A stretch of DNA of 64,000 bases from positions 186,001-250,000 of the forward strand of contig JACOST010000009.1 in the NCBI GenBank assembly GCA_016178705.1, read 5' to 3'. The notes below the pieces were generated by a model. The model did not search any database. It saw nothing but the letters and a program-made list of their open reading frames with translations, and was not told where the DNA came from. The position numbers were made by a program, and so were the translations under genes. Of this stretch, positions 1 through 64,000 are shown in pieces; positions within the stretch are counted from its first letter, which is position 1, and every line of letters starts with the position of its first letter. This DNA comes from Deltaproteobacteria bacterium. Its GTDB lineage: Bacteria; Desulfobacterota; Binatia; HRBIN30; JACQVA1.

Positions 1-203
1 GGCGTCGCGCAACGCAACATTTCGTCCAGCGTGGCGTAGGCCGGCACCGCGGCGCGTCCACTCATGGCCGTGCGCGCCGCGGGATCGCCATCGCACACGG
101 CGACCAGTTCCGCCTCGGGCACTTCGGCAAGATACTGCTGGTGCACCTGGGCGATGCGGCCGCACCCGACGAGCGCGACCGAGAGACGCGATAGAGAACT
201 CAT
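1..203 (-). CDS. Gfo/Idh/MocA-family oxidoreductase, N-terminal part (cut by window edge)
   Basis: Only the first 67 codons lie in the window; the gene runs off the left edge. Reading the minus strand from the ATG at 203 gives a beta-alpha-beta NAD(P)-binding start with the motif VALVGCGRIAQVH, then AELVAVCDGD, the pattern of Gfo/Idh/MocA dehydrogenases. In polysaccharide clusters these enzymes oxidise the 3-position of UDP- or dTDP-sugars before a DegT-type transamination, and a DegT aminotransferase lies four genes upstream in the operon. It follows the epimerase gene by 38 bp, so it is probably the next operon member. The substrate cannot be read from this fragment. Confidence 0.8.
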   Translation of the reverse strand, partial: MSSLSRLSVALVGCGRIAQVHQQYLAEVPEAELVAVCDGDPAARTAMSGRAAVPAYATLDEMLRCAT

Positions 204-241
204 CCGACTGTTAGGAAGAGACGGGGACGACCAGGCGGGAA

Positions 242-1252
242 CTACTGCGCGGTGGCGCGCCGCAAACCCGTGCGGCGCAGCCATTTCACATTGTGATAGC
301 GCTCGTCTTCGTAGTCGCCGACACCGCCGCCGGCGATGGCCGCCCGCACCTCCCGAATTGCATCATCGACGGTATGCTGCGGGACGAATCCGAGTTGTTC
401 ACGGATACGATCGAAACTGACCCGGTAGCTACGCCGATCGCCGTTGCCGTTGGCATACTCCACCACGGTGTCGGGCAGATACTGGACTACCTTCTCGGCC
501 ACCTCACCGATGGTGAAGTTCTGCGACTCGTGACCGACGTTGAAGATTCCACCTTGTGCGGCATCGGACGGCGCCGACACTGCCGCCGCAAACGCGGCAG
601 CCGCATCGCGCACGTGCAGATGCGGGCGCCACTGATCGACGCCGAGAATGCGCACGCGGTGATCGACCGCCGCCCGCGCGGTAATCGTGTTGACCATCAG
701 ATCGAAGCGCATCCGCGTCGACAGGCCGCACACGGTGGCCAGACGCAGGATGATGACTTCCATCGGACCGCGTTCGTGCAACAACACCTCTTCCGACATA
801 ATGCGGGTGCGCGCGTACAAGGACACCGGATTGAGGTGCGAATCCTCCACGAGCAACTCCGTGCCGTTCGCTCCGTAGACGCTGCAGGATGAGGCGAACA
901 CCAAGCGCTGCACCTCGGCCTCACGGGCCGCATCGAGCAAACAGCGTGTGGACTCGAAGTTGATCATCATGGTCTCGCGTGGATCAACCTCGCAGGCCGG
1001 ATCGCCCACGACTGCCGCTAAGGCAACGACAGCGCGGACACCCTTCACCGCATGCGCTACGTCGCGAATGTTGCAGATGTCGCCGAACCGAACATCGAGC
1101 CGGGGATCCTCGCGCATATCGGCGATGCCATGATCACCGTACAGAAAATTATCCAGAATGCGGACGCGGAAGCCGTCGGCCAGCAGCGTGCGAGTCAGGT
1201 GGGAACCGACGTAGCCAGCCCCACCGGTCACCAAGACGATATCGTTGGACAT
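242..1252 (-). CDS. NAD-dependent sugar epimerase/dehydratase (extended SDR)
   Basis: Extended short-chain dehydrogenase of 336 residues, the usual length for nucleotide-sugar epimerases and dehydratases. The cofactor motif TGGAGYVGSH is at residues 9-18. The active-site region reads SCSVYG, followed by SLYARTR where most relatives have YxxxK. The catalytic Lys is therefore Arg here, a change I recall from other members of this subgroup that need not inactivate it. It probably makes or alters a nucleotide sugar for the surface polysaccharide. It lies 44 bp downstream of the phosphoglycosyl transferase fusion gene. The exact substrate is not inferable. Confidence 0.85.
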   Translation of the reverse strand: MSNDIVLVTGGAGYVGSHLTRTLLADGFRVRILDNFLYGDHGIADMREDPRLDVRFGDICNIRDVAHAVKGVRAVVALAAVVGDPACEVDPRETMMINFESTRCLLDAAREAEVQRLVFASSCSVYGANGTELLVEDSHLNPVSLYARTRIMSEEVLLHERGPMEVIILRLATVCGLSTRMRFDLMVNTITARAAVDHRVRILGVDQWRPHLHVRDAAAAFAAAVSAPSDAAQGGIFNVGHESQNFTIGEVAEKVVQYLPDTVVEYANGNGDRRSYRVSFDRIREQLGFVPQHTVDDAIREVRAAIAGGGVGDYEDERYHNVKWLRRTGLRRATAQ

Positions 1253-1296
1253 AGTACTGCTCTCCCCTTGAATGCGTAGACTTGTGAATGCGTATG

Positions 1297-2697
1297 CTAG
1301 CGACGGGCAGCGCTGCGTTGCGGTGCATAGCCCGGGCGTTCGACGGTGAAGACGTCGGTGTTGAGCAAATCCGTCAGCGACGGCACCACGCGGTAGTCCA
1401 CCCCTTTGCGCTCACACATCCCCATCACTTCTTGCGCCTCACCATCCTGCAGATCGGAGAGGCACACGAACACTGCCTTGACATCGTTCGCCGACAGGGC
1501 GAGTGGCAACTCGGCGCGGCCGCCGAGCACACGAATGCCGTGAATCAGCGAGCCCCATCGGTCGGCCGATTCGTCGATGAACCCGATGGGCCGGTATGGC
1601 GACAGCGGATCTTCGAGCAGCATGCGGCTGATCTGTTCGCCACCGCTGCCGGCACCAACGATCAGCGCCGGCTGCTTGCGGGGCTGCTGCTGGCGCACGT
1701 CGCGCCGCACCCATCCGCGCAGCCCGTAGCGCAGGCTGCCCAATAGGAACAACACCAGCGCCCAATCGATCGCGAACACCGAGCGCGGAAATTTCTGCAG
1801 CCCGACGAAGAACGTGATGCCGGCGGTCACGACCGCGCTCAATGACACGGCCTTGAACATCGCCACCACGTCCCACAAGCCGAAATAAGCCGGGATCCCC
1901 TGATACGCGCCGTAGTACATGAGTGCGATCGGGCGCGCGAGCAGCACAATCAACATCGGTGGTAGCGCGAAGCGCGGATCGTCCGGCCAATCGCCTTCGT
2001 AGCGGATCAACACGGCAACCCAGAACGACAGCGCGGAGAGCAGCAAGTCCGCTCCGATCAGCGCGATGCGCCGGCGCCGGCGCCACAGGTACTTGGTCTT
2101 AATCGCGCCGCGCAACGTCACCCACAGGCCGTGCACGAGCAGCTTGAGATCGCCACTGAGCGTCGCAGTCTTCACATACTCCATGTCGCGCCCGAGCTTC
2201 TCCGACAGAATGTGATCGATGTAGTAGCGCTCGGTGTCCTTGAGGCCTTCGGGGTAGCTCTCCAACTCATCGCGGCCGAGAATCTGGCTCGGCCCAACGA
2301 TCCCCGGCCGCACCGACAGCGCGACGCGCTGCGCCGGCGTGTAGAACTGCACGAAGTGTGGGTCCTCCGGGCGCGGCCCGATCAGACTCATCTCGCCGAT
2401 CGCGACGTTGATGAGCTGCGGCAGCTCGTCGATCTTGAACCAGCGCAGAATCTGCCCGACCCGGGTCACGCGCGGGTCGCGCTTGGTGGTCAGGCGCGAG
2501 CCCATCCGATACGCGCCATCCACCATCGTGCGGAACTTGAAGATCGCGAAGAGCTGGCCGTTCAATCCCACACGACGTTGGCGAAAGAACACGGGGCCCG
2601 TCGAATCGAGCTTGATCATCACCGCCACCAGCAGCAGCAGCGGCAACAGGAAGATCAAGCCGAGCACGGCCAGCCCGCAGTCGAAGAAGCGCTTCAT
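1297..2697 (-). CDS. Phosphoglycosyl transferase fused to the N-terminal half of a CapD/WbaP-type membrane protein
   Basis: A 466-residue two-part protein. Residues 1-200 form a monotopic polyprenyl-phosphate sugar-1-phosphate transferase: hydrophobic anchor at residues 4-25, then DSTGPVFFRQRRVGLNG, FKFRTM, KIDELPQL and SLIGPRPE, all hallmarks of the PglC/WcaJ catalytic domain. After a basic stretch (LWRRRRR) come four membrane segments and a Rossmann-like CoA_binding_3 region (ALIVGAGSGGEQ, IGFIDES, GIRVLGG), as in the N-terminal half of CapD/FlaA1 or WbaP. No epimerase domain follows. In WbaP the membrane half comes first, so the order is reversed here. The ATG at 2697 overlaps the aminotransferase stop (ATGA), which fixes the start. 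It should load the first sugar phosphate onto undecaprenyl phosphate at the inner membrane. Confidence 0.85.
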   Translation of the reverse strand: MKRFFDCGLAVLGLIFLLPLLLLVAVMIKLDSTGPVFFRQRRVGLNGQLFAIFKFRTMVDGAYRMGSRLTTKRDPRVTRVGQILRWFKIDELPQLINVAIGEMSLIGPRPEDPHFVQFYTPAQRVALSVRPGIVGPSQILGRDELESYPEGLKDTERYYIDHILSEKLGRDMEYVKTATLSGDLKLLVHGLWVTLRGAIKTKYLWRRRRRIALIGADLLLSALSFWVAVLIRYEGDWPDDPRFALPPMLIVLLARPIALMYYGAYQGIPAYFGLWDVVAMFKAVSLSAVVTAGITFFVGLQKFPRSVFAIDWALVLFLLGSLRYGLRGWVRRDVRQQQPRKQPALIVGAGSGGEQISRMLLEDPLSPYRPIGFIDESADRWGSLIHGIRVLGGRAELPLALSANDVKAVFVCLSDLQDGEAQEVMGMCERKGVDYRVVPSLTDLLNTDVFTVERPGYAPQRSAARR

Positions 2698-3857
2698 GCT
2701 CGTGACCCACTTCCTTGCACCAGTCGACGAATCGCCCCGGCCACCCGCTCCGCGTCGCGCACAGACAGATCCGGATAGAGCGGAAGCGACAGCGTGCTCT
2801 CGGCGGCCGCCGTCGCGACCGGAAAGTCCGCGGGCTCCACGCCGAGGGCCCGACGAAAGTACGAGTGCAAATGGATGGGAATGAAGTGTTGGCTGGTGCC
2901 GATGCCGAGTTGCTTGAGTTCTTCGATCAAACGGTCGCGCGAAATCCTCGCGCTCGGACGTACCCGCAACACGTAGAGATGCCACGCATGCTTCACATCG
3001 GGGTGGACCATCGGCGTGCGGACTTCGGGGACATCGCGCAGACACGCGGTGTACGCCGCCGCCAGCCGCTCGCGCGCCAGCCGAAACTGCTCCATTTTCG
3101 GCAGCTGCACGAGCCCGAGCGCGGCGTTGATATCGGTCATGTTGTACTTGAACCCGGGATACTCGACGTCGTAGCGCCACGAACCCTCGGCGGTGTAGCG
3201 CCGCCACGCATCCCGACTCATGCCGTGCAGCCGGCGCGGCCGCAGCCGATCCGCCAAGTCGTCGTCATCGGTGGTCAGCATGCCACCTTCACCGGTGGTG
3301 ATGTTCTTCGTCGCATAGAAGCTGAACGCCGTGAGCGGACTGAGCGTGCCGATGGTTCGTCCATGAAACGCGGCGGGGAGCGCGTGCGCAGCGTCTTCGA
3401 GTACCAGGAGGCCGTGTTGCTTGGCGATGTCTGCAATCTGATCCATCTGCACCGGCTGACCGGCGAAATGAACTGGGACGATGGCTTTCGTGCGCGCGGT
3501 CACCTTGCGCCGCACCTCGTCGCAATCGATGTTGAGATCGTCGTCGCGGCAGTCGACCAACACTGGACGCGCGCCGGTATGAACGATGGTCGCCACCGTT
3601 GCCGTGAACGTGTAGGTCGTCGTGATGACCTCGTCGCCAGGGCCGATCCCGAGTGCATCGAGCCCGAGGTGCAGCGCGGCGGTGCAGGAACTGACGGCGA
3701 TCGCATGGCGGGCACCAATCGCAGCCGCAAACGCTTCCTCGAATTGCCGCGTCTTGGGACCCATCGTGATCCAGCCCGAGCGCAGCGTATCGACCACGGC
3801 GGCGATTTCCTCTTCGCCAATCGGCGGTCGATGAAACGGAATGTCAGTCTCTGCCAT
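2694..3857 (-). CDS. DegT/DnrJ/EryC1/StrS-family sugar aminotransferase
   Basis: PLP-dependent nucleotide-sugar aminotransferase of 387 residues, the standard family length. Visible landmarks are PPIGEEEIAAVVDTLRSGW near the N-terminus, SSCTAALHLGL (phosphate-binding region), VPVHFAGQPVQMDQI, LEDAAHA, and the Schiff-base lysine in SFYATKNITTGEGGM. It would transaminate a keto-nucleotide sugar to an amino sugar. The neighbouring acyl cassette (FkbH, ACP, MaoC, SDR) and the GNAT could then supply an N-acyl group to that amine. It overlaps the next gene by 4 bp (ATGA) and starts 12 bp after the SDR stop, so it is translationally linked in the operon. Confidence 0.93.
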   Translation of the reverse strand: MAETDIPFHRPPIGEEEIAAVVDTLRSGWITMGPKTRQFEEAFAAAIGARHAIAVSSCTAALHLGLDALGIGPGDEVITTTYTFTATVATIVHTGARPVLVDCRDDDLNIDCDEVRRKVTARTKAIVPVHFAGQPVQMDQIADIAKQHGLLVLEDAAHALPAAFHGRTIGTLSPLTAFSFYATKNITTGEGGMLTTDDDDLADRLRPRRLHGMSRDAWRRYTAEGSWRYDVEYPGFKYNMTDINAALGLVQLPKMEQFRLARERLAAAYTACLRDVPEVRTPMVHPDVKHAWHLYVLRVRPSARISRDRLIEELKQLGIGTSQHFIPIHLHSYFRRALGVEPADFPVATAAAESTLSLPLYPDLSVRDAERVAGAIRRLVQGSGSRA

Positions 3858-3869
3858 GGCCTCTAGTCC

Positions 3870-4625
3870 TCACTCCATCACGGTGCCACCGGCGATCGGC
3901 AGATCGACCCCGGTGACATAGGCACCCGCCTCAGAGGCGAGAAAGGCGACAGCACCCGCCACGTCCTCCCCGCTCGCCAATCGTTTGAGCGGGGCTTGCT
4001 GCGCAATCATCTGCTTCATTCGATCGGGCACAAATGCCGTAAGCTCCGTCGGCACCATCCCAGGCGATACGGTGTTCACGCGAACGCCGAAGGCGCCATA
4101 TTCAACCGCCAACGCGCGCGCCAACCCCCGCAAGGCCGCTTTGGCGGTAACGTAACTGCTCCATTGCGGCGGCGGCACGGCATGCGCCGCGGCGCTGCCG
4201 ACAAAGATCACCGCGCCATGCCGGCGTTCGGCCATTCCCGGCAAACAGACGCGGCATGCGTTGACGGCGCCGCGCACGGCGACATCGAAGTGCTGCTGAA
4301 AATCATCCCACCCGACCTCGGCGAACTTGGCCGGTTGCAAGCGCGCACCCGCATTGTGTACCAACACGGCAATGGGACCGATTTCGTCGTGCAGATAGCG
4401 CGCTGCCGCACGCAGCGCCTCCTCATCCCGCACGTCCGCACGAATGGCGAGCGCGCGCCCACCTGCCTCTTCTATCTCGCGCACGACATTGGCCGCGGCC
4501 TCTTCGTGTTCAAGAAAGTTGACCCCTACGGTCAGTCCCTCCTGGCTCAGCCGCCGGGCAATCGCCGCACCAACTCCGCGGCTTGCGCCCGTCACCAGCG
4601 CCACACCGGTTCGCGGGTCACTCAT
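3870..4625 (-). CDS. SDR-family oxidoreductase, FabG-like 3-oxoacyl reductase
   Basis: Classical short-chain dehydrogenase of 251 residues with the NADP motif TGASRGVGAAIA, a VHNAG motif, catalytic Ser in FVGSAAAH and YxxxK as SSYVTAKAAL. It ends with VTGVDLPIAGG, typical of FabG/PhaB reductases. The gene overlaps the MaoC gene by 4 bp (ATGA) and sits directly after MaoC and ACP genes, so reduction of a 3-oxoacyl group on ACP or CoA is more likely than sugar reduction. It may act with the adjacent hydratase to make a 3-hydroxyacyl substituent for the polysaccharide. That pathway assignment is inference. Confidence 0.88.
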   Translation of the reverse strand: MSDPRTGVALVTGASRGVGAAIARRLSQEGLTVGVNFLEHEEAAANVVREIEEAGGRALAIRADVRDEEALRAAARYLHDEIGPIAVLVHNAGARLQPAKFAEVGWDDFQQHFDVAVRGAVNACRVCLPGMAERRHGAVIFVGSAAAHAVPPPQWSSYVTAKAALRGLARALAVEYGAFGVRVNTVSPGMVPTELTAFVPDRMKQMIAQQAPLKRLASGEDVAGAVAFLASEAGAYVTGVDLPIAGGTVME

Positions 4626-5059
4626 GACAACACCATCACCTGTGCACGCCCGCGCACGACTTCTTCTCCAGCGTCATTGAGCGCCCAGGTGTCGAGATCG
4701 AGCATCTTCAAGCTGTCGGTCTTGCGCCGAACCCGGCCACGAAAGGTGATGCGCTCGCCGAGCCGAACCGGTTTCGCGAAGCGCACGTCTTGCGACAAGA
4801 ACACGGCGCGCCGACCGGGGAGATACATGCCAACCAGCGTCGAAAAGTAGGAGGCCACAAGCATTCCGTGCGCGACACGTTCACCGAATTGGGTCGTCGC
4901 GGCATAGACCCCATCCATGTGCAACGGATTGAAGTCGCCGGTGAGCGTGGCGAAGGTCGCCACGACCGCAGCGTCGATGACGCGGCTGAAGGACGCCTCC
5001 TCACCGGCCTGAATGCTGCCATAGCTCCGGTCGGGCGCGCGTGCGGGCTCGTCAATCAA
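4622..5059 (-). CDS. MaoC-like (R)-specific hydratase, hotdog fold
   Basis: A 145-residue single-hotdog protein. The catalytic Asp and His of (R)-specific enoyl hydratases appear in TGDFNPLHMD, followed by FGERVAHGML and later DVRFAKPVRLGERI, all characteristic of PhaJ/MaoC proteins. It should interconvert trans-2-enoyl and (R)-3-hydroxyacyl thioesters. It is overlapped by 8 bp with the ACP gene upstream and by 4 bp with the SDR gene downstream, so these three genes form a tight translational unit. No ketosynthase is visible, so chain elongation must be done elsewhere or may not occur. Confidence 0.88.
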   Translation of the reverse strand: MIDEPARAPDRSYGSIQAGEEASFSRVIDAAVVATFATLTGDFNPLHMDGVYAATTQFGERVAHGMLVASYFSTLVGMYLPGRRAVFLSQDVRFAKPVRLGERITFRGRVRRKTDSLKMLDLDTWALNDAGEEVVRGRAQVMVLS

Positions 5060-5285
5060 CTCTGACCCCTCGTTCGCGTAGCAGCGTAGCGAAGTCGCTC
5101 ACGCTGAGCACGTTGGTAATCTCGTCGGTGGTGAGCTGCACGCAGTAGGTCTCTTCGATCGCCGCAACCAATCGCATGTGATTGAGGGAATCCCACGGCG
5201 GCAGTACGAGCGGCCCCGTCTCCGGATTGACTTCACCAACATCGACCCCCAATATCTCCGCCACTAGCCCGCACAATTGATTCAT
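5052..5285 (-). CDS. Acyl carrier protein
   Basis: A 77-residue acidic carrier protein starting at the ATG at 5285, which overlaps the FkbH stop codon by one base (TGATG). The phosphopantetheine attachment serine is in PPWDSLNHMRLVAAIEE, matching the DSL motif of carrier proteins. Helix 3 region TTDEITNVLSVSDFATLL follows. A longer in-frame extension upstream is possible but has no ACP character. Lying directly after the FkbH-like gene, it is the likely acceptor of the acyl group that FkbH loads, and the substrate for the MaoC and SDR enzymes. Confidence 0.9.
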   Translation of the reverse strand: MNQLCGLVAEILGVDVGEVNPETGPLVLPPWDSLNHMRLVAAIEETYCVQLTTDEITNVLSVSDFATLLRERGVRVD

Positions 5286-7150
5286 CACCCCGCCGCTCCA
5301 CCGTCCGCCGCCACCCCAACCCGCGCCCACGGCGGCGCGGCGACACGAAAGTCAGCCAGATCCGCCTGCCACACCTCGGCATCATCCACGCGTCCGGCCG
5401 ACACGAATCCATGCCGAGCGTAGAACTCGCGGACCTGCTCATTCTTCGGCGTGGCGACATAGCGGCCGCGCAGTTGTGTCGCGCCCGCTTGCCGCGCGAG
5501 GTCGACGATGTAGGCCAATACGCCGGTCTCGATCGAGCGACCGAGCACACGGCAGCTGAGCAGAAACGTGTCGATGTCGCAGAAGGTGCCCTCGAAGCGC
5601 AGCACCGCGAGGCCAACGACTCCGCTGTCGCCCAGGCGATCGCGCACGCGCACACCCACAACGCGATGGCTGCGCTGGTCGATCATGGCGTCGAACTCCG
5701 CCTCACTGTAGCGGCGGTTCGTCAGATTGAACTGATTGGTCTTGTGCACGAGTTGGAACAGCCGCGTCCGGACCGCACCCTCAGCGGGCACGGCCGCGAT
5801 CTCCATGGCGAGGCCCATCAGGTAGCTCTCAAGCGAGCCGGCTTCGTGACGCACCTGCTCACGCGCGCGGCGCTCGTGATACATGCGGCTCCGCGCGCGA
5901 TCCTCCGCCGTAACCTGCAACGTATCGAACGCCGTCAGCTGCAGCAGCGTGCCGCGATAGAGGGCGGGGTCGCGCGGGAGATCGACGACCAGAACTTCGG
6001 GTAGACGCTCGCGCACATTCTGACGCTCGAACGGATCGTCGTCAGCGAACACCAAGCTGTCGAGTCCAATGTTCAAATCAGCGGCCACGGCGCGCAGGTT
6101 TTGCACCTTATCGAGCCAGTTCACGCGCACGGTGGCGAAATGCTCGGGCCGGAGCACCATGCCGGGGTGCTCGCGCACGACCGCCAGGGCCTCGGCTTCG
6201 TCGTTGCGGCTGCACAGCGCCAGCAACACTCCACGTTGATGCAACGCAAGAATCGCCTGCTGAAATTCACGGAAGCCTTCACCGGCGGCATCACCGCCCA
6301 GACGGAGGCGCGCGACGCCGTCTTCACCGAGGATGCCGCCCCACAGCGTATTGTCGAGATCGAGCACCAAGCACTTGCGCGCCGGCCCGACAGTGGCACG
6401 CAGATAGCGGACAATCTCGCTGCCGAGGCGCGGCAAGAAACCGGTCGCGAATGGCTGATCCGCGAGGAGACGCATCCGCTGATCGAAGGCACGTTCGCGA
6501 CCGAACGTCGCGGTCAGGCCTGCCACGTCCATCACGTACACGCGTTCATGCGCATGCGCCCAATCTGCCAGCCCATGATTGAGCTCTTCCACGGCCCGCG
6601 CGACGCCAGTCAATTCTTGCCAATCGAGGACGCCGAGCGGCGACGCCTCGAACGGGGCCACGTTGCTCACCACGAGAGTGGCCCGGGTTCGCTCGCGGAG
6701 CGCGGCCAGCAGCTCCGCCAACTCAGCTAGTCCGCTCGCGACAACCAGGCGCCGCGTCGCACTGTCTTGCCAGGGCTCCGCCACAACACCCGGCGCAATC
6801 GCCGACAACGACAACATGATCACGATCACGTCGGGCCGAAATTGATGCAACCCACTCGCCGGGTCGAGGATCTGCTTCGCCTGCTCATTGTACGGCGCCA
6901 CGTAGAGCTCGATGGGGCAACCTTGCACGTGCGCCTGAACGACCACGCAGGTCGCCACTGGTTCGACCGTGAAATTGCTCAGCACGGCCACCCGGCGAGC
7001 ATCGCGCGGCAGCGGTTCGCCCTGAGCACGCAGCTGCGCCAGCGCGCGACAATGGTTGGCGTAGGTCGGCTCGCGCCGCACGGCATCGAAGATGGCCGCG
7101 AGATCCACGACGACTCCGTTGTTCACCTGTGTCGCCTCTGCCCCGCGCAT
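5285..7150 (-). CDS. FkbH-like HAD-superfamily protein with C-terminal GNAT domain
   Basis: A 621-residue protein with the three-part layout of FkbH-like enzymes. An N-terminal alpha/beta region (RVAVLSNFTVEP, PDVIVIMLS) covers about residues 1-250. The HAD-IIIC catalytic motif CLVLDLDNTLWGGILGEDG follows, then a GNAT-like C-terminal domain (HKTNQFNLTNRRYSEAEF, SCRVLGRSIETG, KNEQVREFYARHGF). Characterised relatives take 1,3-bisphosphoglycerate and load a glyceryl group on an ACP. The start at 7150 was chosen because its ATG shares one base with the GNAT stop codon (TGATG); the longer in-frame extension looks noncoding. It is followed by the ACP, MaoC and SDR genes, an acyl-building cassette inside a polysaccharide operon. 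Confidence 0.88.
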   Translation of the reverse strand: MRGAEATQVNNGVVVDLAAIFDAVRREPTYANHCRALAQLRAQGEPLPRDARRVAVLSNFTVEPVATCVVVQAHVQGCPIELYVAPYNEQAKQILDPASGLHQFRPDVIVIMLSLSAIAPGVVAEPWQDSATRRLVVASGLAELAELLAALRERTRATLVVSNVAPFEASPLGVLDWQELTGVARAVEELNHGLADWAHAHERVYVMDVAGLTATFGRERAFDQRMRLLADQPFATGFLPRLGSEIVRYLRATVGPARKCLVLDLDNTLWGGILGEDGVARLRLGGDAAGEGFREFQQAILALHQRGVLLALCSRNDEAEALAVVREHPGMVLRPEHFATVRVNWLDKVQNLRAVAADLNIGLDSLVFADDDPFERQNVRERLPEVLVVDLPRDPALYRGTLLQLTAFDTLQVTAEDRARSRMYHERRAREQVRHEAGSLESYLMGLAMEIAAVPAEGAVRTRLFQLVHKTNQFNLTNRRYSEAEFDAMIDQRSHRVVGVRVRDRLGDSGVVGLAVLRFEGTFCDIDTFLLSCRVLGRSIETGVLAYIVDLARQAGATQLRGRYVATPKNEQVREFYARHGFVSAGRVDDAEVWQADLADFRVAAPPWARVGVAADGGAAG

Positions 7151-7857
7151 CACGCCTGTCCTACGGTCGCGCCGGCCTCGTCGCGAACCGACTGGAGCGG
7201 CAAAACGAACACCGCTTGTTGCTTGCCATTCTCGCTGACGCGCTCGCCGATCCGCCGGAAGCCGAGCACGCGGTGAATCCACATCGAGGGCTGGTTATCG
7301 ATTTCGGGCGTCGAGAAGATCTCCGCCACTCCGCGCGCTTGCAGTTCGTGAATCATCTCCTTGATCAGCGGGAAGATCAGCCCGCTGCCGCGGAACGCGG
7401 GCGCGACCGCTTGTGATCGCCAGGTGAACCGTCGCGCCGGCGACTCGGCCGGGGCAGCGGTATTCGTGCGCCGCCACACAGCGACCGCACGCTTGAGCAA
7501 CAATTCACGCAAGCGCGGCTGGGTTGCGAGCACGCGCGCGATCCCCACCAGCACCACCACTGGATGCCGGCGGGCGATGTCCCGCACGAACCCTTCGCCA
7601 ATTGCGCCGTTGACGGCGGCTACGACCCGACCATCGACTTCCGCCACCAGCGAAACGCAGCGAGGCGAACGGGCGTAGCTGCGATACACCGCGCGCAGCA
7701 CCTTTGACCCCATCGCGGTAAGCAACGCATCGGGGTAACACGCTTGGTGCAAGGCAACGACTTGCTCCACATCCCCCTCCGACATCGGCCGCAGCGTATA
7801 GGCGGGCTGTACCACCCGCCCGTCGTCGACATCTTCTCGCACTCGAGCCAGTGTCAC
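7150..7857 (-). CDS. GNAT-family N-acetyltransferase
   Basis: A 235-residue GNAT-fold protein: TLRPMSEGDVEQVVALHQACYPDA at the N-terminus, RCVSLVAEVDGRVVAAVNGAI (strand 4 region), SQAVAPAFRGSGLIFPLIKEMI (acyl-CoA pyrophosphate-binding loop, degenerate) and MWIHRVLGFRRIGER at the C-terminus. The start is a GTG at 7857 with a purine-rich AGGCGGA just upstream; an in-frame ATG 24 codons later is an alternative. It probably acylates an amino sugar of the polysaccharide repeat, but the substrate is unproven. It sits 7 bp after the methyltransferase gene. Confidence 0.8.
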   Translation of the reverse strand: MTLARVREDVDDGRVVQPAYTLRPMSEGDVEQVVALHQACYPDALLTAMGSKVLRAVYRSYARSPRCVSLVAEVDGRVVAAVNGAIGEGFVRDIARRHPVVVLVGIARVLATQPRLRELLLKRAVAVWRRTNTAAPAESPARRFTWRSQAVAPAFRGSGLIFPLIKEMIHELQARGVAEIFSTPEIDNQPSMWIHRVLGFRRIGERVSENGKQQAVFVLPLQSVRDEAGATVGQA

Positions 7858-7864
7858 GTTCCGC

Positions 7865-8953
7865 CTACTTCTGCGCCATGATCAGCAACAATGGCGCGAG
7901 CGCCTCGGGATCGAAGGTCATCGTCAACACCATGCGTGCAAATGCTTTGGCCCGCTCGGCCAACGGCAACTCGCGCGGCACGCTCGTGCGTTCGCTGCGG
8001 CAACTTGGGCTGTTCCAGTGACACACCACGCGAACGTCCCGAAAACCTAGCCGCAACAGCTCGAGGCGGAGTTCCTGGCCATCGAGGCCGACGCCGGGTT
8101 TGTCGTGATACTCGGTCAGTTCGACCAACGGTTCCTGTTCGCTCGTGTGGAGATGCGACCGCATCGGAAGGCCGAGCGCCCGACCAACCCGCGTCGCGAA
8201 TCCAACCGCCCGCCCGTAACCAACGCGCAGCCACTCGACACGCGCCATGCGGCGGCGCGCATCCGCGTTCGGATCCCAATCGGTGTACAGCACGCCCCCT
8301 GGCTTCATCACGCGCGCAATTTGGGCCAGCAGGGCTTTGGGATCATACAAATGATGCAACACGGAGAAGACGGACACGGCATCGACCGTGCCGGGGCGAA
8401 ACGGGATGGCGTCGGCCGCGCCACCCACGACACGCAAACCGCGCGCGCGCGATAGTGCGAGCATGCCGGGAGATACGTCCATACCGATGGCACGGCCAAA
8501 GTGTCGCGCCGCGTGGCCAAGGATGTTTCCGGTGCCGCAGCCGATGTCGAGAAAGACGTCGCCGCTCGTTCGGCTACGCATCTCTTGAACCGCTTCATCG
8601 ATACGCCGCTGACAGGTCGGGCCAAAGATGCCCTTGGTCGAGCGATCCTGTTCATAGTCCGGCGCCATCACGTTGTGAAAGTAGATGTTCGCGACTGTCA
8701 CGCGCTCCGGCTCCGGCAACTTCAGTGCGTCGAGCGCGGCTGCGGCTTCCTCTGGCGCAAGGCGCGTCCCGCGCGCGGTCCCGGCCGCGCCCATGAGGAG
8801 ATACGGCACCCCGTCTTCAATCGGATAGCGCTCGCGACACCCACAGGTCAGAGTCCCGGCAACGATGTCGCCGTCGTGCTCTTCGCTGATCGTCACGGCC
8901 AGCGCACCGCCGCAACGAGGGCAGGCAAGAATATCTAAGAGTTCCCGTTCCAT
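7865..8953 (-). CDS. SAM-dependent methyltransferase with N-terminal Trm112-like zinc domain
   Basis: A 362-residue protein. Residues 1-55 are a Trm112-like zinc ribbon (LLDILACPRCGGAL, then TCGCRERYPIEDGVPYLL). The class I methyltransferase core carries motif I VFLDIGCGTGNILG, AIGMDVSPGMLALSRARG, and AVSVFSVLHHLYDPKALL, typical of the Methyltransf_11 type. It probably methylates a sugar or lipid-linked intermediate of the polysaccharide. It is 3 bp from the preceding FemAB-like gene and 7 bp from the GNAT gene, so it belongs to the same operon. Confidence 0.87.
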   Translation of the reverse strand: MERELLDILACPRCGGALAVTISEEHDGDIVAGTLTCGCRERYPIEDGVPYLLMGAAGTARGTRLAPEEAAAALDALKLPEPERVTVANIYFHNVMAPDYEQDRSTKGIFGPTCQRRIDEAVQEMRSRTSGDVFLDIGCGTGNILGHAARHFGRAIGMDVSPGMLALSRARGLRVVGGAADAIPFRPGTVDAVSVFSVLHHLYDPKALLAQIARVMKPGGVLYTDWDPNADARRRMARVEWLRVGYGRAVGFATRVGRALGLPMRSHLHTSEQEPLVELTEYHDKPGVGLDGQELRLELLRLGFRDVRVVCHWNSPSCRSERTSVPRELPLAERAKAFARMVLTMTFDPEALAPLLLIMAQK

Positions 8954-8956
8954 ACC

Positions 8957-9877
8957 CTAGTGCGCTGGCTGCGTGTCGGATCGCCACGGCAGCGGCGTCG
9001 AATCTTCCCGCATGAAGTCGATGATCCCCGCCAGCTTGCGCCAGCCCGGATGTACCCCCGGCCGCTCGGCGTACCAACGCACTACCCGTCCGACGGTCGG
9101 CGCCCGCAGCAGTCCCGCCAGACCGGGCCGCACTACGATACGTTGGCGCAGCGGTCGATGCCGGAATCCCATCGCGAACTTGAACTGATCGAGCGCATCC
9201 ACCGGCTCGAGCGATTCGAGTCCGAACGTGATCTCGGCAACAGTCGGACGCTCGAGCGTCGCGCGCGCAACCGTATAGATGAGTGCGTTGTTGGGGTATT
9301 GGCCAAGATAGGCGTTACATGACCGGGCGAGCAGAAACTCGCAGCGGTCTTCGAGTTGTACCGTCAACAGGTACGCCGCCAACTGATCGTCTACGAATGC
9401 GCCCCACGCTTCCATTTCAGGCGCTTGCGCGGCCGCTGCCCAATATCGTTCCCAGTGCTGCCGCGCCGCCGCGCCATCCGATGGGGCCCGATCCTGCCTC
9501 TGCATGGTGTCGAGATGGGCTCGACGGCCGTCGCGCGCAATGAGCGCACAGTCCACTCGCTCAACTCGGCAACGGCGCAACCCGCGCCGAACCTTGCTGC
9601 GCGTGTTGGGGCTCAAGCGCTCAACGTCGTAGGGCCGCTCGTCACAAACGATTTGATAACTCAAGCGGCCCGGACCGTTCGGTGGTGCGACGAAGCGGGC
9701 GCCGAACCCGCGACCATCACGCATCACCTGACGCAGTTCGCCGGCATCGGGGGTGATCACACGATGAAAAGGCAAACTGAGAAAGAAGCGCGGTCCGGCA
9801 TCGAACCACTCGCCGCTGGACGTCGTAACGACGCGGTGGCCGATGGCTGAAAGAAACGTCGCGAAGGGACTGGCCAT
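8957..9877 (-). CDS. FemAB/GNAT-like acyltransferase (Acetyltransf_6 type)
   Basis: A 306-residue protein resembling the FemAB-related GNAT proteins found beside exopolysaccharide genes. Visible features are SYQIVCDERPYDVERLSPNTRSK near residue 75, RRGLRRCRVE, a middle region EMEAWGAFVDDQLAAYLLTVQLEDRCEFLLARS, and YPNNALIYTVARATLER. FemAB proteins transfer amino acids or acyl groups to cell-wall or polysaccharide acceptors. The specific reaction cannot be told here. Neighbours are a GT4 gene upstream (8 bp gap) and the methyltransferase downstream. Confidence 0.7.
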   Translation of the reverse strand: MASPFATFLSAIGHRVVTTSSGEWFDAGPRFFLSLPFHRVITPDAGELRQVMRDGRGFGARFVAPPNGPGRLSYQIVCDERPYDVERLSPNTRSKVRRGLRRCRVERVDCALIARDGRRAHLDTMQRQDRAPSDGAAARQHWERYWAAAAQAPEMEAWGAFVDDQLAAYLLTVQLEDRCEFLLARSCNAYLGQYPNNALIYTVARATLERPTVAEITFGLESLEPVDALDQFKFAMGFRHRPLRQRIVVRPGLAGLLRAPTVGRVVRWYAERPGVHPGWRKLAGIIDFMREDSTPLPWRSDTQPAH

Positions 9878-9885
9878 TGCAAGCC

Positions 9886-11292
9886 TCAGCTCGCCATCGC
9901 CGCGGGCGCTACCGCTGCTCGGCCATCACCAAGCAGCGCATCCACGTCGCCATCGGGTCGACCGGCGGCACGCATGAGATCCGCGAGTTGCTCGATGTTG
10001 GCCTCGCGATCGAAGTATCGCTGGACAAAGCGCTGTCCCTCCACCGCCAAGCGTTCTCGTTGTGCCGGGTCGCGCAGCAGGTCGGCAATCGCCTCTGCCA
10101 GCTCTTCCGGGCGCTCGGGCCGCACCAGACGGCCGGTGTGACCATCTTGCACCAACTCCCGCACACCTCCCACATCCGACGCGATGACCGGCACGCGCGA
10201 CGCGAGAGCCTCGACCAGCACGTTCGGGATTACGTCTTGCTTGCCGTACCGTCGCACAACGACGCTCGCGAGCACGAAGACCGTGGCCTCGGCCATCAGC
10301 GCCGCCAGTTTCGCCTGCGTCATCGCGCCGACAAAATGTACACGACTTCCCACGCCGAGCCGTTCGGCCAAGGTTTCGAGTTCCGCGCGTTGCGGCCCTT
10401 CGCCGACGAGTTGGCACTCGAACACCAAGCCCTGTTCCATCAAGTGGGCACACGCTTGCAACAAGACGTGCATGCCTTTGTAGCGTTCGAGACGGCCGCA
10501 GGTGAGCACCAGCGGGACCGGTCGCGCGGCGCGTGGTCGATAGGCGAATCGCTGCAAGTCGGCGCCGTGATAGTTCACCACCAACTTGCGCCGATCCGCC
10601 TGGAATGTGTCCGCCAGATACGTGGCGTTAGTGGCCGCACAGGTGACGACAAAGCGTGCCGCCCGTAGCTTGGCCGACAGCAGGTATTGGGTCATGTAGA
10701 TATCATAGGCGTGGGCCGTGAAGCTGAATTCGATACCGTAGAGTCGATGTACGACATATGCCACTGTGGCCGGATAGCTCGCCCAGTGCGCGTGCAGATG
10801 GCGAACACCGTCTTGTTGCAGCGTGCAACCGAGGTGCACACTTTTCCATGCGAGTACCAACGACTTGAGCAGGAACAACACTGGATTGGTGTTGTAGAAG
10901 CCGAGCGCTCGCTCGCGCAGGCCCATACGCTCGGGCGCCACATCCGCAGTCGAGCGGTGCCGGTCGTCGCGCCACTCACGCGTGAGATCACGGAACACAC
11001 CGAAGTAGCGACCAGGTTGTCGGACAAGGGTGACAAAGTTGCTCCGCCACATGCGCGGATGGAGCGCCCATGGCAAGTACGTCACTTCGGCGCGCAGAGT
11101 AGCCGCCTCCGGCTGCTGGGCTTCATCAGCGGCCGGCCGCTTCAGGGAATAGAGTCGAATCGGGACCTGGCGCGCGCGCAAAGCCAGCACTTCCCAGAGC
11201 ACAAAGGTTTGGTGCAGGACCGGGAAGGCCGGGAACACATACGCGACGGCCGGGGCCATGTCCCGCCGCTCCACCCGTCGATCCGGATTCAT
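9886..11292 (-). CDS. GT4-family glycosyltransferase
   Basis: A 468-residue GT-B glycosyltransferase. The N-terminal half contains VAYVFPAFPVLHQTFVLWEV and HLHAHWASYPATVAYVVHRLYG. The C-terminal GT4 domain has VLTCGRLERYKGMHVLL, LVGEGPQRAELE, VHFVGAMTQAKL and PNVLVEALASRVPVIASDVGGVRELV, including the E-x7-E type nucleotide-sugar site. It is related to WcaL-type transferases of exopolysaccharide clusters. It starts at an ATG overlapping the O-antigen ligase stop (ATGA). It would add a sugar to the lipid-linked repeat on the cytoplasmic face. Confidence 0.92.
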   Translation of the reverse strand: MNPDRRVERRDMAPAVAYVFPAFPVLHQTFVLWEVLALRARQVPIRLYSLKRPAADEAQQPEAATLRAEVTYLPWALHPRMWRSNFVTLVRQPGRYFGVFRDLTREWRDDRHRSTADVAPERMGLRERALGFYNTNPVLFLLKSLVLAWKSVHLGCTLQQDGVRHLHAHWASYPATVAYVVHRLYGIEFSFTAHAYDIYMTQYLLSAKLRAARFVVTCAATNATYLADTFQADRRKLVVNYHGADLQRFAYRPRAARPVPLVLTCGRLERYKGMHVLLQACAHLMEQGLVFECQLVGEGPQRAELETLAERLGVGSRVHFVGAMTQAKLAALMAEATVFVLASVVVRRYGKQDVIPNVLVEALASRVPVIASDVGGVRELVQDGHTGRLVRPERPEELAEAIADLLRDPAQRERLAVEGQRFVQRYFDREANIEQLADLMRAAGRPDGDVDALLGDGRAAVAPAAMAS

Positions 11293-12725
11293 GACATCGC
11301 GCGACTACGAGCTTCCGCGTACCGCCGCACCACGATCCCGAGCCCGACTAGCCAAAACAGCACAATAGATTGCCACAGATCGGCTACCAAGGAGAACACC
11401 GCGATGGCGATCACCCCGGTCCGCGCGCCACTCACGATCCAGTTGAGGTCGCGCACGCGCCGCGCTGGCGGTAAGAGTTGCTGCGCCACCGAAAGGTTTT
11501 GAAACGTGCACCAGAACAACGCGACAAACGAGAGCAGGCAAAAAATTCCGCCCTCCGCCATGGCCAATATGGGCGAACTGTGCGGCGGCGCCGTCGAACG
11601 CGCCGGATCATTAATGAAGCGGACGATTTCCCAATTGCCGGCACCGACGCCCAGGAGCAAATTGTCGCGCACAATCTCGTAGCCGACCTCAAAGGTGTAG
11701 GCGCGTCGTTCCAGCGAACCGGTCCCCACCGCACCGGTCGACGCGGCACTGCCTGGCAGGTTACCGAGCCGCTCCAAATTCTTCTCCGGCACGACCTGTA
11801 GCACCAAGGCCGCGGTGACCACGCCGACCAAGCCAAGTGCCAACAGGCGACGCAAGGAGACGCCTTCCTCGATCACGATGAAGGCCACGCAGGCGAACAA
11901 CCCGAGCATTCCGCTGCGCGAGGCGGTCATCATGACCGTGATCGCCAGCAGCACGATGAGCCCCAGCAGAGAGATCTGTCCGACACGACTACGAACTTGT
12001 CGCCGCAGATACCAGAGCGCCCCGATGCAGATGATGGCGTACATCGCCACTCGATTGGGGTTACCCGCCTGAGCGATGCCGCCTTGCACGACACTGGACG
12101 CGCGACTCCCGTACAAACCCCCACTTGTCAGACCGCCCTGCAACCCAGACAACGCACTCATCACCATCATGGCGATCACCAGCAGATACACCAGCCGCAT
12201 CTGCGCCGGGGTGCGAATGAACGTCGCGAAGAACAGCACGAAGGCGACGCGGTTGAGGTACAGCCGCGCCGCGATATTTCGTTCAGTCGGGCCAATCAAT
12301 TCCGCCAGGCGGCTCTCGGGGCCATTGAACATCTCCGACACGGCGTAGCAGAGCGCGATGAAGAGCAGGAGTTGCATCTCGCGGCTGCGCAGGAACCACC
12401 AATCGTCGCGGGCGCGGATGCGGTAGGCGAGCAGCACCAGAAACAACAACCCCAGCATGTTGTTGATGGTGAGGAAGCCCGACCCCTGCAAAGCCTGCGG
12501 ATACGTCACCAAGAAGGTCGACAGAAATAGCACGATGCCGATTTCGGGGCGTGTCACCACGAGCGTGACCAACATCAGGCCGGTGATCGCGAAAAACCAG
12601 GCTCCGGTGCCGAGCGCAACGTCAGCAACGACCGCGAACAGCGCAACGAAGGCCAAACCGATCAACGGTCCGGTAGAGATTGGGGAGGCCGCAGAACGGC
12701 CTCTGACGGCAACGGCTTGAGGCAC
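11289..12725 (-). CDS. O-antigen ligase/polymerase family membrane protein
   Basis: A 478-residue polytopic membrane protein with about ten hydrophobic segments, beginning with GLAFVALFAVVADVAL and AWFFAITGLMLVTLVV. The Wzy_C-type loop is visible late in the protein: RRAYTFEVGYEIVRDN, LLLGVGAGNWEI and APPHSSPILAMAEGG, with the conserved region around a His. It could polymerise repeat units (Wzy) or ligate them (WaaL-like); sequence alone does not decide, though the linked Wzz/Wza genes favour a polymerase. The start is a GTG at 12725 with only a weak ribosome binding site. Confidence 0.85.
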   Translation of the reverse strand: MPQAVAVRGRSAASPISTGPLIGLAFVALFAVVADVALGTGAWFFAITGLMLVTLVVTRPEIGIVLFLSTFLVTYPQALQGSGFLTINNMLGLLFLVLLAYRIRARDDWWFLRSREMQLLLFIALCYAVSEMFNGPESRLAELIGPTERNIAARLYLNRVAFVLFFATFIRTPAQMRLVYLLVIAMMVMSALSGLQGGLTSGGLYGSRASSVVQGGIAQAGNPNRVAMYAIICIGALWYLRRQVRSRVGQISLLGLIVLLAITVMMTASRSGMLGLFACVAFIVIEEGVSLRRLLALGLVGVVTAALVLQVVPEKNLERLGNLPGSAASTGAVGTGSLERRAYTFEVGYEIVRDNLLLGVGAGNWEIVRFINDPARSTAPPHSSPILAMAEGGIFCLLSFVALFWCTFQNLSVAQQLLPPARRVRDLNWIVSGARTGVIAIAVFSLVADLWQSIVLFWLVGLGIVVRRYAEARSRAMS

Positions 12726-12746
12726 AAGGTCTCGCTTGAACGGTCG

Positions 12747-13478
12747 TTACAACAAGCTCTCGAGAAACGCGGGAATGTACGATCGGCGCCGATTCAGCAC
12801 GACGCCGAGAATTCGAGCATCCACCTTGTCGAGTTGACGCTTGGCGGCTTCGGCTTCGGTCACCGGTGTGCGATCGGCCTCGACGACGAGGATCACCCCG
12901 TCAACCTTGGGCGCCAGAACCGAGGCATCCGCATAGCCGTTGACCGGCGGTGAATCGATGACGATGAAATCGAACTGCGGCCGGAGTCGTACCAGCAACG
13001 TCGCGACGTGCTCGAGATCCATGCTGCGCCGGCTCGGGGCGCCGGCAACAATGACCGACAGATTGAGCGTGTCGACGCGCGAAATAACCGCTTCGGCGCT
13101 CAACTGTCCGTTGATGAAATCGGTCAGGCCGCCGTTGGAGGCAACCGGCAGCATGCGTGCCAGACTCGGCATCCGCAGATTGCCCTCCACCAATAGCACG
13201 CGGGTTTCTCGTTCCTTGGCCAGGGCCGTAGCAAGTCCGATGGCCACGGTGCTGGCTCCCTCCCCATGGCGTGCCGCCGTGACCAAGATTGTGTGCAATG
13301 AGGAGGGGCTGAGACCGGAGACAAGGCTGGCCCGCAATCGCTGATAGTCCTCCGACGCGGCTTCGGTCGCGGTCAGCCCGCCTAGACCACCGCCAGGCGC
13401 GCCCGCCGCCGGCCCGTTCCAGCGCGACCGATCGCGTTCCTCCTCGGCCTTCTTCAGCGCTTCGTATATCTTACTCAA
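12747..13478 (-). CDS. CpsD/BY-kinase-like ATPase with altered Walker A motif
   Basis: A 243-residue relative of the tyrosine autokinases that pair with Wzz proteins. It begins MSKIYEALKKAEEER, typical of exopolysaccharide autokinases, and ends GVVLNRRRSYIPAFLESLL. The Walker A region reads RHGEGASTVA: the Lys of GEGKS/T is Ala (codon GCC at about 13252). The Walker A-prime region is LLVEGNLRMP instead of LLIDAD, while Walker B FIVIDSPP is kept. There is no C-terminal tyrosine cluster, only one Tyr. It may be a non-catalytic regulator of the adjacent Wzz protein rather than an active kinase. Confidence 0.82.
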   Translation of the reverse strand: MSKIYEALKKAEEERDRSRWNGPAAGAPGGGLGGLTATEAASEDYQRLRASLVSGLSPSSLHTILVTAARHGEGASTVAIGLATALAKERETRVLLVEGNLRMPSLARMLPVASNGGLTDFINGQLSAEAVISRVDTLNLSVIVAGAPSRRSMDLEHVATLLVRLRPQFDFIVIDSPPVNGYADASVLAPKVDGVILVVEADRTPVTEAEAAKRQLDKVDARILGVVLNRRRSYIPAFLESLL

Positions 13479-13498
13479 GGCCCGTCCCCGTCCACCGG

Positions 13499-15115
13499 TT
13501 ACGCCTGGGTGTAGTCCGCAATGCTGCCCAGCAGCGGCAACCCGAGGTGTTGCTCGACATCGTACTCCGAGCGCAGCGAACGGTTCAGGTATTCCAACCC
13601 AAACGCACCGCCGAGACTAACCGCGATGCCTGAAATGAGCGAGAGAAGGACGGAGACCCGTTGATTGTCTGCGCGCTGGAGTGGCAGCGCAGGCCGCTGC
13701 ACGACATCGACGTTGATCAGTCGTTCTTGATCCATGGCTTCGCTGATGCGCGCCTCCTGTTCGCGTTTAACGTACAACTCGAATGCATCCCGGCGGTTCT
13801 TCACTTCTTGATCGAGGCGATCGTACTCAAGCGCCTTTTGCCGCAAGAAGATGAGGCGCCGACCGATACGCACGGAATCTTCTTCGAGGGTGGCGCGGCG
13901 CGCGCGCATCTCCTTCAGCGAACCCTCCATGTCGAGCAAGACCCGCAGCCGGTCTTCCCGTACCGGGTTGGTGCGCAACATCTGCCGCGCTACGACCGTC
14001 GGCCGATCGCGCAGTTCGTCATCAAGCTGCGTTTGAAGCTCGCTGATCTCCTGGGCGTTGTCGCGCACGTGACGATCCTTGTCGGTGTACTTTTGCAACA
14101 AGTTCACGCGATCGACCTGCCGATCAACCAGCTGTTGCGTGAGCTGGGTCACCACCGGGTTTACTTCGAGGTACTGATAACGCTTGATGATCGGGGGTTG
14201 ATCCGCCAGCTGTTGCTGTACTACGCGGAGCTTTTCTTCCGTCCCATTGATGTTCGCGTTGACGTCGCGCAGCGTCCCATCAAGGTCGGCGCTCGACTTC
14301 ACCGTCGCCTGAATCTCGTCGCGTGGCGCCACAACCCCGACGCTCTCCGCATATTCCTTGAGTGCGTCCTCGCCGCTACGCAGGCGCTTCTCGAGATCGC
14401 GGCGCTGGTCTTCGTAGAAGCGCGCCAGACCCTTATTGCCGTGCACCTCGGCATGGTAGGCGAGGTACTCGTCGACCACACGATTGACCACTTGCGCAGC
14501 GGCTTCCGGGGCGCTGGCCTTGTAATCGATCTGGATCACGTTGGAGGCCTTGATCGGCGTCACCACCAGCGCGGTATCCAGAGCCACCGCGCGCGCACCG
14601 AGATCGATGCCGTTGTCCTTGTCCTTCAAGCTGGCGTTCTCGACCCGCGCCGTACCGTTGCCATCACCATAAGCGAGACCGCGCACAACCTGGTCCAGCA
14701 TTTGACGACTGCGGATGATATGGACCTCGGAGTTCACCGCTGACTCATTCAGTTCAACGGTGGCGAGCTTGGTCATGTCGGTCGACTGAACCACGGCATC
14801 GCCGCGCTGCGTGGTGATCAACACCTTCGCGCTGGCTACATACTTGGGTTTGCTGAAGACCGACACCGCAAGTCCTGGTAGCGCCACAACGATGAAGAGC
14901 CCGAGGATGAGTCGCTTGCGCTTGAACAAGACGTGGAAGATTTCGCGCACTTGCTCGCTACCCGTGAGCGTACGCGTGCTACCGTTCCCATTCCCATTCC
15001 CATGGCCGTTGCCATTGCCGTTGCCATTGCCAAGAACGTTCCCGTTGGCGTTCCCATTGCCATGACCGTTACCGTGGCCGCTGCCGTTACGCGGGCGTTG
15101 TATCTCGTGTGCCAT
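13499..15115 (-). CDS. Wzz/GumC-type polysaccharide chain-length determinant with Gly-Asn-rich N-terminus
   Basis: A 538-residue polysaccharide co-polymerase. An N-terminal cytoplasmic tail (about residues 8-47) is almost entirely Gly-Asn dipeptides with some His, encoded by a degenerate 6-bp repeat. The first membrane helix follows (KRLILGLFIVVALPGLAVSVF), then a Wzz domain, long periplasmic coiled coils (about residues 190-440) and a second helix VLLSLISGIAVSLGGAFGLEYL. The end (LRSEYDVEQHLGLPLLGSI) matches GNVR-type exopolysaccharide proteins. It controls chain length and works with Wza downstream of the polymerase. It lies 20 bp from the CpsD-like gene. Confidence 0.9.
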   Translation of the reverse strand: MAHEIQRPRNGSGHGNGHGNGNANGNVLGNGNGNGNGHGNGNGNGSTRTLTGSEQVREIFHVLFKRKRLILGLFIVVALPGLAVSVFSKPKYVASAKVLITTQRGDAVVQSTDMTKLATVELNESAVNSEVHIIRSRQMLDQVVRGLAYGDGNGTARVENASLKDKDNGIDLGARAVALDTALVVTPIKASNVIQIDYKASAPEAAAQVVNRVVDEYLAYHAEVHGNKGLARFYEDQRRDLEKRLRSGEDALKEYAESVGVVAPRDEIQATVKSSADLDGTLRDVNANINGTEEKLRVVQQQLADQPPIIKRYQYLEVNPVVTQLTQQLVDRQVDRVNLLQKYTDKDRHVRDNAQEISELQTQLDDELRDRPTVVARQMLRTNPVREDRLRVLLDMEGSLKEMRARRATLEEDSVRIGRRLIFLRQKALEYDRLDQEVKNRRDAFELYVKREQEARISEAMDQERLINVDVVQRPALPLQRADNQRVSVLLSLISGIAVSLGGAFGLEYLNRSLRSEYDVEQHLGLPLLGSIADYTQA

Positions 15116-15133
15116 AGGGATCCGTTGACTAAC

Positions 15134-15841
15134 TTACGGGGCGAAGCCGATGCCAACCCGCGGAGGAACCGGCAGCATGCGGCGAATGTAGAGATCGACG
15201 AAGGCGTTGATGTCGCCGATGGTGGTGCGTGGGACAAAGATCATGTCGCGCGCCGCCAGTTGCACCGATTCGGGCTCACCCTGCAACACGCGAGTCAAAT
15301 CCACCTTGGTCGCCTGATAGTCCTTCTCGCCAACAGTGATATGAACGACGCTGTCCACGCGGGCAATATCAGTAAAGCCACCCCTGTCCATGATCGCTTG
15401 CAACGCGGTCAGTCCGGGCCGATACGGCACAAACCCGGGCAGCCGCACTTCACCGGTCACATAAACCTTCTGCTCGCCCAATTCTGCCACGATCACCGTG
15501 ACTTCAGGGTCACGCAAGTGTTCGCTCGAGTGCTGGCGAACGACTTCAGCGAGCTGATTCGTCGTCAACCCACCCGCCATCACCTCGCCCACATCCTGCA
15601 GCGTGATGTTCCCGTCGGGACGCACAGGCAACTTCACGTCGAGTTCCGGGTGATAGAGAAACTTGATGCGCAGCACATCGCCTGGCTGCAGCCGGTACTC
15701 GGCTTCGTGAATCGGCCCGCCCACTGACGCGTCGAGCGCCGGCAACGGCACCGGCGCGACCGGACGCGGCCGACCACAGCCCGCTCCCACGACCAGAGCG
15801 AGCGACAAACCCGCAATATAGCTCCACGCACACGTCTTCAT
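15134..15841 (-). CDS. Wza-like polysaccharide export outer-membrane lipoprotein
   Basis: A 235-residue protein with a lipoprotein signal peptide (lipobox VVGAGC, Cys at residue 22). The mature part has a Poly_export domain (EYRLQPGDVLRIKFLYHPELDVKLPVRPDGNITLQDVGEV) and an SLBB region (VYVTGEVRLPGFVPYRPGLTALQAIMDRGGF). Together with the Wzz protein it forms the envelope-spanning export channel, which indicates a Gram-negative cell plan. The ATG overlaps the preceding GT4 stop (ATGA). It is shorter than E. coli Wza, as is usual for exopolysaccharide versions. Confidence 0.93.
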   Translation of the reverse strand: MKTCAWSYIAGLSLALVVGAGCGRPRPVAPVPLPALDASVGGPIHEAEYRLQPGDVLRIKFLYHPELDVKLPVRPDGNITLQDVGEVMAGGLTTNQLAEVVRQHSSEHLRDPEVTVIVAELGEQKVYVTGEVRLPGFVPYRPGLTALQAIMDRGGFTDIARVDSVVHITVGEKDYQATKVDLTRVLQGEPESVQLAARDMIFVPRTTIGDINAFVDLYIRRMLPVPPRVGIGFAP

Positions 15842-17133
15842 TCGTTCCCGGTCCTTCGGGTCGACGCTCGCGGGCTTATACGATCTTCAGCCGGTGCCAT
15901 CAAGCCTATTCTACGCACCCGTCCGCCTTGCTTTTCAACCGCCTCGAACCCATTCGGACGGCCCACAGTTTCGGCGTAGAGGGACTCGATCCGCGGCAGA
16001 AGTGCCGCCCACGTATGGTGCATAGCCACCGCTTGCCGAGCCGCAATTCCCAACGCGGTGCGCTGCGCACAATCCTCTAGCAAGCCTGTTATCGCCGCCG
16101 CCATCGCCCACTCGTCGCGATCAGGAACCACCACGCCAGTGTGCCCGTCTTGCACTACCTTCGCCACACTCTTGCATACCACGATTGCCTTCCCGAAAGA
16201 CATGAAATTCAGCAGCTTGATCGGAAAACCCGACCAAGATGACCGCGGGCAGACGACGACATCGGCGCGCTCCAGGATGGTCCGTGTACTTCGAAAGCTC
16301 CGACTCTCGGCGACAACAACACCGGGAATCGCTGCAATCGTCACCAATCGCCGTCGCGTGGTGGGGGCAGTGGCCACGTGCGCGGCGATCACGAGCACGG
16401 TATTCGGTCGCTTCTGGCGGACGTGGGCAAATGCCCGCAGCAAGGTCTCCATGTTCTGATACGGATCGATGTTCCCAGCATAGAGAACAACATCGTTGTC
16501 GGGAAACAGCATGCCCCCATTCTCGATTTCACGCTTCGATGGCAGCGCAATCGCCGGCGGCACGACGGCAATTCGGTTGCCGGCGACACCGCGGTGGATC
16601 AGGAAGCGCGCGATCTCGGGACTCAGCGCTACGCAGTAGTCGGCGCACCGCGGCACCACACGATCGAGCGCTCGTCCGACCCGCCGAGCGATCCACCGCG
16701 CGATGGATCCGGTAAAGTAGTACGGAAGCTCGTCGCTCATCACGTTGTGGCTATGGTACACAACCGGCGTGCCGAGCATCCACCGCACGGCGTAGCTCAC
16801 CAGCGGGCCCTCATAGTTGTGCGCGTGGATGACATCGATCGCGTGATCCCGCACCACGCGATAGAGCGTGGCAATCAACGCTACGTCGAGTACCAGCTTC
16901 GCCCACCACGACCGCGATCCATCAAGCCCGCCGCAGCCCCGGGTCCGATGGATGCGGAATCCCCGCACTGGGACGACGTGCTCACCCGCCGGGTACGTCA
17001 CCACGTGGACCTCGTGGCCCGCCGCAACCAGCGCCTCAGCCAATTCGCGGATCAGAACTTGCGACCCACGCAGACTCGGGAATGGACACGCAGCCACCAT
17101 CGCGATCCGGTAGCGCGGGCGCAGGCTGTTCAT
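15838..17133 (-). CDS. GT4-family glycosyltransferase
   Basis: A 431-residue GT-B enzyme. The N-terminal motif IAMVAACPFPSLRGSQVLIRELAEAL and VIHAHNYEGPLVSYA mark an acceptor domain of the GT4 type. The C-terminal half has VVLYAGNIDPYQNMETLLRAF, ERADVVVCPRSSWSGFPIKLLNFMSFGKAIVV and KVVQDGHTGVVVPDRDEWAMAAAI. It overlaps wza by 4 bp at its end and the phosphodiesterase-type gene by 4 bp at its start. It should transfer one hexose or similar sugar; donor and linkage are unknown. Confidence 0.9.
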   Translation of the reverse strand: MNSLRPRYRIAMVAACPFPSLRGSQVLIRELAEALVAAGHEVHVVTYPAGEHVVPVRGFRIHRTRGCGGLDGSRSWWAKLVLDVALIATLYRVVRDHAIDVIHAHNYEGPLVSYAVRWMLGTPVVYHSHNVMSDELPYYFTGSIARWIARRVGRALDRVVPRCADYCVALSPEIARFLIHRGVAGNRIAVVPPAIALPSKREIENGGMLFPDNDVVLYAGNIDPYQNMETLLRAFAHVRQKRPNTVLVIAAHVATAPTTRRRLVTIAAIPGVVVAESRSFRSTRTILERADVVVCPRSSWSGFPIKLLNFMSFGKAIVVCKSVAKVVQDGHTGVVVPDRDEWAMAAAITGLLEDCAQRTALGIAARQAVAMHHTWAALLPRIESLYAETVGRPNGFEAVEKQGGRVRRIGLMAPAEDRISPRASTRRTGNE

Positions 17134-18791
17134 GCCAGGTACCCCAACGCCTGCAGCCGGCGTTCGATCGTTCGTTCTTCATCTGACGTGTATGCATGCT
17201 CGCTCTCGATCGCGTCACTCGTTGTATACGACGCTGCCCATTCCGGTGCGCCAACACCCACCAGTGAGCGGCCATCAAAGTCGCTCGGAATCGGCACATC
17301 ACACAACGTGAGAATGGTCGGCGCCATGTCGCAGATATCGGCTGTGAGAAAACCCACCGGCCGCACCGCCCCGCTCAACACGAACAACCCATCGCGGCGA
17401 TGGCTACCGCTCATCCCGGTCAGCTTCCCCCCAGTCATCTCGGCCGTGGTAGCCACCCGCACCGGGTCGTCGCCCACGCTCAAGCGAGTCGGGAGACAGG
17501 CGTAGGAGTACCCGCCCGGCAGAGCCAACTCAACAGTTAGATCCGGGGCAAACTGCACCCATGGACCGTGATACAACTCGTCGCGGTGCCATACGTGCGC
17601 CACGATCGGCTCCCCGGAGTCAGGATCGCGCAATTCCCCTAAGGCTGCGGTGACCTCGTCACAGGTGCGATCGTACTCGCTGGAGGCAACGATGCCGAGG
17701 GTGTCGCGACCGCTCACGTTGAGCCATACGGACGGCGCATAGTTCAGTTCCTCCGAGAACGCACGCGTCTGCTTCCAATCGATGTCGGCGAATCGGCTCG
17801 CCGATTCGAGCGCATCCGCAAACCGCCCACCGCCAAGGCGGAAGCAACGCGCCTGCACGCTCGGTGGTAACCCGCGCAGAAGCCACCGCTTGCCCAGCGT
17901 CGCCGCCCGCGACGCGACGCGGCGGTCCCGCCAATGGAGCAGCCCAGCGCGGGCGAGTTGACCGTTGAGATGGACGACCGTACGCCCGACGCCGCCGAAC
18001 CCGTGATCGGAGCACACCAGCACGGTGCTCGGTTCTGCCGCATCGACTAGCTCGCCGATCGCGCGGTCGAGTGCCGCATAGACGGCCCGGATCGCACCGC
18101 CGAATTCACGTGCACCGTCAGCGTCGTGGCGCGGAGATTGTGGATCGCAGAAGCGCCAAAAATGATGCGCGACCGTGTCGGACTCACCGAACACCACCGT
18201 CGCACAGTCCCACCGCTCACGCCGCAGTTGCCGCGCGACGAATCGAGTCTTGATCGCGATCCCTTCCAGCAATCGACGCAACGCCTCGCGGTACCAATCG
18301 CGATCCACTTTGAACTCCTGGAAGTCTGCGAACGGGAAGCCGCCGTTCGCGGCGACTTCTTGCGCCAGTTCCGGCGGATGAACGAAGGACGCGTCGGCGC
18401 GCGTGGTCACGGGGGTATCGAAGCCGCTGACCATCTGCCCATTGATCGGCTCCGGCGGATACGTTCCCGGGACTCCGAACACGGCCACGCGGCGCCCCGC
18501 AGCGCTCAGTCTGCTCCAGACCGTTGGCACTTTGCGAAAACTCCCGTTGATGAACTGCACCCTGTACGCACCCGCCACTCGTCGGGTGAAATCAAAGATG
18601 CCGTGGCGTCCCGGGTTCACCCCGGTCATGAAGGTCGTCCACGCCGGAAACGTGGCCGGCGGCATCGTCGAGCGGAGCGGCCCCCACGCGCCCTGGGCCA
18701 ACAGTCGCTGCAGATGCGGCAACTCTCCCGTCTCCGCCCAGGGGCGGGCAAGATCGAGCGACGCTCCGTCAAGACCGACGATCAACAGCAT
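17130..18791 (-). CDS. Alkaline-phosphatase-superfamily phosphodiesterase/pyrophosphatase
   Basis: A 553-residue type I phosphodiesterase/nucleotide pyrophosphatase fold. The metal site is seen in IVGLDGASLDL and the nucleophile Thr in PPATFPAWTTFMTG, with later metal ligands in VFGESDTVAHHFW and CSDHGFGG. No signal peptide is evident. I start it at the ATG at 18791 because MLLIVGLDGAS matches the family start; an in-frame start at 18821 would add ten unrelated residues. It overlaps the sulfatase-fold gene by 23 bp. Such enzymes recur in exopolysaccharide loci, where they may attach or remove phospho-groups or recycle lipid carriers; the role here is unproven. Confidence 0.85.
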   Translation of the reverse strand: MLLIVGLDGASLDLARPWAETGELPHLQRLLAQGAWGPLRSTMPPATFPAWTTFMTGVNPGRHGIFDFTRRVAGAYRVQFINGSFRKVPTVWSRLSAAGRRVAVFGVPGTYPPEPINGQMVSGFDTPVTTRADASFVHPPELAQEVAANGGFPFADFQEFKVDRDWYREALRRLLEGIAIKTRFVARQLRRERWDCATVVFGESDTVAHHFWRFCDPQSPRHDADGAREFGGAIRAVYAALDRAIGELVDAAEPSTVLVCSDHGFGGVGRTVVHLNGQLARAGLLHWRDRRVASRAATLGKRWLLRGLPPSVQARCFRLGGGRFADALESASRFADIDWKQTRAFSEELNYAPSVWLNVSGRDTLGIVASSEYDRTCDEVTAALGELRDPDSGEPIVAHVWHRDELYHGPWVQFAPDLTVELALPGGYSYACLPTRLSVGDDPVRVATTAEMTGGKLTGMSGSHRRDGLFVLSGAVRPVGFLTADICDMAPTILTLCDVPIPSDFDGRSLVGVGAPEWAASYTTSDAIESEHAYTSDEERTIERRLQALGYLA

Positions 18792-20622
18792 TCGCTGGTC
18801 CCTCGATCGGCTGCAGCGCATGACCGGTCGCGATCCGAGCGCGCGCCGCCGCCAGCTGCTGCAGCAGCGCGCTCGTAAGCTCCGGTTCGTTCGCCGCCCG
18901 ATCGTTCCGCTCGTGTGGATCCGAACTCACTTCGTACAGCTCCACGGGACGTAGTCCACGCGGATTCCCCGGGTTCGCTGTGATCACCTTCCAATCCCCT
19001 ACACGGAGCGACGTGAGGACGTTCCCCTCAAGGTCCTCTTCCGCGTATACCGGCCACTGGTCGAGACCATCGCGGAACAAGTCGTGCCCCATGAAAGCCT
19101 GCGGCGGCCGTGCACCCGCAGCCACCATGAGCGCGGGCGCCACATCAATGGTGCGGACCGGGTCGGTGCGACGCAACCCCGGGGTCGGCTCGTGCGCGCG
19201 CTTGACGATGAGCGGCACGTGGACTTGCTCGTCGTACAGTGTCGTGCCGTGCCACCAGCCGCCGTGCTCTTGAAATTCCTCACCGTGATCCGCAACCACG
19301 GCGATCACGCTGTTATCGTACAGGCCGCGGGAACGGAGGCGATCGAACAAGGCGCCGAGGTGCGCATCGAGGTAGGACACGTCCTCTAAGTACAAGCGAT
19401 GCATCTCGTCACGACGGGCCACCGGCGGCTCGGGGGTGCTGGCGCGCGCCACCGCGCGGCCATCGTAGGGAATTTCGAAGAATGGATCGTGCGGGTCCAT
19501 GTAATGGATCAGAAGGAAGAACGGCTGCGGCGGCGACTGCTCGATCCAAGCCGTCACGTTGTCGTCAACCACGCGCGCATCCTGGTAGTAGTTGTAAAAG
19601 TACATGCGGTCGGCACCGAAGCGCTCCCGCACTGCCCGCAGGCCCTTGTAGATGGCGAGGCGTGTCGATGAATCGGTCGCCCAGAAATAAAAATCCGGCG
19701 GCAGATAGTGATACTCGCCAAAGCCTTGCTGGAAATTGAAGATGGGCGCCACATTGATGTTGGTGACCAATCCCGCGCTCCAATAGCCCGCGGCGCTGAA
19801 GGCCTCAGCCAGTGTCAGCACGCGATCCGGGAGCATGTCCATCTTGTGGATCGCTCCGTGCTGCGACGGATATAGGCTGGTCAACAAGCTGGCGATCGAC
19901 GGACGCGTCCAACTCGCCTGCGAATAGGCCCGCTCGAATAAGACTCCGTCGCGCGCGAAGGCATCCAAGTGCGGTGTCTGCCCGGACGCACCACCGTAGG
20001 TAGTGAGCGCATCTGCACGCAGCGTATCGGTGACGATGAAGATGACGTTCGGACCGCTGGCCGTGGCCTTCGCTTGGACCGAGCTACCGGCCGCTTCGGG
20101 ACGAGAGGTGGCAAGCGCAAGCCCGACGCTGCCGGCCAACGCCAGCACGAAGATCGCGAGCACGCCCCACACCGCGACGCCGGCGTAAAGGATGCGCCCC
20201 ATTTTCGCCACCAGCCACGCGAGCACGACTCCCCCAACGCAAAGGCCTACGTGCACCGCCACACCAGTCGGCGAGACCAGGATCAGCTCCTCGTGAAATA
20301 CTCGCTGGATGATGTGGTAGCGCCCGACGATCACCGACAGAACGGCTACTGCGATCCCGACTCCAAACGAGAATCCGCGTACGCTCGACAACCGCGTCCG
20401 GCCACTCGCCGCCCCGACCAGGACGCCTGCCAACGCGAGCGCTGACCCGAGCAGCCCGTACGAAACCACCGCGTACGGCACTAGCCAGTATTCCTCCGGC
20501 TCGGCGCTGGTTGACAGAATGAGCACCACTTCACCGAGGCCAACTAGGGCGCCGCCAACCAGCCCTCCCAATATGCACGCGACTACGAACCGCGTCATCG
20601 AACTTCCGGAATCGGATGTCAC
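18769..20622 (-). CDS. Membrane-anchored sulfatase-fold hydrolase/transferase
   Basis: A 617-residue protein with about five N-terminal membrane helices (residues 10-170) followed by a sulfatase-type catalytic domain: NVIFIVTDTLRADALTTYG (metal ligands), ASWTRPSIASLLTSLYPS (nucleophile region), DPHDPFFEIPYDGRA, VIAVVADHGEEF. The CxPxR formylglycine signature of true sulfatases is absent; the nucleophile position appears to be Thr or Ser. It is therefore more likely a phospho-transferase or phosphodiesterase of the LtaS/EptA style acting in the periplasm. It is the first gene after a hairpin-rich leader and overlaps the next gene by 23 bp. Confidence 0.83.
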   Translation of the reverse strand: MTSDSGSSMTRFVVACILGGLVGGALVGLGEVVLILSTSAEPEEYWLVPYAVVSYGLLGSALALAGVLVGAASGRTRLSSVRGFSFGVGIAVAVLSVIVGRYHIIQRVFHEELILVSPTGVAVHVGLCVGGVVLAWLVAKMGRILYAGVAVWGVLAIFVLALAGSVGLALATSRPEAAGSSVQAKATASGPNVIFIVTDTLRADALTTYGGASGQTPHLDAFARDGVLFERAYSQASWTRPSIASLLTSLYPSQHGAIHKMDMLPDRVLTLAEAFSAAGYWSAGLVTNINVAPIFNFQQGFGEYHYLPPDFYFWATDSSTRLAIYKGLRAVRERFGADRMYFYNYYQDARVVDDNVTAWIEQSPPQPFFLLIHYMDPHDPFFEIPYDGRAVARASTPEPPVARRDEMHRLYLEDVSYLDAHLGALFDRLRSRGLYDNSVIAVVADHGEEFQEHGGWWHGTTLYDEQVHVPLIVKRAHEPTPGLRRTDPVRTIDVAPALMVAAGARPPQAFMGHDLFRDGLDQWPVYAEEDLEGNVLTSLRVGDWKVITANPGNPRGLRPVELYEVSSDPHERNDRAANEPELTSALLQQLAAARARIATGHALQPIEGPANAVDRRS

Positions 20623-20754
20623 ACGCCACCTTTCACCATCGAGCGCCGGATATAGCTCCGCCCATGAGGCCCGTGGGCCCTATCCCCCAAGAGCCTCTGA
20701 GGCTCCCGCGCTGGCGACCGCACGTGCGGTCACCAACATCTTCTCGCCTGCCGG
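20623..20754 (-). promoter_or_regulatory. Hairpin-rich leader between nusG-like gene and the export/glycosyl genes
   Basis: A 132-bp gap between the antiterminator gene and the rest of the operon contains three inverted repeats in a row: GGCC/GGCC around 20668-20679, GAGCCT-CTG-AGGCTC at 20691-20705, and a perfect 16-bp palindrome GACCGCACGTGCGGTC at 20716-20731. No U-run follows them, so they do not look like simple terminators. A NusG/RfaH paralogue is encoded just upstream, and such factors act on pause or ops-like hairpins in the leader of their own operon. I see no match to the E. coli ops sequence. Confidence 0.45.
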
Positions 20755-21261
20755 CTAGGCCGACACGCGATCGACAAACTCCTGCGGCAGCTCTACTCGC
20801 GTCTGCCGCCGCAACAGTTCCATCAAAATGCGCACGCGCCCACGGCCACTCACCGGCGTCTCGATCACGCCTTCCAGCCCCGCCAGCGGACCATACTTCA
20901 CTCGGACGCGCTGGCCCTCGTGAAACACGGGAAAGGCGTGGATGAGGCCGTCCGCGCTGGCACGCGCGCGCAGATACTCAACCGCACTATCCTCAAGCGG
21001 ACACGGGGTGCTGCCAAACGCGACGAATTTGCTAACGCCGGGAGACCACACTACATCGAAGTACTGCGTGTCGAGGTTGATGCAGACCATCAAGTAGCCT
21101 GGGAACAGCGGCGCCACGACCGGATGGATGCCGGCGCGCGCGGGCTCGCAGATGCGCGGCAAGAAGGTCTGCACACCCCGCCGGGAGAGCTGCCACTCGG
21201 CATACTGCTCGCGCCGCACCTTCGTGCGCACCACAAACCACTGGGCGAGATCGGACGGCAT
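20755..21261 (-). CDS. NusG/RfaH-family transcription antitermination factor
   Basis: A 168-residue NusG paralogue. The NGN domain is clear: WFVVRTKVRREQYAEWQLSR, TFLPRICEP, APLFPGYLMVCINL, VWSPGVSKFVAFG. A C-terminal KOW motif follows (FHEGQRVRVKYGPLAGLEGVI). It ends ELPQEFVDRV. Placement at the head of a 20-kb polysaccharide operon is typical for specialised NusG proteins (RfaH, UpxY, LoaP types) that let RNA polymerase read through long operons. It follows the ATPase gene by 9 bp and precedes the hairpin-rich leader. Confidence 0.9.
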   Translation of the reverse strand: MPSDLAQWFVVRTKVRREQYAEWQLSRRGVQTFLPRICEPARAGIHPVVAPLFPGYLMVCINLDTQYFDVVWSPGVSKFVAFGSTPCPLEDSAVEYLRARASADGLIHAFPVFHEGQRVRVKYGPLAGLEGVIETPVSGRGRVRILMELLRRQTRVELPQEFVDRVSA

Positions 21262-21270
21262 AGTGGAATC

Positions 21271-23328
21271 CTAGTGCACGAGCATTGCCATGCGACTGTC
21301 TTCACGGAAGAGACGTTGGACATCGCGACTCGCCGACACAGCCGCCGCCCGATCAGCGAAGCCGTCGATCAGGACTCGGAACACCGGATGGCGCGCGCTC
21401 AACGCGCCCTTGACGACTCGGCTGTGCTGTCCACGCGCACGCAGGGCAGCGTCGAGCGCGGCGGCCCGCGTTGGCTGCGCGGTCGAATAGACCAACACGG
21501 CAAAGCGGCGGTCGCCGTATGTAACCACCGAGCTTTCGCTCAAGTCGGGCAGCTGCAGCGTCTGCCCAACGGAGATCACGTTCACGTCGTGCAACTCCGG
21601 ATTGGCCAGCTTGAGCAGGTCGAGAATCGTCTGATTGGATTGGCCATATTTGCGCATTGCGATGCGCGAGATCGAATCGCCCGATTGCACAACGACGCGT
21701 TCGAACTGATTGGCGGCCAAGCGGATCTCCTCCGCAGGAACGGCGGTTGCGCCTGCGTCGGCACCCTCATCGATCGTCGTCACCATCGCTCTCGGCGCCG
21801 GCGCGACGGGCATTACGTCTTCGGCGTCCGCCCACAACGTCTTCGGATCCGCAGGCGCTAGTCTGGGTCCGCTCGCCACTGCCACGGGCGCCTTCGGCGC
21901 GGCCGGTTCGACAACCTTGACGACGGGCTCCGCTCCGTGCACTGGAGGCTCTGCGGGGCGCGCCACGGGCTCCGGCACGCGCTTGACCGGCTCGGCTACG
22001 CGCGGCGCCGGCTCGGCCGCGTACGCCATCGGTTCAACAACGTTCGCAGGCCCAGACCCACTGCGGTTGTGTTCGATCACGGCGGCCGGTACCTTGGCGC
22101 CCGCCAGACGCTCCGGCGGCATCGGGGCGATCTCGGCATCCGAACGCGGGCCGAGGGCCGGCGCCGGATCCGCAGGGGGCGGGACTTCCTGCGGCCGCAT
22201 CGCTGGCAGCGGTGCAGCCGCTTCACCACGTGGCGGCTCGGCCCGCACCGACTCCGCCTCGCGGGGCACTTGCAACGACCCCGGGCGAATGACCTCGGCC
22301 GGTCGCGCAAGGGCGGCGGCTGGCTCCTGTGGAGTCGCCGGCTGCTCCACGGCGGGGCGTTGCAGCATGCTGCGCCCGACCGACAACAGGCCAATCAGGA
22401 TCGCACCCAAGACTAGGGCGATCAGGCCAAGCCGTGCCCGCGGCCGCTCCGTGGTCATTGCCGGCACAGCCACCGTCACCGGGCCCTCTTTCCGAGGTAC
22501 TTCCGTGGGCACCACGGTCTCCTGCAACGGCATCAGGTCCGCCGCTGCTTCGGAGATCACATCGCCGGCGATACGCTTCTTGCCGAGTGCGTAACCGATC
22601 ACCAGCGCGTTGTCGCAGACCACGTTGATCAGTCGCGGGATGCCGCGCGAGAATCGATAGATCTGCTCCTCGGCATCGCGTGTAAACAGCTTCAGATCGC
22701 TGCATCCAACTGCGTGCAAGCGGTACTGAACGTACTCACTGAGCTCCTCACGCGAGAGCGGCAGCAGCCGGCAGCTCACGGCGATGCGCTGCCGCAACTG
22801 GCGCAGCGCCGGGTTGCTGAGTTTGTCACCCAACTCGGGCTGACCCGACAGAACAATCTGCAGGATTTTTTCCTTGGCGGTCTCCAGATTGGAGAGCAGC
22901 CGCAGATCCTCGAGCACGGTGTAGTCGAGATCCTGCGCCTCGTCGATCAGCAGCGCCACGTTACCACCGCCGCGCAGTTGCTCGAGGAGAAACGTGTTGA
23001 GGCGCTGGAGCATATAGAGCTTCTTACCGTTGTGAATAGGCAGATCGAATTCGGCGAAAACGTATTCGAGTATCTCCTCGAAGGTCACGTGGGTATTGAA
23101 GATGAACACCGTGCGCGTCTTCTGATCGAAGTCATCCATCAGGCGCTTAAGCAGGGTCGTCTTGCCGGTACCGGCTTCGCCGATGAGGGTAATGAACCCC
23201 TTGCGCTGCACGATGCCGTACTGAAGGGCCGCCAATGCCTCGCGGTAGCGGGCATTGAGATAGAGGCACTTCGGATCCGGGGTCACGTTGAACGGCCGCT
23301 CCGTCATCTGGTAGAAATCGCAGTACAT
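21271..23328 (-). CDS. ExeA-like AAA ATPase with transmembrane, LysM and SPOR domains
   Basis: A 685-residue protein. Residues 1-270 are a general-secretion ExeA-type AAA ATPase (start MYCDFYQMTERPFNVTPDP; Walker A IGEAGTGKTTLL; Walker B ALLIDEAQDL), like the ATPase found with XrtA exopolysaccharide systems. A single helix (LIALVLGAILIGLLSV) near residue 310 is followed by a Pro/Glu/Ala-rich linker of roughly 200 residues, a LysM domain (VVQSGDSISRIAMRKYGQSNQTI) and a C-terminal SPOR-like domain. It likely couples ATP hydrolysis to peptidoglycan or the export apparatus. It is the first gene of the operon, 25 bp from the sigma-54 promoter. No exosortase gene is seen in the window. Confidence 0.88.
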   Translation of the reverse strand: MYCDFYQMTERPFNVTPDPKCLYLNARYREALAALQYGIVQRKGFITLIGEAGTGKTTLLKRLMDDFDQKTRTVFIFNTHVTFEEILEYVFAEFDLPIHNGKKLYMLQRLNTFLLEQLRGGGNVALLIDEAQDLDYTVLEDLRLLSNLETAKEKILQIVLSGQPELGDKLSNPALRQLRQRIAVSCRLLPLSREELSEYVQYRLHAVGCSDLKLFTRDAEEQIYRFSRGIPRLINVVCDNALVIGYALGKKRIAGDVISEAAADLMPLQETVVPTEVPRKEGPVTVAVPAMTTERPRARLGLIALVLGAILIGLLSVGRSMLQRPAVEQPATPQEPAAALARPAEVIRPGSLQVPREAESVRAEPPRGEAAAPLPAMRPQEVPPPADPAPALGPRSDAEIAPMPPERLAGAKVPAAVIEHNRSGSGPANVVEPMAYAAEPAPRVAEPVKRVPEPVARPAEPPVHGAEPVVKVVEPAAPKAPVAVASGPRLAPADPKTLWADAEDVMPVAPAPRAMVTTIDEGADAGATAVPAEEIRLAANQFERVVVQSGDSISRIAMRKYGQSNQTILDLLKLANPELHDVNVISVGQTLQLPDLSESSVVTYGDRRFAVLVYSTAQPTRAAALDAALRARGQHSRVVKGALSARHPVFRVLIDGFADRAAAVSASRDVQRLFREDSRMAMLVH

Positions 23329-23352
23329 CGATCACCCCACTAGTTGAGTGGC

Positions 23353-23367
23353 GCAACAGCCGTGCCA
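23353..23367 (-). promoter_or_regulatory. Sigma-54 (-24/-12) promoter of the polysaccharide operon
   Basis: Read on the minus strand this is TGGCACGGCTGTTGC, matching the -24/-12 consensus TGGCACG-N4-TTGC at every fixed position, with GG and GC ten bases apart. Transcription would start near 23342, about 14 bases before the ATPase ATG at 23328, with GGGGTGA between them as a ribosome binding site. Two NtrC-type activators are encoded immediately upstream, which supports its use. Confidence 0.85.
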
Positions 23368-23420
23368 CGAGTTGATTCTGCACACGATAACGCGCACGCG
23401 CTTCTCTTGAACGTCTGCTG

Positions 23421-23454
23421 CGTCAGATGACGTGCCGAATTGCCGCGGCGATTC
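23421..23454. promoter_or_regulatory. Candidate upstream activator sites for a sigma-54 activator
   Basis: Two palindromes lie 55-90 bp upstream of the -24 element, the usual place for NtrC-type enhancer sites: CGTCA-GA-TGACG at 23421-23432 and an 18-bp near-perfect palindrome at 23437-23454 (GAATTGCCGCGGCGATTC, 16 of 18 positions symmetric). They lie between the operon promoter and the end of the response-regulator gene, which stops at 23490. Binding is inferred from position and symmetry only. Confidence 0.4.
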
Positions 23455-23489
23455 TCGCATCAACGCCAGATGCGGCAAGATCGCAACTA

Positions 23490-24893
23490 TCATGTCGGCT
23501 CCCTGCCCGTCTCGCCCCGACCGTTGCGGAACTCGCCCGCACGCAAACCATGGGCTTTGATCTTACGATGGAGCGTCGCCTGATCGACCATAGCGTGGCG
23601 AGCGCTTGGGCCAATGCCACCGTGGTAGCGCTCCAGCACGTGGGCGAGGTATTCTCGTTCCGCTCGGCGCAGAAACTCGCGCAAGGGAATTTGGAAGTCC
23701 ACGCCACCGCGTCGGCTCACCTGGGTCTCAACGTCGACCGGCACGTCCACTTCGCGAATGCTGTCGGCCTTGGCACGCAGAACCCCACGTTCGAGCACGT
23801 TCAGCAGCTCCCGCACGTTTCCCGGCCAAGAATAGCTCATGAGTTGCGCGAGCGCGCGTTCGGAAATTCGGTTGATGCCCTTTTCACGCGCGAGCGAATG
23901 GTTGCGCAGAAAGTCCGCCACCAACAGAGCAATGTCCTCCGACCGCTCGCGCAAAGGCGGCAGGTGAACCGGAACCACGTTGATGCGGTAGTAGAAATCC
24001 TCGCGCAGCTGCCCAGTCTTCACCAGCGCGGCAAGGTCACGATTGGAAGCAGCCAACACTCGCATGTCAACCGGGATCGACTTGTTACTGCCGAGCTTCT
24101 CGATCGCGCGCTCCTCAAGGACTCGCAGCAGCTTCACCTGCATAGCCAGCGGCATGCTCTCAACCTCGTCGAGAAAGAGCGTGCCACCGTTCGCCGCCTC
24201 GATCTTGCCCATGCGATCCTGCACCGCCCCAGTGAAGGCACCGCGCTCGTAGCCAAACAGTTCGCTCTCCAGCAGCGACTCGGGGAACGCGGCGCAGTTG
24301 ATGGCAACGAAGCGACCGGCGCGCCGCTTGCCCTGGAAGTGGATCGCACGTGCCACCAGTTCCTTGCCAGTGCCCGACTCGCCGGAGATCAGTACGGTTA
24401 CGCTGTTCTGCGCCAGCATCTCGATGGTCGAAAACACCTCGATCATCGCGGGGCTCCGAGTCACCATGTTGGCAAACGTGTAGCGATCGGACAGCTGCTT
24501 GCGCAGGTACTCAATCTCGTCAATCAGGCGTCGACGCTCCAGCACTTTGCCGATCGCGAGCAAGATTTCCTCGGACTCGAACGGCTTCGCGATGTAGTCG
24601 CAGGCCCCTTGTTTCATGGCCTCGACCGCGCCTCGAATACTCCCGTACCCGGTGATCATTACGACGTCTACGTTTGGCCAGCGCTCGCGGATCTCGCGCG
24701 TCAGCGCGATACCGTCGCTGCCGGGAATCTTCATGTCGACGACCGCGAGCGTAAACTCGCGCTCGGCCAAGCTCTCCAACGCCCGCGCCACGTCGGCGGC
24801 AGCGGTTACCTCGTAGGCCTGTTTGGTCAGGAGAGCGTGAAGCTGCTCGCGGATCAGCGGATCGTCATCAACGACGAGAACTTGAGGAGTCAT
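23490..24893 (-). CDS. NtrC-family sigma-54 response regulator
   Basis: A 467-residue activator. Receiver domain 1-120 (LVVDDD, phospho-Asp in LAVVDMKIPGSDG, Thr in VVMITGY, Lys in YIAKPF). Sigma-54 AAA+ domain about 140-375: Walker A ISGESGTGKELVARA, the sigma-54 contact motif GAFTGA, Walker B GGTLFLDEV, arginine region REDFYYRINVVPVHLPPLRERSEDI and WPGNVREL. The C-terminal helix-turn-helix (YHGGIGPSARHAMVDQATLHRKIKAHG) is Fis-like but lacks the usual NKTxAA pattern. The ATG at 24893 overlaps the kinase stop (ATGA). It is the best candidate activator of the promoter at 23353-23367, like PrsR of exopolysaccharide systems. Confidence 0.9.
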   Translation of the reverse strand: MTPQVLVVDDDPLIREQLHALLTKQAYEVTAAADVARALESLAEREFTLAVVDMKIPGSDGIALTREIRERWPNVDVVMITGYGSIRGAVEAMKQGACDYIAKPFESEEILLAIGKVLERRRLIDEIEYLRKQLSDRYTFANMVTRSPAMIEVFSTIEMLAQNSVTVLISGESGTGKELVARAIHFQGKRRAGRFVAINCAAFPESLLESELFGYERGAFTGAVQDRMGKIEAANGGTLFLDEVESMPLAMQVKLLRVLEERAIEKLGSNKSIPVDMRVLAASNRDLAALVKTGQLREDFYYRINVVPVHLPPLRERSEDIALLVADFLRNHSLAREKGINRISERALAQLMSYSWPGNVRELLNVLERGVLRAKADSIREVDVPVDVETQVSRRGGVDFQIPLREFLRRAEREYLAHVLERYHGGIGPSARHAMVDQATLHRKIKAHGLRAGEFRNGRGETGREPT

Positions 24894-25576
24894 GCCGCCA
24901 CCGGGAGTCGTAGAGTCCAACGCCGGTGCTCGCCGGCGCTCGTCTCCAACAACTCCCCGGCTTGCAAGTTCACCAGCTTTTCGGCCAGCGCCCAACGCAG
25001 TTGCGCGGTCGGCGAGTTGCACGGCGCAAAGTCACCCACGACGATCTCGAATTGCGCCCCGCCAACGCCGACACCCGCACTCACATTCGGGGTCCCATGG
25101 TCAAGGGACTCGCGCAGCGACTGCGCGAGCAAATGAAAAACACGCGCCAGCCTCGCGGGATCGACAACTACCGCGGCGCTCAGTTCAGTCGCCAGGGTCA
25201 CATTTAGCTTCCCTGCGCCCATCGCCTCGTCGAGGTGATGGCGGAAGCTGGCGGCCACATCTGCGGCACGCATCGCATGTCCTTCGATGACGATCGGCGC
25301 GACGTAGTCCACGAACAACTCAAGCAACGCTTGGAGTTCGCGAATCGAATCTTCCAGCGGCGACAGCGCAGGAGCACTGGCAGCGCGCATCGTACGGGCG
25401 AGATGATACAAACGCTGGAAGATGTTGCCGAATGCGTGATCGACTGTTGCCAACACATTCTGCTGCACAACGACCAAGTCGCCATCGGGATTCGCGAATG
25501 TCGCCTCGCCCGCTGCACCACGATCAGCGTCAGCGGCAGGGCCGGTGAGCGATGAGTTTCCTTCGGCTCTAATCAC
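24890..25576 (-). CDS. Degenerate histidine-kinase-like protein
   Basis: A 228-residue soluble protein with an H-box-like segment (ATVDHAFGNIFQRLYHLARTM) and a reduced ATPase-like C-terminal half (VVVDPARLARVFHLLAQSL and ALAEKLVNLQAGELLETSAGEHRRWTLRLPV). The N-box Asn and glycine-rich G boxes of HATPase domains are not recognisable. The start is taken as the GTG at 25576, preceded by ACGAGGAG; the longer in-frame extension to 25705 has no protein-like character. It is translationally coupled by ATGA to the response regulator, so it probably controls that protein, perhaps as a phosphatase or a histidine phosphotransfer partner. Confidence 0.62.
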   Translation of the reverse strand: MIRAEGNSSLTGPAADADRGAAGEATFANPDGDLVVVQQNVLATVDHAFGNIFQRLYHLARTMRAASAPALSPLEDSIRELQALLELFVDYVAPIVIEGHAMRAADVAASFRHHLDEAMGAGKLNVTLATELSAAVVVDPARLARVFHLLAQSLRESLDHGTPNVSAGVGVGGAQFEIVVGDFAPCNSPTAQLRWALAEKLVNLQAGELLETSAGEHRRWTLRLPVAA

Positions 25577-25917
25577 GTCGCTCCTCGTGGCCGGCACTTG
25601 CGAAAGAGAATATTCATACGGCCCGCATCGGCCTACGCCGAACGGTGGAAAGTCCCCCCGCGTGCCATGCGGATCGCATTGCCGGCCAGCCACTACGGTT
25701 ACCATGCGAGCTTAAACTTTTTCAAGCGAATTCTGCAATCGGTATCGCGCGCCTGCGAGCGGTCTTGCAGGGTAGCGGCATCGGGCTCTCGGCCGGATCG
25801 CATTCCCGAATGTCTAGCGGATTGGTCTCGGATTAAACGATTGACAGCCGAGGCCGAATGTCGCTAGTTAGGCCTCCAAGTTGTCAGCCACAAGTCGCCG
25901 CCCAGAGCACAGTCGGG
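25577..25917. other. Divergent intergenic region between two regulatory operons
   Basis: A 341-bp region between the start of the kinase-like gene (minus) and the hybrid regulator (plus). It contains a perfect -35 box TTGACA at 25841-25846 on the plus strand, but no good -10 at 16-18 bp. A TGG-N9-TGC stretch at 25588-25601 has wrong sigma-54 spacing. If the TTGACA is used, transcripts start after the in-frame ATG at 25858, which argues for the later start at 25918 or a GTG at 25939. No RNA gene was recognised. Confidence 0.4.
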
Positions 25918-27712
25918 ATGGAAGGAGGCTCGGGAGAAGTGGCGCTGCCCAGGATCTTCGTTATTGACGACTCCGAAGCGGTGCGTGAAACGCTGTCGAT
26001 CGTGCTTGCCCACACGGGCGAGGTACATGAAGTCGCACCCCACGATTGTTCGGCATCATACCCCGTTCCGGACGCTCGCCCCGATCTGATCATCGCCAAC
26101 GCGGACACGATTCCGGCCGTGGCGCTGCGCGCCATTGGCGCCGCAAGCCTGCCGGTGATCTGGCTGCGCGCACAACCAATGGACGGAGCGCCGCTGCGTG
26201 CGTCGGCCGGCCCGTCGATAGTGCTGCCGGCGCGTTTTGACGGCCACGTCCTCACCGAGCACGTCCGACAGCTGCTGCGCCGCGCGCCCCAATCGCAACC
26301 GCAGCCAACGAACGACAAGTTGGCCTACCCCTACCTGTCGCACGAGGCGGCTCAGGTTGCGCGCGAGGCCGCTGCGAATCGCTTGCCCGTGCTGATCTCG
26401 GGTGAGCCCGGCACCGGCCGCGCGCGCGTCGCCGCCGCGATTCAACTCGCGCACTCGGCCACCCGTCTGGTGCCAATGCCACCGGCGAGCTGTACTCGCA
26501 ACGCGATCCAAGACCTCGCCACGACCGGGCCGGACGTGAGCATCCTCATCGATGACGTGGCATCAGCCACCGCGGAAACGCAGGCGCTGCTGCTCGAAGT
26601 CGTGGATGCCGGCGGGCTGTGGACACCGCGCGGATGGTTGGCGATCCGCATCATGGCCGCGACGGCGGCGGATCTTGGGAGCATGACGTACGGCAGTTCG
26701 TTCTCGCACGACTTGTACTATCACCTCAACGTGCTGCCAATCACGCTACCGCCGTTACGCGAGCGCACTCACGACATTCCCGTGCTCGCGCGGGCGATCG
26801 CCGCCGAGCTGTGCAGCAACCTGGGCTGTCGTCCAGTAGCGTTCACGCCTCGCGCGATGCAACGGTTGACGCGCTACCTCTGGTTCGGCAACACCGCCGA
26901 GTTGGAGACCGTGCTCGCTCGCACGATCGCGTTGGCGCACAAGGAAGTCCTCGATGTGGGCGACCTGCTGTTCGGCTACGGCCCACTTGTCGTCGTGCCG
27001 GCCTCTCAACCGGCGCAACCGGAGCAGCCCGCCACACCGCTGGCGAGCAGCGCGGTCGACATGATCATCAATGAGCTCGCGCACGAGTTCAAAAATCCGC
27101 TCGTGACGCTGAAGACCTTCGCGCAGCACCTCGATCGGCTCGTGTTAGAGGAATCCAGTCGCGATCAACTCGTTCTGATGACCGGAGAGGCGGTTGATCG
27201 CATGGATCGAGCGCTAGAGAACCTGCTGCAGTTCACGCGCTTCCACGAGCCGTCGCCACAACCGGTGCCGCTCGGAGCGATATTGGGTCCGGCGCTCGCC
27301 GAACTCGGTCCGCTATTGAGCGAGCGCCGACTGATGCTCGACTATCGGCCACCCCACAGCAACGTCGTCGTCAGCGTCGATCCGGAACAGATCACCTACG
27401 CGCTGGAAAACCTCCTCCGCGCCCTGATCCGCAATATCGGGGACGGTGGCTCGATCGCGGTCCACTGTGGCGAGGGCGGCCGCATGACAATCCAGTTGCC
27501 CGCCGGCAACGGACGCGGTATCGCCAAACTTGCGAGCCTGTTGCCGCCGCGCGACGGCAACGAGGAATCGCCGGTGCCCCTGGGCTTGGCACTCGCGCGC
27601 AGTTTGGTGAAACGGAACGGCGGCCAGTTCGAAATTCAGGAGAGCGCGACCGGGGCCACGGTCACGATTCAGCTCTCTGCTGCGGATGGAGTGGGGAGGG
27701 TGGTGCGCGACG

Positions 27713-27741
<29 letters not shown>
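25918..27741 (+). CDS. Hybrid regulator: pseudo-receiver + degenerate sigma-54 AAA+ + histidine kinase
   Basis: About 607 residues in an order I do not recognise from described families. First a receiver fold (RIFVIDDSEAVRETLSIVL) whose phospho-acceptor region reads PDLIIANAD, with Asn where Asp belongs, and no conserved Lys. Next a sigma-54 activator-like AAA+ domain: Walker A SGEPGTGRARV (Lys replaced), Walker B ILIDDVA, then LYYHLNVLPITLPPLRERTHDIPVL and WFGNTAELETVL. The GAFTGA loop is deleted. Last, a HisKA domain with intact H-box ELAHEFKNPLVTLKTF and a weak ATPase domain (PLGLALARSLVKRNGG). The start is uncertain: ATG 25918, GTG 25939 with GGGAG upstream, or ATG 25858. It overlaps the next response-regulator gene by 29 bp, so they probably form a pair. 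Confidence 0.8.
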
Positions 27742-29122
<1,381 letters not shown>

Positions 29123-29324
29123 CAGTCCTGTTCGCACCCATCGAACAATTTTGCACAACCACCCGACGCCTTGAGTAGTCGGCTCGCGACCCACCGCACC
29201 TAAGAATCGCAACGGAATCGCCACTTCCGCGCGTCACGTTCGCGCATCACTTCAATTTCAATCGCACTGGCACATCCCCTGCTCTCCTTGGGACCGCCCT
29301 TTCGGAGAGTAGGAGACTTCGGCC
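29123..29324 (+). other. Intergenic region holding a sigma-54 promoter
   Basis: The 202-bp gap between the response regulator and the receiver-kinase gene. Apart from the sigma-54 element at 29268-29283 and a GAGAGTAGGAG ribosome binding site before 29325, I see only a weak CCGAC/GTCGG inverted repeat near 29162-29180 and no RNA gene. Confidence 0.5.
29268..29283 (+). promoter_or_regulatory. Sigma-54 (-24/-12) promoter of the receiver-kinase gene
   Basis: The sequence TGGCACATCCCCTGCT fits the -24/-12 pattern with GG and GC ten bases apart; the only departures from TGGCACG-N4-TTGCW are A for G at position 7 and C for the first T of TTGC. Transcription would begin near 29294, 31 bases before the ATG at 29325. 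Two sigma-54 activators are encoded nearby. Confidence 0.7.
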
Positions 29325-30434
29325 ATGGACGAGTGCGCATCGCTGCTGATCATCGACGACGAGCGGGGGCCGACCGAATCGTTGCGGATGATCTTCAAGC
29401 CTTCCTACAAGGTCTTCACCGCCGCGCGGGCCGAACAAGCCCTCGACATTCTGCGTACGACCGCGATTGATGTCGTCACCCTCGACCTCCGCATGCCTGG
29501 AATGCCCGGCATCGAACTGCTCGAGCACATCAAGGAACACGATCCCGACATCGAAGTCATCATCGTCACCGGCTACGCCGCGCTGGACTCGGCGATTCGC
29601 GGATTACGCCATCGCGTCTTCGACTACGTGACCAAGCCGTTCGACGTCCCCCACATTGCGGATCTCGTTCGCCGCGCCGTCGGCCGCCGGCGCGCCTCGC
29701 TGCGGATGCGAAACATCAAGGAAGACTTTCTCGCCAATCTTTCGCACGAGCTGCGCACGCCGCTGAGCGCCATCATCGGCTACGGCGCCATCCTCGCCGA
29801 GGAGTTGCAGGCGATGGTCAACACCGAACAGCGCACCGCTCTCGATCGCATTCAAGCAAACTCGCAAGAGCTGCTCAGCTTGATCGAAGGGGTCCTACTG
29901 CTCAACGCGCTCGACGCAGGCGAAGTGCCGCTCACGGTCGACCCGTTCGACATCACCGCGGCAACGCAGCGCATTGGTCATCGTTTCGAGCCGCTGGCAA
30001 CCGAGAAGGGGCTGCACTTCGACGTGACGTACTCGGCCGACGGTCTGTGGGCCATTAGCGATGAAGACAAAGTCGAGCGCGTGCTGGTCGCCCTGCTCGA
30101 CAACGCGGTGAAGTTCACCTCGCACGGCGGCATTACGCTGAGCGTCCGTCAAGCGCCGCAGCCGGGCGCCGTCGAGATCGAAGTCGCGGACAGCGGTATC
30201 GGCATGGGCGAGGAGGAAATGGCACAGGCCCTCAAGGGGCTCGCGCAGACCGATTCCTCGCCGCGCCGACGCTATCGCGGGCTTGGGCTCGGATTGCGGC
30301 TGGCGACGCGGTTGGTCGAGTTTCTCGGTGGCGATCTTCGCGTGCACAGCGAGGCCGGCAGTGGCACGCAGTGCATCGTCACCCTGCCCGCGCGCCGCGT
30401 AGCGCCCCACGATCAGTTCACCCACTTGCACTGA
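29325..30434 (+). CDS. Receiver-histidine kinase hybrid (REC-HisKA-HATPase)
   Basis: A 369-residue cytoplasmic protein. The N-terminal receiver has LLIIDDERGPTESLRM, phospho-Asp in VVTLDLRMPGMPG, VIIVTGY and YVTKPFD. The kinase core follows: H-box FLANLSHELRTPLSAIIGYG, N-box ALLDNAVKFTSHGG, G1 VADSGIGMGEEE and G2 RGLGLGLRLATRLVEFLGG. There is no membrane segment or separate sensory domain, so its signal arrives by phosphorylation of the receiver. It ends 7 bp before the zinc-ribbon hypothetical gene. It may relay phosphate among the nearby regulators; its partner is unknown. Confidence 0.9.
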   Translation: MDECASLLIIDDERGPTESLRMIFKPSYKVFTAARAEQALDILRTTAIDVVTLDLRMPGMPGIELLEHIKEHDPDIEVIIVTGYAALDSAIRGLRHRVFDYVTKPFDVPHIADLVRRAVGRRRASLRMRNIKEDFLANLSHELRTPLSAIIGYGAILAEELQAMVNTEQRTALDRIQANSQELLSLIEGVLLLNALDAGEVPLTVDPFDITAATQRIGHRFEPLATEKGLHFDVTYSADGLWAISDEDKVERVLVALLDNAVKFTSHGGITLSVRQAPQPGAVEIEVADSGIGMGEEEMAQALKGLAQTDSSPRRRYRGLGLGLRLATRLVEFLGGDLRVHSEAGSGTQCIVTLPARRVAPHDQFTHLH

Positions 30435-30441
30435 GGGTCCG

Positions 30442-31134
30442 ATGTCCGACGCATTCTTGTTGTGCCGCGATTGCGGCGTTGTCCACCGTGTCTATGCGGC
30501 GCACGAACTCGCCGAGGGCGGCGAAGCCAACGAGGCGGCCGCGATCGCCTACGGCGGCTTCCTCATTGAACATCGCCATCATCCCTTGGAACGAGTCGAG
30601 CGCACCGGCGTCAACGCCCACTACGAAGGCACGCTGTGGGACCCGGTACACACCAGCTACATCGAATTGAGCAGTGGCGAGCAATCGTTCACCGTCCGCA
30701 GCGGGCGCGAGTCGATTGATGAACCGGTGCGACACGAGGTGGTCGAGCAACGCATCGAGCCCGGCGCCGTGCGGCTCGCGATCGAAGAGCACGAGATTCG
30801 CCGCGCCCTCGATTGCCACTTCTATCCCTACGCGCTACGGCCATCGAAGGTCGATCAGTTCGTCGCCGCGGTGCGCACGATCTTGCCTCTGCTCCCCGCC
30901 GACCAGATCGCCACCGAGTTCGACGACGCTGACGATCCCACTCTCAGCATCGCGCGCCTGCCCGACGAAGGCGTCGTGACATTGCTCGAACGTTCGATGG
31001 ACATCTTCGACGCGTGGGAACTCTCGCGCATTGCCGGCTTCATCAGCGCCAACCGCGACGAATACGGCGCCCTCGCCCTGCGCGTACGCCGCGAGACTAC
31101 GCTGAGCCCGCAGCCATCGCGCGACGAGCGCTGA
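30442..31134 (+). CDS. Hypothetical protein with N-terminal CxxC motif
   Basis: A 230-residue protein I do not recognise. It begins DAFLLCRDCGVVHRVYAAHELAEG, with one CxxC pair followed by a His, suggesting a half zinc ribbon. The middle is acidic and strand-rich (LSSGEQSFTVRSGRESIDEPVRHEVVEQRIEPG). The C-terminal third (FHSPYAL-like HFYPYALRPSKVDQFVAAVRTILPLLP) is mostly helical. No signal peptide or membrane segment. It starts 7 bp after the receiver-kinase gene with GAGGGTCCG before the ATG, so it is probably in the same transcript and may serve that signalling pathway. Confidence 0.7.
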   Translation: MSDAFLLCRDCGVVHRVYAAHELAEGGEANEAAAIAYGGFLIEHRHHPLERVERTGVNAHYEGTLWDPVHTSYIELSSGEQSFTVRSGRESIDEPVRHEVVEQRIEPGAVRLAIEEHEIRRALDCHFYPYALRPSKVDQFVAAVRTILPLLPADQIATEFDDADDPTLSIARLPDEGVVTLLERSMDIFDAWELSRIAGFISANRDEYGALALRVRRETTLSPQPSRDER

Positions 31135-31364
31135 CGCACTCCCACTTCAGTTCCGCGTCCAATCACCAGATCGGCTGCCTTCGCGGGCGCTGTGTGCTGC
31201 GCTTCATCACACGAGGCATCGCAACGCGGGCGTTCATGTCCTGTTCCTGTCCCTGCCACGAATGATGGTCCTTGGAGTCCATTCCTTGCGCTCGCGTCCT
31301 GGCGAGTCTCGTTTCAACACCCCTTGGCCGCAATTCTATTGGAAGAAGGTCTAGATGCACCCGC

Positions 31365-32639
31365 ATGCAGGCCGTGTTGACTGCCCTCGGACCCTCTCCT
31401 ATAACCGCCTCGGCTTTTCGGAACGAGCGCATGTACGCTGCCGGCGCGGCTTTGGCCGCCTCTGATTCTGCTTCGGCTCGGGAGCCCGTCCCCGCTATCT
31501 TGGCATCTGCACTCGCCGGTCAGCCAATCAGCGAAGCCGACGCCAACGTTCTCATCGATGTTGATGACGTGGGTCTGCGGGATGCGATGGCAACGGCTTG
31601 CGAGGTGCGCGAACGCTACAAGGGTTCCGCCGTCACCTACTCTCCGAAAGTCTTTCTGCCGATTACCAACCTGTGCCGCGACTTCTGTTCGTATTGCACG
31701 TTTCGCAAAGACCCCAACGATCCCGGCGCGTGGACGATGACGCCGGAAGAAGTTCGCTCGTGGTCGCGCGACGGCAAGGAGCGCGGCGCGATCGAGGCAC
31801 TCATGTGCCTCGGCGATAAACCGGAATTGGTCTTCAAGTCGTATCGTCAGACGCTCGAAGTCCTCGGCCACACCACCACGATCGAGTACGTTCGCCACGC
31901 GTGCGAGGTCGCGCTTGAAGAAGGTCTGCTGCCGCACACCAACGCCGGCCTGATGACGCGTGCCGAAATGGCGAGCCTGAAGCCGGTCAACGTCAGCATG
32001 GGGCTGATGCTCGAAACCATCAGCCCGCGCCTGCGCGAACGCGGCGGTCCGCACTATCACGCGCCGGACAAGGATCCGGTGCTGCGCATGCGGATGATTC
32101 ACGAGGCCGGCGAGTTGCAGATTCCGTTCACGACGGGCATCCTCGTCGGCATCGGCGAAACTCGCGCCGAGCGGGTCGCCAGTTTGATCGCGATCCGCGA
32201 CGCGCACGAACGCTACGGACACATTCAGGAGATCATCATCCAGAACTTCCGCGCCAAGCCGAGTATCCCGATGGCCACCAGCCCCGAACCCGACACGCTC
32301 GAAATGGCGCGTACCCTCGCCGTGTGCCGGCTGCTGATGCCGGCGATGAACATTCAAGCGCCGCCGAACCTCAGTCCATACGATCACCGCATCTTGCTCA
32401 ACTCCGGTCTCAACGACTGGGGTGGCATCTCCCCGCTGACGCGGGACTACGTCAACCCCGAGGCTCCCTGGCCGCACGTCGCCGCATTGGCCGCGACGTG
32501 CAAAGGGGAAGGCTCTATCCTGCAACCTCGCCTGCCGATCTACGATGAGTACATCGATCGGCCCGGCTTCTTGGATCCGGCGCTGCACGCGCGCACGCGC
32601 GCGCTGGCGGCCGGCAGAGGAGGAGTCTTGCCATGTTGA
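31365..32639 (+). CDS. cofG: CofG, 7,8-didemethyl-8-hydroxy-5-deazariboflavin synthase subunit 1
   Basis: A 424-residue radical-SAM enzyme. The cluster motif CRDFCSYC follows FLPITNLC, and the CofG-specific stretch FRKDPNDPGAWTMTPEEV comes directly after it. Later landmarks are EALMCLGDKPE, TNAGLMTRAEM, FTTGILVGIGETRAER, QNFRAKPSIPM and LNDWGGISPLTRDYVNPE. With CofH it makes the deazaflavin FO of coenzyme F420 from tyrosine and a ribityl-diaminouracil. The ATG at 31365 is chosen; an ATG at 31431 is also possible since the first 35 residues are not conserved in character. It overlaps cofH by 7 bp. Confidence 0.95.
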   Translation: MQAVLTALGPSPITASAFRNERMYAAGAALAASDSASAREPVPAILASALAGQPISEADANVLIDVDDVGLRDAMATACEVRERYKGSAVTYSPKVFLPITNLCRDFCSYCTFRKDPNDPGAWTMTPEEVRSWSRDGKERGAIEALMCLGDKPELVFKSYRQTLEVLGHTTTIEYVRHACEVALEEGLLPHTNAGLMTRAEMASLKPVNVSMGLMLETISPRLRERGGPHYHAPDKDPVLRMRMIHEAGELQIPFTTGILVGIGETRAERVASLIAIRDAHERYGHIQEIIIQNFRAKPSIPMATSPEPDTLEMARTLAVCRLLMPAMNIQAPPNLSPYDHRILLNSGLNDWGGISPLTRDYVNPEAPWPHVAALAATCKGEGSILQPRLPIYDEYIDRPGFLDPALHARTRALAAGRGGVLPC

Positions 32640-33892
32640 CGCGTCACATTCGGGAAATGGTCACCGACCCGCGGCCGCTCGACGCCGTGCTTGCGGAGGC
32701 CTCGGCACCGACGCGAGCGATTCTCGAGCGTTCACTCGAAGCGCGCGAACTCAGTGTCGAGGACGGCGTCCACCTGTTGAGCACCGAGGGCGCCGACCTG
32801 CTCGCGCTGATCAAGACCGCCGATCGCGTGAGAGCCACCGACGTCGGCAACGACGTTACCTACGTCATCAACCGCAACATCAACTGGACCAACATCTGCT
32901 TCGTCGGCTGCCAGTTCTGCGCCTTCGCCGTGCATCGCAAAGATCCAACCGCGTACAACCACGATGTCAATCACGTCCTCAGCAAAGTGCAGGACGCGAT
33001 CGATCGCGGCGCCAGCGAAGTGTGCATGCAGGGCGGCATCAATCCGGAAATGGACGCGTTCGAGTACCGCGACATGTTGCTGGCGATCAAGGCGCGCTAC
33101 CCGCACATGCACATCCACGCGTACTCGCCGATGGAGATCATGTACGGCGCCCGCCGCACGGGGATGAATTACACGGACTACATCAGCATGCTGCGCGACG
33201 CTGGCCTCGGGACTATCCCGGGTACCGCGGCTGAGATCCTCGACGACGACGTGCGCGAGATCCTCAGCCACAAGAAGGTCGACGTGCGCACGTGGGTCGA
33301 GATCATCACCACCGCGCACAAAGTCGGCGTGCGCACGACCTCGACGATCATGTACGGCCACATCGAGACGCGTGAGCACATCGCCCGACACATCGACTTG
33401 CTGCGCACGATTCAGAAAGAAACCGGCGGCTTCACCGAGTTCGTGCCGCTGCGCTTCATCCACACCTACACCACGCTCTATCAAAAGGGGTTGGTGAATC
33501 CGCCGCCCAAGGGCGCCGTCGACTTTCGCATGTACGCTGTCTCGCGCCTGATGCTGCGCGGATGGATCAACAACCTCCAGACCTCGTGGGTGAAGCTCGG
33601 CGTCGAGTTGGCGCAGCTGACGCTGGGTGCCGGGTGCAACGACTTCGGCGGCACGCTGATGGAAGAGTCGATCTCGAAGATGGCCGGCGCCGACGCGGGC
33701 GAGTATCTCCCCGAGAGCGAGATCCGCGCGCTCATTGAGGGCTTCGGACGCATCCCGGTGCAACGCACTACTACCTACGGTCGAATGCACGGAGCGGAGG
33801 ACGGAGCGAATGAGACGCACGCAGCGGGTGACGGTGCTGGCTGGCGGAGTGGGCGCCGCGCGCTTTCTGCGGGGCCTGCACTCGCTTCTTGA
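32633..33892 (+). CDS. cofH: CofH, FO synthase subunit 2 (tyrosine-uracil hydroxyphenyl transferase)
   Basis: A 419-residue radical-SAM protein. The cluster motif is CFVGCQFC in NRNINWTNICFVGCQFCAF, followed by EVCMQGGINPEMD, HIHAYSPMEI, GLGTIPGTAAEIL and TSTIMYGHIETREHI, all typical of CofH. The end reads TLGAGCNDFGGTLMEESIS and TTTYGRM, after which about 30 residues of low-complexity tail are read through the start of cofD. The tail may be an accident of overlapping frames. cofG and cofH are separate genes here, unlike the fused fbiC of actinobacteria. It starts from ATG 32633, with AGAGGAGG upstream inside cofG. Confidence 0.95.
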   Translation: MLTRHIREMVTDPRPLDAVLAEASAPTRAILERSLEARELSVEDGVHLLSTEGADLLALIKTADRVRATDVGNDVTYVINRNINWTNICFVGCQFCAFAVHRKDPTAYNHDVNHVLSKVQDAIDRGASEVCMQGGINPEMDAFEYRDMLLAIKARYPHMHIHAYSPMEIMYGARRTGMNYTDYISMLRDAGLGTIPGTAAEILDDDVREILSHKKVDVRTWVEIITTAHKVGVRTTSTIMYGHIETREHIARHIDLLRTIQKETGGFTEFVPLRFIHTYTTLYQKGLVNPPPKGAVDFRMYAVSRLMLRGWINNLQTSWVKLGVELAQLTLGAGCNDFGGTLMEESISKMAGADAGEYLPESEIRALIEGFGRIPVQRTTTYGRMHGAEDGANETHAAGDGAGWRSGRRALSAGPALAS

Positions 33893-34754
33893 CCCGCGCC
33901 GACTCATCATCATCGGCAATACCGGCGACGACGACACGTTCTTCGGCCTGCACGTTTCGCCCGACCTCGACACCGTCACCTACACCTTGGCGGGTCGGGT
34001 CGGGCGGCGGTTCGGTTGGGGCGTGCAGGGCGACACCTTGGCGTGCCTCCATGCGCTCGAGCGCTACTACGCGGAGACCTGGTTTCAATTGGGCGACATG
34101 GATCTGGCCACTCACCTCTACCGCACCGATGCTCTGCGCCGCGGACAGTCACTCTCTGAGATCACGCGAACGATCGCGCAGCGCCACGGACTGAAGGTGA
34201 CGATGTTGCCCATGTCCGACGACCCCGTGCGCACGGTGGTCCACGTCGCCCAGCGCGGTGCCCTGCCCTTTCAGCAATATCTGGTCAAGGGACGCGGACG
34301 CGGGCGAGTCGAACGCGTGCAATTCGTTGGGGCATCGCGGGCGCGCCCGGCGCACGGCGTGCTTGGCGCCATTCGCAACGCCGACATCGTGATCGTGCCG
34401 CCGAGTAATCCGATCGTCAGCATCGGTCCTATCGTCAGTCTTGCCGGCGTGCGCGCCGCGTTGCGCACCACCCGGGCGCGGATCGCCGCGATTAGCCCGA
34501 TCGTCGGTGGTATGCCGATCAAGGGTCCTGCGCATCGCCTGCTCCGCGGCCTCGGCCACGAAGTGTCGCCGTTCGGTGTGGCGAACATCTATCGCGACTT
34601 CGTCGATTTGTTCGTGCTCGACAACCGCGACGCGGCGCACGCGCCACGCATCCAGAAGCTCGGCATGCGGACGTTGGTGACCGACACGATCATGTCAACG
34701 CCCGCGAAGTCGCGCGCGCTGGCGGCGGCGGTTGTGGGAGAGGTGATGGCATGA
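33810..34754 (+). CDS. cofD: CofD, 2-phospho-L-lactate (or PEP-derived) transferase
   Basis: A 314-residue protein with the CofD/FbiA signature VTVLAGGVGAARFLRG at the N-terminus, then NTGDDDTFFGLHVSPDLDTV, GRRFGWGVQGDT, WFQLGDMDLATHLYRT, VPPSNPIVSIGPIVSL and ISPIVGGMPIKGPAHRLL. It joins the phospholactyl or phosphoenolpyruvyl moiety from a GDP donor to FO. The ATG at 33810 follows GGAGGACGGAG and lies 83 bp inside the cofH reading frame; the longer in-frame start at 33735 lacks homology. No cofC guanylyltransferase gene is in the window. Confidence 0.95.
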   Translation: MRRTQRVTVLAGGVGAARFLRGLHSLLDPRRLIIIGNTGDDDTFFGLHVSPDLDTVTYTLAGRVGRRFGWGVQGDTLACLHALERYYAETWFQLGDMDLATHLYRTDALRRGQSLSEITRTIAQRHGLKVTMLPMSDDPVRTVVHVAQRGALPFQQYLVKGRGRGRVERVQFVGASRARPAHGVLGAIRNADIVIVPPSNPIVSIGPIVSLAGVRAALRTTRARIAAISPIVGGMPIKGPAHRLLRGLGHEVSPFGVANIYRDFVDLFVLDNRDAAHAPRIQKLGMRTLVTDTIMSTPAKSRALAAAVVGEVMA

Positions 34755-35509
34755 ACCCTTTTTCCGTCCACCCGGTGCCCGGTGTGCCGATGATACGCCC
34801 TGGCGACGACCTCGGCTCCATCCTCGCCGACGCCATCGCGAAGGCACAACTCGGTCCGCTCGACGGCGACATTCTCGTGGTCTGTCAGAAGATCGTGTCG
34901 AAGGCCGAAGGTCGCGTCGTCGATCTGAAGACGGTGACCGCGTCGCCGTTCGCGAAGCAACTCGCGGCGATGACCACTGACAAAGATCCGCGCGTCATTG
35001 AAGTGATTCTCGGCGAGACCAACCGGATCGTGAAAATGGATCGCGGCCACCTCATCGTCGAAACCGGCCCGGGTTACGTGTGCGCCAACGCGGGGGTCGA
35101 CGAGTCGAACAGTCTCGATGACGACACGGTGATCCTGCTCCCGCGCGATGCTGATGCCTCCGCGCGCGGACTCGTCGACGCAATGCGGGCGCGAACCCAA
35201 CGCGAGGTGGCGGTGATCGTGACCGATACATTCGGCCGGCCGTGGCGCGACGGTCTGGTCGACTTCGCGCTCGGCGTCGCCGGGATGGAACCGTTACTCG
35301 ATCTGCGCGGCGAGCGCGACCTCACCGGCCGCGAGCTGCACCACACGGTGAACGCACAAGCCGATGCGCTCGCTGCCGCCGCCGGTCTGGTGATGCGCAA
35401 AGGCGAAGGCATCCCCGCAGCCATCGTTCGCGGCTACGCGTATCAGCGCGGCGACGGCGCCGGCGGTGCGAAGCTTATCCGCCCGCGCGAGTTCGACATG
35501 TTCCGCTAG
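34751..35509 (+). CDS. cofE: CofE, coenzyme F420-0:L-glutamate ligase
   Basis: A 252-residue ligase with the CofE pattern: HPVPGVPMIRPGDDLGSIL, DILVVCQKIVSKAEGRVV, ETNRIVKMDRGHLIVETGPGYVCANAGVDESNS, VIVTDTFGRPWRDG and GVAGMEPLLDLRGERDLTGREL. It adds glutamate residues to F420-0 using GTP. It lacks the C-terminal nitroreductase-like domain that actinobacterial FbiB carries. It overlaps cofD by 4 bp (ATGA), completing a cofGHDE operon. Confidence 0.95.
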   Translation: MNPFSVHPVPGVPMIRPGDDLGSILADAIAKAQLGPLDGDILVVCQKIVSKAEGRVVDLKTVTASPFAKQLAAMTTDKDPRVIEVILGETNRIVKMDRGHLIVETGPGYVCANAGVDESNSLDDDTVILLPRDADASARGLVDAMRARTQREVAVIVTDTFGRPWRDGLVDFALGVAGMEPLLDLRGERDLTGRELHHTVNAQADALAAAAGLVMRKGEGIPAAIVRGYAYQRGDGAGGAKLIRPREFDMFR

Positions 35510-35613
35510 GTCCGCCACTGCACAAGACCCGCGACCCTTGAGCCAACTGCGCTCCTCCGGTAAGAGATGCGGCTCTAACCGCTACACAATCTCATCGAAG
35601 GAGTCTCCGCAGC

Positions 35614-36234
35614 ATGAGTGAACCGAAATCGAAGCACATCGTCTGGCATGCCGGGAACGTGTCGAAGACCGACCGCGAAAACATTTTGGGCCACAAGGCA
35701 TGCACCGTATGGATGACCGGGCTGTCGGGCTCGGGTAAGTCGACGCTGGCCGTCGCGCTGGAAAAAATATTCTGGGATCGCGGCGTCCACTCGTTCGTAC
35801 TCGACGGTGACAACGTGCGCCACGGGCTGAACAAGGATCTCGGCTTCTCGCCGGAAGATCGCAACGAGAACATTCGCCGCATCGGTGAAGTCGCCAAGTT
35901 GTTCACCGAAGCCGGCGTGATCAACATCACCGCTTTCATCTCGCCCTACCGTGCCGATCGCGAGCAAGCGCGCAAGCTGATGGCTGCAGGCGACTTCATT
36001 GAAGTCTTCGTCGATTGCCCGCTCGAAGTGTGCGAATCGCGCGATCCGAAAGGTCTGTACAAAAAAGCCCGCGCCGGTCAGATCCCCGAGTTCACCGGTA
36101 TCTCTGCGCCCTACGAAGCCCCGCTTGCCGCCGAGATCACCGTCAACACCGGCACGCAGAGCGAGGCGGAGAGTTTGAAAACGATCCTCACCTACCTCGA
36201 GGGCAACGGCTACGTGGCAGCGGAGTCAGCGTAG
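35614..36234 (+). CDS. cysC: Adenylylsulfate (APS) kinase
   Basis: A 206-residue APS kinase of normal length. Walker [16 protein letters not shown], the substrate region [68 protein letters not shown] and [11 protein letters not shown] are all in place. It makes PAPS for sulfotransferases or sulfate assimilation. It stands alone, without cysDN, 104 bp after cofE, with AAGGAG before its ATG. A link to sulfated polysaccharide is possible but no sulfotransferase is seen here. Confidence 0.95.
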
Positions 36235-36605
36235 TTTCGGCGCAAGCTCGGCCTGCCGAGGCCTTGTGCGAGAAGGCCCTGCCCGCGAAAAAAAAGCCCG
36301 CTTCCCCGAGTAGCAGAACCGAGTAGAAGCCGACGGCTTCGTATCGAGGGACTGCGTAATCGAGGGGCTACCCTTGTGCGGAACGCGCGAGCGGCTGGCG
36401 CTGCTGCGATGGCTTGCAGCAGCGCCAGCCTTCTTGCTGCCCGATGGCGGAAGCGAAGACGGCACCGGGTACACTTCTGCGTGGTACTGGTCTTGCTCAG
36501 CCCACAAGGGTGAGCGTCATCATGCTTGAAAGCTTCCGAACCCCTGCCAGTCGGCAGCGCGAGATGGGCGGGAAGTCGCCTTCCAGGCGCGCGCTATCAC
36601 CCCCC
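36235..36605. other. Intergenic region after cysC
   Basis: 371 bp with no convincing gene. It contains the strong stem-loop at 36393-36430, an A-run (gcgaaaaaaaagcccgc, about 36287-36301), and an ATG-initiated frame entering the small membrane ORF downstream. Nothing resembling a tRNA was seen. Confidence 0.5.
36393..36435 (+). terminator. Strong stem-loop downstream of cysC, likely terminator
   Basis: A perfect 15-bp inverted repeat (GGCTGGCGCTGCTGC at 36393-36407 and its complement at 36416-36430) encloses an 8-nt loop, followed on the plus strand by TTCTT. The T tract is short, so termination may be partly factor-dependent. It lies 159 bp after the cysC stop. Confidence 0.6.
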
Positions 36606-36779
36606 ATGCGTCTCTCACGCCCCCGAGCGCCTATCTCGCGTCCGTCTCTGCGCAACCTGCTGCGCCACATCCAGCACCACGGCCCCTTCTATCAACGTCT
36701 CGGCGATACGCTGCTCGGGGTGGGCATCGTGTCGGTGCTGCTGATCTCGGCCTATCTGTTGATCTTCGCTAGCCGTTGA
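36606..36779 (+). CDS. Possible small membrane protein
   Basis: A 57-residue frame starting at ATG 36606: a basic N-terminal half (SRPRAPISRPSLRNLLRHIQHH) and one strong hydrophobic helix (LLGVGIVSVLLISAYLLIF) near the end. No ribosome binding site is evident, and an in-frame ATG at 36522 would give 85 residues. The stop overlaps the 3' end of the convergent oxidoreductase gene by 11 bp. It could be a real single-pass protein or a chance frame. Confidence 0.3.
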   Translation: MRLSRPRAPISRPSLRNLLRHIQHHGPFYQRLGDTLLGVGIVSVLLISAYLLIFASR

Positions 36780-37785
36780 ACGTCGCCACGATCTTGCGCC
36801 AGCGCGCGTCATCGCGCCCGCCGCTGAACGGGAAGTAGAACGCGACACGGCCGAGCAACCCGGCGTACTTGGTCTTCACCTTGTCGGCGATCTCGTCGTA
36901 GGTACCGGTGATCGCGTAGACCTCGAGCATCTCGTCGGTGATCTCGTTCGCCATCCCGGCCCAATCGCCCTTCGCCGCCTTCTCGTTCAACCGAATGCAG
37001 GTCTCGCCCCAACCGTGCGCTTCGAGCACGCCTATGTAGGTGCGGGTCGAGGCATAGAACGAGATCTGTTGCCGCACCGGCGCCTTGGCCGCCTCGATCT
37101 CATCGCGATTGGCGCCGGTGATGACGAACGCGGTACTCGACAGCGCGCAGTCCTTGACGCTGCGCCCCGCTTTGGCCGCGCCCTTCTCCATATTTGGGAT
37201 CACCGTCTCGGTGAGATACTTGATCGAATGAAATGGATGCGCGTGGAAGCCATCGCATACCTCACCCGCCAGCCGACACATGTATTCGTTGACCCCGGCA
37301 ATGTAGATGGGAATCTTCGGCCACTCGATCGGCCCCGGATTGAAGAAGGGCGTCATCAACGTGAAATTGTAGAACTTGCCGACGAAGCTCGGCCGGGTGC
37401 CATTTTGCCAGCAGTCCCAGATCGCGCGGATCATTTGGATCATCTCGCGGAGCTTCGGGCCTGGGTGTTCCCAGCGCACGCCGAAGCGGCGCTCGTTGTG
37501 TCCCTTCACCTGCGTCCCTAGGCCGAGGATGAAACGTCCCTTCGACAGCGCCTGCAGGTCCCACCCGATCTCCGCTAGCACCATCGGACTGCGCGGGAAC
37601 GCGACGGCAATCGAGGTGCCGAGCTTGATCCGCTCGGTGTGTTCCGCCGCCACCACCAATGGGAAGAATGGATCGTGACTGGTTTCGGCCGTCCACAGCG
37701 CGTCGAATCCCATCTGCTCAGCAGCGCGGGCAGCGGCCGGCACATCGCGCAACGAAGCACTCATCAATCCGGTATCGAGTTTCAC
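36769..37785 (-). CDS. LLM-class F420-dependent oxidoreductase
   Basis: A 338-residue luciferase-like TIM-barrel protein: VKLDTGLMSASLRDVPAAARAAEQMGFDALWTAET, HTERIKLGTSIAVAFPRSPMVLAEIGWDLQALSKGRFILGLGTQVKGHNERRFG, VGKFYNFTLMTPFFNP and IPIYIAGVNEYMCRLAGEVCDG. This resembles the F420-type family named for M. smegmatis MSMEG_2256. The start is the GTG at 37785, preceded by GGAGGA at a good distance; the longer ATG start at 37851 has no homology. A complete set of cofGHDE genes 1 kb away makes F420, rather than FMN, the likely cofactor. Substrate unknown. Confidence 0.87.
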   Translation of the reverse strand: MKLDTGLMSASLRDVPAAARAAEQMGFDALWTAETSHDPFFPLVVAAEHTERIKLGTSIAVAFPRSPMVLAEIGWDLQALSKGRFILGLGTQVKGHNERRFGVRWEHPGPKLREMIQMIRAIWDCWQNGTRPSFVGKFYNFTLMTPFFNPGPIEWPKIPIYIAGVNEYMCRLAGEVCDGFHAHPFHSIKYLTETVIPNMEKGAAKAGRSVKDCALSSTAFVITGANRDEIEAAKAPVRQQISFYASTRTYIGVLEAHGWGETCIRLNEKAAKGDWAGMANEITDEMLEVYAITGTYDEIADKVKTKYAGLLGRVAFYFPFSGGRDDARWRKIVATFNG

Positions 37786-37908
37786 AGGTATCCTCCTCCA
37801 AGCGTGACGTCGATGTGCGGCCACCATAACCAAAGGCTCCGGTTCTTCCAAGAAGGGGCGTGGTCAAAATGGGGCGTGCGATGGATGGCAGCGTGGTATA
37901 GTCGCGCC

Positions 37909-38511
37909 ATGCTCGACAGCGCGTTTGGCAAACCCGGCGCGACGATCGACCGCGCACTCAATCACCTCGCCGACGTGTGCGTGCGGTGGACGATTACCCC
38001 GAACGCGCTGACCTACGCCGCGGTCGTGCTCGGAATTGTCGCGGGGGGACTCTTCGCCCTCGACTGGATGTGGACGGCTCTCGGCGTCGTGTTGTTGTCC
38101 GGGGTAGCCGACGCGATCGATGGCCGGGTCGCTCGACGCGGCAGCGGTAGCACGCGCTGGGGTGGCGTGCTCGATCTAACCTTCGACCGCGTAGTAGAAG
38201 CCGCGGTGCTACTCGGCATCGCCCTGCCCCGCCCGGCGTGGCATGCGCCAGCACTCGTGCTAGCGGCGACATGGTACGTCAACCTCTGCGTGTTCCTCGC
38301 CATCGGCGCCGCCAGCGAGGGGGCCAGCGCGAAAGTGATTCACTACGCCCCCGGGTTGTTGGAGCGCGCGGAGCTGCTCGTGCTCGCGCTGGTGGTGGTT
38401 GCGCTCCCCAGTCTCGCGCCAACGGCGGCATACGTTTACGCAGCGCTCGAAGTGGTCACCGCGACTCAGCGGTTCACCTACGGCCGCCGCGCGCTCGGCA
38501 GCCTCCGATGA
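37909..38511 (+). CDS. CDP-alcohol phosphatidyltransferase
   Basis: A 200-residue membrane enzyme with the full active-site motif D-x2-D-G-x2-A-R-x8-G-x3-D-x3-D, seen as DAIDGRVARRGSGSTRWGGVLDLTFDR. About five hydrophobic helices follow (LTYAAVVLGIVAGGLFAL, LVLAATWYVNLCVFLAIG, LLVLALVVVALPSLAP). It transfers a phosphatidyl group, or another CDP-linked alcohol, to an acceptor in the inner membrane. The class (PgsA, PssA or inositol type) is not clear. The ATG at 37909 has a TATAGT box only six bases upstream, so a later start is possible. Confidence 0.88.
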   Translation: MLDSAFGKPGATIDRALNHLADVCVRWTITPNALTYAAVVLGIVAGGLFALDWMWTALGVVLLSGVADAIDGRVARRGSGSTRWGGVLDLTFDRVVEAAVLLGIALPRPAWHAPALVLAATWYVNLCVFLAIGAASEGASAKVIHYAPGLLERAELLVLALVVVALPSLAPTAAYVYAALEVVTATQRFTYGRRALGSLR

Positions 38512-38518
38512 GGCGCGC

Positions 38519-40240
38519 TCACGGCCTCACCGCCAGCCGGTTCAGCAACGGACGCGCGAACTCGGCTTCGCGGCTAGTCGGCGCCAGGCGTATGGTCATT
38601 TCAAGGTGCTCGCGCGCAAGCGCGAGGTCGTTCGTCATGAGACCCAGCGAGCCGAGCGCGTAGTGGGCGGGCGTGAGACGCGGGCTCACCTGTAGCGCGG
38701 CTTCCAAAAACTGTCGCGCGTTGGCCAAGGCATCGCCAGCCCCACGACCATCACCGCGATCGAGCGCACTCTTGCCGCGATTCCAGTACAGCACCCCCAA
38801 ATTGTAGAGCGGATCTGGATAGTCAGCCTTGGCCGCCACCGCTTGGCGCAAGAGTGGCTCAGCATCCTCGTTACGACCGGTGTGCATGTAGAGCGAGCCG
38901 AGATTGTTTAGGATGAGCGGCACACCTGTCGCATCGGCGCGCGCCAGTGCCTCGCGGTAGGCGCGTTCTGCGACCGCGGGCTGGCCGGCCGCGTCCGACG
39001 CCTTCGCCAATTCAAAGCGCGGGAGCCACAGATCTGGATCACGCGCGGCGGTGGCACTCCACAGCGACAGGTCATTGTGCCAGGTCTGGTTGCGGCGAAC
39101 CGTGCCGGCCGCTCCAACAACCACCACCAACGCTGTGGCTACGGTCACGATCAGCGTCCGGCGTGCGCCGGCCGCAGACCATCGCGTCGCCCAGTGCGCG
39201 ACCAGCAAACAGAAACCGATCGAGGGGAGGTAGAGATAGCGCTCAGCAAACGGCGCCGCGGGGACCCGCCAGACGATCGGCAAAAGCGCAGGCACCAGTG
39301 TCAGGCCGACCCATGCGAGGAGAAACCGTGCGGCCGGGTCCGGCCTGCCACGTACCAAGTACCAGATGACACCAACTACCACCGCGAGCGAGAGCGTCGT
39401 GTACAGCCACAGCGGCTGTGCCGAGGTAATCAGCAAGTTGAGATTGTAGGGCATGACCAGTTTGGTCATGTAGAGCCCAACGAACGCCAGCAGCCACGCG
39501 ACCTCTGGCATGTGGGCCGGCTCGCGCGGCGTCACCGCTCCCGCGTCGACCCGCAGCGCGGCATAGACGACCACGGCAAGGCCAACGGTGATCCAGTCCT
39601 GCCATCGCTGACGTGCCGGAACGCGACTCATCACGACGCCTGCGATCGGCAACAGCACCGCGGCACACACTGCCGTTTCCTTGCTCAACAGCGCGCCGAG
39701 TACGAGCACCGCCGCAATCACTAGGCGCCGGGCCCGGTTCATCCGCAGCACCATCAACGCGGGGAGAAGGCACAGCGCCGCCAGCACATCGGAGCGACCG
39801 GCGATCCAAGCCACTGATTCGGTGTGAATCGGGTGAACGGCGAAGAGGGCCGAACCCATCACCGCCGCCCGCACGCCGATGCCCAGCCTCACGCCAAGCA
39901 CGAACACCAGCCACGCGACCAACGCATGCGCTACCAGCGGCGTGGCGTGGAACGCCCACGCCGCACCGCCACCAAACCAATTGTCGAAAAGATAGGTCAC
40001 GAACACCAACGGTCGGTAGTACGTGCTTGCAAACTCGAGATCGACTGGCGGAACCACCAACGCGCGCCAGCTTGTAAACGCCGACAATTGGCGCTCGACG
40101 ATCACCGGATCGTCCCAGACGAAACCGTTACGCAATGTGTTGGCGTAACACGCGACACCGAGCAATACGGGAAGAGCGCTCGCCGCCAGCATACGCGGCC
40201 GCGAGGTGGTCGACTCCACAGTGGGCGCCGTGTGAGCCAC
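38519..40240 (-). CDS. GT-C-like membrane protein with C-terminal TPR repeats
   Basis: A 573-residue protein with about ten membrane helices in residues 15-385, beginning CYANTLRNGFVWDDPVIVERQ, which matches the loop of TMTC/PMT-like GT-C transferases (acidic DDP after a first helix), then STYYRPLVFVTYL and AVHPIHTESVAWIAGRSDVLA. Residues 400-570 contain four or five tetratricopeptide repeats (ERAYREALARADATGVPLILNNLG, AVAAKADYPDPLYNLGVLYWNRG). Such proteins are thought to glycosylate exported proteins or act in cell-envelope assembly; direct evidence is lacking here. It ends 5 bp after... the fused ETF gene stop region begins downstream (40246 upstream neighbour), so both may be cotranscribed. 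Confidence 0.8.
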   Translation of the reverse strand: MAHTAPTVESTTSRPRMLAASALPVLLGVACYANTLRNGFVWDDPVIVERQLSAFTSWRALVVPPVDLEFASTYYRPLVFVTYLFDNWFGGGAAWAFHATPLVAHALVAWLVFVLGVRLGIGVRAAVMGSALFAVHPIHTESVAWIAGRSDVLAALCLLPALMVLRMNRARRLVIAAVLVLGALLSKETAVCAAVLLPIAGVVMSRVPARQRWQDWITVGLAVVVYAALRVDAGAVTPREPAHMPEVAWLLAFVGLYMTKLVMPYNLNLLITSAQPLWLYTTLSLAVVVGVIWYLVRGRPDPAARFLLAWVGLTLVPALLPIVWRVPAAPFAERYLYLPSIGFCLLVAHWATRWSAAGARRTLIVTVATALVVVVGAAGTVRRNQTWHNDLSLWSATAARDPDLWLPRFELAKASDAAGQPAVAERAYREALARADATGVPLILNNLGSLYMHTGRNEDAEPLLRQAVAAKADYPDPLYNLGVLYWNRGKSALDRGDGRGAGDALANARQFLEAALQVSPRLTPAHYALGSLGLMTNDLALAREHLEMTIRLAPTSREAEFARPLLNRLAVRP

Positions 40241-40245
40241 CGCCG

Positions 40246-42072
40246 CTAGTTGCGGGCTCGCTGCAGGCGGTCAGTCAGCAGCGGCACAACCTCAGCGTAG
40301 TCGCCGACGATGCCGTAGTCGGCGGCTTTGAACACCGGCGCCTTGGCGTTCTTGTTGATCGCGACGATCACGCCGGCGCGACGGACGCCCACCATGTGCT
40401 CCATCGCGCCACGGATGCCGATGGCCACGTAGAGCTGCGGCGCGATCGCTCGCCCCGTCAGCCCGACTTGATACTGGCGCGGCAACCAGCTCGCGTCCGA
40501 CACATCGCGGGTGCTGCACATTGCCGCGTTCAACACTTTAGCCAGCGGCTCGAGCGCCGCGAGATTGGCTGCACTCCCCAAGCCCATGCCAACGCCGATC
40601 ACGACCGGCGCATGATCGAGCGCGGCTGCACTCTCCGCCGTCCGACGCTGCGCGACGACATTGACGCGCGCGACCTGGTTCGGAACCGGCAGGCGCTCGA
40701 CCACGGCGCGCCGCGACGTGTCGGGCGTGGCCGCGTCGAGTAAACCCGGCCGCACGGTTGCCATCTCCGGTCGTGTCTTGGAGAGGATCGGCGCAACCAC
40801 ACTGCCACCGAACGCCGGCTTGTACTGCAGCAGCCGGCCTTCGCCGTCGAGATCGAGATCGATGCAATCGCCCGTCAGGCCCAGGCCGAGGCGGGCCGCC
40901 ACCCGCGGCGCCAGATCGCGACCCATCACCGTCGCCGGCAGCAACACCACTCCCGGCTGGCGGGTGCGGATAGCGTCGGCGACAATCGCCGCCCACAGTT
41001 CAGTGTCGTAGTGCGGCAGACGCGCATGATCCGCCACCAACACATGCTGAGCGCCATAGTGCGCGCACTCCGTTGCGTGGCGCTCGGCGCCAGCGCCGAT
41101 GATGAACGCGGTCACCGACGCGTCCATCCGTTGCGCGAGTTCCGCTGCCTTGCCGAGCAATTCGTATGTCACCGGCCGCACACGCTCGTGCAGCACCTCG
41201 CCAAGCACCCAAATGTCCTTGGCTCCGGCACGCGGGACCGTCCCGGCAGCAGGCGTGCGAGGGGCAGCCGTTGCCTGCCACTCGCCGAAGAGGCCGTGCT
41301 TCAACAGCGCACTGACAAGTTGATCAACGACCTGCTCCAGGGTGTCACCCGTGAGCACCTGACCGCGCCGCTTGGTTTCGATCGTTTCCAGCCCTGCGAC
41401 CCACGTCGGCGAACCACTCGTCCCCAATTGCTCGGTCGCGAGCGGCAACTCGGCTGCGGTCACTGTCACGATCGGCTTCTGTTTGGCTTGTTCGCGGTCA
41501 GTCTTGGACGGGAAGCGTTCAGGCGCCAAGTCCTCGGCGGCAGTCACCAGCGCTGGCCACCCAACTTCGACGGTTTCGAACCCGTTGTCGGTTTCTCGCT
41601 CCGACGTAATGCGTCGAGTAGCCACATTGACCTCGATCGTGTGCGCGCCGGTGATCTGCGCGACATCGAGCAACTCGGCGACTTCGGGTCCGACCTGACC
41701 GGTTTCCGCATCGACGCTGTGGCGACCGCACAGAATGAGATCGAACGGTTCGCGACGGATCGCGGCCGCTAACACCCGCGCGGTGGCGAGCGTATCCGAC
41801 CCCGCGAACGCGCGATCGCACAGATGGACGGCACGATCCGCGCCCAGCGCCAGACACTCCGCTAACGCTTCCCGGGCTTGTGGCGGTCCCATCGTGAGCA
41901 CGACCACTTCGCCTCCGTGTGCACGCACCAGGTCCACGGCCTTAATCAGTGCCCGCACGTCGAACGAGCTGACTTCGGTCGGTACACCCTCGCGCTTCAA
42001 CGTCTTCGAGGTTGCATCGAACTGCATCGCCGAGACGACGGGCACCTGCTTTATGCACACCACAATACGCAC
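40246..42072 (-). CDS. Fused electron transfer flavoprotein (EtfB-EtfA)
   Basis: A 608-residue single-chain ETF. Residues 1-250 are the beta subunit (RIVVCIKQVPVV, VLTMGPPQAREAL, GRHSVDAETGQVGPEVAELL, RFPSKTDREQAKQKPI). After a linker rich in Ala/Pro, residues 280-608 are the alpha subunit (DIWVLGEVLHERVRPVTYELLGKAAELAQ, YKPAFGGSVVAPI) ending with the FAD site (GIRGAMEHMVGVRRAGVIVAINKNAKAPVFKAADYGIVGDYAEVVPLL). It shuttles electrons from acyl-CoA or similar dehydrogenases. The GTG at 42072, with GGAGG eight bases upstream, is the likely start rather than the longer frame to 42135. The transposon inserted 76 bp upstream of it. Confidence 0.92.
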   Translation of the reverse strand: MRIVVCIKQVPVVSAMQFDATSKTLKREGVPTEVSSFDVRALIKAVDLVRAHGGEVVVLTMGPPQAREALAECLALGADRAVHLCDRAFAGSDTLATARVLAAAIRREPFDLILCGRHSVDAETGQVGPEVAELLDVAQITGAHTIEVNVATRRITSERETDNGFETVEVGWPALVTAAEDLAPERFPSKTDREQAKQKPIVTVTAAELPLATEQLGTSGSPTWVAGLETIETKRRGQVLTGDTLEQVVDQLVSALLKHGLFGEWQATAAPRTPAAGTVPRAGAKDIWVLGEVLHERVRPVTYELLGKAAELAQRMDASVTAFIIGAGAERHATECAHYGAQHVLVADHARLPHYDTELWAAIVADAIRTRQPGVVLLPATVMGRDLAPRVAARLGLGLTGDCIDLDLDGEGRLLQYKPAFGGSVVAPILSKTRPEMATVRPGLLDAATPDTSRRAVVERLPVPNQVARVNVVAQRRTAESAAALDHAPVVIGVGMGLGSAANLAALEPLAKVLNAAMCSTRDVSDASWLPRQYQVGLTGRAIAPQLYVAIGIRGAMEHMVGVRRAGVIVAINKNAKAPVFKAADYGIVGDYAEVVPLLTDRLQRARN

Positions 42073-42140
42073 GCCGCTTGCCTCCGCTCTTCTGAATTGT
42101 ACGCACCGTGTGACAGCAATCGGGAGCGAGTGCAAACCTG

Positions 42141-42148
42141 CATCCGAG
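42141..42148. repeat. Target-site duplication, left copy
   Basis: CATCCGAG directly before the left inverted repeat; the identical 8 bases follow the right inverted repeat at 45758-45765. An 8- to 9-bp duplication is what IS1-family transposases generate. Confidence 0.93.
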
Positions 42149-42167
42149 GGTAGTGTCCTAATTTGAA
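42149..42167 (+). repeat. Left terminal inverted repeat
   Basis: GGTAGTGTCCTAATTTGAA, 19 of 19 identical to the reverse complement of 45739-45757. The stop codon (TAG) of the adjacent 145-residue gene lies within it at 42158-42160. Confidence 0.95.
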
Positions 42168-42595
42168 GCTTTGGGAGGAGTGCTCTTAGCCTTCGGAGTG
42201 CTCATAGCGATGGCGTGTTGGAATTTCTGCGGAGTAAACTCTGAATCAATCGCTCCACGCCGCACGCGCTCTAGAACGTGGTCAGTAAGCGGCTGGCATT
42301 GAACCACGAAGCCGCCCTCCAGCATGGCGTCCCGCACTACCACTGAGAGTTGTCGGCCCTCTTCATAGGAAACAGCCATCGGCTGATGGCCGATGCTTGG
42401 GTGATCATGCGATTGAAGCACGCACGTCAGGTCATCCCATCCGTTGTGCCGCAAGCGCCTGAGGGGAAAGATCACCACGTCGCCCGTGGCGGAGGGGCCA
42501 TCGGCGACAATCCACAGTCTTTCCGGACTAGTCGGATTACGATTGAGAAACGTGTGGCCGGCTGCGCAGGTCCAGGAAGTAGGTGTCTTCGGCAT
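42158..42595 (-). CDS. Putative toxin partner of the Panacea-domain protein
   Basis: A 145-residue soluble protein. Core features are GHTFLNRNPTSPERLWIVADGP, GDVVIFPLRRL, DDLTCVLQSHDHPSIGHQPMAVSYEEGRQL, and PLTDHVLERVRRGAIDSEFTPQKFQHAI. The pattern LWIV-x-GDVVI-x-C-x-DHP-x-H-x-Y recalls small uncharacterised proteins that I have seen next to regulatory or antitoxin genes, but I know no demonstrated activity. It starts 59 bp inside the Panacea gene, on the same strand, so expression is coupled to it. Panacea proteins are known antitoxins with highly variable partners, which makes this the candidate toxin. Its stop codon lies within the transposon end. Confidence 0.6.
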   Translation of the reverse strand: MPKTPTSWTCAAGHTFLNRNPTSPERLWIVADGPSATGDVVIFPLRRLRHNGWDDLTCVLQSHDHPSIGHQPMAVSYEEGRQLSVVVRDAMLEGGFVVQCQPLTDHVLERVRRGAIDSEFTPQKFQHAIAMSTPKAKSTPPKASN

Positions 42596-43097
42596 CGTGA
42601 GTTAGCTGCCTGATTTCTTCCTGTGACTTGCCTTCGTGGTGCAGGATAGTTTGCGGATCAATCGGATCAGAAGAGCCATCTGGATCAACCCACTCTGGAA
42701 GATCGTGAGTGAGGTCCCGAAGCGCCCATTTGTCCAAGGGTCCATACTTGCTGTCGACTTCATCGAGGATTCTCAACTCATACTTGGACAGTTCATCTGT
42801 TTCGAGTTCCCGCGCAAGCGCCACCTCATAACTCGTGGAGGTAGTGATATACTCAGACCAAGGCGAAGGGGTTCGCGACCCCCAATTGATGAGGTCCAGG
42901 ACGGTGGAGAGAACAGGGCCATGTGGCATCGATACCATGTGATCGCCCGTTATCATCCGACCGCGCTCCACGAGAACCCGACGATCCGCCAGATATAGAA
43001 GCTTGATCAGCTTCATGTAATTGAGACGCCCGCCACGCAGCTTTATCAGGTATGCAGCGGCTTGCGCGGCCTTCCGCTCGTTGAACCGGAACCTCAT
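42537..43097 (-). CDS. Panacea-domain (SocA-like, DUF4065) protein, putative antitoxin
   Basis: A 186-residue protein with the Panacea domain in residues 8-130: KAAQAAAYLIKLRGGRLNYMKLIKLLYLADRRVLVERGRMITGDHMVSMPHGPVLSTVLDLI, followed by an alpha-helical half with ELSKYELRILDEVDSKYGPLDKWALRDLTHDLPEW. The pattern LNYMKLIKLLYLADR and HGPV near the centre is diagnostic. Panacea is the promiscuous antitoxin domain that neutralises unrelated toxins. It overlaps the next gene by 59 bp. The mobile setting fits a maintenance or defence module. SocA of Caulobacter instead acts as a proteolytic adaptor, so that role is an alternative. Confidence 0.85.
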   Translation of the reverse strand: MRFRFNERKAAQAAAYLIKLRGGRLNYMKLIKLLYLADRRVLVERGRMITGDHMVSMPHGPVLSTVLDLINWGSRTPSPWSEYITTSTSYEVALARELETDELSKYELRILDEVDSKYGPLDKWALRDLTHDLPEWVDPDGSSDPIDPQTILHHEGKSQEEIRQLTHDAEDTYFLDLRSRPHVSQS

Positions 43098-43148
43098 TCC
43101 TAAGAGCGTAGCAGTTCATCCCCGCCGAGTCACTAGGAATGACACTCA

Positions 43149-43445
43149 TCACTGTCGCCTCTTGCGTGCATCGGTGACGATCGCTGCGCGTACTGCATCG
43201 ATGGCTGAGTTGATAGGAGCCACACCTAGCACCGCCACATGGTGCAGCGTGTCGTCATCGCCGCGATAGCTCCAAGCATAGGCGCGCTGCGCATTCGGGT
43301 GCCCACGGATCGCGAACACTTCCACGTCGCCTTGCCATACAGGCTCACCGTTGACCGTCTCATTCACGGGTACGGACTCAACGTGCTGGCTATCGAGTCC
43401 ATGCAGATCGCGGATTGTCTTCCGTAGGCGCGCAACATCGTTCAT
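43149..43445 (-). CDS. Small transposon gene coupled to the transposase
   Basis: A 98-residue protein beginning MNDVARLRKTIRDLHGLDSQHVESVPV. A conserved-looking core follows: WQGDVEVFAIRGHPNAQRAYAWSYRGDDDTLHHVAVLGVAPINSAIDAVRAAIV. I recall similar unnamed proteins with an AKRAYAWS-type core next to transposases but know no function. Its ATG shares the ATGA overlap with the transposase stop, so the two are translationally coupled. It ends 51 bp before the Panacea start. It may be a transposition accessory or regulatory protein. Confidence 0.7.
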   Translation of the reverse strand: MNDVARLRKTIRDLHGLDSQHVESVPVNETVNGEPVWQGDVEVFAIRGHPNAQRAYAWSYRGDDDTLHHVAVLGVAPINSAIDAVRAAIVTDARKRRQ

Positions 43446-44266
43446 GCTGCCATATCCACCAGGTCGCCGATGCTGAGGGCACTCGGCAGCACGCCAGCCT
43501 CCATCGCGGGAGTGCAACGAATCGTGCGGTGCTCTCGGACGAAGTTGTAAAATGCGAAGTACAGGTCCATCGATGCCTTGAAGTTCTCCAGCTTCTTGCT
43601 GAAACCGAGACTCAAGCGCGTGAGTCGTCGGCAGTGAGTCCGGATACTCAGGTTGCTGCGCTCGACCAGCGAAGTCGAAACAAGGTCCATGTTCGGATAC
43701 CCGATCAAGTCGTCTTTCTCGCTGCTCACTACACGCGGCGGACTGTAGCGGCCACGACCGGCCGGCGTCTCTGCGTATTCCTTTACCACGGTCGCGTAGT
43801 CAACGTCGCGACCAAACGCTTGTTCGATGGCGTGCACGTAGGCCGGAAAACCGTCGCTCGAAATCTGCACGCGGTTGCGCAGCCGCGACGCCAGATCGTC
43901 AACGAACTCCATCGTGGTGTGATAGGTGCGCTTGCCGACCTTGTAGCTCGGAATCAGCTTGCTCACCGGATCGAGTGCAACGAAGGTGTACTGATCGCCA
44001 ACACGCGACCAGTCGTCGCCCTCTTCGACGTTCTTGTTCTTCTTGGCGACGAACGCCCAGATTTCGTCGACCTCGATTCGGCGGCAATCCAGATCGCGGA
44101 GCGCCCAATCGCTGAACTCGGCACACTTGGTGCCCACGCGCACCATCAGCCGGAGAATCGTATCGCGATGCACGCCGGTGATGCGCTCCGCGCTACGCAC
44201 GCTAGAGCCCTCCAGCAACATCGAAATCACCGCTACCTGTTTGTCCTTCTTGAGTACGTTCGCCAT
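43442..44266 (-). CDS. IS1-family DDE transposase
   Basis: A 274-residue transposase. The N-terminal helix-turn-helix region (AVISMLLEGSSVRSAERITGVHRDTILRLMVRVG) precedes the IS1-type catalytic core: first Asp in CRRIEVDEIWAFV, second in QISSDGFPAYVHAIEQAFG, and Glu in SLVERSNLSIRTHCRRLTRLSLGFSKKLENF, then FAFYNFVREHRTIRCTPAMEAG. It is a single uninterrupted frame, unlike classical IS1, which needs a frameshift. It appears intact. The ATG at 44266 follows GGGAG inside an imperfect palindrome (44270-44284) that could hide the ribosome binding site. Confidence 0.92.
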   Translation of the reverse strand: MANVLKKDKQVAVISMLLEGSSVRSAERITGVHRDTILRLMVRVGTKCAEFSDWALRDLDCRRIEVDEIWAFVAKKNKNVEEGDDWSRVGDQYTFVALDPVSKLIPSYKVGKRTYHTTMEFVDDLASRLRNRVQISSDGFPAYVHAIEQAFGRDVDYATVVKEYAETPAGRGRYSPPRVVSSEKDDLIGYPNMDLVSTSLVERSNLSIRTHCRRLTRLSLGFSKKLENFKASMDLYFAFYNFVREHRTIRCTPAMEAGVLPSALSIGDLVDMAA

Positions 44267-44269
44267 ATG

Positions 44270-44284
44270 ATTCTCCCGGAGAAT
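44270..44284 (-). promoter_or_regulatory. Palindrome over the transposase ribosome binding site
   Basis: ATTCTCC-C-GGAGAAT, two 7-base arms around one central base, lies 4-18 bp before the transposase ATG and includes its GGGAG. It could form a hairpin that limits translation or bind a dimeric repressor. No experiment-like evidence is available from sequence alone. Confidence 0.4.
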
Positions 44285-44306
44285 TTGCTAAAGGAGACGG
44301 AGGGCG

Positions 44307-44439
44307 GGGGTTTCGGTCCCCACTCGCGCTGCCACGCGAGCCCTAGGGTTGTAACGCCCGTTATCAGCGCCAGCTTGCGGCACCCTCCGAAGGGTAGGAC
44401 CCCGGCCAGGCTCGGATTTGGAGTTCGAGACCTGGCCGG
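44307..44439. other. Structured noncoding region inside the transposon (four stem-loops)
   Basis: Within the 401-bp gap between the divergent transposase and passenger genes, four stem-loops follow in 133 bp: GGGG/CCCC at 44307-44321, CTCGCG/CGCGAG at 44323-44340, ACCCT/AGGGT at 44382-44395, and a large one at 44402-44439 (CCGGCCAGG/CCTGGCCGG extended by CTCG/CGAG with one bulged A). A CCCTAGGG palindrome sits at 44341-44348. On the minus strand this is the 5' leader of the transposase message. It could regulate the transposase or be a small RNA; no known RNA family was recognised. Confidence 0.5.
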
Positions 44440-44617
44440 CACCCAACGCCACCACAACAACCATTGATGCGCGAGCTTTGGAGTTTCGCGACGAATTGCC
44501 TGTGTCGTTGAACATGATCGAAGTCTACCAGTTTGCCGCGCCAGGTCAAGAGCCAAAAGCGTATTTGGCGATTTTTTAGCTCGACACAATTGGCGCGCCG
44601 GCATGCGACAAAATGTG

Positions 44618-44646
44618 TTGACGTGAGCCATCGTATTCACTACACT
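44618..44646 (+). promoter_or_regulatory. Sigma-70-type promoter of the right-hand passenger genes
   Basis: TTGACG at 44618-44623 and TACACT at 44641-44646 are exactly 17 bp apart. Transcription would start near 44653, leaving a short leader with GAGGAGGAG before the ATG at 44668. Confidence 0.75.
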
Positions 44647-44667
44647 GCTTTCGAGGAGGAGACGCCA

Positions 44668-45423
44668 ATGCCAGACCCATCCGAGAAGACGCGAAAGGCC
44701 GTTCATAGGAGCCCGAGGTACCCTGGAATGCCTTTGCCTGAGGCCATTGAGAAGGCACGGCAGATATATGCAGTGGAGAAGCGCGTCGCGACTACGCCCG
44801 AAGTGATCGCTACACAGCTTGGGTACACTCCGGGAACCGGCCCTGCCAACCGTGTTATGTCTGCCCTAAAGCAGTATAGGTTACTAGAGGAAAGTTCGGG
44901 CAGATTCAAAATATCGGATCTGGCTTTCAACATTCTGCACCTTTCCGAAGAGGCACCTGAGAGGCTAGCCGCCATAAGGGAAGCGGCCAAAAGCCCTGAT
45001 ATAATACGGGAAATTCTCCAGGAGTTCCCTGATGGGCTACCTTCTGACGCAACGTTGGGTGATTTCTTACTGAAGCGTAACTTTAACCCTGGTAGTGTCT
45101 CCTTCCTAATAAAGGTAGTGGCTGAGACAATATCCCTTGCAAAGCTTCAAGCTGATAACTATGAAGGTGGGACGGAGAACATCGCGTCGATGCCGCAACA
45201 ACTGCCAGCAAATCGGACCTCGGAGCCTGCGAGCGTCACGGTCAACCGTGCGATACGGGAACGCATGGAAGCCGCAGGCGAGCGTGAGTTTGTCTATTGC
45301 CCATTTGGGCCGGATCGCGCGGGCCGTGTGTTGATCAAAGGTGATCCAACCCAAGCGGATATTGATGACCTGATCGCCTATCTGGAAATTGCGAAGCGAC
45401 GGCTACCACCTGAAACGATTTGA
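44668..45423 (+). CDS. Hypothetical winged-helix-like protein (transposon cargo)
   Basis: A 251-residue protein of unknown function. After a basic, disordered start (EKTRKAVHRSPRYPGMPLPEAIEKARQIY), residues 25-90 look like a DNA-binding or oligomerising helical domain (TPEVIATQLGYTPGTGPANRVMSALKQYRLLEESSGRFKISDLAFNIL). Then comes SPDIIREILQEFPDGLPSDATLGDFLLKRNFNPGSVSFLIKVVAETI. The C-terminal 45 residues hold a strand-rich stretch and DDLIAYLEIAKRRL. The ATG at 44668 has an excellent GAGGAGGAG site; the longer frame from 44533 lacks one. Base composition is lower in GC than the host genes, which points to transfer. Confidence 0.8.
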   Translation: MPDPSEKTRKAVHRSPRYPGMPLPEAIEKARQIYAVEKRVATTPEVIATQLGYTPGTGPANRVMSALKQYRLLEESSGRFKISDLAFNILHLSEEAPERLAAIREAAKSPDIIREILQEFPDGLPSDATLGDFLLKRNFNPGSVSFLIKVVAETISLAKLQADNYEGGTENIASMPQQLPANRTSEPASVTVNRAIRERMEAAGEREFVYCPFGPDRAGRVLIKGDPTQADIDDLIAYLEIAKRRLPPETI

Positions 45424-45435
45424 CAGGAGCGAGCA

Positions 45436-45732
45436 ATGGCCAAGCCGAAGAAAGAGGGAATCCATTGGGTACAGCGAGGACGTAAACTCGTCCGCATTGT
45501 CCCGCCGTTGATGGCGCGCACGCTGGTTGTGGATCAGGCGTCGACCATGGCTGTCTATTTGGGCAAGTACATCGGCCAAACTCTCACGATGAGAATCGGG
45601 AGCGGCTCCGGCGCACGCATCGTACACCTGGAGGCGGAGCAGGCGCGCGAACTAGCCTATTCGCTCCTCCTCGCTGCGGAGCGATTGAGTATGTACGAAG
45701 ACGGTTCGCCGGCAGAGCCCGGATTCGATTGA
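45436..45732 (+). CDS. Hypothetical protein (transposon cargo)
   Basis: A 98-residue protein I do not recognise. It starts MAKPKKEGIHWVQRGRKLVRIVPP, is basic at the N-terminus, has a central strand-rich part (LGKYIGQTLTMRIGSGSGARIVHLEAEQ) and ends in a helix (ARELAYSLLLAAERLSMYED). No cysteine pairs or membrane segments. It starts 12 bp after the preceding gene, with GGAGCGAG before the ATG, and stops 6 bp before the right inverted repeat. It is thus cotranscribed with the winged-helix-like gene as a two-gene cargo unit. Confidence 0.7.
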   Translation: MAKPKKEGIHWVQRGRKLVRIVPPLMARTLVVDQASTMAVYLGKYIGQTLTMRIGSGSGARIVHLEAEQARELAYSLLLAAERLSMYEDGSPAEPGFD

Positions 45733-45738
45733 GCCGAT

Positions 45739-45757
45739 TTCAAATTAGGACACTACC
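45739..45757 (-). repeat. Right terminal inverted repeat
   Basis: The reverse complement reads GGTAGTGTCCTAATTTGAA, identical over 19 bases to the left end at 42149-42167. The next inner base differs between the ends. Confidence 0.95.
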
Positions 45758-45765
45758 CATCCGAG
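45758..45765. repeat. Target-site duplication, right copy
   Basis: CATCCGAG, identical to 42141-42148, immediately outside the right inverted repeat. Confidence 0.93.
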
Positions 45766-45811
45766 AGGATCAGTGGCATTCGGGGCTTGAACAGTTTAGG
45801 CTTGGGAGCTG

Positions 45812-46594
45812 ATGCGTTCGCCACTGTGGGTGCTACCCGTACTGGTCCTGGCGACGGGATGTCACTCCCCTGAGGCTGTACCGAAGCAGCCGAAGGAGAT
45901 CGTCGACTTGTCGCCAGCCCTCAGCGAGGACAGCCCCTGTCGTCAGCTCGGCCACCGGACCTGTGACTTCCTCGGCGTCGCGCGGCAGACGTTCGCACCG
46001 GTGGTCCCCACCAATCCGAACTACGCCTTCGGCATGATGAGCTACAGCCTCCTGAGCCATGGCGGCGCTCATCTCGATGCTTCGGCTCGATTGCTGCGCG
46101 ACGGCATGCGGGCTGACCAGGTATCACTCGACCGCTTCTATGGACCGGCGCGCGTATGGGATCTGCGCTGGCACGATCGCAACACCCTGTTGCAGGTCAA
46201 CGACCTCGGTCAGCAACCGCCGGTTCTTCCCGGAGAGGTGCTGCTACTGCTCACGGGCTACACTCCGCCACCAGCCAACGAATGGCCGGTGTACAGCGCG
46301 CTGTCGCCGCAAGCGGCGAGCTGGCTCGTCGCTCGGGCGCCGCGCGCGGTCGGCACCGACATGCCGAGTCTGGGCAGCTTCGAACACTATGCGCAGCTCC
46401 TCGAACTGAGCCGGTCTCCGGACGAAGTGTGGGCCGAGACGCTGCCGTTTTTTCAGGCCGGCATTCCAGTCATCGAAGGCCTCATCAATCTCGAGCAGCT
46501 GGTCGACAAGCCCGCTGTGACGTTTGCTGGCTTTCCGCTCGCGGTCGCCGACCGCAGCGGCGCACCGATGCGTGCGGTTGCATTGGTATATTGA
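45812..46594 (+). CDS. Cyclase-family (kynurenine formamidase-like) lipoprotein
   Basis: A 260-residue protein with a lipoprotein signal peptide (LPVLVLATGC, Cys at residue 17). The mature part resembles cyclase/formamidase-type metal hydrolases: MMSYSLLSHGGAHLDAS corresponds to the metal motif HxGTHxDxPxH, but the final Pro and His are missing. Later come PGEVLLLLTGYTPPP, YSALSPQAASWLVAR and AGIPVIEGLINLEQLVDKPAVTFAGFPL, the usual C-terminal pattern (VEGLANLDQL in relatives). A lipid-anchored location is unusual for this family. Substrate unknown. It lies just right of the transposon. Confidence 0.75.
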   Translation: MRSPLWVLPVLVLATGCHSPEAVPKQPKEIVDLSPALSEDSPCRQLGHRTCDFLGVARQTFAPVVPTNPNYAFGMMSYSLLSHGGAHLDASARLLRDGMRADQVSLDRFYGPARVWDLRWHDRNTLLQVNDLGQQPPVLPGEVLLLLTGYTPPPANEWPVYSALSPQAASWLVARAPRAVGTDMPSLGSFEHYAQLLELSRSPDEVWAETLPFFQAGIPVIEGLINLEQLVDKPAVTFAGFPLAVADRSGAPMRAVALVY

Positions 46595-46623
46595 TTGACT
46601 CCCCAAAACCTTTTCCCTATTGT
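46595..46623 (+). promoter_or_regulatory. Candidate sigma-70 promoter of the ttuB-ttuA-trmI operon
   Basis: TTGACT at 46595-46600 and TATTGT at 46618-46623 are 17 bp apart. The inferred start near 46630 is only about nine bases before the ATG at 46639, and no ribosome binding site is visible, so the first gene may be translated from an almost leaderless message. Confidence 0.5.
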
Positions 46624-46638
46624 CCCGCCGTTCCCCTC

Positions 46639-46836
46639 ATGCGCATCACGTTGTTACCGCAGCACAAGCAGGTCGATCTGCCCGGACGGCATCGGGTTGC
46701 GGAAGTGCTGCGGCACCTCGGCATGCTGCCGGGCACCGCGATGGTCATCCGCGGCGATGAATTGGTGACCGAGCAAGACTTCCTTGAAGCCGACGACAAC
46801 GTCGAGATCCGCTCCGTGATTTCGGGCGGAGCGTAG
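46639..46836 (+). CDS. ttuB: MoaD/ThiS-like sulfur carrier, TtuB-type
   Basis: A 65-residue beta-grasp protein: MRITLLPQHKQVDLPGRHRVAEVLRHLGMLPGTAMVIRGDELVTEQDFLEADDNVEIRSVISGGA in outline, with the typical LP-x-AMVIRG-x-L and the terminal Gly-Gly. An extra Ala follows the Gly-Gly, so activation by an E1-like enzyme would first need trimming of one residue. Its place 15 bp before a TtuA-type tRNA sulfurtransferase indicates that it supplies thiocarboxylate sulfur for tRNA 2-thiolation. No ThiF-like activating enzyme is in the window. Symbol assigned by context. Confidence 0.8.
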   Translation: MRITLLPQHKQVDLPGRHRVAEVLRHLGMLPGTAMVIRGDELVTEQDFLEADDNVEIRSVISGGA

Positions 46837-46851
46837 CCGCGGAGGGCAGTC

Positions 46852-47778
46852 ATGAAGTGCACACGCTGCCGTGAACGCGCCGAGGTCCATCTGCGACAGC
46901 ACAATTCGGCGTTCTGTCGCGGCTGTTTCCAGTTTTTCTTTCATCGTCAAGTCGAGCGCGCGATTCAGCACGAGCACATGTTCACTCTCGATGATGAAGT
47001 GCTCGTCGCCGTGTCGGGCGGCAAGGACAGCTTGGCGTTGTGGGACGTGCTGATCGCGCTCGGTTACCGCACGGTGGGCGTACACCTCGCGCTCGGCATC
47101 GGTGAGTACTCCGCGACGTCGACTGAGAAGACGGAGCGATTTGCCCGCGCGCGCGGCTTGCGACTCATCAAACTCACACTAGCCGACGAAGGCCCGGGGC
47201 TGGCGATCGCGAACGTGGCGAACGCCACGAATCGCAAATCGTGCGCCGCGTGCGGCACCGTGAAGCGGCACTACTTCGATCAGTTGGCCAACGAACACGG
47301 CTTTCGCGTCGTCGCTACCGGGCACAATCTCGACGACGAAGCGGCGCGCCTGCTCGGCAACGTGTTGCACTGGCAGACCGAGCACCTCGCCAAGCAGCAT
47401 CCGGTGCTGGAACCCAATCACGAGAAATTTTCGCGCAAGGTCAAGCCGCTATTCCGTGTCAGCGAATACGAAACAGCCGTGTACGCGTTCTTTCGCGGCA
47501 TCGACTACGTGATTGACGAGTGTCCCAACAGCGTCGGCGCAACCCAGCTGATCTACAAGGATGTGCTCAACCGACTGGAAGCGGCAATGCCGGGCACCAA
47601 GCTGACCTTCGTGAAGGAATTTCTGCGCAGCGGCCGCCCAGCGTTCGTCACGGCCGAAGCGCTGCCGCCGCCGCAATCGTGCGAGGGCTGCGGCATGCCG
47701 TCATTCGGAACGCTGTGCTCGTTCTGTCGCCTCAGCGCCGAGGTCGAACGCAAACAAGGGCCGGCGCACGTGAACTAG
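46852..47778 (+). CDS. ttuA: TtuA/Ncs6-type tRNA 2-thiolation enzyme
   Basis: A 308-residue PP-loop protein of the TtcA/TtuA group. The N-terminal zinc site is CTRCRERAEVHLRQHNSAFCRGCF, the ATP pyrophosphatase motif VAVSGGKDSLALWDVL, the Fe-S site ligands in RKSCAACGTVKRHYF with further VVATGHNLDDEAARLLGNVL, and a C-terminal zinc site QSCEGCGMPSFGTLCSFC. The two zinc sites favour TtuA/Ncs6 over TtcA. TtuA makes 5-methyl-2-thiouridine at tRNA position 54. It lies between the sulfur carrier (15 bp) and trmI (4 bp). Action at U34, as in archaeal and eukaryotic Ncs6, is the alternative. Confidence 0.87.
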   Translation: MKCTRCRERAEVHLRQHNSAFCRGCFQFFFHRQVERAIQHEHMFTLDDEVLVAVSGGKDSLALWDVLIALGYRTVGVHLALGIGEYSATSTEKTERFARARGLRLIKLTLADEGPGLAIANVANATNRKSCAACGTVKRHYFDQLANEHGFRVVATGHNLDDEAARLLGNVLHWQTEHLAKQHPVLEPNHEKFSRKVKPLFRVSEYETAVYAFFRGIDYVIDECPNSVGATQLIYKDVLNRLEAAMPGTKLTFVKEFLRSGRPAFVTAEALPPPQSCEGCGMPSFGTLCSFCRLSAEVERKQGPAHVN

Positions 47779-47782
47779 GCCG

Positions 47783-48679
47783 ATGACGGATTCTCCACGG
47801 ACCGCTCGTCTGGTGGCCGGCGACAGCGTGTTGTTCATCGACCACAAAGAACGCGAATACCTGCGCACGCTGCGAGCGGGCGGCCGGGTCAACTTGCGCA
47901 GTGGATCGCTGCAAGCCGATCAGCTCATCGGGCAGGAAGAAGGCACGGTCGTTTACAACACGGCGCGTGAGCCGTTTCTGATGCTGCGGCCGACGTTCGC
48001 GCAACTTATTCCGAATCTGCCGCGCAAGGCGCAAGTGATCTACCCGAAGGACATCGGGCCGATCCTGCTGTGGGGCGACATGTATCCGGGCGCCACCGTC
48101 GTCGAGATCGGCGCCGGCCCCGGCGCATTGACGATGGCGCTGCTGCGCGCGGTGGGGCCGCACGGCCACGTCACCTCGTATGAGGCGCGCGCCGACTTCG
48201 TCGAGATGGCGCGCCACAACGTCGAGCAATTTCACGGACCAGCGGCCAATTGGACACTCAAGTTGGCCGACGCGGCGGCGGGCATCAGCGAACGGAACGT
48301 CGACCGCATGGTGCTCGACCTCGCCGAGCCGTGGCAGCTACTGCCGCAGATCAAAGCCGCGTTGCGCCCGGGCGGCCTGGTGATGGGGTACGTCCCCACT
48401 GCGTTGCAGATCAAAGAATGGGTCGACGGGTTGCGCGCGCACGGCTTCGGGGCGGTGCAAGTGATGGAGACGCTGCAGCGCTTCTGGCACGTGAAGGCCC
48501 GCAGCGTTCGGCCGGAACACCGCATGGTGGCGCACACCGGCTTTATCACCGTTGCCCGCCGCCTGGCCGCGGCGACCGCGGCGGCCCTTGCAGAGCAGCC
48601 GACGAACGTTTCTGCCGACGATGCGGATACCGAGGCGCCCGACGACGCCGACGACCCGACGGTCGACATTGACTCTTGA
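47783..48679 (+). CDS. trmI: tRNA (adenine-58-N1)-methyltransferase TrmI
   Basis: A 298-residue protein with the TrmI layout: an N-terminal beta domain (FIDHKEREYLRTLRAGGRVNLRSGSLQADQLIGQEEGTVV) and a class I methyltransferase core (YPKDIGPILLWGDMYPGATVVEIGAGPGALTMALLRAVG, SYEARADFVEMARHN, DRMVLDLAEPWQLLP). Residues past 265 are an acidic tail. It makes m1A58 in the T-loop. In Thermus this base is needed for efficient 2-thiolation of T54, so its fusion in one operon with ttuB and ttuA is functionally sensible. Confidence 0.92.
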   Translation: MTDSPRTARLVAGDSVLFIDHKEREYLRTLRAGGRVNLRSGSLQADQLIGQEEGTVVYNTAREPFLMLRPTFAQLIPNLPRKAQVIYPKDIGPILLWGDMYPGATVVEIGAGPGALTMALLRAVGPHGHVTSYEARADFVEMARHNVEQFHGPAANWTLKLADAAAGISERNVDRMVLDLAEPWQLLPQIKAALRPGGLVMGYVPTALQIKEWVDGLRAHGFGAVQVMETLQRFWHVKARSVRPEHRMVAHTGFITVARRLAAATAAALAEQPTNVSADDADTEAPDDADDPTVDIDS

Positions 48680-48726
48680 CCTTGGGCTGTAGTAGCGAGT
48701 CGTCTCGTCTGGTCGCGTTGTCGCTC

Positions 48727-49464
48727 ATGACCAAGGACGATTTACGACGCAAAGTCTGGATGCGGTTGAAGTTGGCGGAAGCGATTCGCTTCCCCGCCGT
48801 CGAAGGACGGGTGCCGAATTTTGCCGGAGCCGATCACGCTGCGCTGTTGCTCGGGGAGCTGACGCTCTGGAAGCGCGCGAAAGCGCTCAAGATCAGTAGC
48901 GACGCCCCGCAACGCAGCATCCGCCACCTCGCCATCGTGCAGGGCAAGATCGTCTACATTCCCGTCCCACATCTGCGCGGGGACAAGTGCTTCGTCGAGA
49001 TTGATCCCGAGCGACTCGGCGTCCGCGCCCTGCGGGCGTTGAGTATCAAGGGCGCCTTGCGATTCGGTCGCTTGGTGGCACCACATGAGATGCAGCCGGT
49101 GGATCTCATCGTCTGTGGCTCGATGGCGGTGAGTCGGCAAGGCGCGCGCCTGGGCAGCGGGGGCGGCTACTGCGATCTCGAGTACGCGCTGTTGCGCAAG
49201 GACGGCAAGGTCCGCGAGTACACGCCGATTCTGACGACGATCCATCCGCTGCAAATCGTCGAGGAGCGCATCCCCATGCGCGGGCATGACCTTCCCGTCG
49301 ACTTTCTGGTTACTCCTGAGCAGGTCATCGCGGCACCCAGCCTGCACCCGCGACCCCGCGGCATCATGTGGGATCTTTTGGCTGAAGAACGCATTCGAGC
49401 CATTCCCGCTCTGCAGCGTGGCCGTCGCGAAGTCCGCGGCGCCCCGACACCACGGCAGATCTAG
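48727..49464 (+). CDS. 5-formyltetrahydrofolate cyclo-ligase-family protein
   Basis: A 245-residue relative of 5-formyl-THF cyclo-ligase. The family motif RLGSGGGYCDLEYALL (compare GRGGGYYDRFL) is present, after IVCGSMAVSRQGA and before the C-terminal VDFLVTPEQVI. Residues 1-120 contain LRRKVWMRLKLAEAIRFP and KIVYIPVPHLRGDKCFVEIDPER. The two-residue change within the glycine motif (CDLE for YDRF) and the length, about 50 residues above the classical enzyme, fit the divergent archaeal-like branch. The ATG at 48727 is preferred; a TTG at 48676 is in frame. It may not catalyse the classical reaction. Confidence 0.78.
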   Translation: MTKDDLRRKVWMRLKLAEAIRFPAVEGRVPNFAGADHAALLLGELTLWKRAKALKISSDAPQRSIRHLAIVQGKIVYIPVPHLRGDKCFVEIDPERLGVRALRALSIKGALRFGRLVAPHEMQPVDLIVCGSMAVSRQGARLGSGGGYCDLEYALLRKDGKVREYTPILTTIHPLQIVEERIPMRGHDLPVDFLVTPEQVIAAPSLHPRPRGIMWDLLAEERIRAIPALQRGRREVRGAPTPRQI

Positions 49465-49480
49465 GAAGCGACTACGTCAG

Positions 49481-50863
49481 TCATAGCTGCCCTGGATGCG
49501 GAGCCGCGGGCCGCAGCGTAAACCAAAAGGTCGTGCCGTGCTCGGGGGCGGCCTCCAACCAGATGCGGCCGCCATGCTTCTCGATGATTTTGCGGACGAG
49601 AGTCAGGCCGATTCCCTCGCCGGACGCGCTGCCGTTGGCCAGGCGATGAAAGAGTCGAAAGACGGCCTCGTGTTTCGCCGCAGGAATTCCCGGTCCGGTA
49701 TCGCGCACGTAGCAGATGCACGTGCCAGACTCGCTCCGGGAACCGATCTCGATACGGCGCAAGGGTCGGTCGTCCATGTACTTGATCGCATTGTCGACCA
49801 GATTGCTGATCGCTTGACTGAGCCGCCCGGGATCGCCGACCACCACCGGCAGATGGCCGAGCGCGACTGTGATCGCCTTCTGGTCGAGCTGATAGTGAAA
49901 CGAATCGATTATCTTGCCCACCATCGGTCCCAGCGGCACCGCATCGGTGGGATGGGTGCGCGTCGCGATACGCGAGACGTTCAACAACGAACCGATCAGA
50001 CTATCCATGCGGGCCGCCGCCGCCGTGACAAACCGGATCGACTCCTCGATGTCCGCGAGGGTGGCGCGGCTCTCGGGACTCGCCGGTCGTTGCTGCTGTA
50101 GCTCATCGAGCCCGATCTGGATCTCACGGGTAAAGCCTTGCACGTTGATGAGCGGTGCGCGCAAATCGTGCGAGGCCACGTAGAGGAGATCCTCCATCTC
50201 CTGGTTTGCCACCGCGAGCCGCGCGCTCTGCTGCTCAAAGGCGGCGGCCAGATCGCCCTGGGCTGTCAGCGCCTGCTCCATCGCGTGGCGGGTGCGAAAC
50301 TCGCGCACCCGCAGGGCGCGTCCAGCCCGCAGACCGACGAGGGCAACCGCACTCGCGGTGAGGAGAAACGACACGTGAATCGCGAAGCGTCCTACATTCA
50401 GCATGTCCCCCTGGACCAAGGCGGCGATGAGGTACGTCATCACGATCGTCCCGCAGAGCAGTATGGCGTCGCGCACGCGCCACGGAATGCCCATGACGAG
50501 TGTGAGAGTGAGCAGGACGAATACAGCGAAGTATGGTGTGTCGTATCCTTCCAAGAGCACGAAGATACCCGCCATCATGAACGCGACCGCGATACCCAAT
50601 AGCGTAGCCAGCCACTCCGGACGGGTCCTTCCCACCGAGTGCCAGCGCAGCGTCCCGTAGATGGCGGCAGTGAGCGTCACGCAAGCGAGCCGCGTCGTGA
50701 TCAAGACACCAAGGTGTTGTCGATAGAACCAGTAGTCGGGGATCGCATAGAGCGGCGCGATCAATAGCGTCAGCATGCACGCGACCTCGGTTCGCCGACG
50801 AAGCAGTCGGCGGCTTTCCGCATTGAATGCCTCTTGGAGGCGCGCTTCGAGAGTCTCAGCCAT
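49481..50863 (-). CDS. Membrane sensor histidine kinase
   Basis: A 460-residue kinase with six hydrophobic segments in residues 28-185 (VACMLTLLIAPLYAIPDYWF, LATLLGIAVAFMMAGIFVLL, FAVFVLLTLTLVMGIP, ILLCGTIVMTYLIAAL), a coiled-coil to residue 225, and a complete kinase core: H-box LLYVASHDLRAPLINVQGF, N-box ISNLVDNAIKYMDD, G1 VRDTGPGIPAAKHEAVFRLF and G2 ASGEGIGLTLVRKIIEKHGG. It is convergent with the cyclo-ligase-like gene (16-bp gap). No response regulator is adjacent, so its partner is unknown. The sensed signal is not evident. Confidence 0.92.
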   Translation of the reverse strand: MAETLEARLQEAFNAESRRLLRRRTEVACMLTLLIAPLYAIPDYWFYRQHLGVLITTRLACVTLTAAIYGTLRWHSVGRTRPEWLATLLGIAVAFMMAGIFVLLEGYDTPYFAVFVLLTLTLVMGIPWRVRDAILLCGTIVMTYLIAALVQGDMLNVGRFAIHVSFLLTASAVALVGLRAGRALRVREFRTRHAMEQALTAQGDLAAAFEQQSARLAVANQEMEDLLYVASHDLRAPLINVQGFTREIQIGLDELQQQRPASPESRATLADIEESIRFVTAAAARMDSLIGSLLNVSRIATRTHPTDAVPLGPMVGKIIDSFHYQLDQKAITVALGHLPVVVGDPGRLSQAISNLVDNAIKYMDDRPLRRIEIGSRSESGTCICYVRDTGPGIPAAKHEAVFRLFHRLANGSASGEGIGLTLVRKIIEKHGGRIWLEAAPEHGTTFWFTLRPAAPHPGQL

Positions 50864-51017
50864 GTCCGGGGCTCACCACGCGGGTCTGCACCAGGTCTGT
50901 GGGCTGCAAGCCATATGCCGTGTTCCCCGCGGCTCATGGGTTCGCCGTTCGGTTCATCTACGGTTCGGCAAAGCAGCCCGAAATTGTAACGGGGTACAGA
51001 TTTGGACGCGCGTGCGG

Positions 51018-51029
51018 TTGCACGTGCAA
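51018..51029. promoter_or_regulatory. Perfect 12-bp palindrome before the DUF35 gene
   Basis: TTGCACGTGCAA, 25 bp upstream of the ATG at 51054, in the 190-bp gap between divergent kinase and DUF35 genes. It is a possible operator; nothing else in the gap is recognisable. Confidence 0.35.
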
Positions 51030-51053
51030 GCCGGGTTCGATAAACGCACCGCG

Positions 51054-51470
51054 ATGTCAGACTACAAGCGGCCACTGCCGCAGCCAGATCGCGAAACCAG
51101 CTTCTATTGGGAGGCGGCCCGGCGCCATGAACTCGCGATTCTGCGCTGCGATCGCTGTGGCTACTACATCCACTACCCGCGGGCCGAGTGCCCACGCTGC
51201 GGGGCGAGCAGTTTGCACCCGGGTCGCATGAGCGGTCAGGGAACTGTGCACTCTTTCACTGTCACCCACTACGTGTCCGCGCCCGGATTCGAGGACGCGA
51301 TTCCGTTCGTGGTCGCGCTGATTGAGCTTGCCGAACAACCAAACCTGCGAATCACGGCGAATTTGCGCGACTGCCCACCAGCGGCGGTGCGCATCGGAAT
51401 GCCAGTCGAAGCCGTATTTGACGATGTCACGCCAGAGATTACGCTGCCGCAGTTTCGACCGCGGCAGTAG
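51054..51470 (+). CDS. DUF35 OB-fold zinc-ribbon protein
   Basis: A 138-residue protein: N-terminal helices (SDYKRPLPQPDRETSFYWEAARRHELAILRCDRCGYYIHYPRAECPRCG) with four zinc cysteines as CDRC and CPRC, followed by an OB fold (GQGTVHSFTVTHYVSAPGFEDAIPFVVALIEL, GMPVEAVFDDV). DUF35 proteins normally bind a thiolase-type acyltransferase as an acyl-CoA binding subunit, and are common in F420-using and steroid-degrading bacteria. No thiolase is adjacent here, so the partner must be elsewhere. The start ATG at 51054 has no strong ribosome binding site. Confidence 0.87.
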   Translation: MSDYKRPLPQPDRETSFYWEAARRHELAILRCDRCGYYIHYPRAECPRCGASSLHPGRMSGQGTVHSFTVTHYVSAPGFEDAIPFVVALIELAEQPNLRITANLRDCPPAAVRIGMPVEAVFDDVTPEITLPQFRPRQ

Positions 51471-51549
51471 CGACTGCACCGCGATTGCGAGAGCGCGCGG
51501 GTTCTGATTAGAATCGCGTGATTTGATCCCGCGCGGTGAGGAGGCATTG

Positions 51550-51990
51550 ATGTCAACACAAGGAAATGGCGAGAAGAAGGAGCGATCCTGGCCCGCAGTA
51601 GTGGGCTGGGGCAGCTTGGCCCTGTTCAGCATCGGCTTCGTGTGGGTCATCAGTACCCAGCTCGGCGAGTCGTGGAGCAAACGCGAAGAGGAAGCCAAGA
51701 AGACCGTACGGGAGTACAAACCCGACAACACGCTCACGCTGGATGACATGACCAAGGTGCTTCTGACGCAAGGGACCGACGTCGACGTGTTTGTCGGTGA
51801 GTTCTCATGGGAGTCGAAGCAGAAGGACGGTCCGGAATACGAAGTGATCCTCACCTGGCGAGAAGGCAACCATCATCGCCAAGCGGTGTGGCGAATCGAT
51901 CTCAAGAACAAGGACGTCCGACCTCAGGGTGATGAAGCGGCCGCCATTCCCAAGCGTGCCGCCGAGAAGCGAGCGAAGGGAGGGGCCTGA
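51550..51990 (+). CDS. Hypothetical single-pass membrane protein
   Basis: A 146-residue protein with an N-terminal membrane helix (WPAVVGWGSLALFSIGFVWVI, residues 14-34) and a soluble, charged remainder (SWSKREEEAKKTVREYKPDNTLTLDDMTKVLLTQGTDVDVFVGEFSWESK, ending in a basic tail). I do not recognise the family. The ATG at 51550 follows GGTGAGGAGG, a strong site. The stretch VFVGEFSWESKQKDGPEYEVILTWREGNHHRQAVWRIDL looks like a beta meander. It is 79 bp after the DUF35 gene and converges with the DUF1232 gene. Confidence 0.7.
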   Translation: MSTQGNGEKKERSWPAVVGWGSLALFSIGFVWVISTQLGESWSKREEEAKKTVREYKPDNTLTLDDMTKVLLTQGTDVDVFVGEFSWESKQKDGPEYEVILTWREGNHHRQAVWRIDLKNKDVRPQGDEAAAIPKRAAEKRAKGGA

Positions 51991-52000
51991 GGCGCCGACA

Positions 52001-52702
52001 TCAGGGACGGTCACCCTTGGCGCCTCGCGCTGGCCGCCGGCGTCGCGCCTGAATTCGTGAAGTGCGTTCGCGCCACTTCTGCACGCTGAGCGCATGCCGC
52101 TCGATCATCTCAGCGGGACAGCGGTACATGAACCACCGTGAGGCCGCACCGATGCAGATGACATCGTCCAGCATTCCGATGCTGAGCGTATCGGGAATCA
52201 AATCCCGCCCTACAATCCAGTAGACTACCGCTGCGATCAGCGCGATCAACCCCAAGCGATCTGCGCGTCGATCGAACACTGAGAGCAGGTAGACCGCAGC
52301 GGCAAACGGAACGTAGCGCTGAAACAGACGCCAGCGATGGACTCGCCATTGGGCGACTAAATTGCGGTCGAGCATCGACGCCGCAACCGCGACCCCCAAC
52401 AACCCGGCGACGCGCGTGAGCCATCCAAGCCAGATGTGCACCGCCAATCGCAAGAGATTCGTGATCCGATGGTACCACCAACGTAGCGACCGATCGCTCA
52501 GCCCTTCGTCCGACGTTACGTTCCCTTGTGCTGCCAACGCCTGTCCCTGCATCACAACGTCAACGCCTTGCCCAACGTCCCACGGAAGCGAAGCGCCGGC
52601 TGCGGGAGTCGGCGCGCTAACAAGCGCCAACAGCCCTGCGCACGCCATCGCGGCTGCCAATGCCGTTCTAACGCTGCGAGCGACAACGATGAGCATGCTC
52701 AT
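52001..52702 (-). CDS. DUF1232 (YkvA-like) membrane protein
   Basis: About 233 residues. An N-terminal signal or membrane segment (LIVVARSVRTALAAAMACAGLLALV) precedes a helix-rich middle and the DUF1232 core: VYLLSVFDRRADRLGLIALIAAVVYWIVGRDLIPDTLSIGMLDDVICIGAASRW, in which the GRDLIPD-x-LDD pattern is diagnostic. A basic tail ends the protein (RRRRPARGAKGDRP). Function of the family is unknown. ATG 52702 is taken as the start; a GTG at 52720 is in frame. Confidence 0.75.
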   Translation of the reverse strand: MSMLIVVARSVRTALAAAMACAGLLALVSAPTPAAGASLPWDVGQGVDVVMQGQALAAQGNVTSDEGLSDRSLRWWYHRITNLLRLAVHIWLGWLTRVAGLLGVAVAASMLDRNLVAQWRVHRWRLFQRYVPFAAAVYLLSVFDRRADRLGLIALIAAVVYWIVGRDLIPDTLSIGMLDDVICIGAASRWFMYRCPAEMIERHALSVQKWRERTSRIQARRRRPARGAKGDRP

Positions 52703-52853
52703 ACCAATGCTGCAGAGCACGCCTGAATGTCAAACAGCTCCCGGTGTCACGAAAGCGCAAGGCGGCGCAAAGGCGCCAAGCCAGTGTCACCCACCTTTGG
52801 TGCGCGCTGCATACGAGCCGCGCCGCGGATGCTGCATCGGGGTACGGCCGTCG

Positions 52854-52869
52854 TGGCATATGGCTTGCT
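52854..52869 (+). promoter_or_regulatory. Sigma-54 (-24/-12) promoter upstream of the XRE gene
   Basis: TGGCATATGGCTTGCT matches TGGCAYR-N4-TTGCW completely, with GG and GC ten bases apart. The inferred start is near 52881, before the operator-like palindrome and the ATG at 52924. Confidence 0.75.
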
Positions 52870-52890
52870 CGATATCGGCTCAGCATAGGT

Positions 52891-52911
52891 TGGTGATCAA
52901 GTGGATCACCA
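52891..52911. promoter_or_regulatory. Operator-like palindrome before the XRE gene
   Basis: TGGTGATC-AAGTG-GATCACCA: perfect 8-bp arms around a 5-bp centre, ending just before the AGGAAGG ribosome binding site and 13 bp before the ATG. It is a probable autoregulatory site for the helix-turn-helix protein encoded next; it overlaps the expected transcribed leader. Confidence 0.65.
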
Positions 52912-52923
52912 GGAAGGATCAAT

Positions 52924-53166
52924 ATGGAGGATCAGATTGGCAACTTGGTGCGGACGCTACGCGCTCGTCTCGGAATGACCCAAGAGGAATTTGCGCACGC
53001 CCTCGGACTGACCGTCGGAACCGTGAATCGCTGGGAGAACCGTCGCTTCCGGCCGAGCAAATTGGCCCGTGCGACGATTACCGAATTCGCCCGCCGTCGC
53101 GGCATCGCAATCGAGCCGAATCCCGCCATCGCCGACTCAATCGAGGATCAGCGCAAGGTGGCCTGA
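52924..53166 (+). CDS. XRE-family helix-turn-helix regulator
   Basis: An 80-residue protein whose residues 4-60 form a Cro/C1-type helix-turn-helix: GNLVRTLRARLGMTQEEFAHALGLTVGTVNRWENRRFRPSKLARATI. The recognition helix is VGTVNRWENRR. There is no extra sensing domain. AGGAAGG precedes the ATG. It has its own sigma-54 promoter and a palindrome in the leader, so autoregulation is likely. No obvious toxin partner is adjacent, so a stand-alone regulator is more likely than an antitoxin. Confidence 0.9.
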   Translation: MEDQIGNLVRTLRARLGMTQEEFAHALGLTVGTVNRWENRRFRPSKLARATITEFARRRGIAIEPNPAIADSIEDQRKVA

Positions 53167-53236
53167 CGAAGGCGTCGCCGCTCCGTCTTCTTAGGCGAGT
53201 CGAGGCACGCCGATTCGAGAATTCGGACCGCTCACC

Positions 53237-54907
53237 CTAACCCTGACCAACGTCAAACACGCGGTCGTCGCCGAACTCGGCGACCTTGCGCCAGGCCGGC
53301 TCGGCCGCTTGCCATATCAACTCAGTCGCCGCATCCAGTTCGGCATGATGCACGACCACCCATCGAACTTTCGCCCGCTCTCGCAGCATTGTGAGCGCGC
53401 CGGGATCCGGTAGGCGTCGTGCCACCGTGCGGAGTTCCGTACTCTCACGCGCCGGATACCCGGTGAACCCGTTGACCAATGGAAGCCAGTGATAGGTGCT
53501 GAAATACATGTAGCGGCTCTCGCGCTGAAAGCCGGGAAAACTATCGTCGCCCACTGGAATCTCAACACATACTCCGCCTTCACCGTGTATTCGTAACCAG
53601 AGGTAGACAGCGGGAACCGCTGCGCCGACTGGGACCGTCTCCAATCGAAGGTGGGCGCCAGGAAACCTCCGCCCCTCGAAGATGATCGCGATCGTCAATC
53701 CCAGCGCGACCAGCCTGCGAACGTTGGGCCGGGCTCCGACCAGATGCATCATGCGCACGCTTCCGCGCGCCGCCAGCAAGGCCACCGCCAAGATCACCAA
53801 AATCCCGAACCGCAACGGATAGCGCACCGCACTCATTCCGGGGACGAACCAACCCAGGATGCGGTACGGAAGGGGAATCATGATCGCACCAATCGGCCAT
53901 GCCGGGCCCTGGGTGAGGATGTACCCACCCGCGGCGAGCGTCAGGAGCGCCGCGCGTCCCGGCCACATCTCGATCCCCAACCGCCGACACCCCAGCACAC
54001 TGAGTGCGAGCGTCGTGACGCCGAGGTACAGCTCGGTACCAGGCATGAAGAAGCGCCTCCACGGCTCCGCCGCCAGCAGAAAGGAGATGGCCATCGGTTG
54101 CTCGTATGGATCGTTCGGAATCACGCCCGATGCCCGCAGCCGCAGATAGGGCAAGCTCATCGGCGCCACCAAGACCGCGGCCGAGCCGACGGCGGCGGCA
54201 ATCGCCCGCCATTGTCTAGCTGTAAGCGCCCGCGTCAGGAGTGAAGGAAGCAAGAGCAATCCGATGGTCAGAAACGCGAAGTACCCGAGATAGAATGATG
54301 TCAACGTTTGCATCGCGAGCAGACCACTCAGCGCGAACAGGTAGTGTCGATTTCCCAATCGGAGATAGCGCGACAAACACAGTACGATGAGCGGCAGATA
54401 GAATGTCGCCAACAACTGCACGCGCGTCAGCTCGTTGAATCGCCATGGGCTGAACGCCAACACGCACCCCGCGAGCCATCCCGCCATCGCACTGCCTGTG
54501 AGTTCCCGCGCCAAGAGAGCCATCGCTACTCCGGTGAGGACGAAGGACAAGAGCGCGAGCACTTGCGTCGCAAACACGGGATTGTCGCTCAGGAGGTACA
54601 ACGGTGCAAACAGGGCTTGATAGCCCAGCATGTGTTCCGATCCGGCGAGGGCCTGATTCATCGGCACCAGCACGTTGCCGTTCCACATCTGCAGCGGAGC
54701 GGTGGTCAGCGCGTGCGTACCCCAAGAAAGGATCCACAAGTTGAGGAATATATCCTGCCGCCACCACGCACCCGAGGCACCGTAGATGCGCGCATCTACC
54801 ACGTGGTCCCACAGCTGTGGGCTCAAGGGCCACGTCAGCGCAACCGTCGCGATCGTGAATGTCAGCGCCAGAATGAAGAGGTGTTGCCGTCCGTGTCGTT
54901 GCCGCAC
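53237..54907 (-). CDS. Polytopic membrane protein, possibly GT-C-fold glycosyltransferase
   Basis: A 556-residue protein with ten to twelve membrane helices, starting FILALTFTIATVALTWPL and then DIFLNLWILSWGTHAL, an acidic early loop as in GT-C transferases. The soluble C-terminal part includes VGDDSFPGFQRESRYMYFSTYHWLPLVNGFTGYPARES and ERAKVRWVVVHHAELDAATELIW, typical of uncharacterised bacterial membrane proteins related to YfhO-type or mannosyltransferase-like families. The acceptor is unknown. It is convergent with the XRE gene and precedes nothing obvious in an operon. Confidence 0.65.
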   Translation of the reverse strand: MRQRHGRQHLFILALTFTIATVALTWPLSPQLWDHVVDARIYGASGAWWRQDIFLNLWILSWGTHALTTAPLQMWNGNVLVPMNQALAGSEHMLGYQALFAPLYLLSDNPVFATQVLALLSFVLTGVAMALLARELTGSAMAGWLAGCVLAFSPWRFNELTRVQLLATFYLPLIVLCLSRYLRLGNRHYLFALSGLLAMQTLTSFYLGYFAFLTIGLLLLPSLLTRALTARQWRAIAAAVGSAAVLVAPMSLPYLRLRASGVIPNDPYEQPMAISFLLAAEPWRRFFMPGTELYLGVTTLALSVLGCRRLGIEMWPGRAALLTLAAGGYILTQGPAWPIGAIMIPLPYRILGWFVPGMSAVRYPLRFGILVILAVALLAARGSVRMMHLVGARPNVRRLVALGLTIAIIFEGRRFPGAHLRLETVPVGAAVPAVYLWLRIHGEGGVCVEIPVGDDSFPGFQRESRYMYFSTYHWLPLVNGFTGYPARESTELRTVARRLPDPGALTMLRERAKVRWVVVHHAELDAATELIWQAAEPAWRKVAEFGDDRVFDVGQG

Positions 54908-54950
54908 TAGGCTCTACCTGCAGGTGGACAGACGATAGTCAACCTTCGCC

Positions 54951-56939
54951 TCACGGTGCGCGAATGACAAACGCGCTGGCGACGCCCGGATTCCCGAGCT
55001 GATCGAGCACCCGAACGGTCAGCAATGTATCCCCACTCGGAAAGGCCAGCTCACTACCGATCACCGCGCAAAACTGAACCTTGCTCATGCTGTTGACAAA
55101 AAAGAACGAGCCAGCGGACCCCGTGCAGGCCTCGCTTGGCGCCGTGCGCGCACTGAATCGGCAGCCCAAGTCATTGAGAGCATCCGAGATCGGCTGTGTG
55201 ACATCGAAGCTCGGCGGACTGACCGCCGGCACTCCACCGATCTTTGGTTGGGCCGCATCGCACACCGCAGCGCTGGGATTCGCGCCCAGCGACCGCGACG
55301 ACTCAATCTGGAAGGCCGGTCGCGCCGCCGGATCGTTCGGATCGTAGTCGAATACCGAGGTGGCCGGGCTCGATCCACTCGGGCCCTTCTTCGCTTCCAC
55401 GATGAGGAAGAACCCGCGGCTGAGAACAACCGGATAGACGGGGTGTCCGCTGGTGTCCGTACCGACCGGCGTGCGTGGCACGCCGGACAGCGAGGCGACG
55501 CCGGCGTACGAGACGTCGGCGCCGATTGGGATCGGCGTCAGCGTGCGCGTGGGTGTCACAGTGGCCGTCCGCGTCGGCGTTACGCTCCGCGTTGTCGTCG
55601 GCGTCCTGGTCGCGGACGGAGTTAGGGTGACCGTCACCGTTGGTGTGATGGTTCGCGTCGGCGTCAACGTCTGCGTGATCGTTGGCGTCATCGTGATGGT
55701 TGCCGTCAACGACGCTGTCGCGGTTCGCGTCACGGTCGCGCTGCTTGTGGGTGACGGCGTCAATGTAGCCGTTACAGTTCGCGTCAGTGTCACCGTAGCC
55801 GTCTGGGTCTGCGACGGCGTTGGGCTCGGGGAGATCGAGGGCGTAACCGTTACGCTGGGGGTGCGTGTCGCCGTGTTCGTTGGCGTCTCGGTTCGTGTGC
55901 TGGTGCTGCTGGCGGTGGGAGTAAGCGTGACCGTCGGGGTCACCGTGGGCGTAAGCGACGGGCTGATCGTACCCGTCATGGTGCGTGTGAGTGTCGCGGA
56001 TAGTGATGGCGTCGGGGAGTTGGTAGCGGTTCGCGTAACGGTCGCCGTGCGCGTCGCCGAGTAAGTGGGGGTTGGGCTTGGTGTCACCGTCGCCGTAGTC
56101 GATCCTGTCAACGTCGCGGTCCTGGTGGCGGTCGGCGACCAGGTTGCGGAGCGACTCGCGGTCACGGTCGCCGTGCTCGAGGGAGTCCGCGTCGCGCTGC
56201 TCGTCGGGGATAGACTCGGCGTTGGTGACTGACTCCGGGTACGCGTCGGCACCGGCGTGTCGGGGGCGGTCGAGGTGGGAGTTGGCGAAGGCGTAAACGT
56301 CAAGATGCGCGTCTTTGTTGGCGTTGATGTAAAGGTCGGCGAACTCGTCCTGGTGAATGTCCGCGTCGGTGTTTCCGTGATGATCGTTCCGGTCCGCGTC
56401 GCACTCGCCGTGGTCGCCGTCGTCGATGGCGTCTCCGTGGCAGTGGTGGTGACGGTCGGTGACGCAGACGGACTCGGTGTCGCCGTCGCCGAATGGGTCC
56501 GTATTGGAGTCGGCGTCAACGACGGCGTCTCGGTCTCGCTCGGCACCACCCTCGTCGGCGTGCGGGGCGACGGCGACGCGAGCGGTTCCGTCGCCGTCGG
56601 TGTCACCGATTCACTCGGCGAGGGCTGAGGACTTGCCGAAGGAGTTGATGTCACGCTCGCTGAGGGCGTCGGCGAGAGCGTCGGCGGTGCTTGCAGTTGT
56701 GCGGCGATCACATCCGCTGCCGAGAGCGCGCCGTCATGATTGGCATCGAGTTGCGGGCACAGGGCGCCCTCACCGAACAGCCCGTTCACCACCGCCGTCA
56801 CCAGCGCCGGACCGCTGGTTGGACACGAGTCGATCCCCCTGGCAACATCCGCCGAGACCAGCACCAACACTATGGCCGCTGCGACGACTCGGACGGCGAC
56901 GCTTCGCCCCGATCCCACACGACCTTCTCGCTGTTCCAA
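54951..56939 (-). CDS. Secreted Thr/Pro-repeat protein with dockerin-like motif and conserved C-terminal domain
   Basis: A 662-residue exported protein with a signal peptide (VAVRVVAAAIVLVLVSADVARG). A calcium-binding dockerin-like loop follows: CPQLDANHDGALSAADVIAA. Residues 90-465 are low-complexity repeats of Thr, Ser and Pro (units such as TPTRT, SPTPS, TATVT), probably an extended and perhaps glycosylated stalk. Residues 470-662 form a folded domain (SRGFFLIVEAKKGPSG, RPAFQIESSRSLGANPSAAVCDA, PPSFDVTQPISDALNDLGCRF, VQFCAVIGSELAFPSGDTLLTVRVLDQLGNPG). The same domain closes the protein at 62843, so the two are paralogues. Surface or adhesin function is inferred. It is 29 bp from the receiver gene's stop. 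Confidence 0.82.
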   Translation of the reverse strand: MEQREGRVGSGRSVAVRVVAAAIVLVLVSADVARGIDSCPTSGPALVTAVVNGLFGEGALCPQLDANHDGALSAADVIAAQLQAPPTLSPTPSASVTSTPSASPQPSPSESVTPTATEPLASPSPRTPTRVVPSETETPSLTPTPIRTHSATATPSPSASPTVTTTATETPSTTATTASATRTGTIITETPTRTFTRTSSPTFTSTPTKTRILTFTPSPTPTSTAPDTPVPTRTRSQSPTPSLSPTSSATRTPSSTATVTASRSATWSPTATRTATLTGSTTATVTPSPTPTYSATRTATVTRTATNSPTPSLSATLTRTMTGTISPSLTPTVTPTVTLTPTASSTSTRTETPTNTATRTPSVTVTPSISPSPTPSQTQTATVTLTRTVTATLTPSPTSSATVTRTATASLTATITMTPTITQTLTPTRTITPTVTVTLTPSATRTPTTTRSVTPTRTATVTPTRTLTPIPIGADVSYAGVASLSGVPRTPVGTDTSGHPVYPVVLSRGFFLIVEAKKGPSGSSPATSVFDYDPNDPAARPAFQIESSRSLGANPSAAVCDAAQPKIGGVPAVSPPSFDVTQPISDALNDLGCRFSARTAPSEACTGSAGSFFFVNSMSKVQFCAVIGSELAFPSGDTLLTVRVLDQLGNPGVASAFVIRAP

Positions 56940-56968
56940 AATCGTGCGAAGCGAAAGCCGCAGGACTC

Positions 56969-57373
56969 TCAGTTACCTGCGGGCTTCGCCCGACCCTCGG
57001 CCAATAGCCGCTCCAACTTCACGCGTACCAGACTCGGATCGACAATTGGCTTGGCCAGATAGTCATCACAGCCTGCTGACAGAGCCTTCTGCTCGTCGCC
57101 CGCCATCGCCTGCGCTGTCAGCGCAATGATGGGGATACCTCGGCCCCGATCCGACGCGCGAATCCGCCGCGTAGCCTCCCAACCATCCATAACCGGCATC
57201 TTCAAATCCATGAAAATCAGGTCCGGAGGAGGGCTTGCCTCGACGATCTGTAGTGCCTCCTGGCCGTTGCTTGCCTCGACAATATCGAATTCGCCGATCC
57301 GCTTAAGACGGTAGACGAGAATCCGTCTATTATCGAGATTGTCCTCAACCACCAGAATCCGCTTGAGCGTCAT
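56969..57373 (-). CDS. Stand-alone receiver (CheY-like) response regulator
   Basis: A 134-residue receiver domain with no output domain: RILVVEDNLDNRRIL (acidic pocket), phospho-Asp in LIFMDLKMPVMDGWEATRRIR, PIIALTAQAMAGDE (Thr) and CDDYLAKPI (Lys). Such proteins usually relay phosphate from hybrid kinases. The ATG at 57373 is preferred because MTLKRILVVEDN starts the fold; 14 residues before it are not conserved. It lies between the Thr/Pro-repeat gene and the tandem secreted-protein genes, but behind a terminator, so its promoter may be separate. No kinase is adjacent. Confidence 0.92.
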   Translation of the reverse strand: MTLKRILVVEDNLDNRRILVYRLKRIGEFDIVEASNGQEALQIVEASPPPDLIFMDLKMPVMDGWEATRRIRASDRGRGIPIIALTAQAMAGDEQKALSAGCDDYLAKPIVDPSLVRVKLERLLAEGRAKPAGN

Positions 57374-57433
57374 AGGCCTTCTTGTAGCGCAACCCTTCAC
57401 GAAATTCGAGTCCAAATCCGCAGCGTACCGTCC

Positions 57434-57473
57434 AAAAGAAAAGGGCCGAGAACGCGATCACGTCCCCGGCCCT
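57434..57473 (-). terminator. Rho-independent terminator after the tandem secreted-protein genes
   Basis: On the minus strand AGGGCCG (57473-57467) pairs with CGGCCCT (57448-57442) and is followed by TTTTCTTTT. It is 32 bp downstream of the stop of the last paralogue and closes that transcription unit. Confidence 0.85.
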
Positions 57474-57504
57474 GCTTGCACCTGCAAGACTTACAATCTG
57501 GACA

Positions 57505-58758
57505 CTACGGCGCCGGAATTGAAATCGTATCGCCGAATCCAGCTCCCCGGCTACCGTCAAAGTGCAGATTCGCCGCTGTCGAGAACGACCCGCGCGCACC
57601 GCTGTGCGTCTCCTCGGAAATGCCGAGCAATCCGTGCCCAGCTTCGTTGGTCGGCACGCCACGGATACGCGTTTGACCCGTAATCGTCCCTTGAACGCCA
57701 ACGCTAAAAATCGATGTCGCGTCGCCCGGATCGACCCCCGGAACGCTATCGATGTCGGACAACCGCGTCGTTTCGAAGCACTGCACGTGCCGATTCGACG
57801 AGAAGCGCTGTTCGAATTCGTTGATAATCAGCAACTGCGCCACCGTGATACCTGGCGGCCCGATCTGGGTTTCGGGGGCCTCTGTGCACGGCACCAGCGT
57901 CAACGTCGTTCCAACCGAGTCATTGTCACCGAATGGATCAGCCCCATCGAAGAAGTGATCCAGAATCAACGTTCCCGGGCACGACGCGTGAGTCGCGGTG
58001 GTGCAGTTGCCACCGTTCGTCCCCAGACAGAGCACCCCAGTGTCGATCGGTCCCGATGATGCCCCGACCACACTTTGGATCCCGATCGCGCTGTACTCGC
58101 GTACATCGACGCTGCCACCATTCCCCGTCGTTGACGCATAGATTCGCGCCGAACCGGTAAAGTCGTTGACTCCGGTTAGCGCCTGCGGCGTGGAGCCGGC
58201 CGTTACGGTGTCAACCTCGATGCACTTCAACTCGCCGATAAAGGGTTGGCGTGGGACGCCTTTGATCACCCCTTCCTGAGGATCGCCACAGGGGTCGCCG
58301 GGTCGGTTGCACGGCAGAGTTGTCGTATTCTGGCTTGCTACGAAGCCGATTGGCTGGCCAGGGCTCGCACCGATTTCAAAGTTGTCAGCGGTCCAACTGG
58401 TCACGCACCGCTGGCCACTCGCCCGGCAATTGAGGGCGGGATCCGAGCTATTCGGATCGCAGGCATCCGGATTGGCGTTCCCGCACGGTCCGCCGCAACA
58501 GCTATTCGCTCCCACCCAAAAGCAAAGTAGGTTGGCGATATCCGAACTGGTATTTTGAATCTGGATCACGGTATCGACACTCACCCCGCCGGTCAGTGTC
58601 CCAGCCGTGTCTACGAGTACCTTTGGAAACACCAGAACCGCAGCCCCTTGATCCGATGCGACGATCTGACCTCGCGCGCCGCTGCTCATCAGGAGAACGG
58701 CCACCGCACCCAACCAAGCAAGGGCGGCTCGTGAGTGGTCCGGCCTACGTGTACGCAT
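57505..58758 (-). CDS. Secreted Cys-rich protein, tandem paralogue 4
   Basis: A 417-residue exported protein. The signal peptide (ALAWLGAVAVLLMSSGARG) is followed by the family start AAVLVFPKVLVDTAGT, VDTVIQIQNTS, and a cysteine-rich insert (CFWVGANSCCGGPCGNANPDACDPNSSDPALNC). Further shared blocks are QPFIGELKCIEVD, REYSAIGI, LILDHFFDGADPFGDNDSVGTTLTLVPC and VAQLLIINEFEQRFSSNRHVQCFETTRLSDID. The ATG at 58758 has AAAGGAGA eight bases upstream. It belongs to a four-gene tandem family with the next three genes. I know no function; an outer-surface or matrix role is inferred from secretion. A terminator follows. Confidence 0.8.
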   Translation of the reverse strand: MRTRRPDHSRAALAWLGAVAVLLMSSGARGQIVASDQGAAVLVFPKVLVDTAGTLTGGVSVDTVIQIQNTSSDIANLLCFWVGANSCCGGPCGNANPDACDPNSSDPALNCRASGQRCVTSWTADNFEIGASPGQPIGFVASQNTTTLPCNRPGDPCGDPQEGVIKGVPRQPFIGELKCIEVDTVTAGSTPQALTGVNDFTGSARIYASTTGNGGSVDVREYSAIGIQSVVGASSGPIDTGVLCLGTNGGNCTTATHASCPGTLILDHFFDGADPFGDNDSVGTTLTLVPCTEAPETQIGPPGITVAQLLIINEFEQRFSSNRHVQCFETTRLSDIDSVPGVDPGDATSIFSVGVQGTITGQTRIRGVPTNEAGHGLLGISEETHSGARGSFSTAANLHFDGSRGAGFGDTISIPAP

Positions 58759-58830
58759 TGCCCGTCTCCTTTCATCCATCAAACGATTACCCGCTGCGTG
58801 CAATCGCTCCATGATTTCCACCTCGTCGCC

Positions 58831-59907
58831 CTATTCCCCGGAAATCCGAATCGACGCAGGCGAGCCAGCCGGGCCCGTGGCTGGCAGATTCGAAGCCTTG
58901 TCGGCACCCAACTGCGACATGTTTATCGAGGACGTAGCGCTGTTGCTGTTGCTATCGGTCACCACGCTGTCGAACACGCCCAGCAGACCAACCTGAGAGT
59001 TTGGCGTCAAGATAGCCGTGTAGAACTGCGTCGGCGCTCCGCTGAAGTACGACCCAAACACTGAGCCACTACCGCCCAGCGCGAGTTCGCGCCAGCATGT
59101 GACATTCAGTGCACCGTCGAACGACAATTGATTCTCGAATTCGTCGATGCGATTGACGCTCACCGACACGCTGGCCGGCACGAGGTTCTCGAAATCCGCC
59201 GAGCACGGAATCAACGTCATGAAGCTGCGCGATACAGATCCCGATCCTAAGACAGGGTCCACATCGAGATCGCGAACGCCGGCAAACTGCAGGGCCCTTG
59301 GGCAGCCGTTGTATTCGGCGCTGCCGTCCGCTTCATTCGCAACCGTATCGTTCAACAGAAGTAGATCATCGTCACTGCCGTTGACTGCCTTGATCGCTAG
59401 TCCGTTGTACTTCGAGACGTCGCCCGACTGCGCATTCTTGAGCGTAGCGTCGCCGATCAGGGAGTTTCCTGCACTCGGTCCGCTGCTGTCGACCTGAACA
59501 CAGAGAAGCTCGCCTTGGAAGCCGGCCGTAGCGGGAGGAACCGCACCCGGGTCAAGGCCGTCGTTGTCATCGGTGAAGTCAACCGGGCGCCCAGCACTCA
59601 CCTGCCAGTGTGTCGGCTGCAGGCGTGTGAGCCAGATATTGAAATCCGTTTCCTGCCAACGCGGCTGCAGCGTGTTCGGATCCCGCGATCCGTCGACGTA
59701 GAAGCAGTGGGCGTGGGCCGTCATCGTCGAGATATTGCTGATCTGAATGATCGTGTCGCGCGTTCCATCCGCTATGACCTTGGGAAAGATCAAGATAGAA
59801 CCGGGCCGCTCCGTCGACACGTCTGCGCGCGCCGCGACGGCAGCCGTAAGCGCGAGGGCGCACGCCACCAGTGTCGAGCCAACGCGCAGGCTGTTCATCG
59901 TCCTCAT
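58831..59907 (-). CDS. Secreted protein, tandem paralogue 3
   Basis: A 358-residue exported protein with signal peptide (LRVGSTLVACALALTAAVAARA). Family blocks: SILIFPKVIADGTRDTIIQISNIS, HCFYVDGSRD, DFNIWLTRLQPTHWQVSAGRP, GFQGELLCVQVDSSGPSAGNSLIGDATL, YNGLAIKAVNG, EYNGCPRALQFAG, FMTLIPCSADFENLVPASVSV and IDEFENQLSFDGALNVTCW. It lacks the cysteine-rich insertion of its neighbours. AAAGGAGGAAGGCC precedes the ATG at 59907. Shares order and spacing with the other three members, so it arose by tandem duplication. Function unknown. Confidence 0.8.
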   Translation of the reverse strand: MRTMNSLRVGSTLVACALALTAAVAARADVSTERPGSILIFPKVIADGTRDTIIQISNISTMTAHAHCFYVDGSRDPNTLQPRWQETDFNIWLTRLQPTHWQVSAGRPVDFTDDNDGLDPGAVPPATAGFQGELLCVQVDSSGPSAGNSLIGDATLKNAQSGDVSKYNGLAIKAVNGSDDDLLLLNDTVANEADGSAEYNGCPRALQFAGVRDLDVDPVLGSGSVSRSFMTLIPCSADFENLVPASVSVSVNRIDEFENQLSFDGALNVTCWRELALGGSGSVFGSYFSGAPTQFYTAILTPNSQVGLLGVFDSVVTDSNSNSATSSINMSQLGADKASNLPATGPAGSPASIRISGE

Positions 59908-59968
59908 GGCCTTCCTCCTTTTGTACGCATACCCGTGGCCTGTTCGCTCATCCGCGGCCCCATCGCCG

Positions 59969-61216
59969 TTACGGAATCGTAATGGTATCGCCCGCCGTAC
60001 GTTCACCGTCTTGGTGTACGTTGTACGCCGCGCTGCCTACGACACCGTTCTCAGGTTCGGTCATCGTCAGGCGGGCGGCACCGAGCAGTCCCGATCCAAT
60101 CCCACGGACTCGCGTTTGGCCACCGACCGTACCCGACACCGCTGCATTCCAAATCGAATGTTCGGGTTGGGTAGTATCGATCAACGACAGCTGGCTCTTG
60201 AAGAAGCAGTCGATGCGCCGACTGGTCGAAAACCGTTGCTCAAACTCGTTGTAGACCAGGAATTGCGCCGTTGATACGCCGACGGTCCGGTCAGCTCCGG
60301 TCAGATCCTCCGAACAGGGAACCAGCGCCAACTCCGTCGTCGAGCTTTCCTCAAGCAGGATCGTAGTACCATGGGGCGGTGGGCTGGTAATCGGATTGAT
60401 CGCGCCATCGAACAGGTGATTCACCACCAACGTCTGCGGGCAGGCGTTGTACTCATTGCCGATGTCGAGGCTGGTGTCGCCGTTGTTGTCGCCGGTAGAA
60501 GTTAGGCCGACGGCATTGTAGGTCCCGACGTCAATGGTGTCATCTTCCTGAATCGTTTCGATGGTGGCTTCGCCCTTCAAGTCGTTGGTGCTCGGGGCGC
60601 CGTCCTCCGCTGGCGGTGCATCGGTATCGCGATCGATCTCGACGCACTTCAGTTCACCCATGAACGGATCTTCCGGTGCGGGAGGGATCAGGGTTCCAGC
60701 ATTCGTCTGGTTTACATCGCAGCTGTCGCCGCCGCGGCAATCGCTCGCGTCCTTGCATGGCTTCGGAAACTGTGCGGTCGAACTGCTGCAAATCTTGCTC
60801 GGGCCGTGCAACGGGAGAGAGGAACCGGAGAGGCCTTCCGATGCCCGCCAACCGAGGGGCTGTTGAGCGGTCAATACAATCAGGAAGTCGGTGACGGTCC
60901 AGCCCGGCACACACGAGCCAACCGAATTCGCTGCGCCCAGGCAAGCCGAGGACAAGGTGCAGGGTTCGCCGGTATTGGTGCAATGACTGTTGCCGTTCAC
61001 ATAGAAACATTTGGCAGTCACGGCGTTGTCCGGGTCCATATTACTCAAGCGGACGACGGTGTCGCGGCCGTTTAGTGTATCGACATCAATGCGCGGAAAC
61101 ACCACCCCAGCCGCCGGTCGGTCGGACCGGGACAGGGCCTTAGCGCCTGACGCAAGGGCCAGCACTCCCACCATAGCAACCGCCACCGCGGCGCCGATTC
61201 GAGTTCTCGTCAGCAT
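59969..61216 (-). CDS. Secreted Cys-rich protein, tandem paralogue 2
   Basis: A 415-residue exported protein (signal peptide TRIGAAVAVAMVGVLALASGAKA). Family blocks: AAGVVFPRIDVDTLNGRDTVVRLSNMD, KCFYVNGNSHCTNTGEPCTLSSACLG, DFLIVLTAQQPLGWRASEGL, a cysteine-rich loop (KPCKDASDCRGGDSCDV), FMGELKCVEIDRDTDAPP, TYNAVGL, EYNACPQTLVVNHLFDGAINP, LALVPCSEDL and TAQFLVYNEFEQRFSTSRRIDCFF. The ATG at 61216 follows AAAGGAGATCGGCA. The short cysteine pairs (CxxxSxCxxGDxC) resemble those in other secreted soil-bacterial proteins. Function unknown. Confidence 0.8.
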   Translation of the reverse strand: MLTRTRIGAAVAVAMVGVLALASGAKALSRSDRPAAGVVFPRIDVDTLNGRDTVVRLSNMDPDNAVTAKCFYVNGNSHCTNTGEPCTLSSACLGAANSVGSCVPGWTVTDFLIVLTAQQPLGWRASEGLSGSSLPLHGPSKICSSSTAQFPKPCKDASDCRGGDSCDVNQTNAGTLIPPAPEDPFMGELKCVEIDRDTDAPPAEDGAPSTNDLKGEATIETIQEDDTIDVGTYNAVGLTSTGDNNGDTSLDIGNEYNACPQTLVVNHLFDGAINPITSPPPHGTTILLEESSTTELALVPCSEDLTGADRTVGVSTAQFLVYNEFEQRFSTSRRIDCFFKSQLSLIDTTQPEHSIWNAAVSGTVGGQTRVRGIGSGLLGAARLTMTEPENGVVGSAAYNVHQDGERTAGDTITIP

Positions 61217-61272
61217 TGCCGATCTCCTTTCTCTGCAGGACCCGTGTCTCATGGTTGCCACAATCAGGCCCG

Positions 61273-62595
61273 TCACGGGGTCGCCAGGGTGTTTATGGTA
61301 TCGGTGGCGCACACCTGGCCAGGATCGCAGTCGCCATCGGTGATGCAGTTCACGTCGGTTAGGCCGACATTCGGAACCAGGCAACGGCCGCGATTGCCGG
61401 CTGAGAAGTGCAGATTGATCGCGTCGACCCCGATGCGCGTAGTATTGATGGAATTGGCGTTGTGGAACTCTTCCGCCACCGCCAAGATGCCCGAGGTCGC
61501 GCGGCAGGTATTGAACTCGCCCCCGTTACCGCCGCAATCCGCATCGTCGGTGCAAACGATCGTGGTGTTAGTTGTACAGCGTAAGCCGTTCGCAGGTCGG
61601 ACGGTCGTCTTCGCAAACGAGCTGCCCAGCGTGCCAACGGTGAAGTTGGTGTTGATCCGTCCAAGCGTGTTGTTGTACCAGCAGGTGAAGGTGACCGAGG
61701 CGGAACGGCTGCCGCCGAAGTGATTTTCGAACTCGTCGAAGATCGCGAACTGGGCCGCGACTGTCGTCGGTCTGGCGTTCTCGATATCAATGGTACACGG
61801 CACCAGTGTGATCTCCGTCTTTACCGTCGATGGCGCACCCGCAACAAGATCGGTGGCGCCGTCGGCGTAATGAGTGAGCGTCAGCGATTCAGGACAGGCA
61901 TTGTACTCCGAGCCATCCATGACGATCGCGCCACTGGTAACCGGATCGAGAGAGACGATTCCGATCGCATTGTATTGGCTGATCTGAGTCTGTCCGAGGG
62001 TTTCGATCATCGCCTCACCGTGGATGGCGTCGGCTCCCAACGGATTGTCGCTTGCACCGTCGGTCGTGTAGCAAACCAACTGTCCGCGGAAGCCAGCGGC
62101 CGTGGGCGAGATTGCCGAGGTGATATCGTCCGTGCTGCCGGGGCACTTCTGGCTGAGGCCATCCGCCTGGCATTCACCCGGGCTGAACGTGTCCGACGGA
62201 TCGTTCGGCTGGCGACCGGTTGAAGCGCGCCACACGAACGGCTGTTGGCGCGTCAGGCTAAATTCGAAGTCCGAAAGACCCCAAGTCACGCCCTGGATCG
62301 CGTCGCAGGCCTGGCCGGCCGGGCAGTCCGCGTTTACCGAGCAGATGTTTCCGTTGACGCTGCAGCGACCACTGCCGTTGATGTACTCGCAGTGGATCGT
62401 CTGCACCATCGAGGTGCTGTTCGTAATCTGAATGAGGGTGTCGCGCGTCCCATCCGCGATTACCTTCGGAAAGAACAGCACCGACGCCAGTTGGTCGGTG
62501 GTGGCGTCGGCTTGGGCGCTGCCCCACCATAGCCCCAGCAGTGACAGCACGGTTCCCAGGCCGGTCAGCCAAGGATTTCGCTTCAGCACACGCAT
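61273..62595 (-). CDS. Secreted Cys-rich protein, tandem paralogue 1
   Basis: A 440-residue exported protein (signal peptide GLGTVLSLLGLWWGSAQA). Family blocks: LASVLFFPKVIADGTRDTLIQITN, HCEYINGSGRC, WGLSDFEFSLTRQQPFVWRAS, AAGFRGQLVCYTTDGAS, GEAMIETLGQ, YNAIGIV, EYNACPESLTLTHYADGATD, EITLVPCTIDIENARPTTVAAQFAIFDEFENHF. It has extra cysteine-rich inserts (CSVNADCPAGQACD; CTDDADCGGNGGEFNTC; CITDGDCDPGQVC). AAAAGGAGGCGTGCG precedes the ATG at 62595. It is the first gene after the promoter at 62673-62701. Function unknown. Confidence 0.82.
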   Translation of the reverse strand: MRVLKRNPWLTGLGTVLSLLGLWWGSAQADATTDQLASVLFFPKVIADGTRDTLIQITNSTSMVQTIHCEYINGSGRCSVNGNICSVNADCPAGQACDAIQGVTWGLSDFEFSLTRQQPFVWRASTGRQPNDPSDTFSPGECQADGLSQKCPGSTDDITSAISPTAAGFRGQLVCYTTDGASDNPLGADAIHGEAMIETLGQTQISQYNAIGIVSLDPVTSGAIVMDGSEYNACPESLTLTHYADGATDLVAGAPSTVKTEITLVPCTIDIENARPTTVAAQFAIFDEFENHFGGSRSASVTFTCWYNNTLGRINTNFTVGTLGSSFAKTTVRPANGLRCTTNTTIVCTDDADCGGNGGEFNTCRATSGILAVAEEFHNANSINTTRIGVDAINLHFSAGNRGRCLVPNVGLTDVNCITDGDCDPGQVCATDTINTLATP

Positions 62596-62672
62596 CGCAC
62601 GCCTCCTTTTCGTCAGTACGCCATCAACGCATCCCGGGTTGGCGACCGTCGCCCCCGGAAAAATGCTAACGC

Positions 62673-62701
62673 TGTATCGCTCATTTGCCCTAACGTGTCA
62701 A
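62673..62701 (-). promoter_or_regulatory. Sigma-70-type promoter of the tandem secreted-protein genes
   Basis: On the minus strand TTGACA (62701-62696), a 17-bp spacer, and GATACA (62678-62673). The -35 box is perfect and the -10 is weak (3 of 6). The inferred start near 62666 gives a 70-base leader before the ATG at 62595. Confidence 0.6.
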
Positions 62702-62842
62702 GAGAAAAAAGAAAAGCCGTCCACCTTCGGATCATCCTCGCACCACCTCACCGTCAAACCTGCAGACGCACCGTTAGCGCGACCTTATGGTCGATCTCGC
62801 CCACGTTGTCAATAAAATCTCGCACCGAACGCCGTGCCGCCA

Positions 62843-64000
62843 TCATGGGCCCGGGGTTGGCGACGGGAGCACGCGGACGATGATCTGAGCGGTCGGCCCA
62901 AAGTTCGGGCTCGCGCCCCCCGGCCCCGCCGGAGGCGGATCGTCGCGCAACTGCACCGTGAGCAATGTGTCGCCGACCGGGAAGCGCTGTAGCGTATCGA
63001 CGGCATCGCAGAACTGCGCCGTGGAAAGTGGATTGACGATGGAAGGGTTGCCGAATGGATCGCGCGTGCACGCGGTGCTCGGGACTTGCGTGGCGAATCG
63101 GCATGCGAACACTTTCAGCGCGTTCGTGATCGCGGCATCGCCATCGGTGAACGCCGGGGTCGGAATCGCCGGGATGATGCCGTTGATTACGCACGACGCC
63201 GTGCTGCCGGGGCCAAGTTTGTTGTTCGATTGAATCTGCAAATCGGGCCGATCGTAAGGCGACGTTGCGCTCTGTGCGACCAACGAGGTTCCGACGGACG
63301 GACTGCCGGGTTTCGGGAACCCTTCCACCACGATGATCCCGGCGCGCTCGTCGCGGACCGTGAACACACGCACGTTGCCGACGAACTCCGGTGTGGCCGT
63401 TGGTGTCCCGCTGCAGCAGGCGGCTTCTTGGCAGCCAAGCGCGCAACCATCGGGGCGGTAGATACCAAAAAATCCGATGCGCGGGCCCGCCTGTGGCGGC
63501 GTCGGCGTGCGCGTCGGCGTAACCGTGCGTGTCGGGGTCGTGGTGCGCGTCCCGGTTGCGCTCGGTGTCGAGGACGGCGTGCGGGTGAATGTTTGCGTTC
63601 GCGTCGCGGTCGGCACCAGCGTGAGCGTCGCTGTCACTGTCTCGGTTGTCGTCTTCGTCGGGCTCGCGGTCCACGTGATTGTGGCGCTCTGCGTCGGGGT
63701 ACGCGTATCCTTCGATGTGCGTGTCGGAGTGGTGGTAACGGTTGCCGTCGGAACCGGCGTGTCGGTGGCGGTGCGGGTACCGCTGCGCGTCGCGGTCTGA
63801 GTGCGCGTGCGAGTTTCCGTCAATGTTGGGAACGGCGTAAACGTTTCGGTCGTCGTGCGCGTTGCGGTGCGCGTGAGCGTCGGCGACGGTGGTAATGTTT
63901 GCGTGACCGTCCGCGTCGACGTGCGCGTCACGGTCGCGCTGGCCGAAGCGGTGGCGCTGCCTGTTGCGGATGGCGTCGCGGTATTTGTCACGGTCTTCGT
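62843..64000 (-). CDS. Thr/Pro-repeat protein with shared C-terminal domain (cut by window edge)
   Basis: The 3' 385 codons of a longer gene whose start lies beyond the right edge. In-window residues 1-175 are Thr/Ser/Pro/Arg repeats (TATRT, TPTRT-type units) like the stalk of the protein at 54951. The rest is a folded domain (RIGFFGIYRPDGCALGCQEAACCSG, ERAGIIVVEGFPKPGSPSVGTS, RPDLQIQSNNKLGPGSTASCVI, ITNALKVFACRFATQVPSTACT, AQFCDAVDTLQRFPVGDTLLTVQL). It aligns block by block with the other protein's C-terminus. Signal peptide and full length are not visible. Exported surface function is inferred. Confidence 0.8.
   Translation of the reverse strand, partial: TKTVTNTATPSATGSATASASATVTRTSTRTVTQTLPPSPTLTRTATRTTTETFTPFPTLTETRTRTQTATRSGTRTATDTPVPTATVTTTPTRTSKDTRTPTQSATITWTASPTKTTTETVTATLTLVPTATRTQTFTRTPSSTPSATGTRTTTPTRTVTPTRTPTPPQAGPRIGFFGIYRPDGCALGCQEAACCSGTPTATPEFVGNVRVFTVRDERAGIIVVEGFPKPGSPSVGTSLVAQSATSPYDRPDLQIQSNNKLGPGSTASCVINGIIPAIPTPAFTDGDAAITNALKVFACRFATQVPSTACTRDPFGNPSIVNPLSTAQFCDAVDTLQRFPVGDTLLTVQLRDDPPPAGPGGASPNFGPTAQIIVRVLPSPTPGP

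Follow-up and report, generated by a model that had tools for sequence, protein, structure and literature searches.

A possible lactyl-ACP supply cassette in a bacterial surface-polysaccharide operon

Gene content of the operon

Six genes on the minus strand of the window, by which we mean the whole 64,000-nucleotide stretch of DNA analyzed here, form one tight operon in the order GNAT-FkbH-ACP-MaoC-SDR-DegT. They encode a GNAT acyltransferase (7150-7857; PF00583, 31.5 bits, cut-off 20.7), an FkbH-type HAD-IIIC enzyme (5285-7150; TIGR01686, 308 bits, cut-off 146.65; PF21211, 60 bits, cut-off 27), a 77-residue acyl carrier protein (ACP; 5052-5285; PF00550 PP-binding, 29.7 bits, cut-off 20.8), a MaoC-type (R)-specific hydratase/dehydratase (4622-5059; PF01575, 77.5 bits, cut-off 27), a FabG-like short-chain dehydrogenase (SDR; 3870-4625; PF13561, 189.6 bits, cut-off 27), and a DegT/ArnB/PseC-like sugar aminotransferase (2694-3857; PF01041, 442 bits, cut-off 19.8). 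The GNAT/FkbH and FkbH/ACP junctions each read TGATG, with a 1-bp overlap. ACP and MaoC overlap by 8 bp, with a ribosome-site-like GAGGGG upstream of the TTG start codon of MaoC, MaoC and SDR overlap by 4 bp (ATGA), and 12 bp separate SDR from DegT.

Polysaccharide genes flank the cassette on both sides. Downstream, a phosphoglycosyltransferase gene (Bac_transf, then a membrane and CoA_binding_3 domain; 1297-2697, minus strand; PF02397, 185 bits; PF13727, 54 bits) overlaps the DegT gene by 4 bp and is accompanied by genes for an NAD-dependent epimerase/dehydratase family protein (242-1252, minus strand, in the operon direction; PF01370, 153 bits), a Gfo/Idh/MocA oxidoreductase, and a flippase-like protein. 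The epimerase/dehydratase protein has YxxxR where YxxxK is expected. Upstream, minus-strand genes within 7865-17133 encode a methyltransferase and a FemAB-like GNAT, assigned from open reading frames and Pfam, and then a glycosyltransferase, a ligase, a tyrosine kinase, Wzc-like and Wza-like proteins, and another glycosyltransferase, named by sequence reading and by matches to homologs in two loci discussed below (L061 and L062). An Rfam search of the window gave no match. The reading frames, families, and motifs thus confirm the original prediction of an acyl-loading FkbH-ACP-MaoC-SDR cassette, with its own ACP, inside a polysaccharide operon. Its claim that a ketosynthase is missing also held, as the profiles PF00109 and PF08541 had no match anywhere on the window's 323-kb contig.

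The cassette proteins retain the expected motifs. FkbH comprises an SGNH-like N domain (FkbH_N), a HAD phosphatase domain, and a C-terminal GNAT-like domain, and its DLDNTLW, TNQFN, and SCR motifs also align in 14 other cassette FkbHs; the HAD DxDxT motif and the SCR cysteine are conserved in 15/15. Its nearest solved relative is BF1531 (3slr, E 3e-58). Score, motifs, and the adjacent ACP indicate that it belongs to the TIGR01686 family, for which we propose 1,3-bisphosphoglycerate as the substrate here. In alignments, the ACP has the WDSL attachment site and the SDR has TGxxxGxG and S-Y-K. The GDFNPLH motif of MaoC is intact, and the nearest solved relatives of this protein (5cpg and 1iq6) are both (R)-specific enoyl-CoA hydratases. 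DegT is closest among solved structures to ArnB aminotransferases (8sng and 1mdo) and is the proposed source of an amino group, and operon position makes the GNAT a candidate enzyme for acylating an amino sugar.

Recurrence and a second cassette in the same genome

The gene set recurs in a second cassette of this genome, in relatives, and on plasmids of other bacteria. With FkbH as the sole query, 145 relatives and 395 genomes of the phylum yielded 43 good loci, 24 of which had a neighboring ACP, nine a MaoC, seven a strong SDR, and six both MaoC and SDR. The two thus coincide in 6/9 loci with MaoC and 6/7 with a strong SDR (hypergeometric p ~9e-5, with kinship among the loci left in). Their pairing is not universal, however: the other three MaoC-bearing loci (L043, L048, and L084) had no strong SDR nearby. 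No synteny with polyketide clusters that include a ketosynthase was seen: 0/15 FkbH-MaoC loci, including 0/9 from the FkbH-only query, had a ketosynthase in the stretch examined.

Several of these loci resemble the window or join its genes into single proteins. In L061 and L062 (genomes G034 and G027), genes for Wza, Wzc, a kinase, a ligase, and a glycosyltransferase are followed by FkbH, ACP, and a fused MaoC-SDR; the same fusion occurs in L087. L070, L071, and L095 contain MaoC-SDR-ACP fusions together with FkbH fused to an Antibiotic_NAT domain (AAC(3)-type N-acyltransferase; 72-90 bits, cut-off 25). The second MaoC motif (HG) is not conserved in L070, L071, L094, and L095. Beyond the relatives, carriers were found in Alphaproteobacteria, in Enterobacterales, and on one Clostridia plasmid. 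Plasmids of Maritalea and Sinorhizobium RAC02 carry the AAC(3)-type N-acyltransferase-FkbH and MaoC-SDR-ACP fusions beside NeuB-type genes; on those of Erwinia and Rahnella, these fusions occur whole or split, and the surrounding cluster has no glycosyltransferases; Niveispirillum combines FkbH, ACP, and WcbI with a protein that has both MaoC- and SDR-like parts; and the Clostridia (Subdoligranulum) plasmid (L098) has separate FkbH, ACP, MaoC, and SDR genes in the order of the window. The Erwinia, Rahnella, and Subdoligranulum loci came from a MaoC-SDR query and were excluded from the unbiased 43-locus count. A contig search with the FkbH protein as query returned one distant locus only. We set aside an FkbH-ACP pair from L100, a gut 'phage' record that is an unverified scaffold and whose neighboring genes look bacterial. 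No single GNAT family accompanies the cassette, as the window GNAT is unlike the unclassified neighbors in L061, L084, and L098.

The genome contains exactly two FkbH genes, about 30-31 kb apart, and MaoC and SDR adjoin each of them. Among the 12 MaoC matches in the whole genome (6.1 Mb), two adjoin these only two FkbH genes, an arrangement with a rough chance probability of ~8e-5. The second cassette (L033) has the order SGNH-like, MBOAT, MaoC, SDR, FkbH, ACP, MBOAT, SGNH-like, and its two MBOAT O-acyltransferases end in FIYVRF and FIYFQF. The accessible text of PMC12148441 describes an acyl-tyrosine shuttle hexapeptide for MBOAT/SGNH pairs, which these C-termini appear to resemble, the likeness being to that description rather than to the motif letters of the source. 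Like the Dlt and PatAB acylation systems, cassette 2 combines a carrier-bound acyl group (as on DltC), an MBOAT with a C-terminal F-I-Y hexapeptide-like end, and an SGNH-like partner. Unlike them, its acyl group is loaded by FkbH, and the cassette is flanked by two MBOATs.

A 57-sequence FkbH tree required five changes of MaoC label, at least three of them forced by well-supported branches; the FkbH-MaoC pairing therefore probably arose more than once, and losses may also have occurred. Placing the window FkbH and those of the cassette-2 type in one clade was rejected (AU test, p 0.001), and descent of all cassettes as one inherited unit is accordingly unsupported.

A proposed route from glyceryl-ACP to lactyl-ACP

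FkbH proteins are reported to load glyceryl groups derived from 1,3-bisphosphoglycerate onto ACPs (PMC7489565). In the FR901464 and lankacidin pathways, according to a review that cites He et al. 2014, bifunctional DH-KR proteins convert glyceryl-S-ACP to lactyl-S-ACP (PMC4765723). A paper on pathway reconstruction likewise names D-lactate-ACP as the outcome of FkbH loading (PMC7901079). The window shares with this lactyl starter module an FkbH and an ACP accompanied by a dehydratase and a ketoreductase, which in the module act on glyceryl-ACP. The DH-KR is a single protein in those pathways, and MaoC and SDR are fused in relatives of the window cassette. The window dehydratase is a MaoC-type single domain, whereas the FR901464/lankacidin DH may be of PKS type, and we liken the two systems by gene content and fusions rather than by sequence. 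The starter module also feeds a ketosynthase-driven polyketide line, whereas the window has polysaccharide genes in its place. As PF00109 and PF08541 are missing from the contig, the cassette would work like a lactyl starter module without being a member of that class.

Other FkbH-containing systems match less well. The genes for hydroxymalonyl/methoxymalonyl-ACP (FkbGHIJK type) likewise use FkbH and a free-standing ACP to make glyceryl-ACP, but they oxidize C3 with two dehydrogenases and then O-methylate, where the window has MaoC and SDR; no acyl-CoA dehydrogenase was found among the cassette neighbors scanned. Tetronate glycerate-utilization genes share the FkbH-ACP pair but need a FabH-like ketosynthase III that the window lacks. 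Both roles were rejected because their marker genes are absent.

On balance, we favor the reading that the cassette supplies lactyl-ACP for a surface polysaccharide. FkbH, going by the published function of its family, would take glyceryl from 1,3-bisphosphoglycerate, dephosphorylate it, and load it on the ACP. By analogy with the characterized DH-KR proteins, MaoC would eliminate water between C2 and C3 of glyceryl-ACP to give 2-hydroxyacrylyl/pyruvyl-ACP, and the SDR would reduce the C2 ketone of pyruvyl-ACP to give lactyl-ACP. The GNAT, judging from its place in the operon, might attach the lactyl group to the DegT-derived amino sugar, and the lactylated sugar would then enter the polysaccharide. 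In the second cassette, the same acyl group could be fed to the MBOAT/SGNH pairs for O-acylation. Since neither the contig nor the examined stretch of any of the 15 FkbH-MaoC loci offers a ketosynthase, the acyl group probably stays C3. With a dehydratase and a ketoreductase accompanying FkbH and ACP under these circumstances, lactyl-ACP is a better match than either unmodified glyceryl or a polyketide. The original prediction of a short chain thus stands, and its suggested acylation of an amino sugar remains probable. Its 'hydroxyacyl or glyceryl' product was incomplete in that MaoC and SDR were assigned no function; their joint presence points to conversion of glyceryl- to lactyl-ACP. That the acceptor is an amine in some systems is suggested most strongly by the AAC(3)-FkbH fusions.

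With less than even confidence, we extend this reading to a widespread, repeatedly assembled route from 1,3-bisphosphoglycerate to lactyl-ACP that serves both N- and O-lactoylation of surface glycans, the two copies of this one cluster feeding different transferases. Glyceryl-to-lactyl conversion is known from antibiotic-making bacteria; here it apparently serves to modify a cell-surface sugar polymer. If we are correct, a module for polyketide starter units also acts for surface polysaccharides. Gene content would then predict acyl decoration, with FkbH-ACP alone suggesting glyceryl and FkbH-ACP-MaoC-SDR suggesting lactoyl, and the partner transferase would suggest the linkage (N- for GNAT or AAC(3)-type enzymes, O- for MBOAT/SGNH). 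Such gene-to-substituent rules are scarce for the non-acetyl groups on bacterial polysaccharides, and groups of this kind can influence antigenicity (PMC6519341). The literature searched contained no N-lactoyl sugars, no lactyl-ACP cassette for polysaccharides, and nothing linking FkbH with O-antigen; searches for FkbH with polysaccharide and ACP gave only off-topic papers.

Other products and other destinations

Two alternatives keep the cassette in polysaccharide synthesis and change its product. One is that a different C3 or modified glyceryl group is passed to the sugar: glyceryl itself, pyruvyl, 3-hydroxypropionyl, or an oxidized product if the SDR works in the opposite direction. Polysaccharide loci often contain FkbH-ACP pairs without MaoC or SDR (S. 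meliloti pSymB, Rhodobacteraceae SC52), for which glyceryl is the simplest product, and the three loci with MaoC and no strong SDR are consistent with this idea. We nevertheless consider it unlikely, as it leaves unexplained both the co-occurrence of MaoC with SDR and their fusion to each other and to ACP, whereas lactyl conversion has biochemical precedent. In the other alternative, the substrate of SDR and MaoC is a 3-oxo/3-hydroxyacyl chain (3-hydroxybutyryl, for example) from the cell's fatty-acid synthase, and FkbH is a transferase or loads some other group. The FabG-like character of the SDR and the resemblance of MaoC to (R)-specific enoyl-CoA hydratases agree with this proposal, as does the Flavobacterium psychrophilum O-antigen, for which PMC6519341 describes an ACP and a ketoacyl reductase serving a 3,5-dihydroxyhexanoyl amide. 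The wfp R-group genes of that pathway (Qui2NAc4NR) resemble the window in combining a polysaccharide-specific ACP, a ketoreductase, and an acyltransferase for an N-acyl amino sugar; in the window, which encodes a sugar aminotransferase (DegT), a GNAT may take the acyltransferase part. The wfp pathway, however, builds a C6 chain with dedicated ketosynthases (WfpC and WfpE), which are missing from the window's contig and from the examined stretches of all 15 FkbH-MaoC loci, and it uses a PglD-like acyltransferase rather than a GNAT; the accessible text of PMC6519341 mentions neither FkbH nor MaoC. A fatty-acid-derived chain would also make FkbH superfluous, and we regard this origin as improbable.

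Lactyl-ACP supply to a polysaccharide must also be weighed against the alternative that the cassette provides a small secreted molecule with its starter or with a building block. The Erwinia and Rahnella plasmid fusions would suit such a role, as they adjoin genes for an ATP-grasp protein, a transporter, and an aminotransferase-nucleotidyltransferase, with no glycosyltransferases. For the window this seems very improbable, given that its cassette belongs to an unbroken operon that also encodes a phosphoglycosyltransferase, Wza/Wzc-like exporters, and a flippase-like protein, and most other copies of the cassette sit in glycan-type loci.

The second FkbH cassette of the genome

A second FkbH-ACP-MaoC-SDR cassette lies on the same contig, ~30 kb away and beyond the window (L033:10390-19618). 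Because MBOAT and SGNH-like genes stand on either side of it, this cassette suggests O-acylation using the same carrier-bound group as the window cassette.

Variant FkbH loci elsewhere

Two loci contain FkbH-ACP-MaoC without an SDR (L043:7269-13457 and L048:4105-8628), and in both a putative B12/radical-SAM-like gene lies 3' of the ACP gene. These loci perhaps represent a C-methylated glycerate variant, for which corramycin is the comparison case. On Sinorhizobium meliloti pSymB, MBOAT, ACP, and FkbH genes and a protein annotated as a TonB-dependent receptor (L064:5267-10302) adjoin capsule export genes, and both MaoC and SDR are absent; this candidate glyceryl O-acylation set resides in a well-studied laboratory species. 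Plasmids of Rahnella (L094:6294-15937) and Erwinia (L095:3030-14022) carry AAC(3)-FkbH with MaoC-SDR(-ACP), and neighboring genes encode an aminotransferase-nucleotidyltransferase, a CDP-alcohol transferase, and ATP-grasp and MFS proteins. Possibly, the plasmid loci constitute an unexplored small-molecule cluster employing the same module.

Other genes in the window

Downstream of DegT, an epimerase/dehydratase family protein (242-1252) has YxxxR (YARTR) in place of the usual YxxxK of its family. In the phosphoglycosyltransferase at 1297-2697, the N-terminal phosphoglycosyltransferase domain precedes membrane and CoA_binding_3 domains, an inversion of the order usual in EPS sugar transferases. 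A putative coenzyme F420 biosynthesis gene run, with genes CofG/CofH-, CofD-, and CofE-like by eye, spans 31272-35509. Four adjacent paralogous secreted-protein-like ORFs (57505-62595) are flanked by Ser/Thr-Pro-rich repeat ORFs at 54951-56939 and 62843-63991.

Follow-up and report, generated by a model that had tools for sequence, protein, structure and literature searches.

The four consecutive minus-strand genes A, B, C and D (57505-62595 by ORF calls, lettered in transcription order) in the 64-kb stretch of DNA analysed here, which we call the window, encode exported proteins whose predicted structures give good support for a common architecture: a signal peptide followed by two β-sandwich domains of the TM1070/ASRT (ASRAH) type, with the fold of gene A taken from its relatives C and B. 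We term such two-domain proteins dyads. A second well-supported conclusion, drawn from synteny, is that A-D are ancient paralogues kept in a constant order. We consider the chances about evenly balanced that they are non-interchangeable dyad subunits of a glycan-binding surface assembly. The outer ends of the array, the divergence of its paralogues (33-44% pairwise identity) and a signal-peptide-like N terminus in all four proteins (judged by eye) agree with the original prediction of a tandem array of divergent secreted proteins. Coordinates are given in Table 1.

Table 1. Features of the dyad array and of the genes around it, in window coordinates.
Feature	Position	Strand	Basis or remark
DN gene: EF-hand-like stretch (by eye), Thr/Pro/Ser linker, C-terminal domain 54954-55526	54951..56939	-	start codon uncertain
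Single receiver-domain response regulator, directly downstream of D	56969..57373	-	PF00072, 90.6 bits
Intrinsic-terminator-like hairpin 3' of D	57442..57473	-	14-pair stem, T-rich tail
Gene D	57505..58758	-	ORF and alignment; architecture as in gene A
Gene C	58831..59907	-	ORF and alignment; architecture as in gene A, without Cys-rich insert
Domain 1 of gene C, residues 34-174, TM1070/ASRT-type β-sandwich	59386..59808	-	VIA-align against 1nc7
Gene B	59969..61216	-	ORF and alignment; architecture as in gene A
Domain 2 of gene B, TM1070/ASRT-type β-sandwich	59972..60490	-	modelled alone, pLDDT 90.6
Gene A, first transcribed	61273..62595	-	ORF and alignment; signal peptide, two ASRT-fold domains, Cys-rich inserts
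Second Cys-rich insert of gene A, DUF7107-like, weak	61303..61362	-	PF23416, 12.4 bits, cut-off 24.6
Cys-rich insert of gene A resembling Myxo_Cys_RPT	62299..62343	-	TIGR04201, 18.2 bits, cut-off 25
UP gene: dockerin, Thr/Pro/Ser linker, C-terminal domain 62846-63484	62843..64000	-	5' part and dockerin beyond window

The four genes are probably co-transcribed in this fixed order. They are separated by 56 (A/B), 61 (B/C) and 72 bp (C/D), the proposed common ribosome binding site was found as AAAGGAG ahead of each start codon at similar spacing, and the hairpin after D bears out the proposed terminator. The common promoter that had also been claimed was not confirmed; a sigma-70 scan returned three sites against 1.9 expected by chance and none in front of A. 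No RNA or tRNA genes were found within the window.

Predicted structures, which had been put forward as a check, returned the TM1070/ASRT fold for domain 1 of C and for domain 2 of B. The full-length model of the gene C protein had a pLDDT of 85.5, and its first domain aligned with 106 of the 116 residues of 1nc7 (Z 12.3, rmsd 1.9; VIA-align, predicted model), the next row standing at Z 6.1. For the predicted model of B domain 2, 113 of the 116 residues were matched with Z 11.3; four ASRT entries came next with Z 8.8-9.2, ahead of a following row at 6.8. In a test for the eight-stranded TM1070 topology 1nc7 was the best match for both halves, a ranking of predicted models rather than an inspection of strand order. 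Could this be a chance likeness of a common β-sandwich, uninformative on function? Many β-sandwiches give weak matches, and sequence support is absent: hhalign gave a probability of about 0 against a shallow four-row ASRT-like profile, and TM1070 and ASRT scored no better than shuffles. A PDB sequence search gave no match with the A2 profile and none with one ASRT-like protein, whereas a four-row ASRT-like domain profile recovered 1nc7 and ASRT. However, Z values of 11-12 lie well above the unrelated rows, nearly the whole target is aligned, and the two halves were matched independently from two window proteins. We think a chance likeness improbable. Comparison of domain 1 with domain 2 gave no detectable sequence trace of an internal duplication (hhalign E 0.27 over 4 columns).

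Closest among the described systems is the ASRAH superfamily (Anabaena sensory rhodopsin transducer/Thermotoga TM1070, with PF07100 as the ASRT-like family), especially its secreted two-domain actinobacterial family, with which the dyads share two domains per exported protein and, at one array type, a sugar-gene context. ASRAH proteins are marked by a nearly absolute Asn closing strand 2 and a Trp opening strand 1 (PMC2739507). The Asn has counterparts in both halves of the dyads, as N58 in 62 of 64 aligned members and as residue 255 (N in 53, D in 11), an equivalence set by the strand limits of the C model rather than by superposed coordinates. Residue 41 of domain 1, a tentative counterpart of the strand-1 Trp, is aromatic in 64/64 members and Trp in 15; in domain 2 the 64-member alignment showed no comparable column. 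Unlike ASRAH proteins, dyads have no detectable sequence similarity to the superfamily and lack the SHEshChhN signature: by ungapped count from the Asn, the His position is Asp51 (60/64) and the Cys position Gln55 (46/64); both of these ligand residues of the ASRT-like signature are missing. They also differ in their invariant cysteines and Cys-rich inserts, in the rarity of a lipobox-like match (7/120 family members) and in forming about 20 paralogues, arranged in operons, in essentially one bacterial order. PF07100 itself had no match in G000 and six other sampled genomes of the order, matched in 2 of 58 genomes sampled in the class and in none of 148 across the phylum, and was absent among the Pfam matches of A2; a search for ASRT-like genes on plasmids gave no match.

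At the level of sequence, the claim that no described family covers these proteins holds, since Pfam, NCBIfam, PADLOC and PHROGs gave no family for A-D over cut-off or at E 0.001; it fails for the fold, which is known in both halves. A Pfam scan of the 64 members at E ≤ 10 returned scattered weak matches, mostly to cysteine-rich domains. Nothing was found in the open-licence literature on Myxo_Cys_RPT, on Binatota with dockerin or on the dyad family. The fixed sequence blocks exist but vary, NEFEQRF of B and D reading DEFENHF in A and DEFENQL in C.

The family was correctly called lineage-specific as far as sequence goes. It is present in every one of the 15 genomes examined of one order, apparently HRBIN30 of the Binatota, with about 20 copies in each. 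Of 133 other genomes of the class 2 have it, a count that may miss weak members beyond the order as the candidates scored per genome were capped at 13 in the class-wide search and at 6 in another. In the tree, clades A (support 99/97) and B (98/96) each span all four compared genomes as syntenic orthologues in identical array order; C (100/98) and D (100/96) span three, and the G002 member joins D weakly through forks of 85/59 and 95/30. Recent tandem duplication was ruled out by this tree. Among 34 loci from named records we repeatedly found the orders A-B-C-D, E-F-G-H, I-J and L-K; the lettering past D relies on small group profiles, some groups being weakly supported, and some loci (CADEER, BEIG, JACQEN, JAGDMS) may share genomes with G005, G006, G013 and G014. 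In L036 and L039 the fourth gene has its highest score with group K instead of D, and the cut gene of L072 was placed in the L-K type via its neighbours and N terminus. Given the age of the A-D set and the order it keeps across one group, the four genes probably belong to a cell-surface assembly rather than having arisen by recent duplication.

These data largely refute the idea that the array is young and still expanding as a source of surface variation, such as a kin-recognition or antigenic repertoire. The tandem layout and variable Cys-rich inserts would suit it, as would the faster divergence of A-D (55-59% identity between G000 and G001, against 66-79% for E-H) and the weak likeness between the inserts and the Cys repeats in the myxobacterial TraA receptor (PMC3325183). 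Yet the tree and synteny identify ancient orthologues in unchanged order, and additional H copies are restricted to the E-F-G-H loci L061, L062 and L063, leaving such a repertoire very improbable.

The proposed Cys-rich inserts were found in A, B and D but not in C, which has six cysteines in all, one inside the signal peptide; of the four, A alone has a CxxDxDCxxGxxC-type motif, which across the family occurs in 23 of 120 members. B, C and D had no TIGR04201 match, and the repeat in A stays below threshold. Like Myxococcus TraA-type receptors (TIGR04201, MYXO-CTERM), the array includes exported proteins with Cys-rich repeats, but no PA14 domain was found and A-D lack a sorting tail. Five cysteines are invariant in 64/64 members, and since this number is odd, one could bond between subunits. 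It would suit dyads that are purely structural blocks of a sheet, fibre or S-layer-like matrix, joined by inter-subunit disulphides with the ligand pocket unused, as would the copy number, the fixed paralogue order and the lack of any enzyme family matching A-D in Pfam or NCBIfam. Against this, the cluster contains no recognisable assembly machinery, the known relatives of the fold are predicted to bind sugars or other small molecules (PMC2739507), and sugar genes lie beside one array type. We consider a purely structural role somewhat unlikely.

The conserved unit is larger than four genes, a point that the original prediction overlooked together with the known fold and the ancient syntenic array. 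UP precedes A in 9/9 loci and DN is present in 8 of 11, missing from three; their C-terminal domains are paralogous. The window-genome UP scored 27.5 bits against Dockerin_1 in the genome search and 22.5 in the protein scan (cut-off 22.9), and the L053 UP and L047 DN scored below cut-off. Dockerin_1 had no match in the DN of the window or of L052, and the window DN had no Pfam match. In L064 a dyad is fused to an EF-hand pair, a PT linker and a DN domain. Of 11 loci, the window included, all but L040 have the response regulator behind D (10 of 11), and it is 72-83% identical in the other nine, far above the conservation of A-D. Together with the proposal that intracellular ASRT-like proteins are sugar sensors (PMC2739507), this might suggest that dyads are periplasmic sensors signalling to the regulator via an unlinked kinase. 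However, we saw neither a histidine kinase nor a membrane receptor among the genes of the cluster, one locus lacks the regulator, and the flanking regions of the other array types yielded no copy of it; a terminator separates it from D, so it may be a mere neighbour. A sensory role appears quite unlikely.

Sugar-type genes flank the L-K array and not A-B-C-D. In all nine L-K loci for which an upstream gene was available, that gene is of sugar type (nucleotide-sugar dehydrogenase in six, DegT-type aminotransferase in one, GHMP-type kinase in two). In some genomes the L-K neighbours include cohesin or dockerin proteins; among these neighbours there are also MYXO-CTERM-like tails just under cut-off and one TIGR04201 match over it, a further likeness to TraA-type receptors. 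Cohesin matches at E ≤ 0.01 occurred in 15/15 genomes of the order (14 over cut-off) and, elsewhere in the class, in 6 of 51, with a control search that also matched in E. coli and M. acetivorans; Dockerin_1, too, matches outside the order, in 21 of 51 genomes from the class. Dockerins in UP and in L-K neighbours, long Thr/Pro linkers and cohesin matches in every genome of the order recall cellulosome-type assemblies, from which this system differs in that none of the cluster's genes was recognised as coding for an enzyme, A-D have no dockerin and the cohesin-dockerin pairing is putative. The signal peptides and the dockerin, cohesin and MYXO-CTERM-like neighbours make the surface system of the original prediction plausible.

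In our preferred model of a glycan-binding assembly, A-D would be exported and fold with disulphides outside the cytoplasm, most likely packing as hetero-oligomers of dyads at the cell surface, where we infer them to lie. Saccharides, either the cell's own exopolysaccharide or environmental ones, could be bound in sheet pockets partly closed by the neighbouring domain, and scaffold loops would take the variable Cys-rich inserts. UP and DN linker proteins may tether or space the assembly via cohesin proteins, the cohesin-dockerin pairing acting as the presumed tether. A more elaborate form of this model, which we regard as unlikely, is a non-enzymatic cellulosome-like organelle in which hetero-oligomers of ASRT-fold dyads, from four operon types and about 12 subunit kinds, serve as glycan-binding heads that dockerin Thr/Pro-linker proteins dock on MYXO-CTERM-like anchored cohesin scaffolds beside exopolysaccharide genes.

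For about 20 genes per genome that were otherwise anonymous, the model would supply a fold, a set of subunits and a gene neighbourhood. If our model is correct, a fold mainly known from small intracellular sensors would have become a large, order-defining, exported multi-subunit set in uncultured bacteria, and four exported proteins would make the idea of sugar binding by ASRAH domains testable.

The four paralogues A, B, C and D, lettered in transcription order, are 33-44% identical to one another in pairwise comparison. AAAGGAG precedes every start codon from A to D and a terminator-like hairpin of 14 pairs lies 3' of D; no promoter was detected upstream of A by a sigma-70 scan. Cysteine-rich inserts are present in A, B and D and missing from C; A matched the Myxo_Cys_RPT model at 18.2 bits, below the cut-off of 25.

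Features of the array and of the domains flanking it
Feature	Positions	Strand	Remark
Four-gene array	57505-62595	minus	gaps of 56, 61 and 72 bp
Gene A	61273-62595	minus	first in transcription order
Gene B	59969-61216	minus	second
Gene C	58831-59907	minus	third
Gene D	57505-58758	minus	fourth
C-terminal domain of UP	62846-63484		Cys-bearing, unnamed
C-terminal domain of DN	54954-55526		Cys-bearing, unnamed

A tree was built from 65 family members of the window genome, G001, G007 and G002; in it each window gene groups with its orthologue at the same array position in the other genomes. The A and B clades, which span all four genomes, have support values of 99/97 and 98/96; the C and D clades, with three genomes each, have 100/98 and 100/96. 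The D-type gene of G002 joins the D clade weakly, and the C-type gene of that genome, split over two frames, was excluded. This split gene (L092:5059-6199) reflects a frameshift, an assembly error or a real loss. A pattern-based search of 84,980 species genomes retrieved 34 loci. Assigning their family members to groups by profile gave four array types of fixed order, plus one odd pair: A-B-C-D in eight loci (contig ends truncate two of them), E-F-G-H in 10 (five of which are complete), I-J in seven (in three, the second gene differs or a third is added) and L-K in eight. The fourth gene of L036 and L039 is scored higher by the K profile than by the D profile. The position-matched orthologues in the tree and the fixed order across the 34 loci indicate an old array with non-interchangeable members. 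Between the window genome and G001, A-D are 55-59% identical and E-H 66-79%, A-D thus diverging faster.

The family is concentrated in the order of the window genome, apparently HRBIN30 in the Binatota (name of the order as in PMC8262859). A profile built from A-D matched 24 stretches of the window genome, corresponding to 21 ORFs at nine places, one of them cut by a contig end; the same profile gave 13 to 25 matches per genome in 15/15 genomes of the order and none in 43 other genomes of the class. With a 64-row profile, 17/148 genomes of the class matched: the 15 already found plus two distant ones from one other family (G090, E 2.0e-15; G098, E 5.8e-35). In a phylum-wide sample both of the matching genomes (2/297) belonged to the order. 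Records of 33 of the 34 loci are titled Binatia, Deltaproteobacteria, HRbin30 or plain bacterium. The exception, a 4,155-base contig labelled Patescibacteria with E- and F-type genes (L066, JAJDCE010000006.1), is probably misbinned, because its project also includes a member of this group.

The C model, built with 63 relatives, reached pLDDT 85.5 and pTM 0.85. Its first half matched Thermotoga TM1070 (1nc7) at Z 12.3 (rmsd 1.9, 106/116 residues; next row Z 6.1), and in the second-half comparison, made with domain 2 of gene B, the row following the 1nc7 and ASRT matches stood at Z 6.8. The TM1070 fold was named the ASRAH superfamily by De Souza, Iyer and Aravind (PMC2739507), who predicted its members to bind small molecules, most likely sugars, and described two-domain secreted versions from actinobacteria. 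Both halves retain the ASRAH hallmark Asn that closes strand 2 (62/64, and N or D in 64/64); the hallmark Trp has no clear equivalent in the family, and by ungapped count the ligand-touching His and Cys of TM1070 correspond to Asp51 (60/64) and Gln55 (46/64). Every test of sequence-level homology to ASRT/TM1070 was negative, and the two halves show no sequence resemblance to each other. For these reasons we claim, from the models, a TM1070/ASRT-type fold for the A-D family rather than proven ASRAH membership. In another Binatia family, L077 and L078 (G033 and G040) encode a putative lipoprotein in which the PF07100 (ASRT) domain occurs twice, a sequence-level ASRAH dyad, that is a protein with two such domains, within the same class as the window.

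Five cysteines (C68, C136, C202, C235 and C271 in the numbering of C) are invariant in 64/64 family members, and mature C contains no others. Since this number is odd, the sequences suggest one free or inter-subunit cysteine.

Around A-B-C-D lies a conserved cluster. In 9/9 loci with enough sequence, the gene upstream of A encodes UP, which has a Thr/Pro linker and a C-terminal domain. A regulator with a single receiver domain, 72-83% identical to the window copy, follows D in 10/11 loci (not L040), and DN, the downstream Thr/Pro-linker protein, is found in 8/11, two of these known from genome search alone; it is absent from L036, L039 and L040 within the available sequence. The DN and UP domains are 36% identical, have no Pfam match and are restricted to the order (15/15 genomes, 0/24 others). 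In the window genome, UP carries a Dockerin_1 match past the window edge (27.5 bits by genome search, 22.5 against a cut-off of 22.9 by protein scan); DN of the window and of L052 gave none. In a single protein of L064 a dyad is joined to paired EF-hands, a PT linker and a DN domain, and a 727-aa protein of L073 has two EF-hands besides a long PT linker; these EF-hands were read by eye and have no Pfam match.

The L-K arrays neighbour sugar-type and putative surface genes. Of the nine L-K loci whose sequence reaches the adjacent upstream gene (L041, L049 and L056 stop short of it), six encode a nucleotide-sugar dehydrogenase there (L038, L042, L044, L046, L050, L096); L072 and L085 have a GHMP-type kinase and L094 a DegT-type aminotransferase. 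Farther upstream are dockerin proteins above cut-off (L038, 31.4 bits; L050, 28.4 bits), a cohesin protein (L046, 24.6 against 24.1; L050, 14.4, below cut-off) and, below cut-off, MYXO-CTERM-like tails (L042, L044, L046). Cohesin matches occur in 15/15 genomes of the order and 6/51 others of the class. Dockerin_1 occurs in 7/7 and, because it is also present in 21/51 class genomes outside the order, is not by itself specific to it. By eye, an aminotransferase-like gene ahead of E-F-G-H (L069, L087, L097) and transporter-like genes around I-J (L071, L084, L090, L098) seem conserved.

These observations fit exported ASRT-fold dyads that serve as subunits in a glycan-binding assembly outside the cell, A-D being co-produced and co-inherited; the main rival reading is that the dyads are purely structural. 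In a glycan-binding assembly A-D would hetero-oligomerise, since the subunit sets are fixed and the pocket of their relatives is lined by a dimer. The fold and the general idea of exported ASRAH dyads are already known, and among open-licence papers we found no earlier description of an order-wide dyad system. What is new is an order-wide, multi-operon version of the dyad with about 20 members and cysteine inserts, the conserved seven-gene cluster around A-B-C-D, and the association of the family with dockerin, cohesin and sugar-nucleotide genes.
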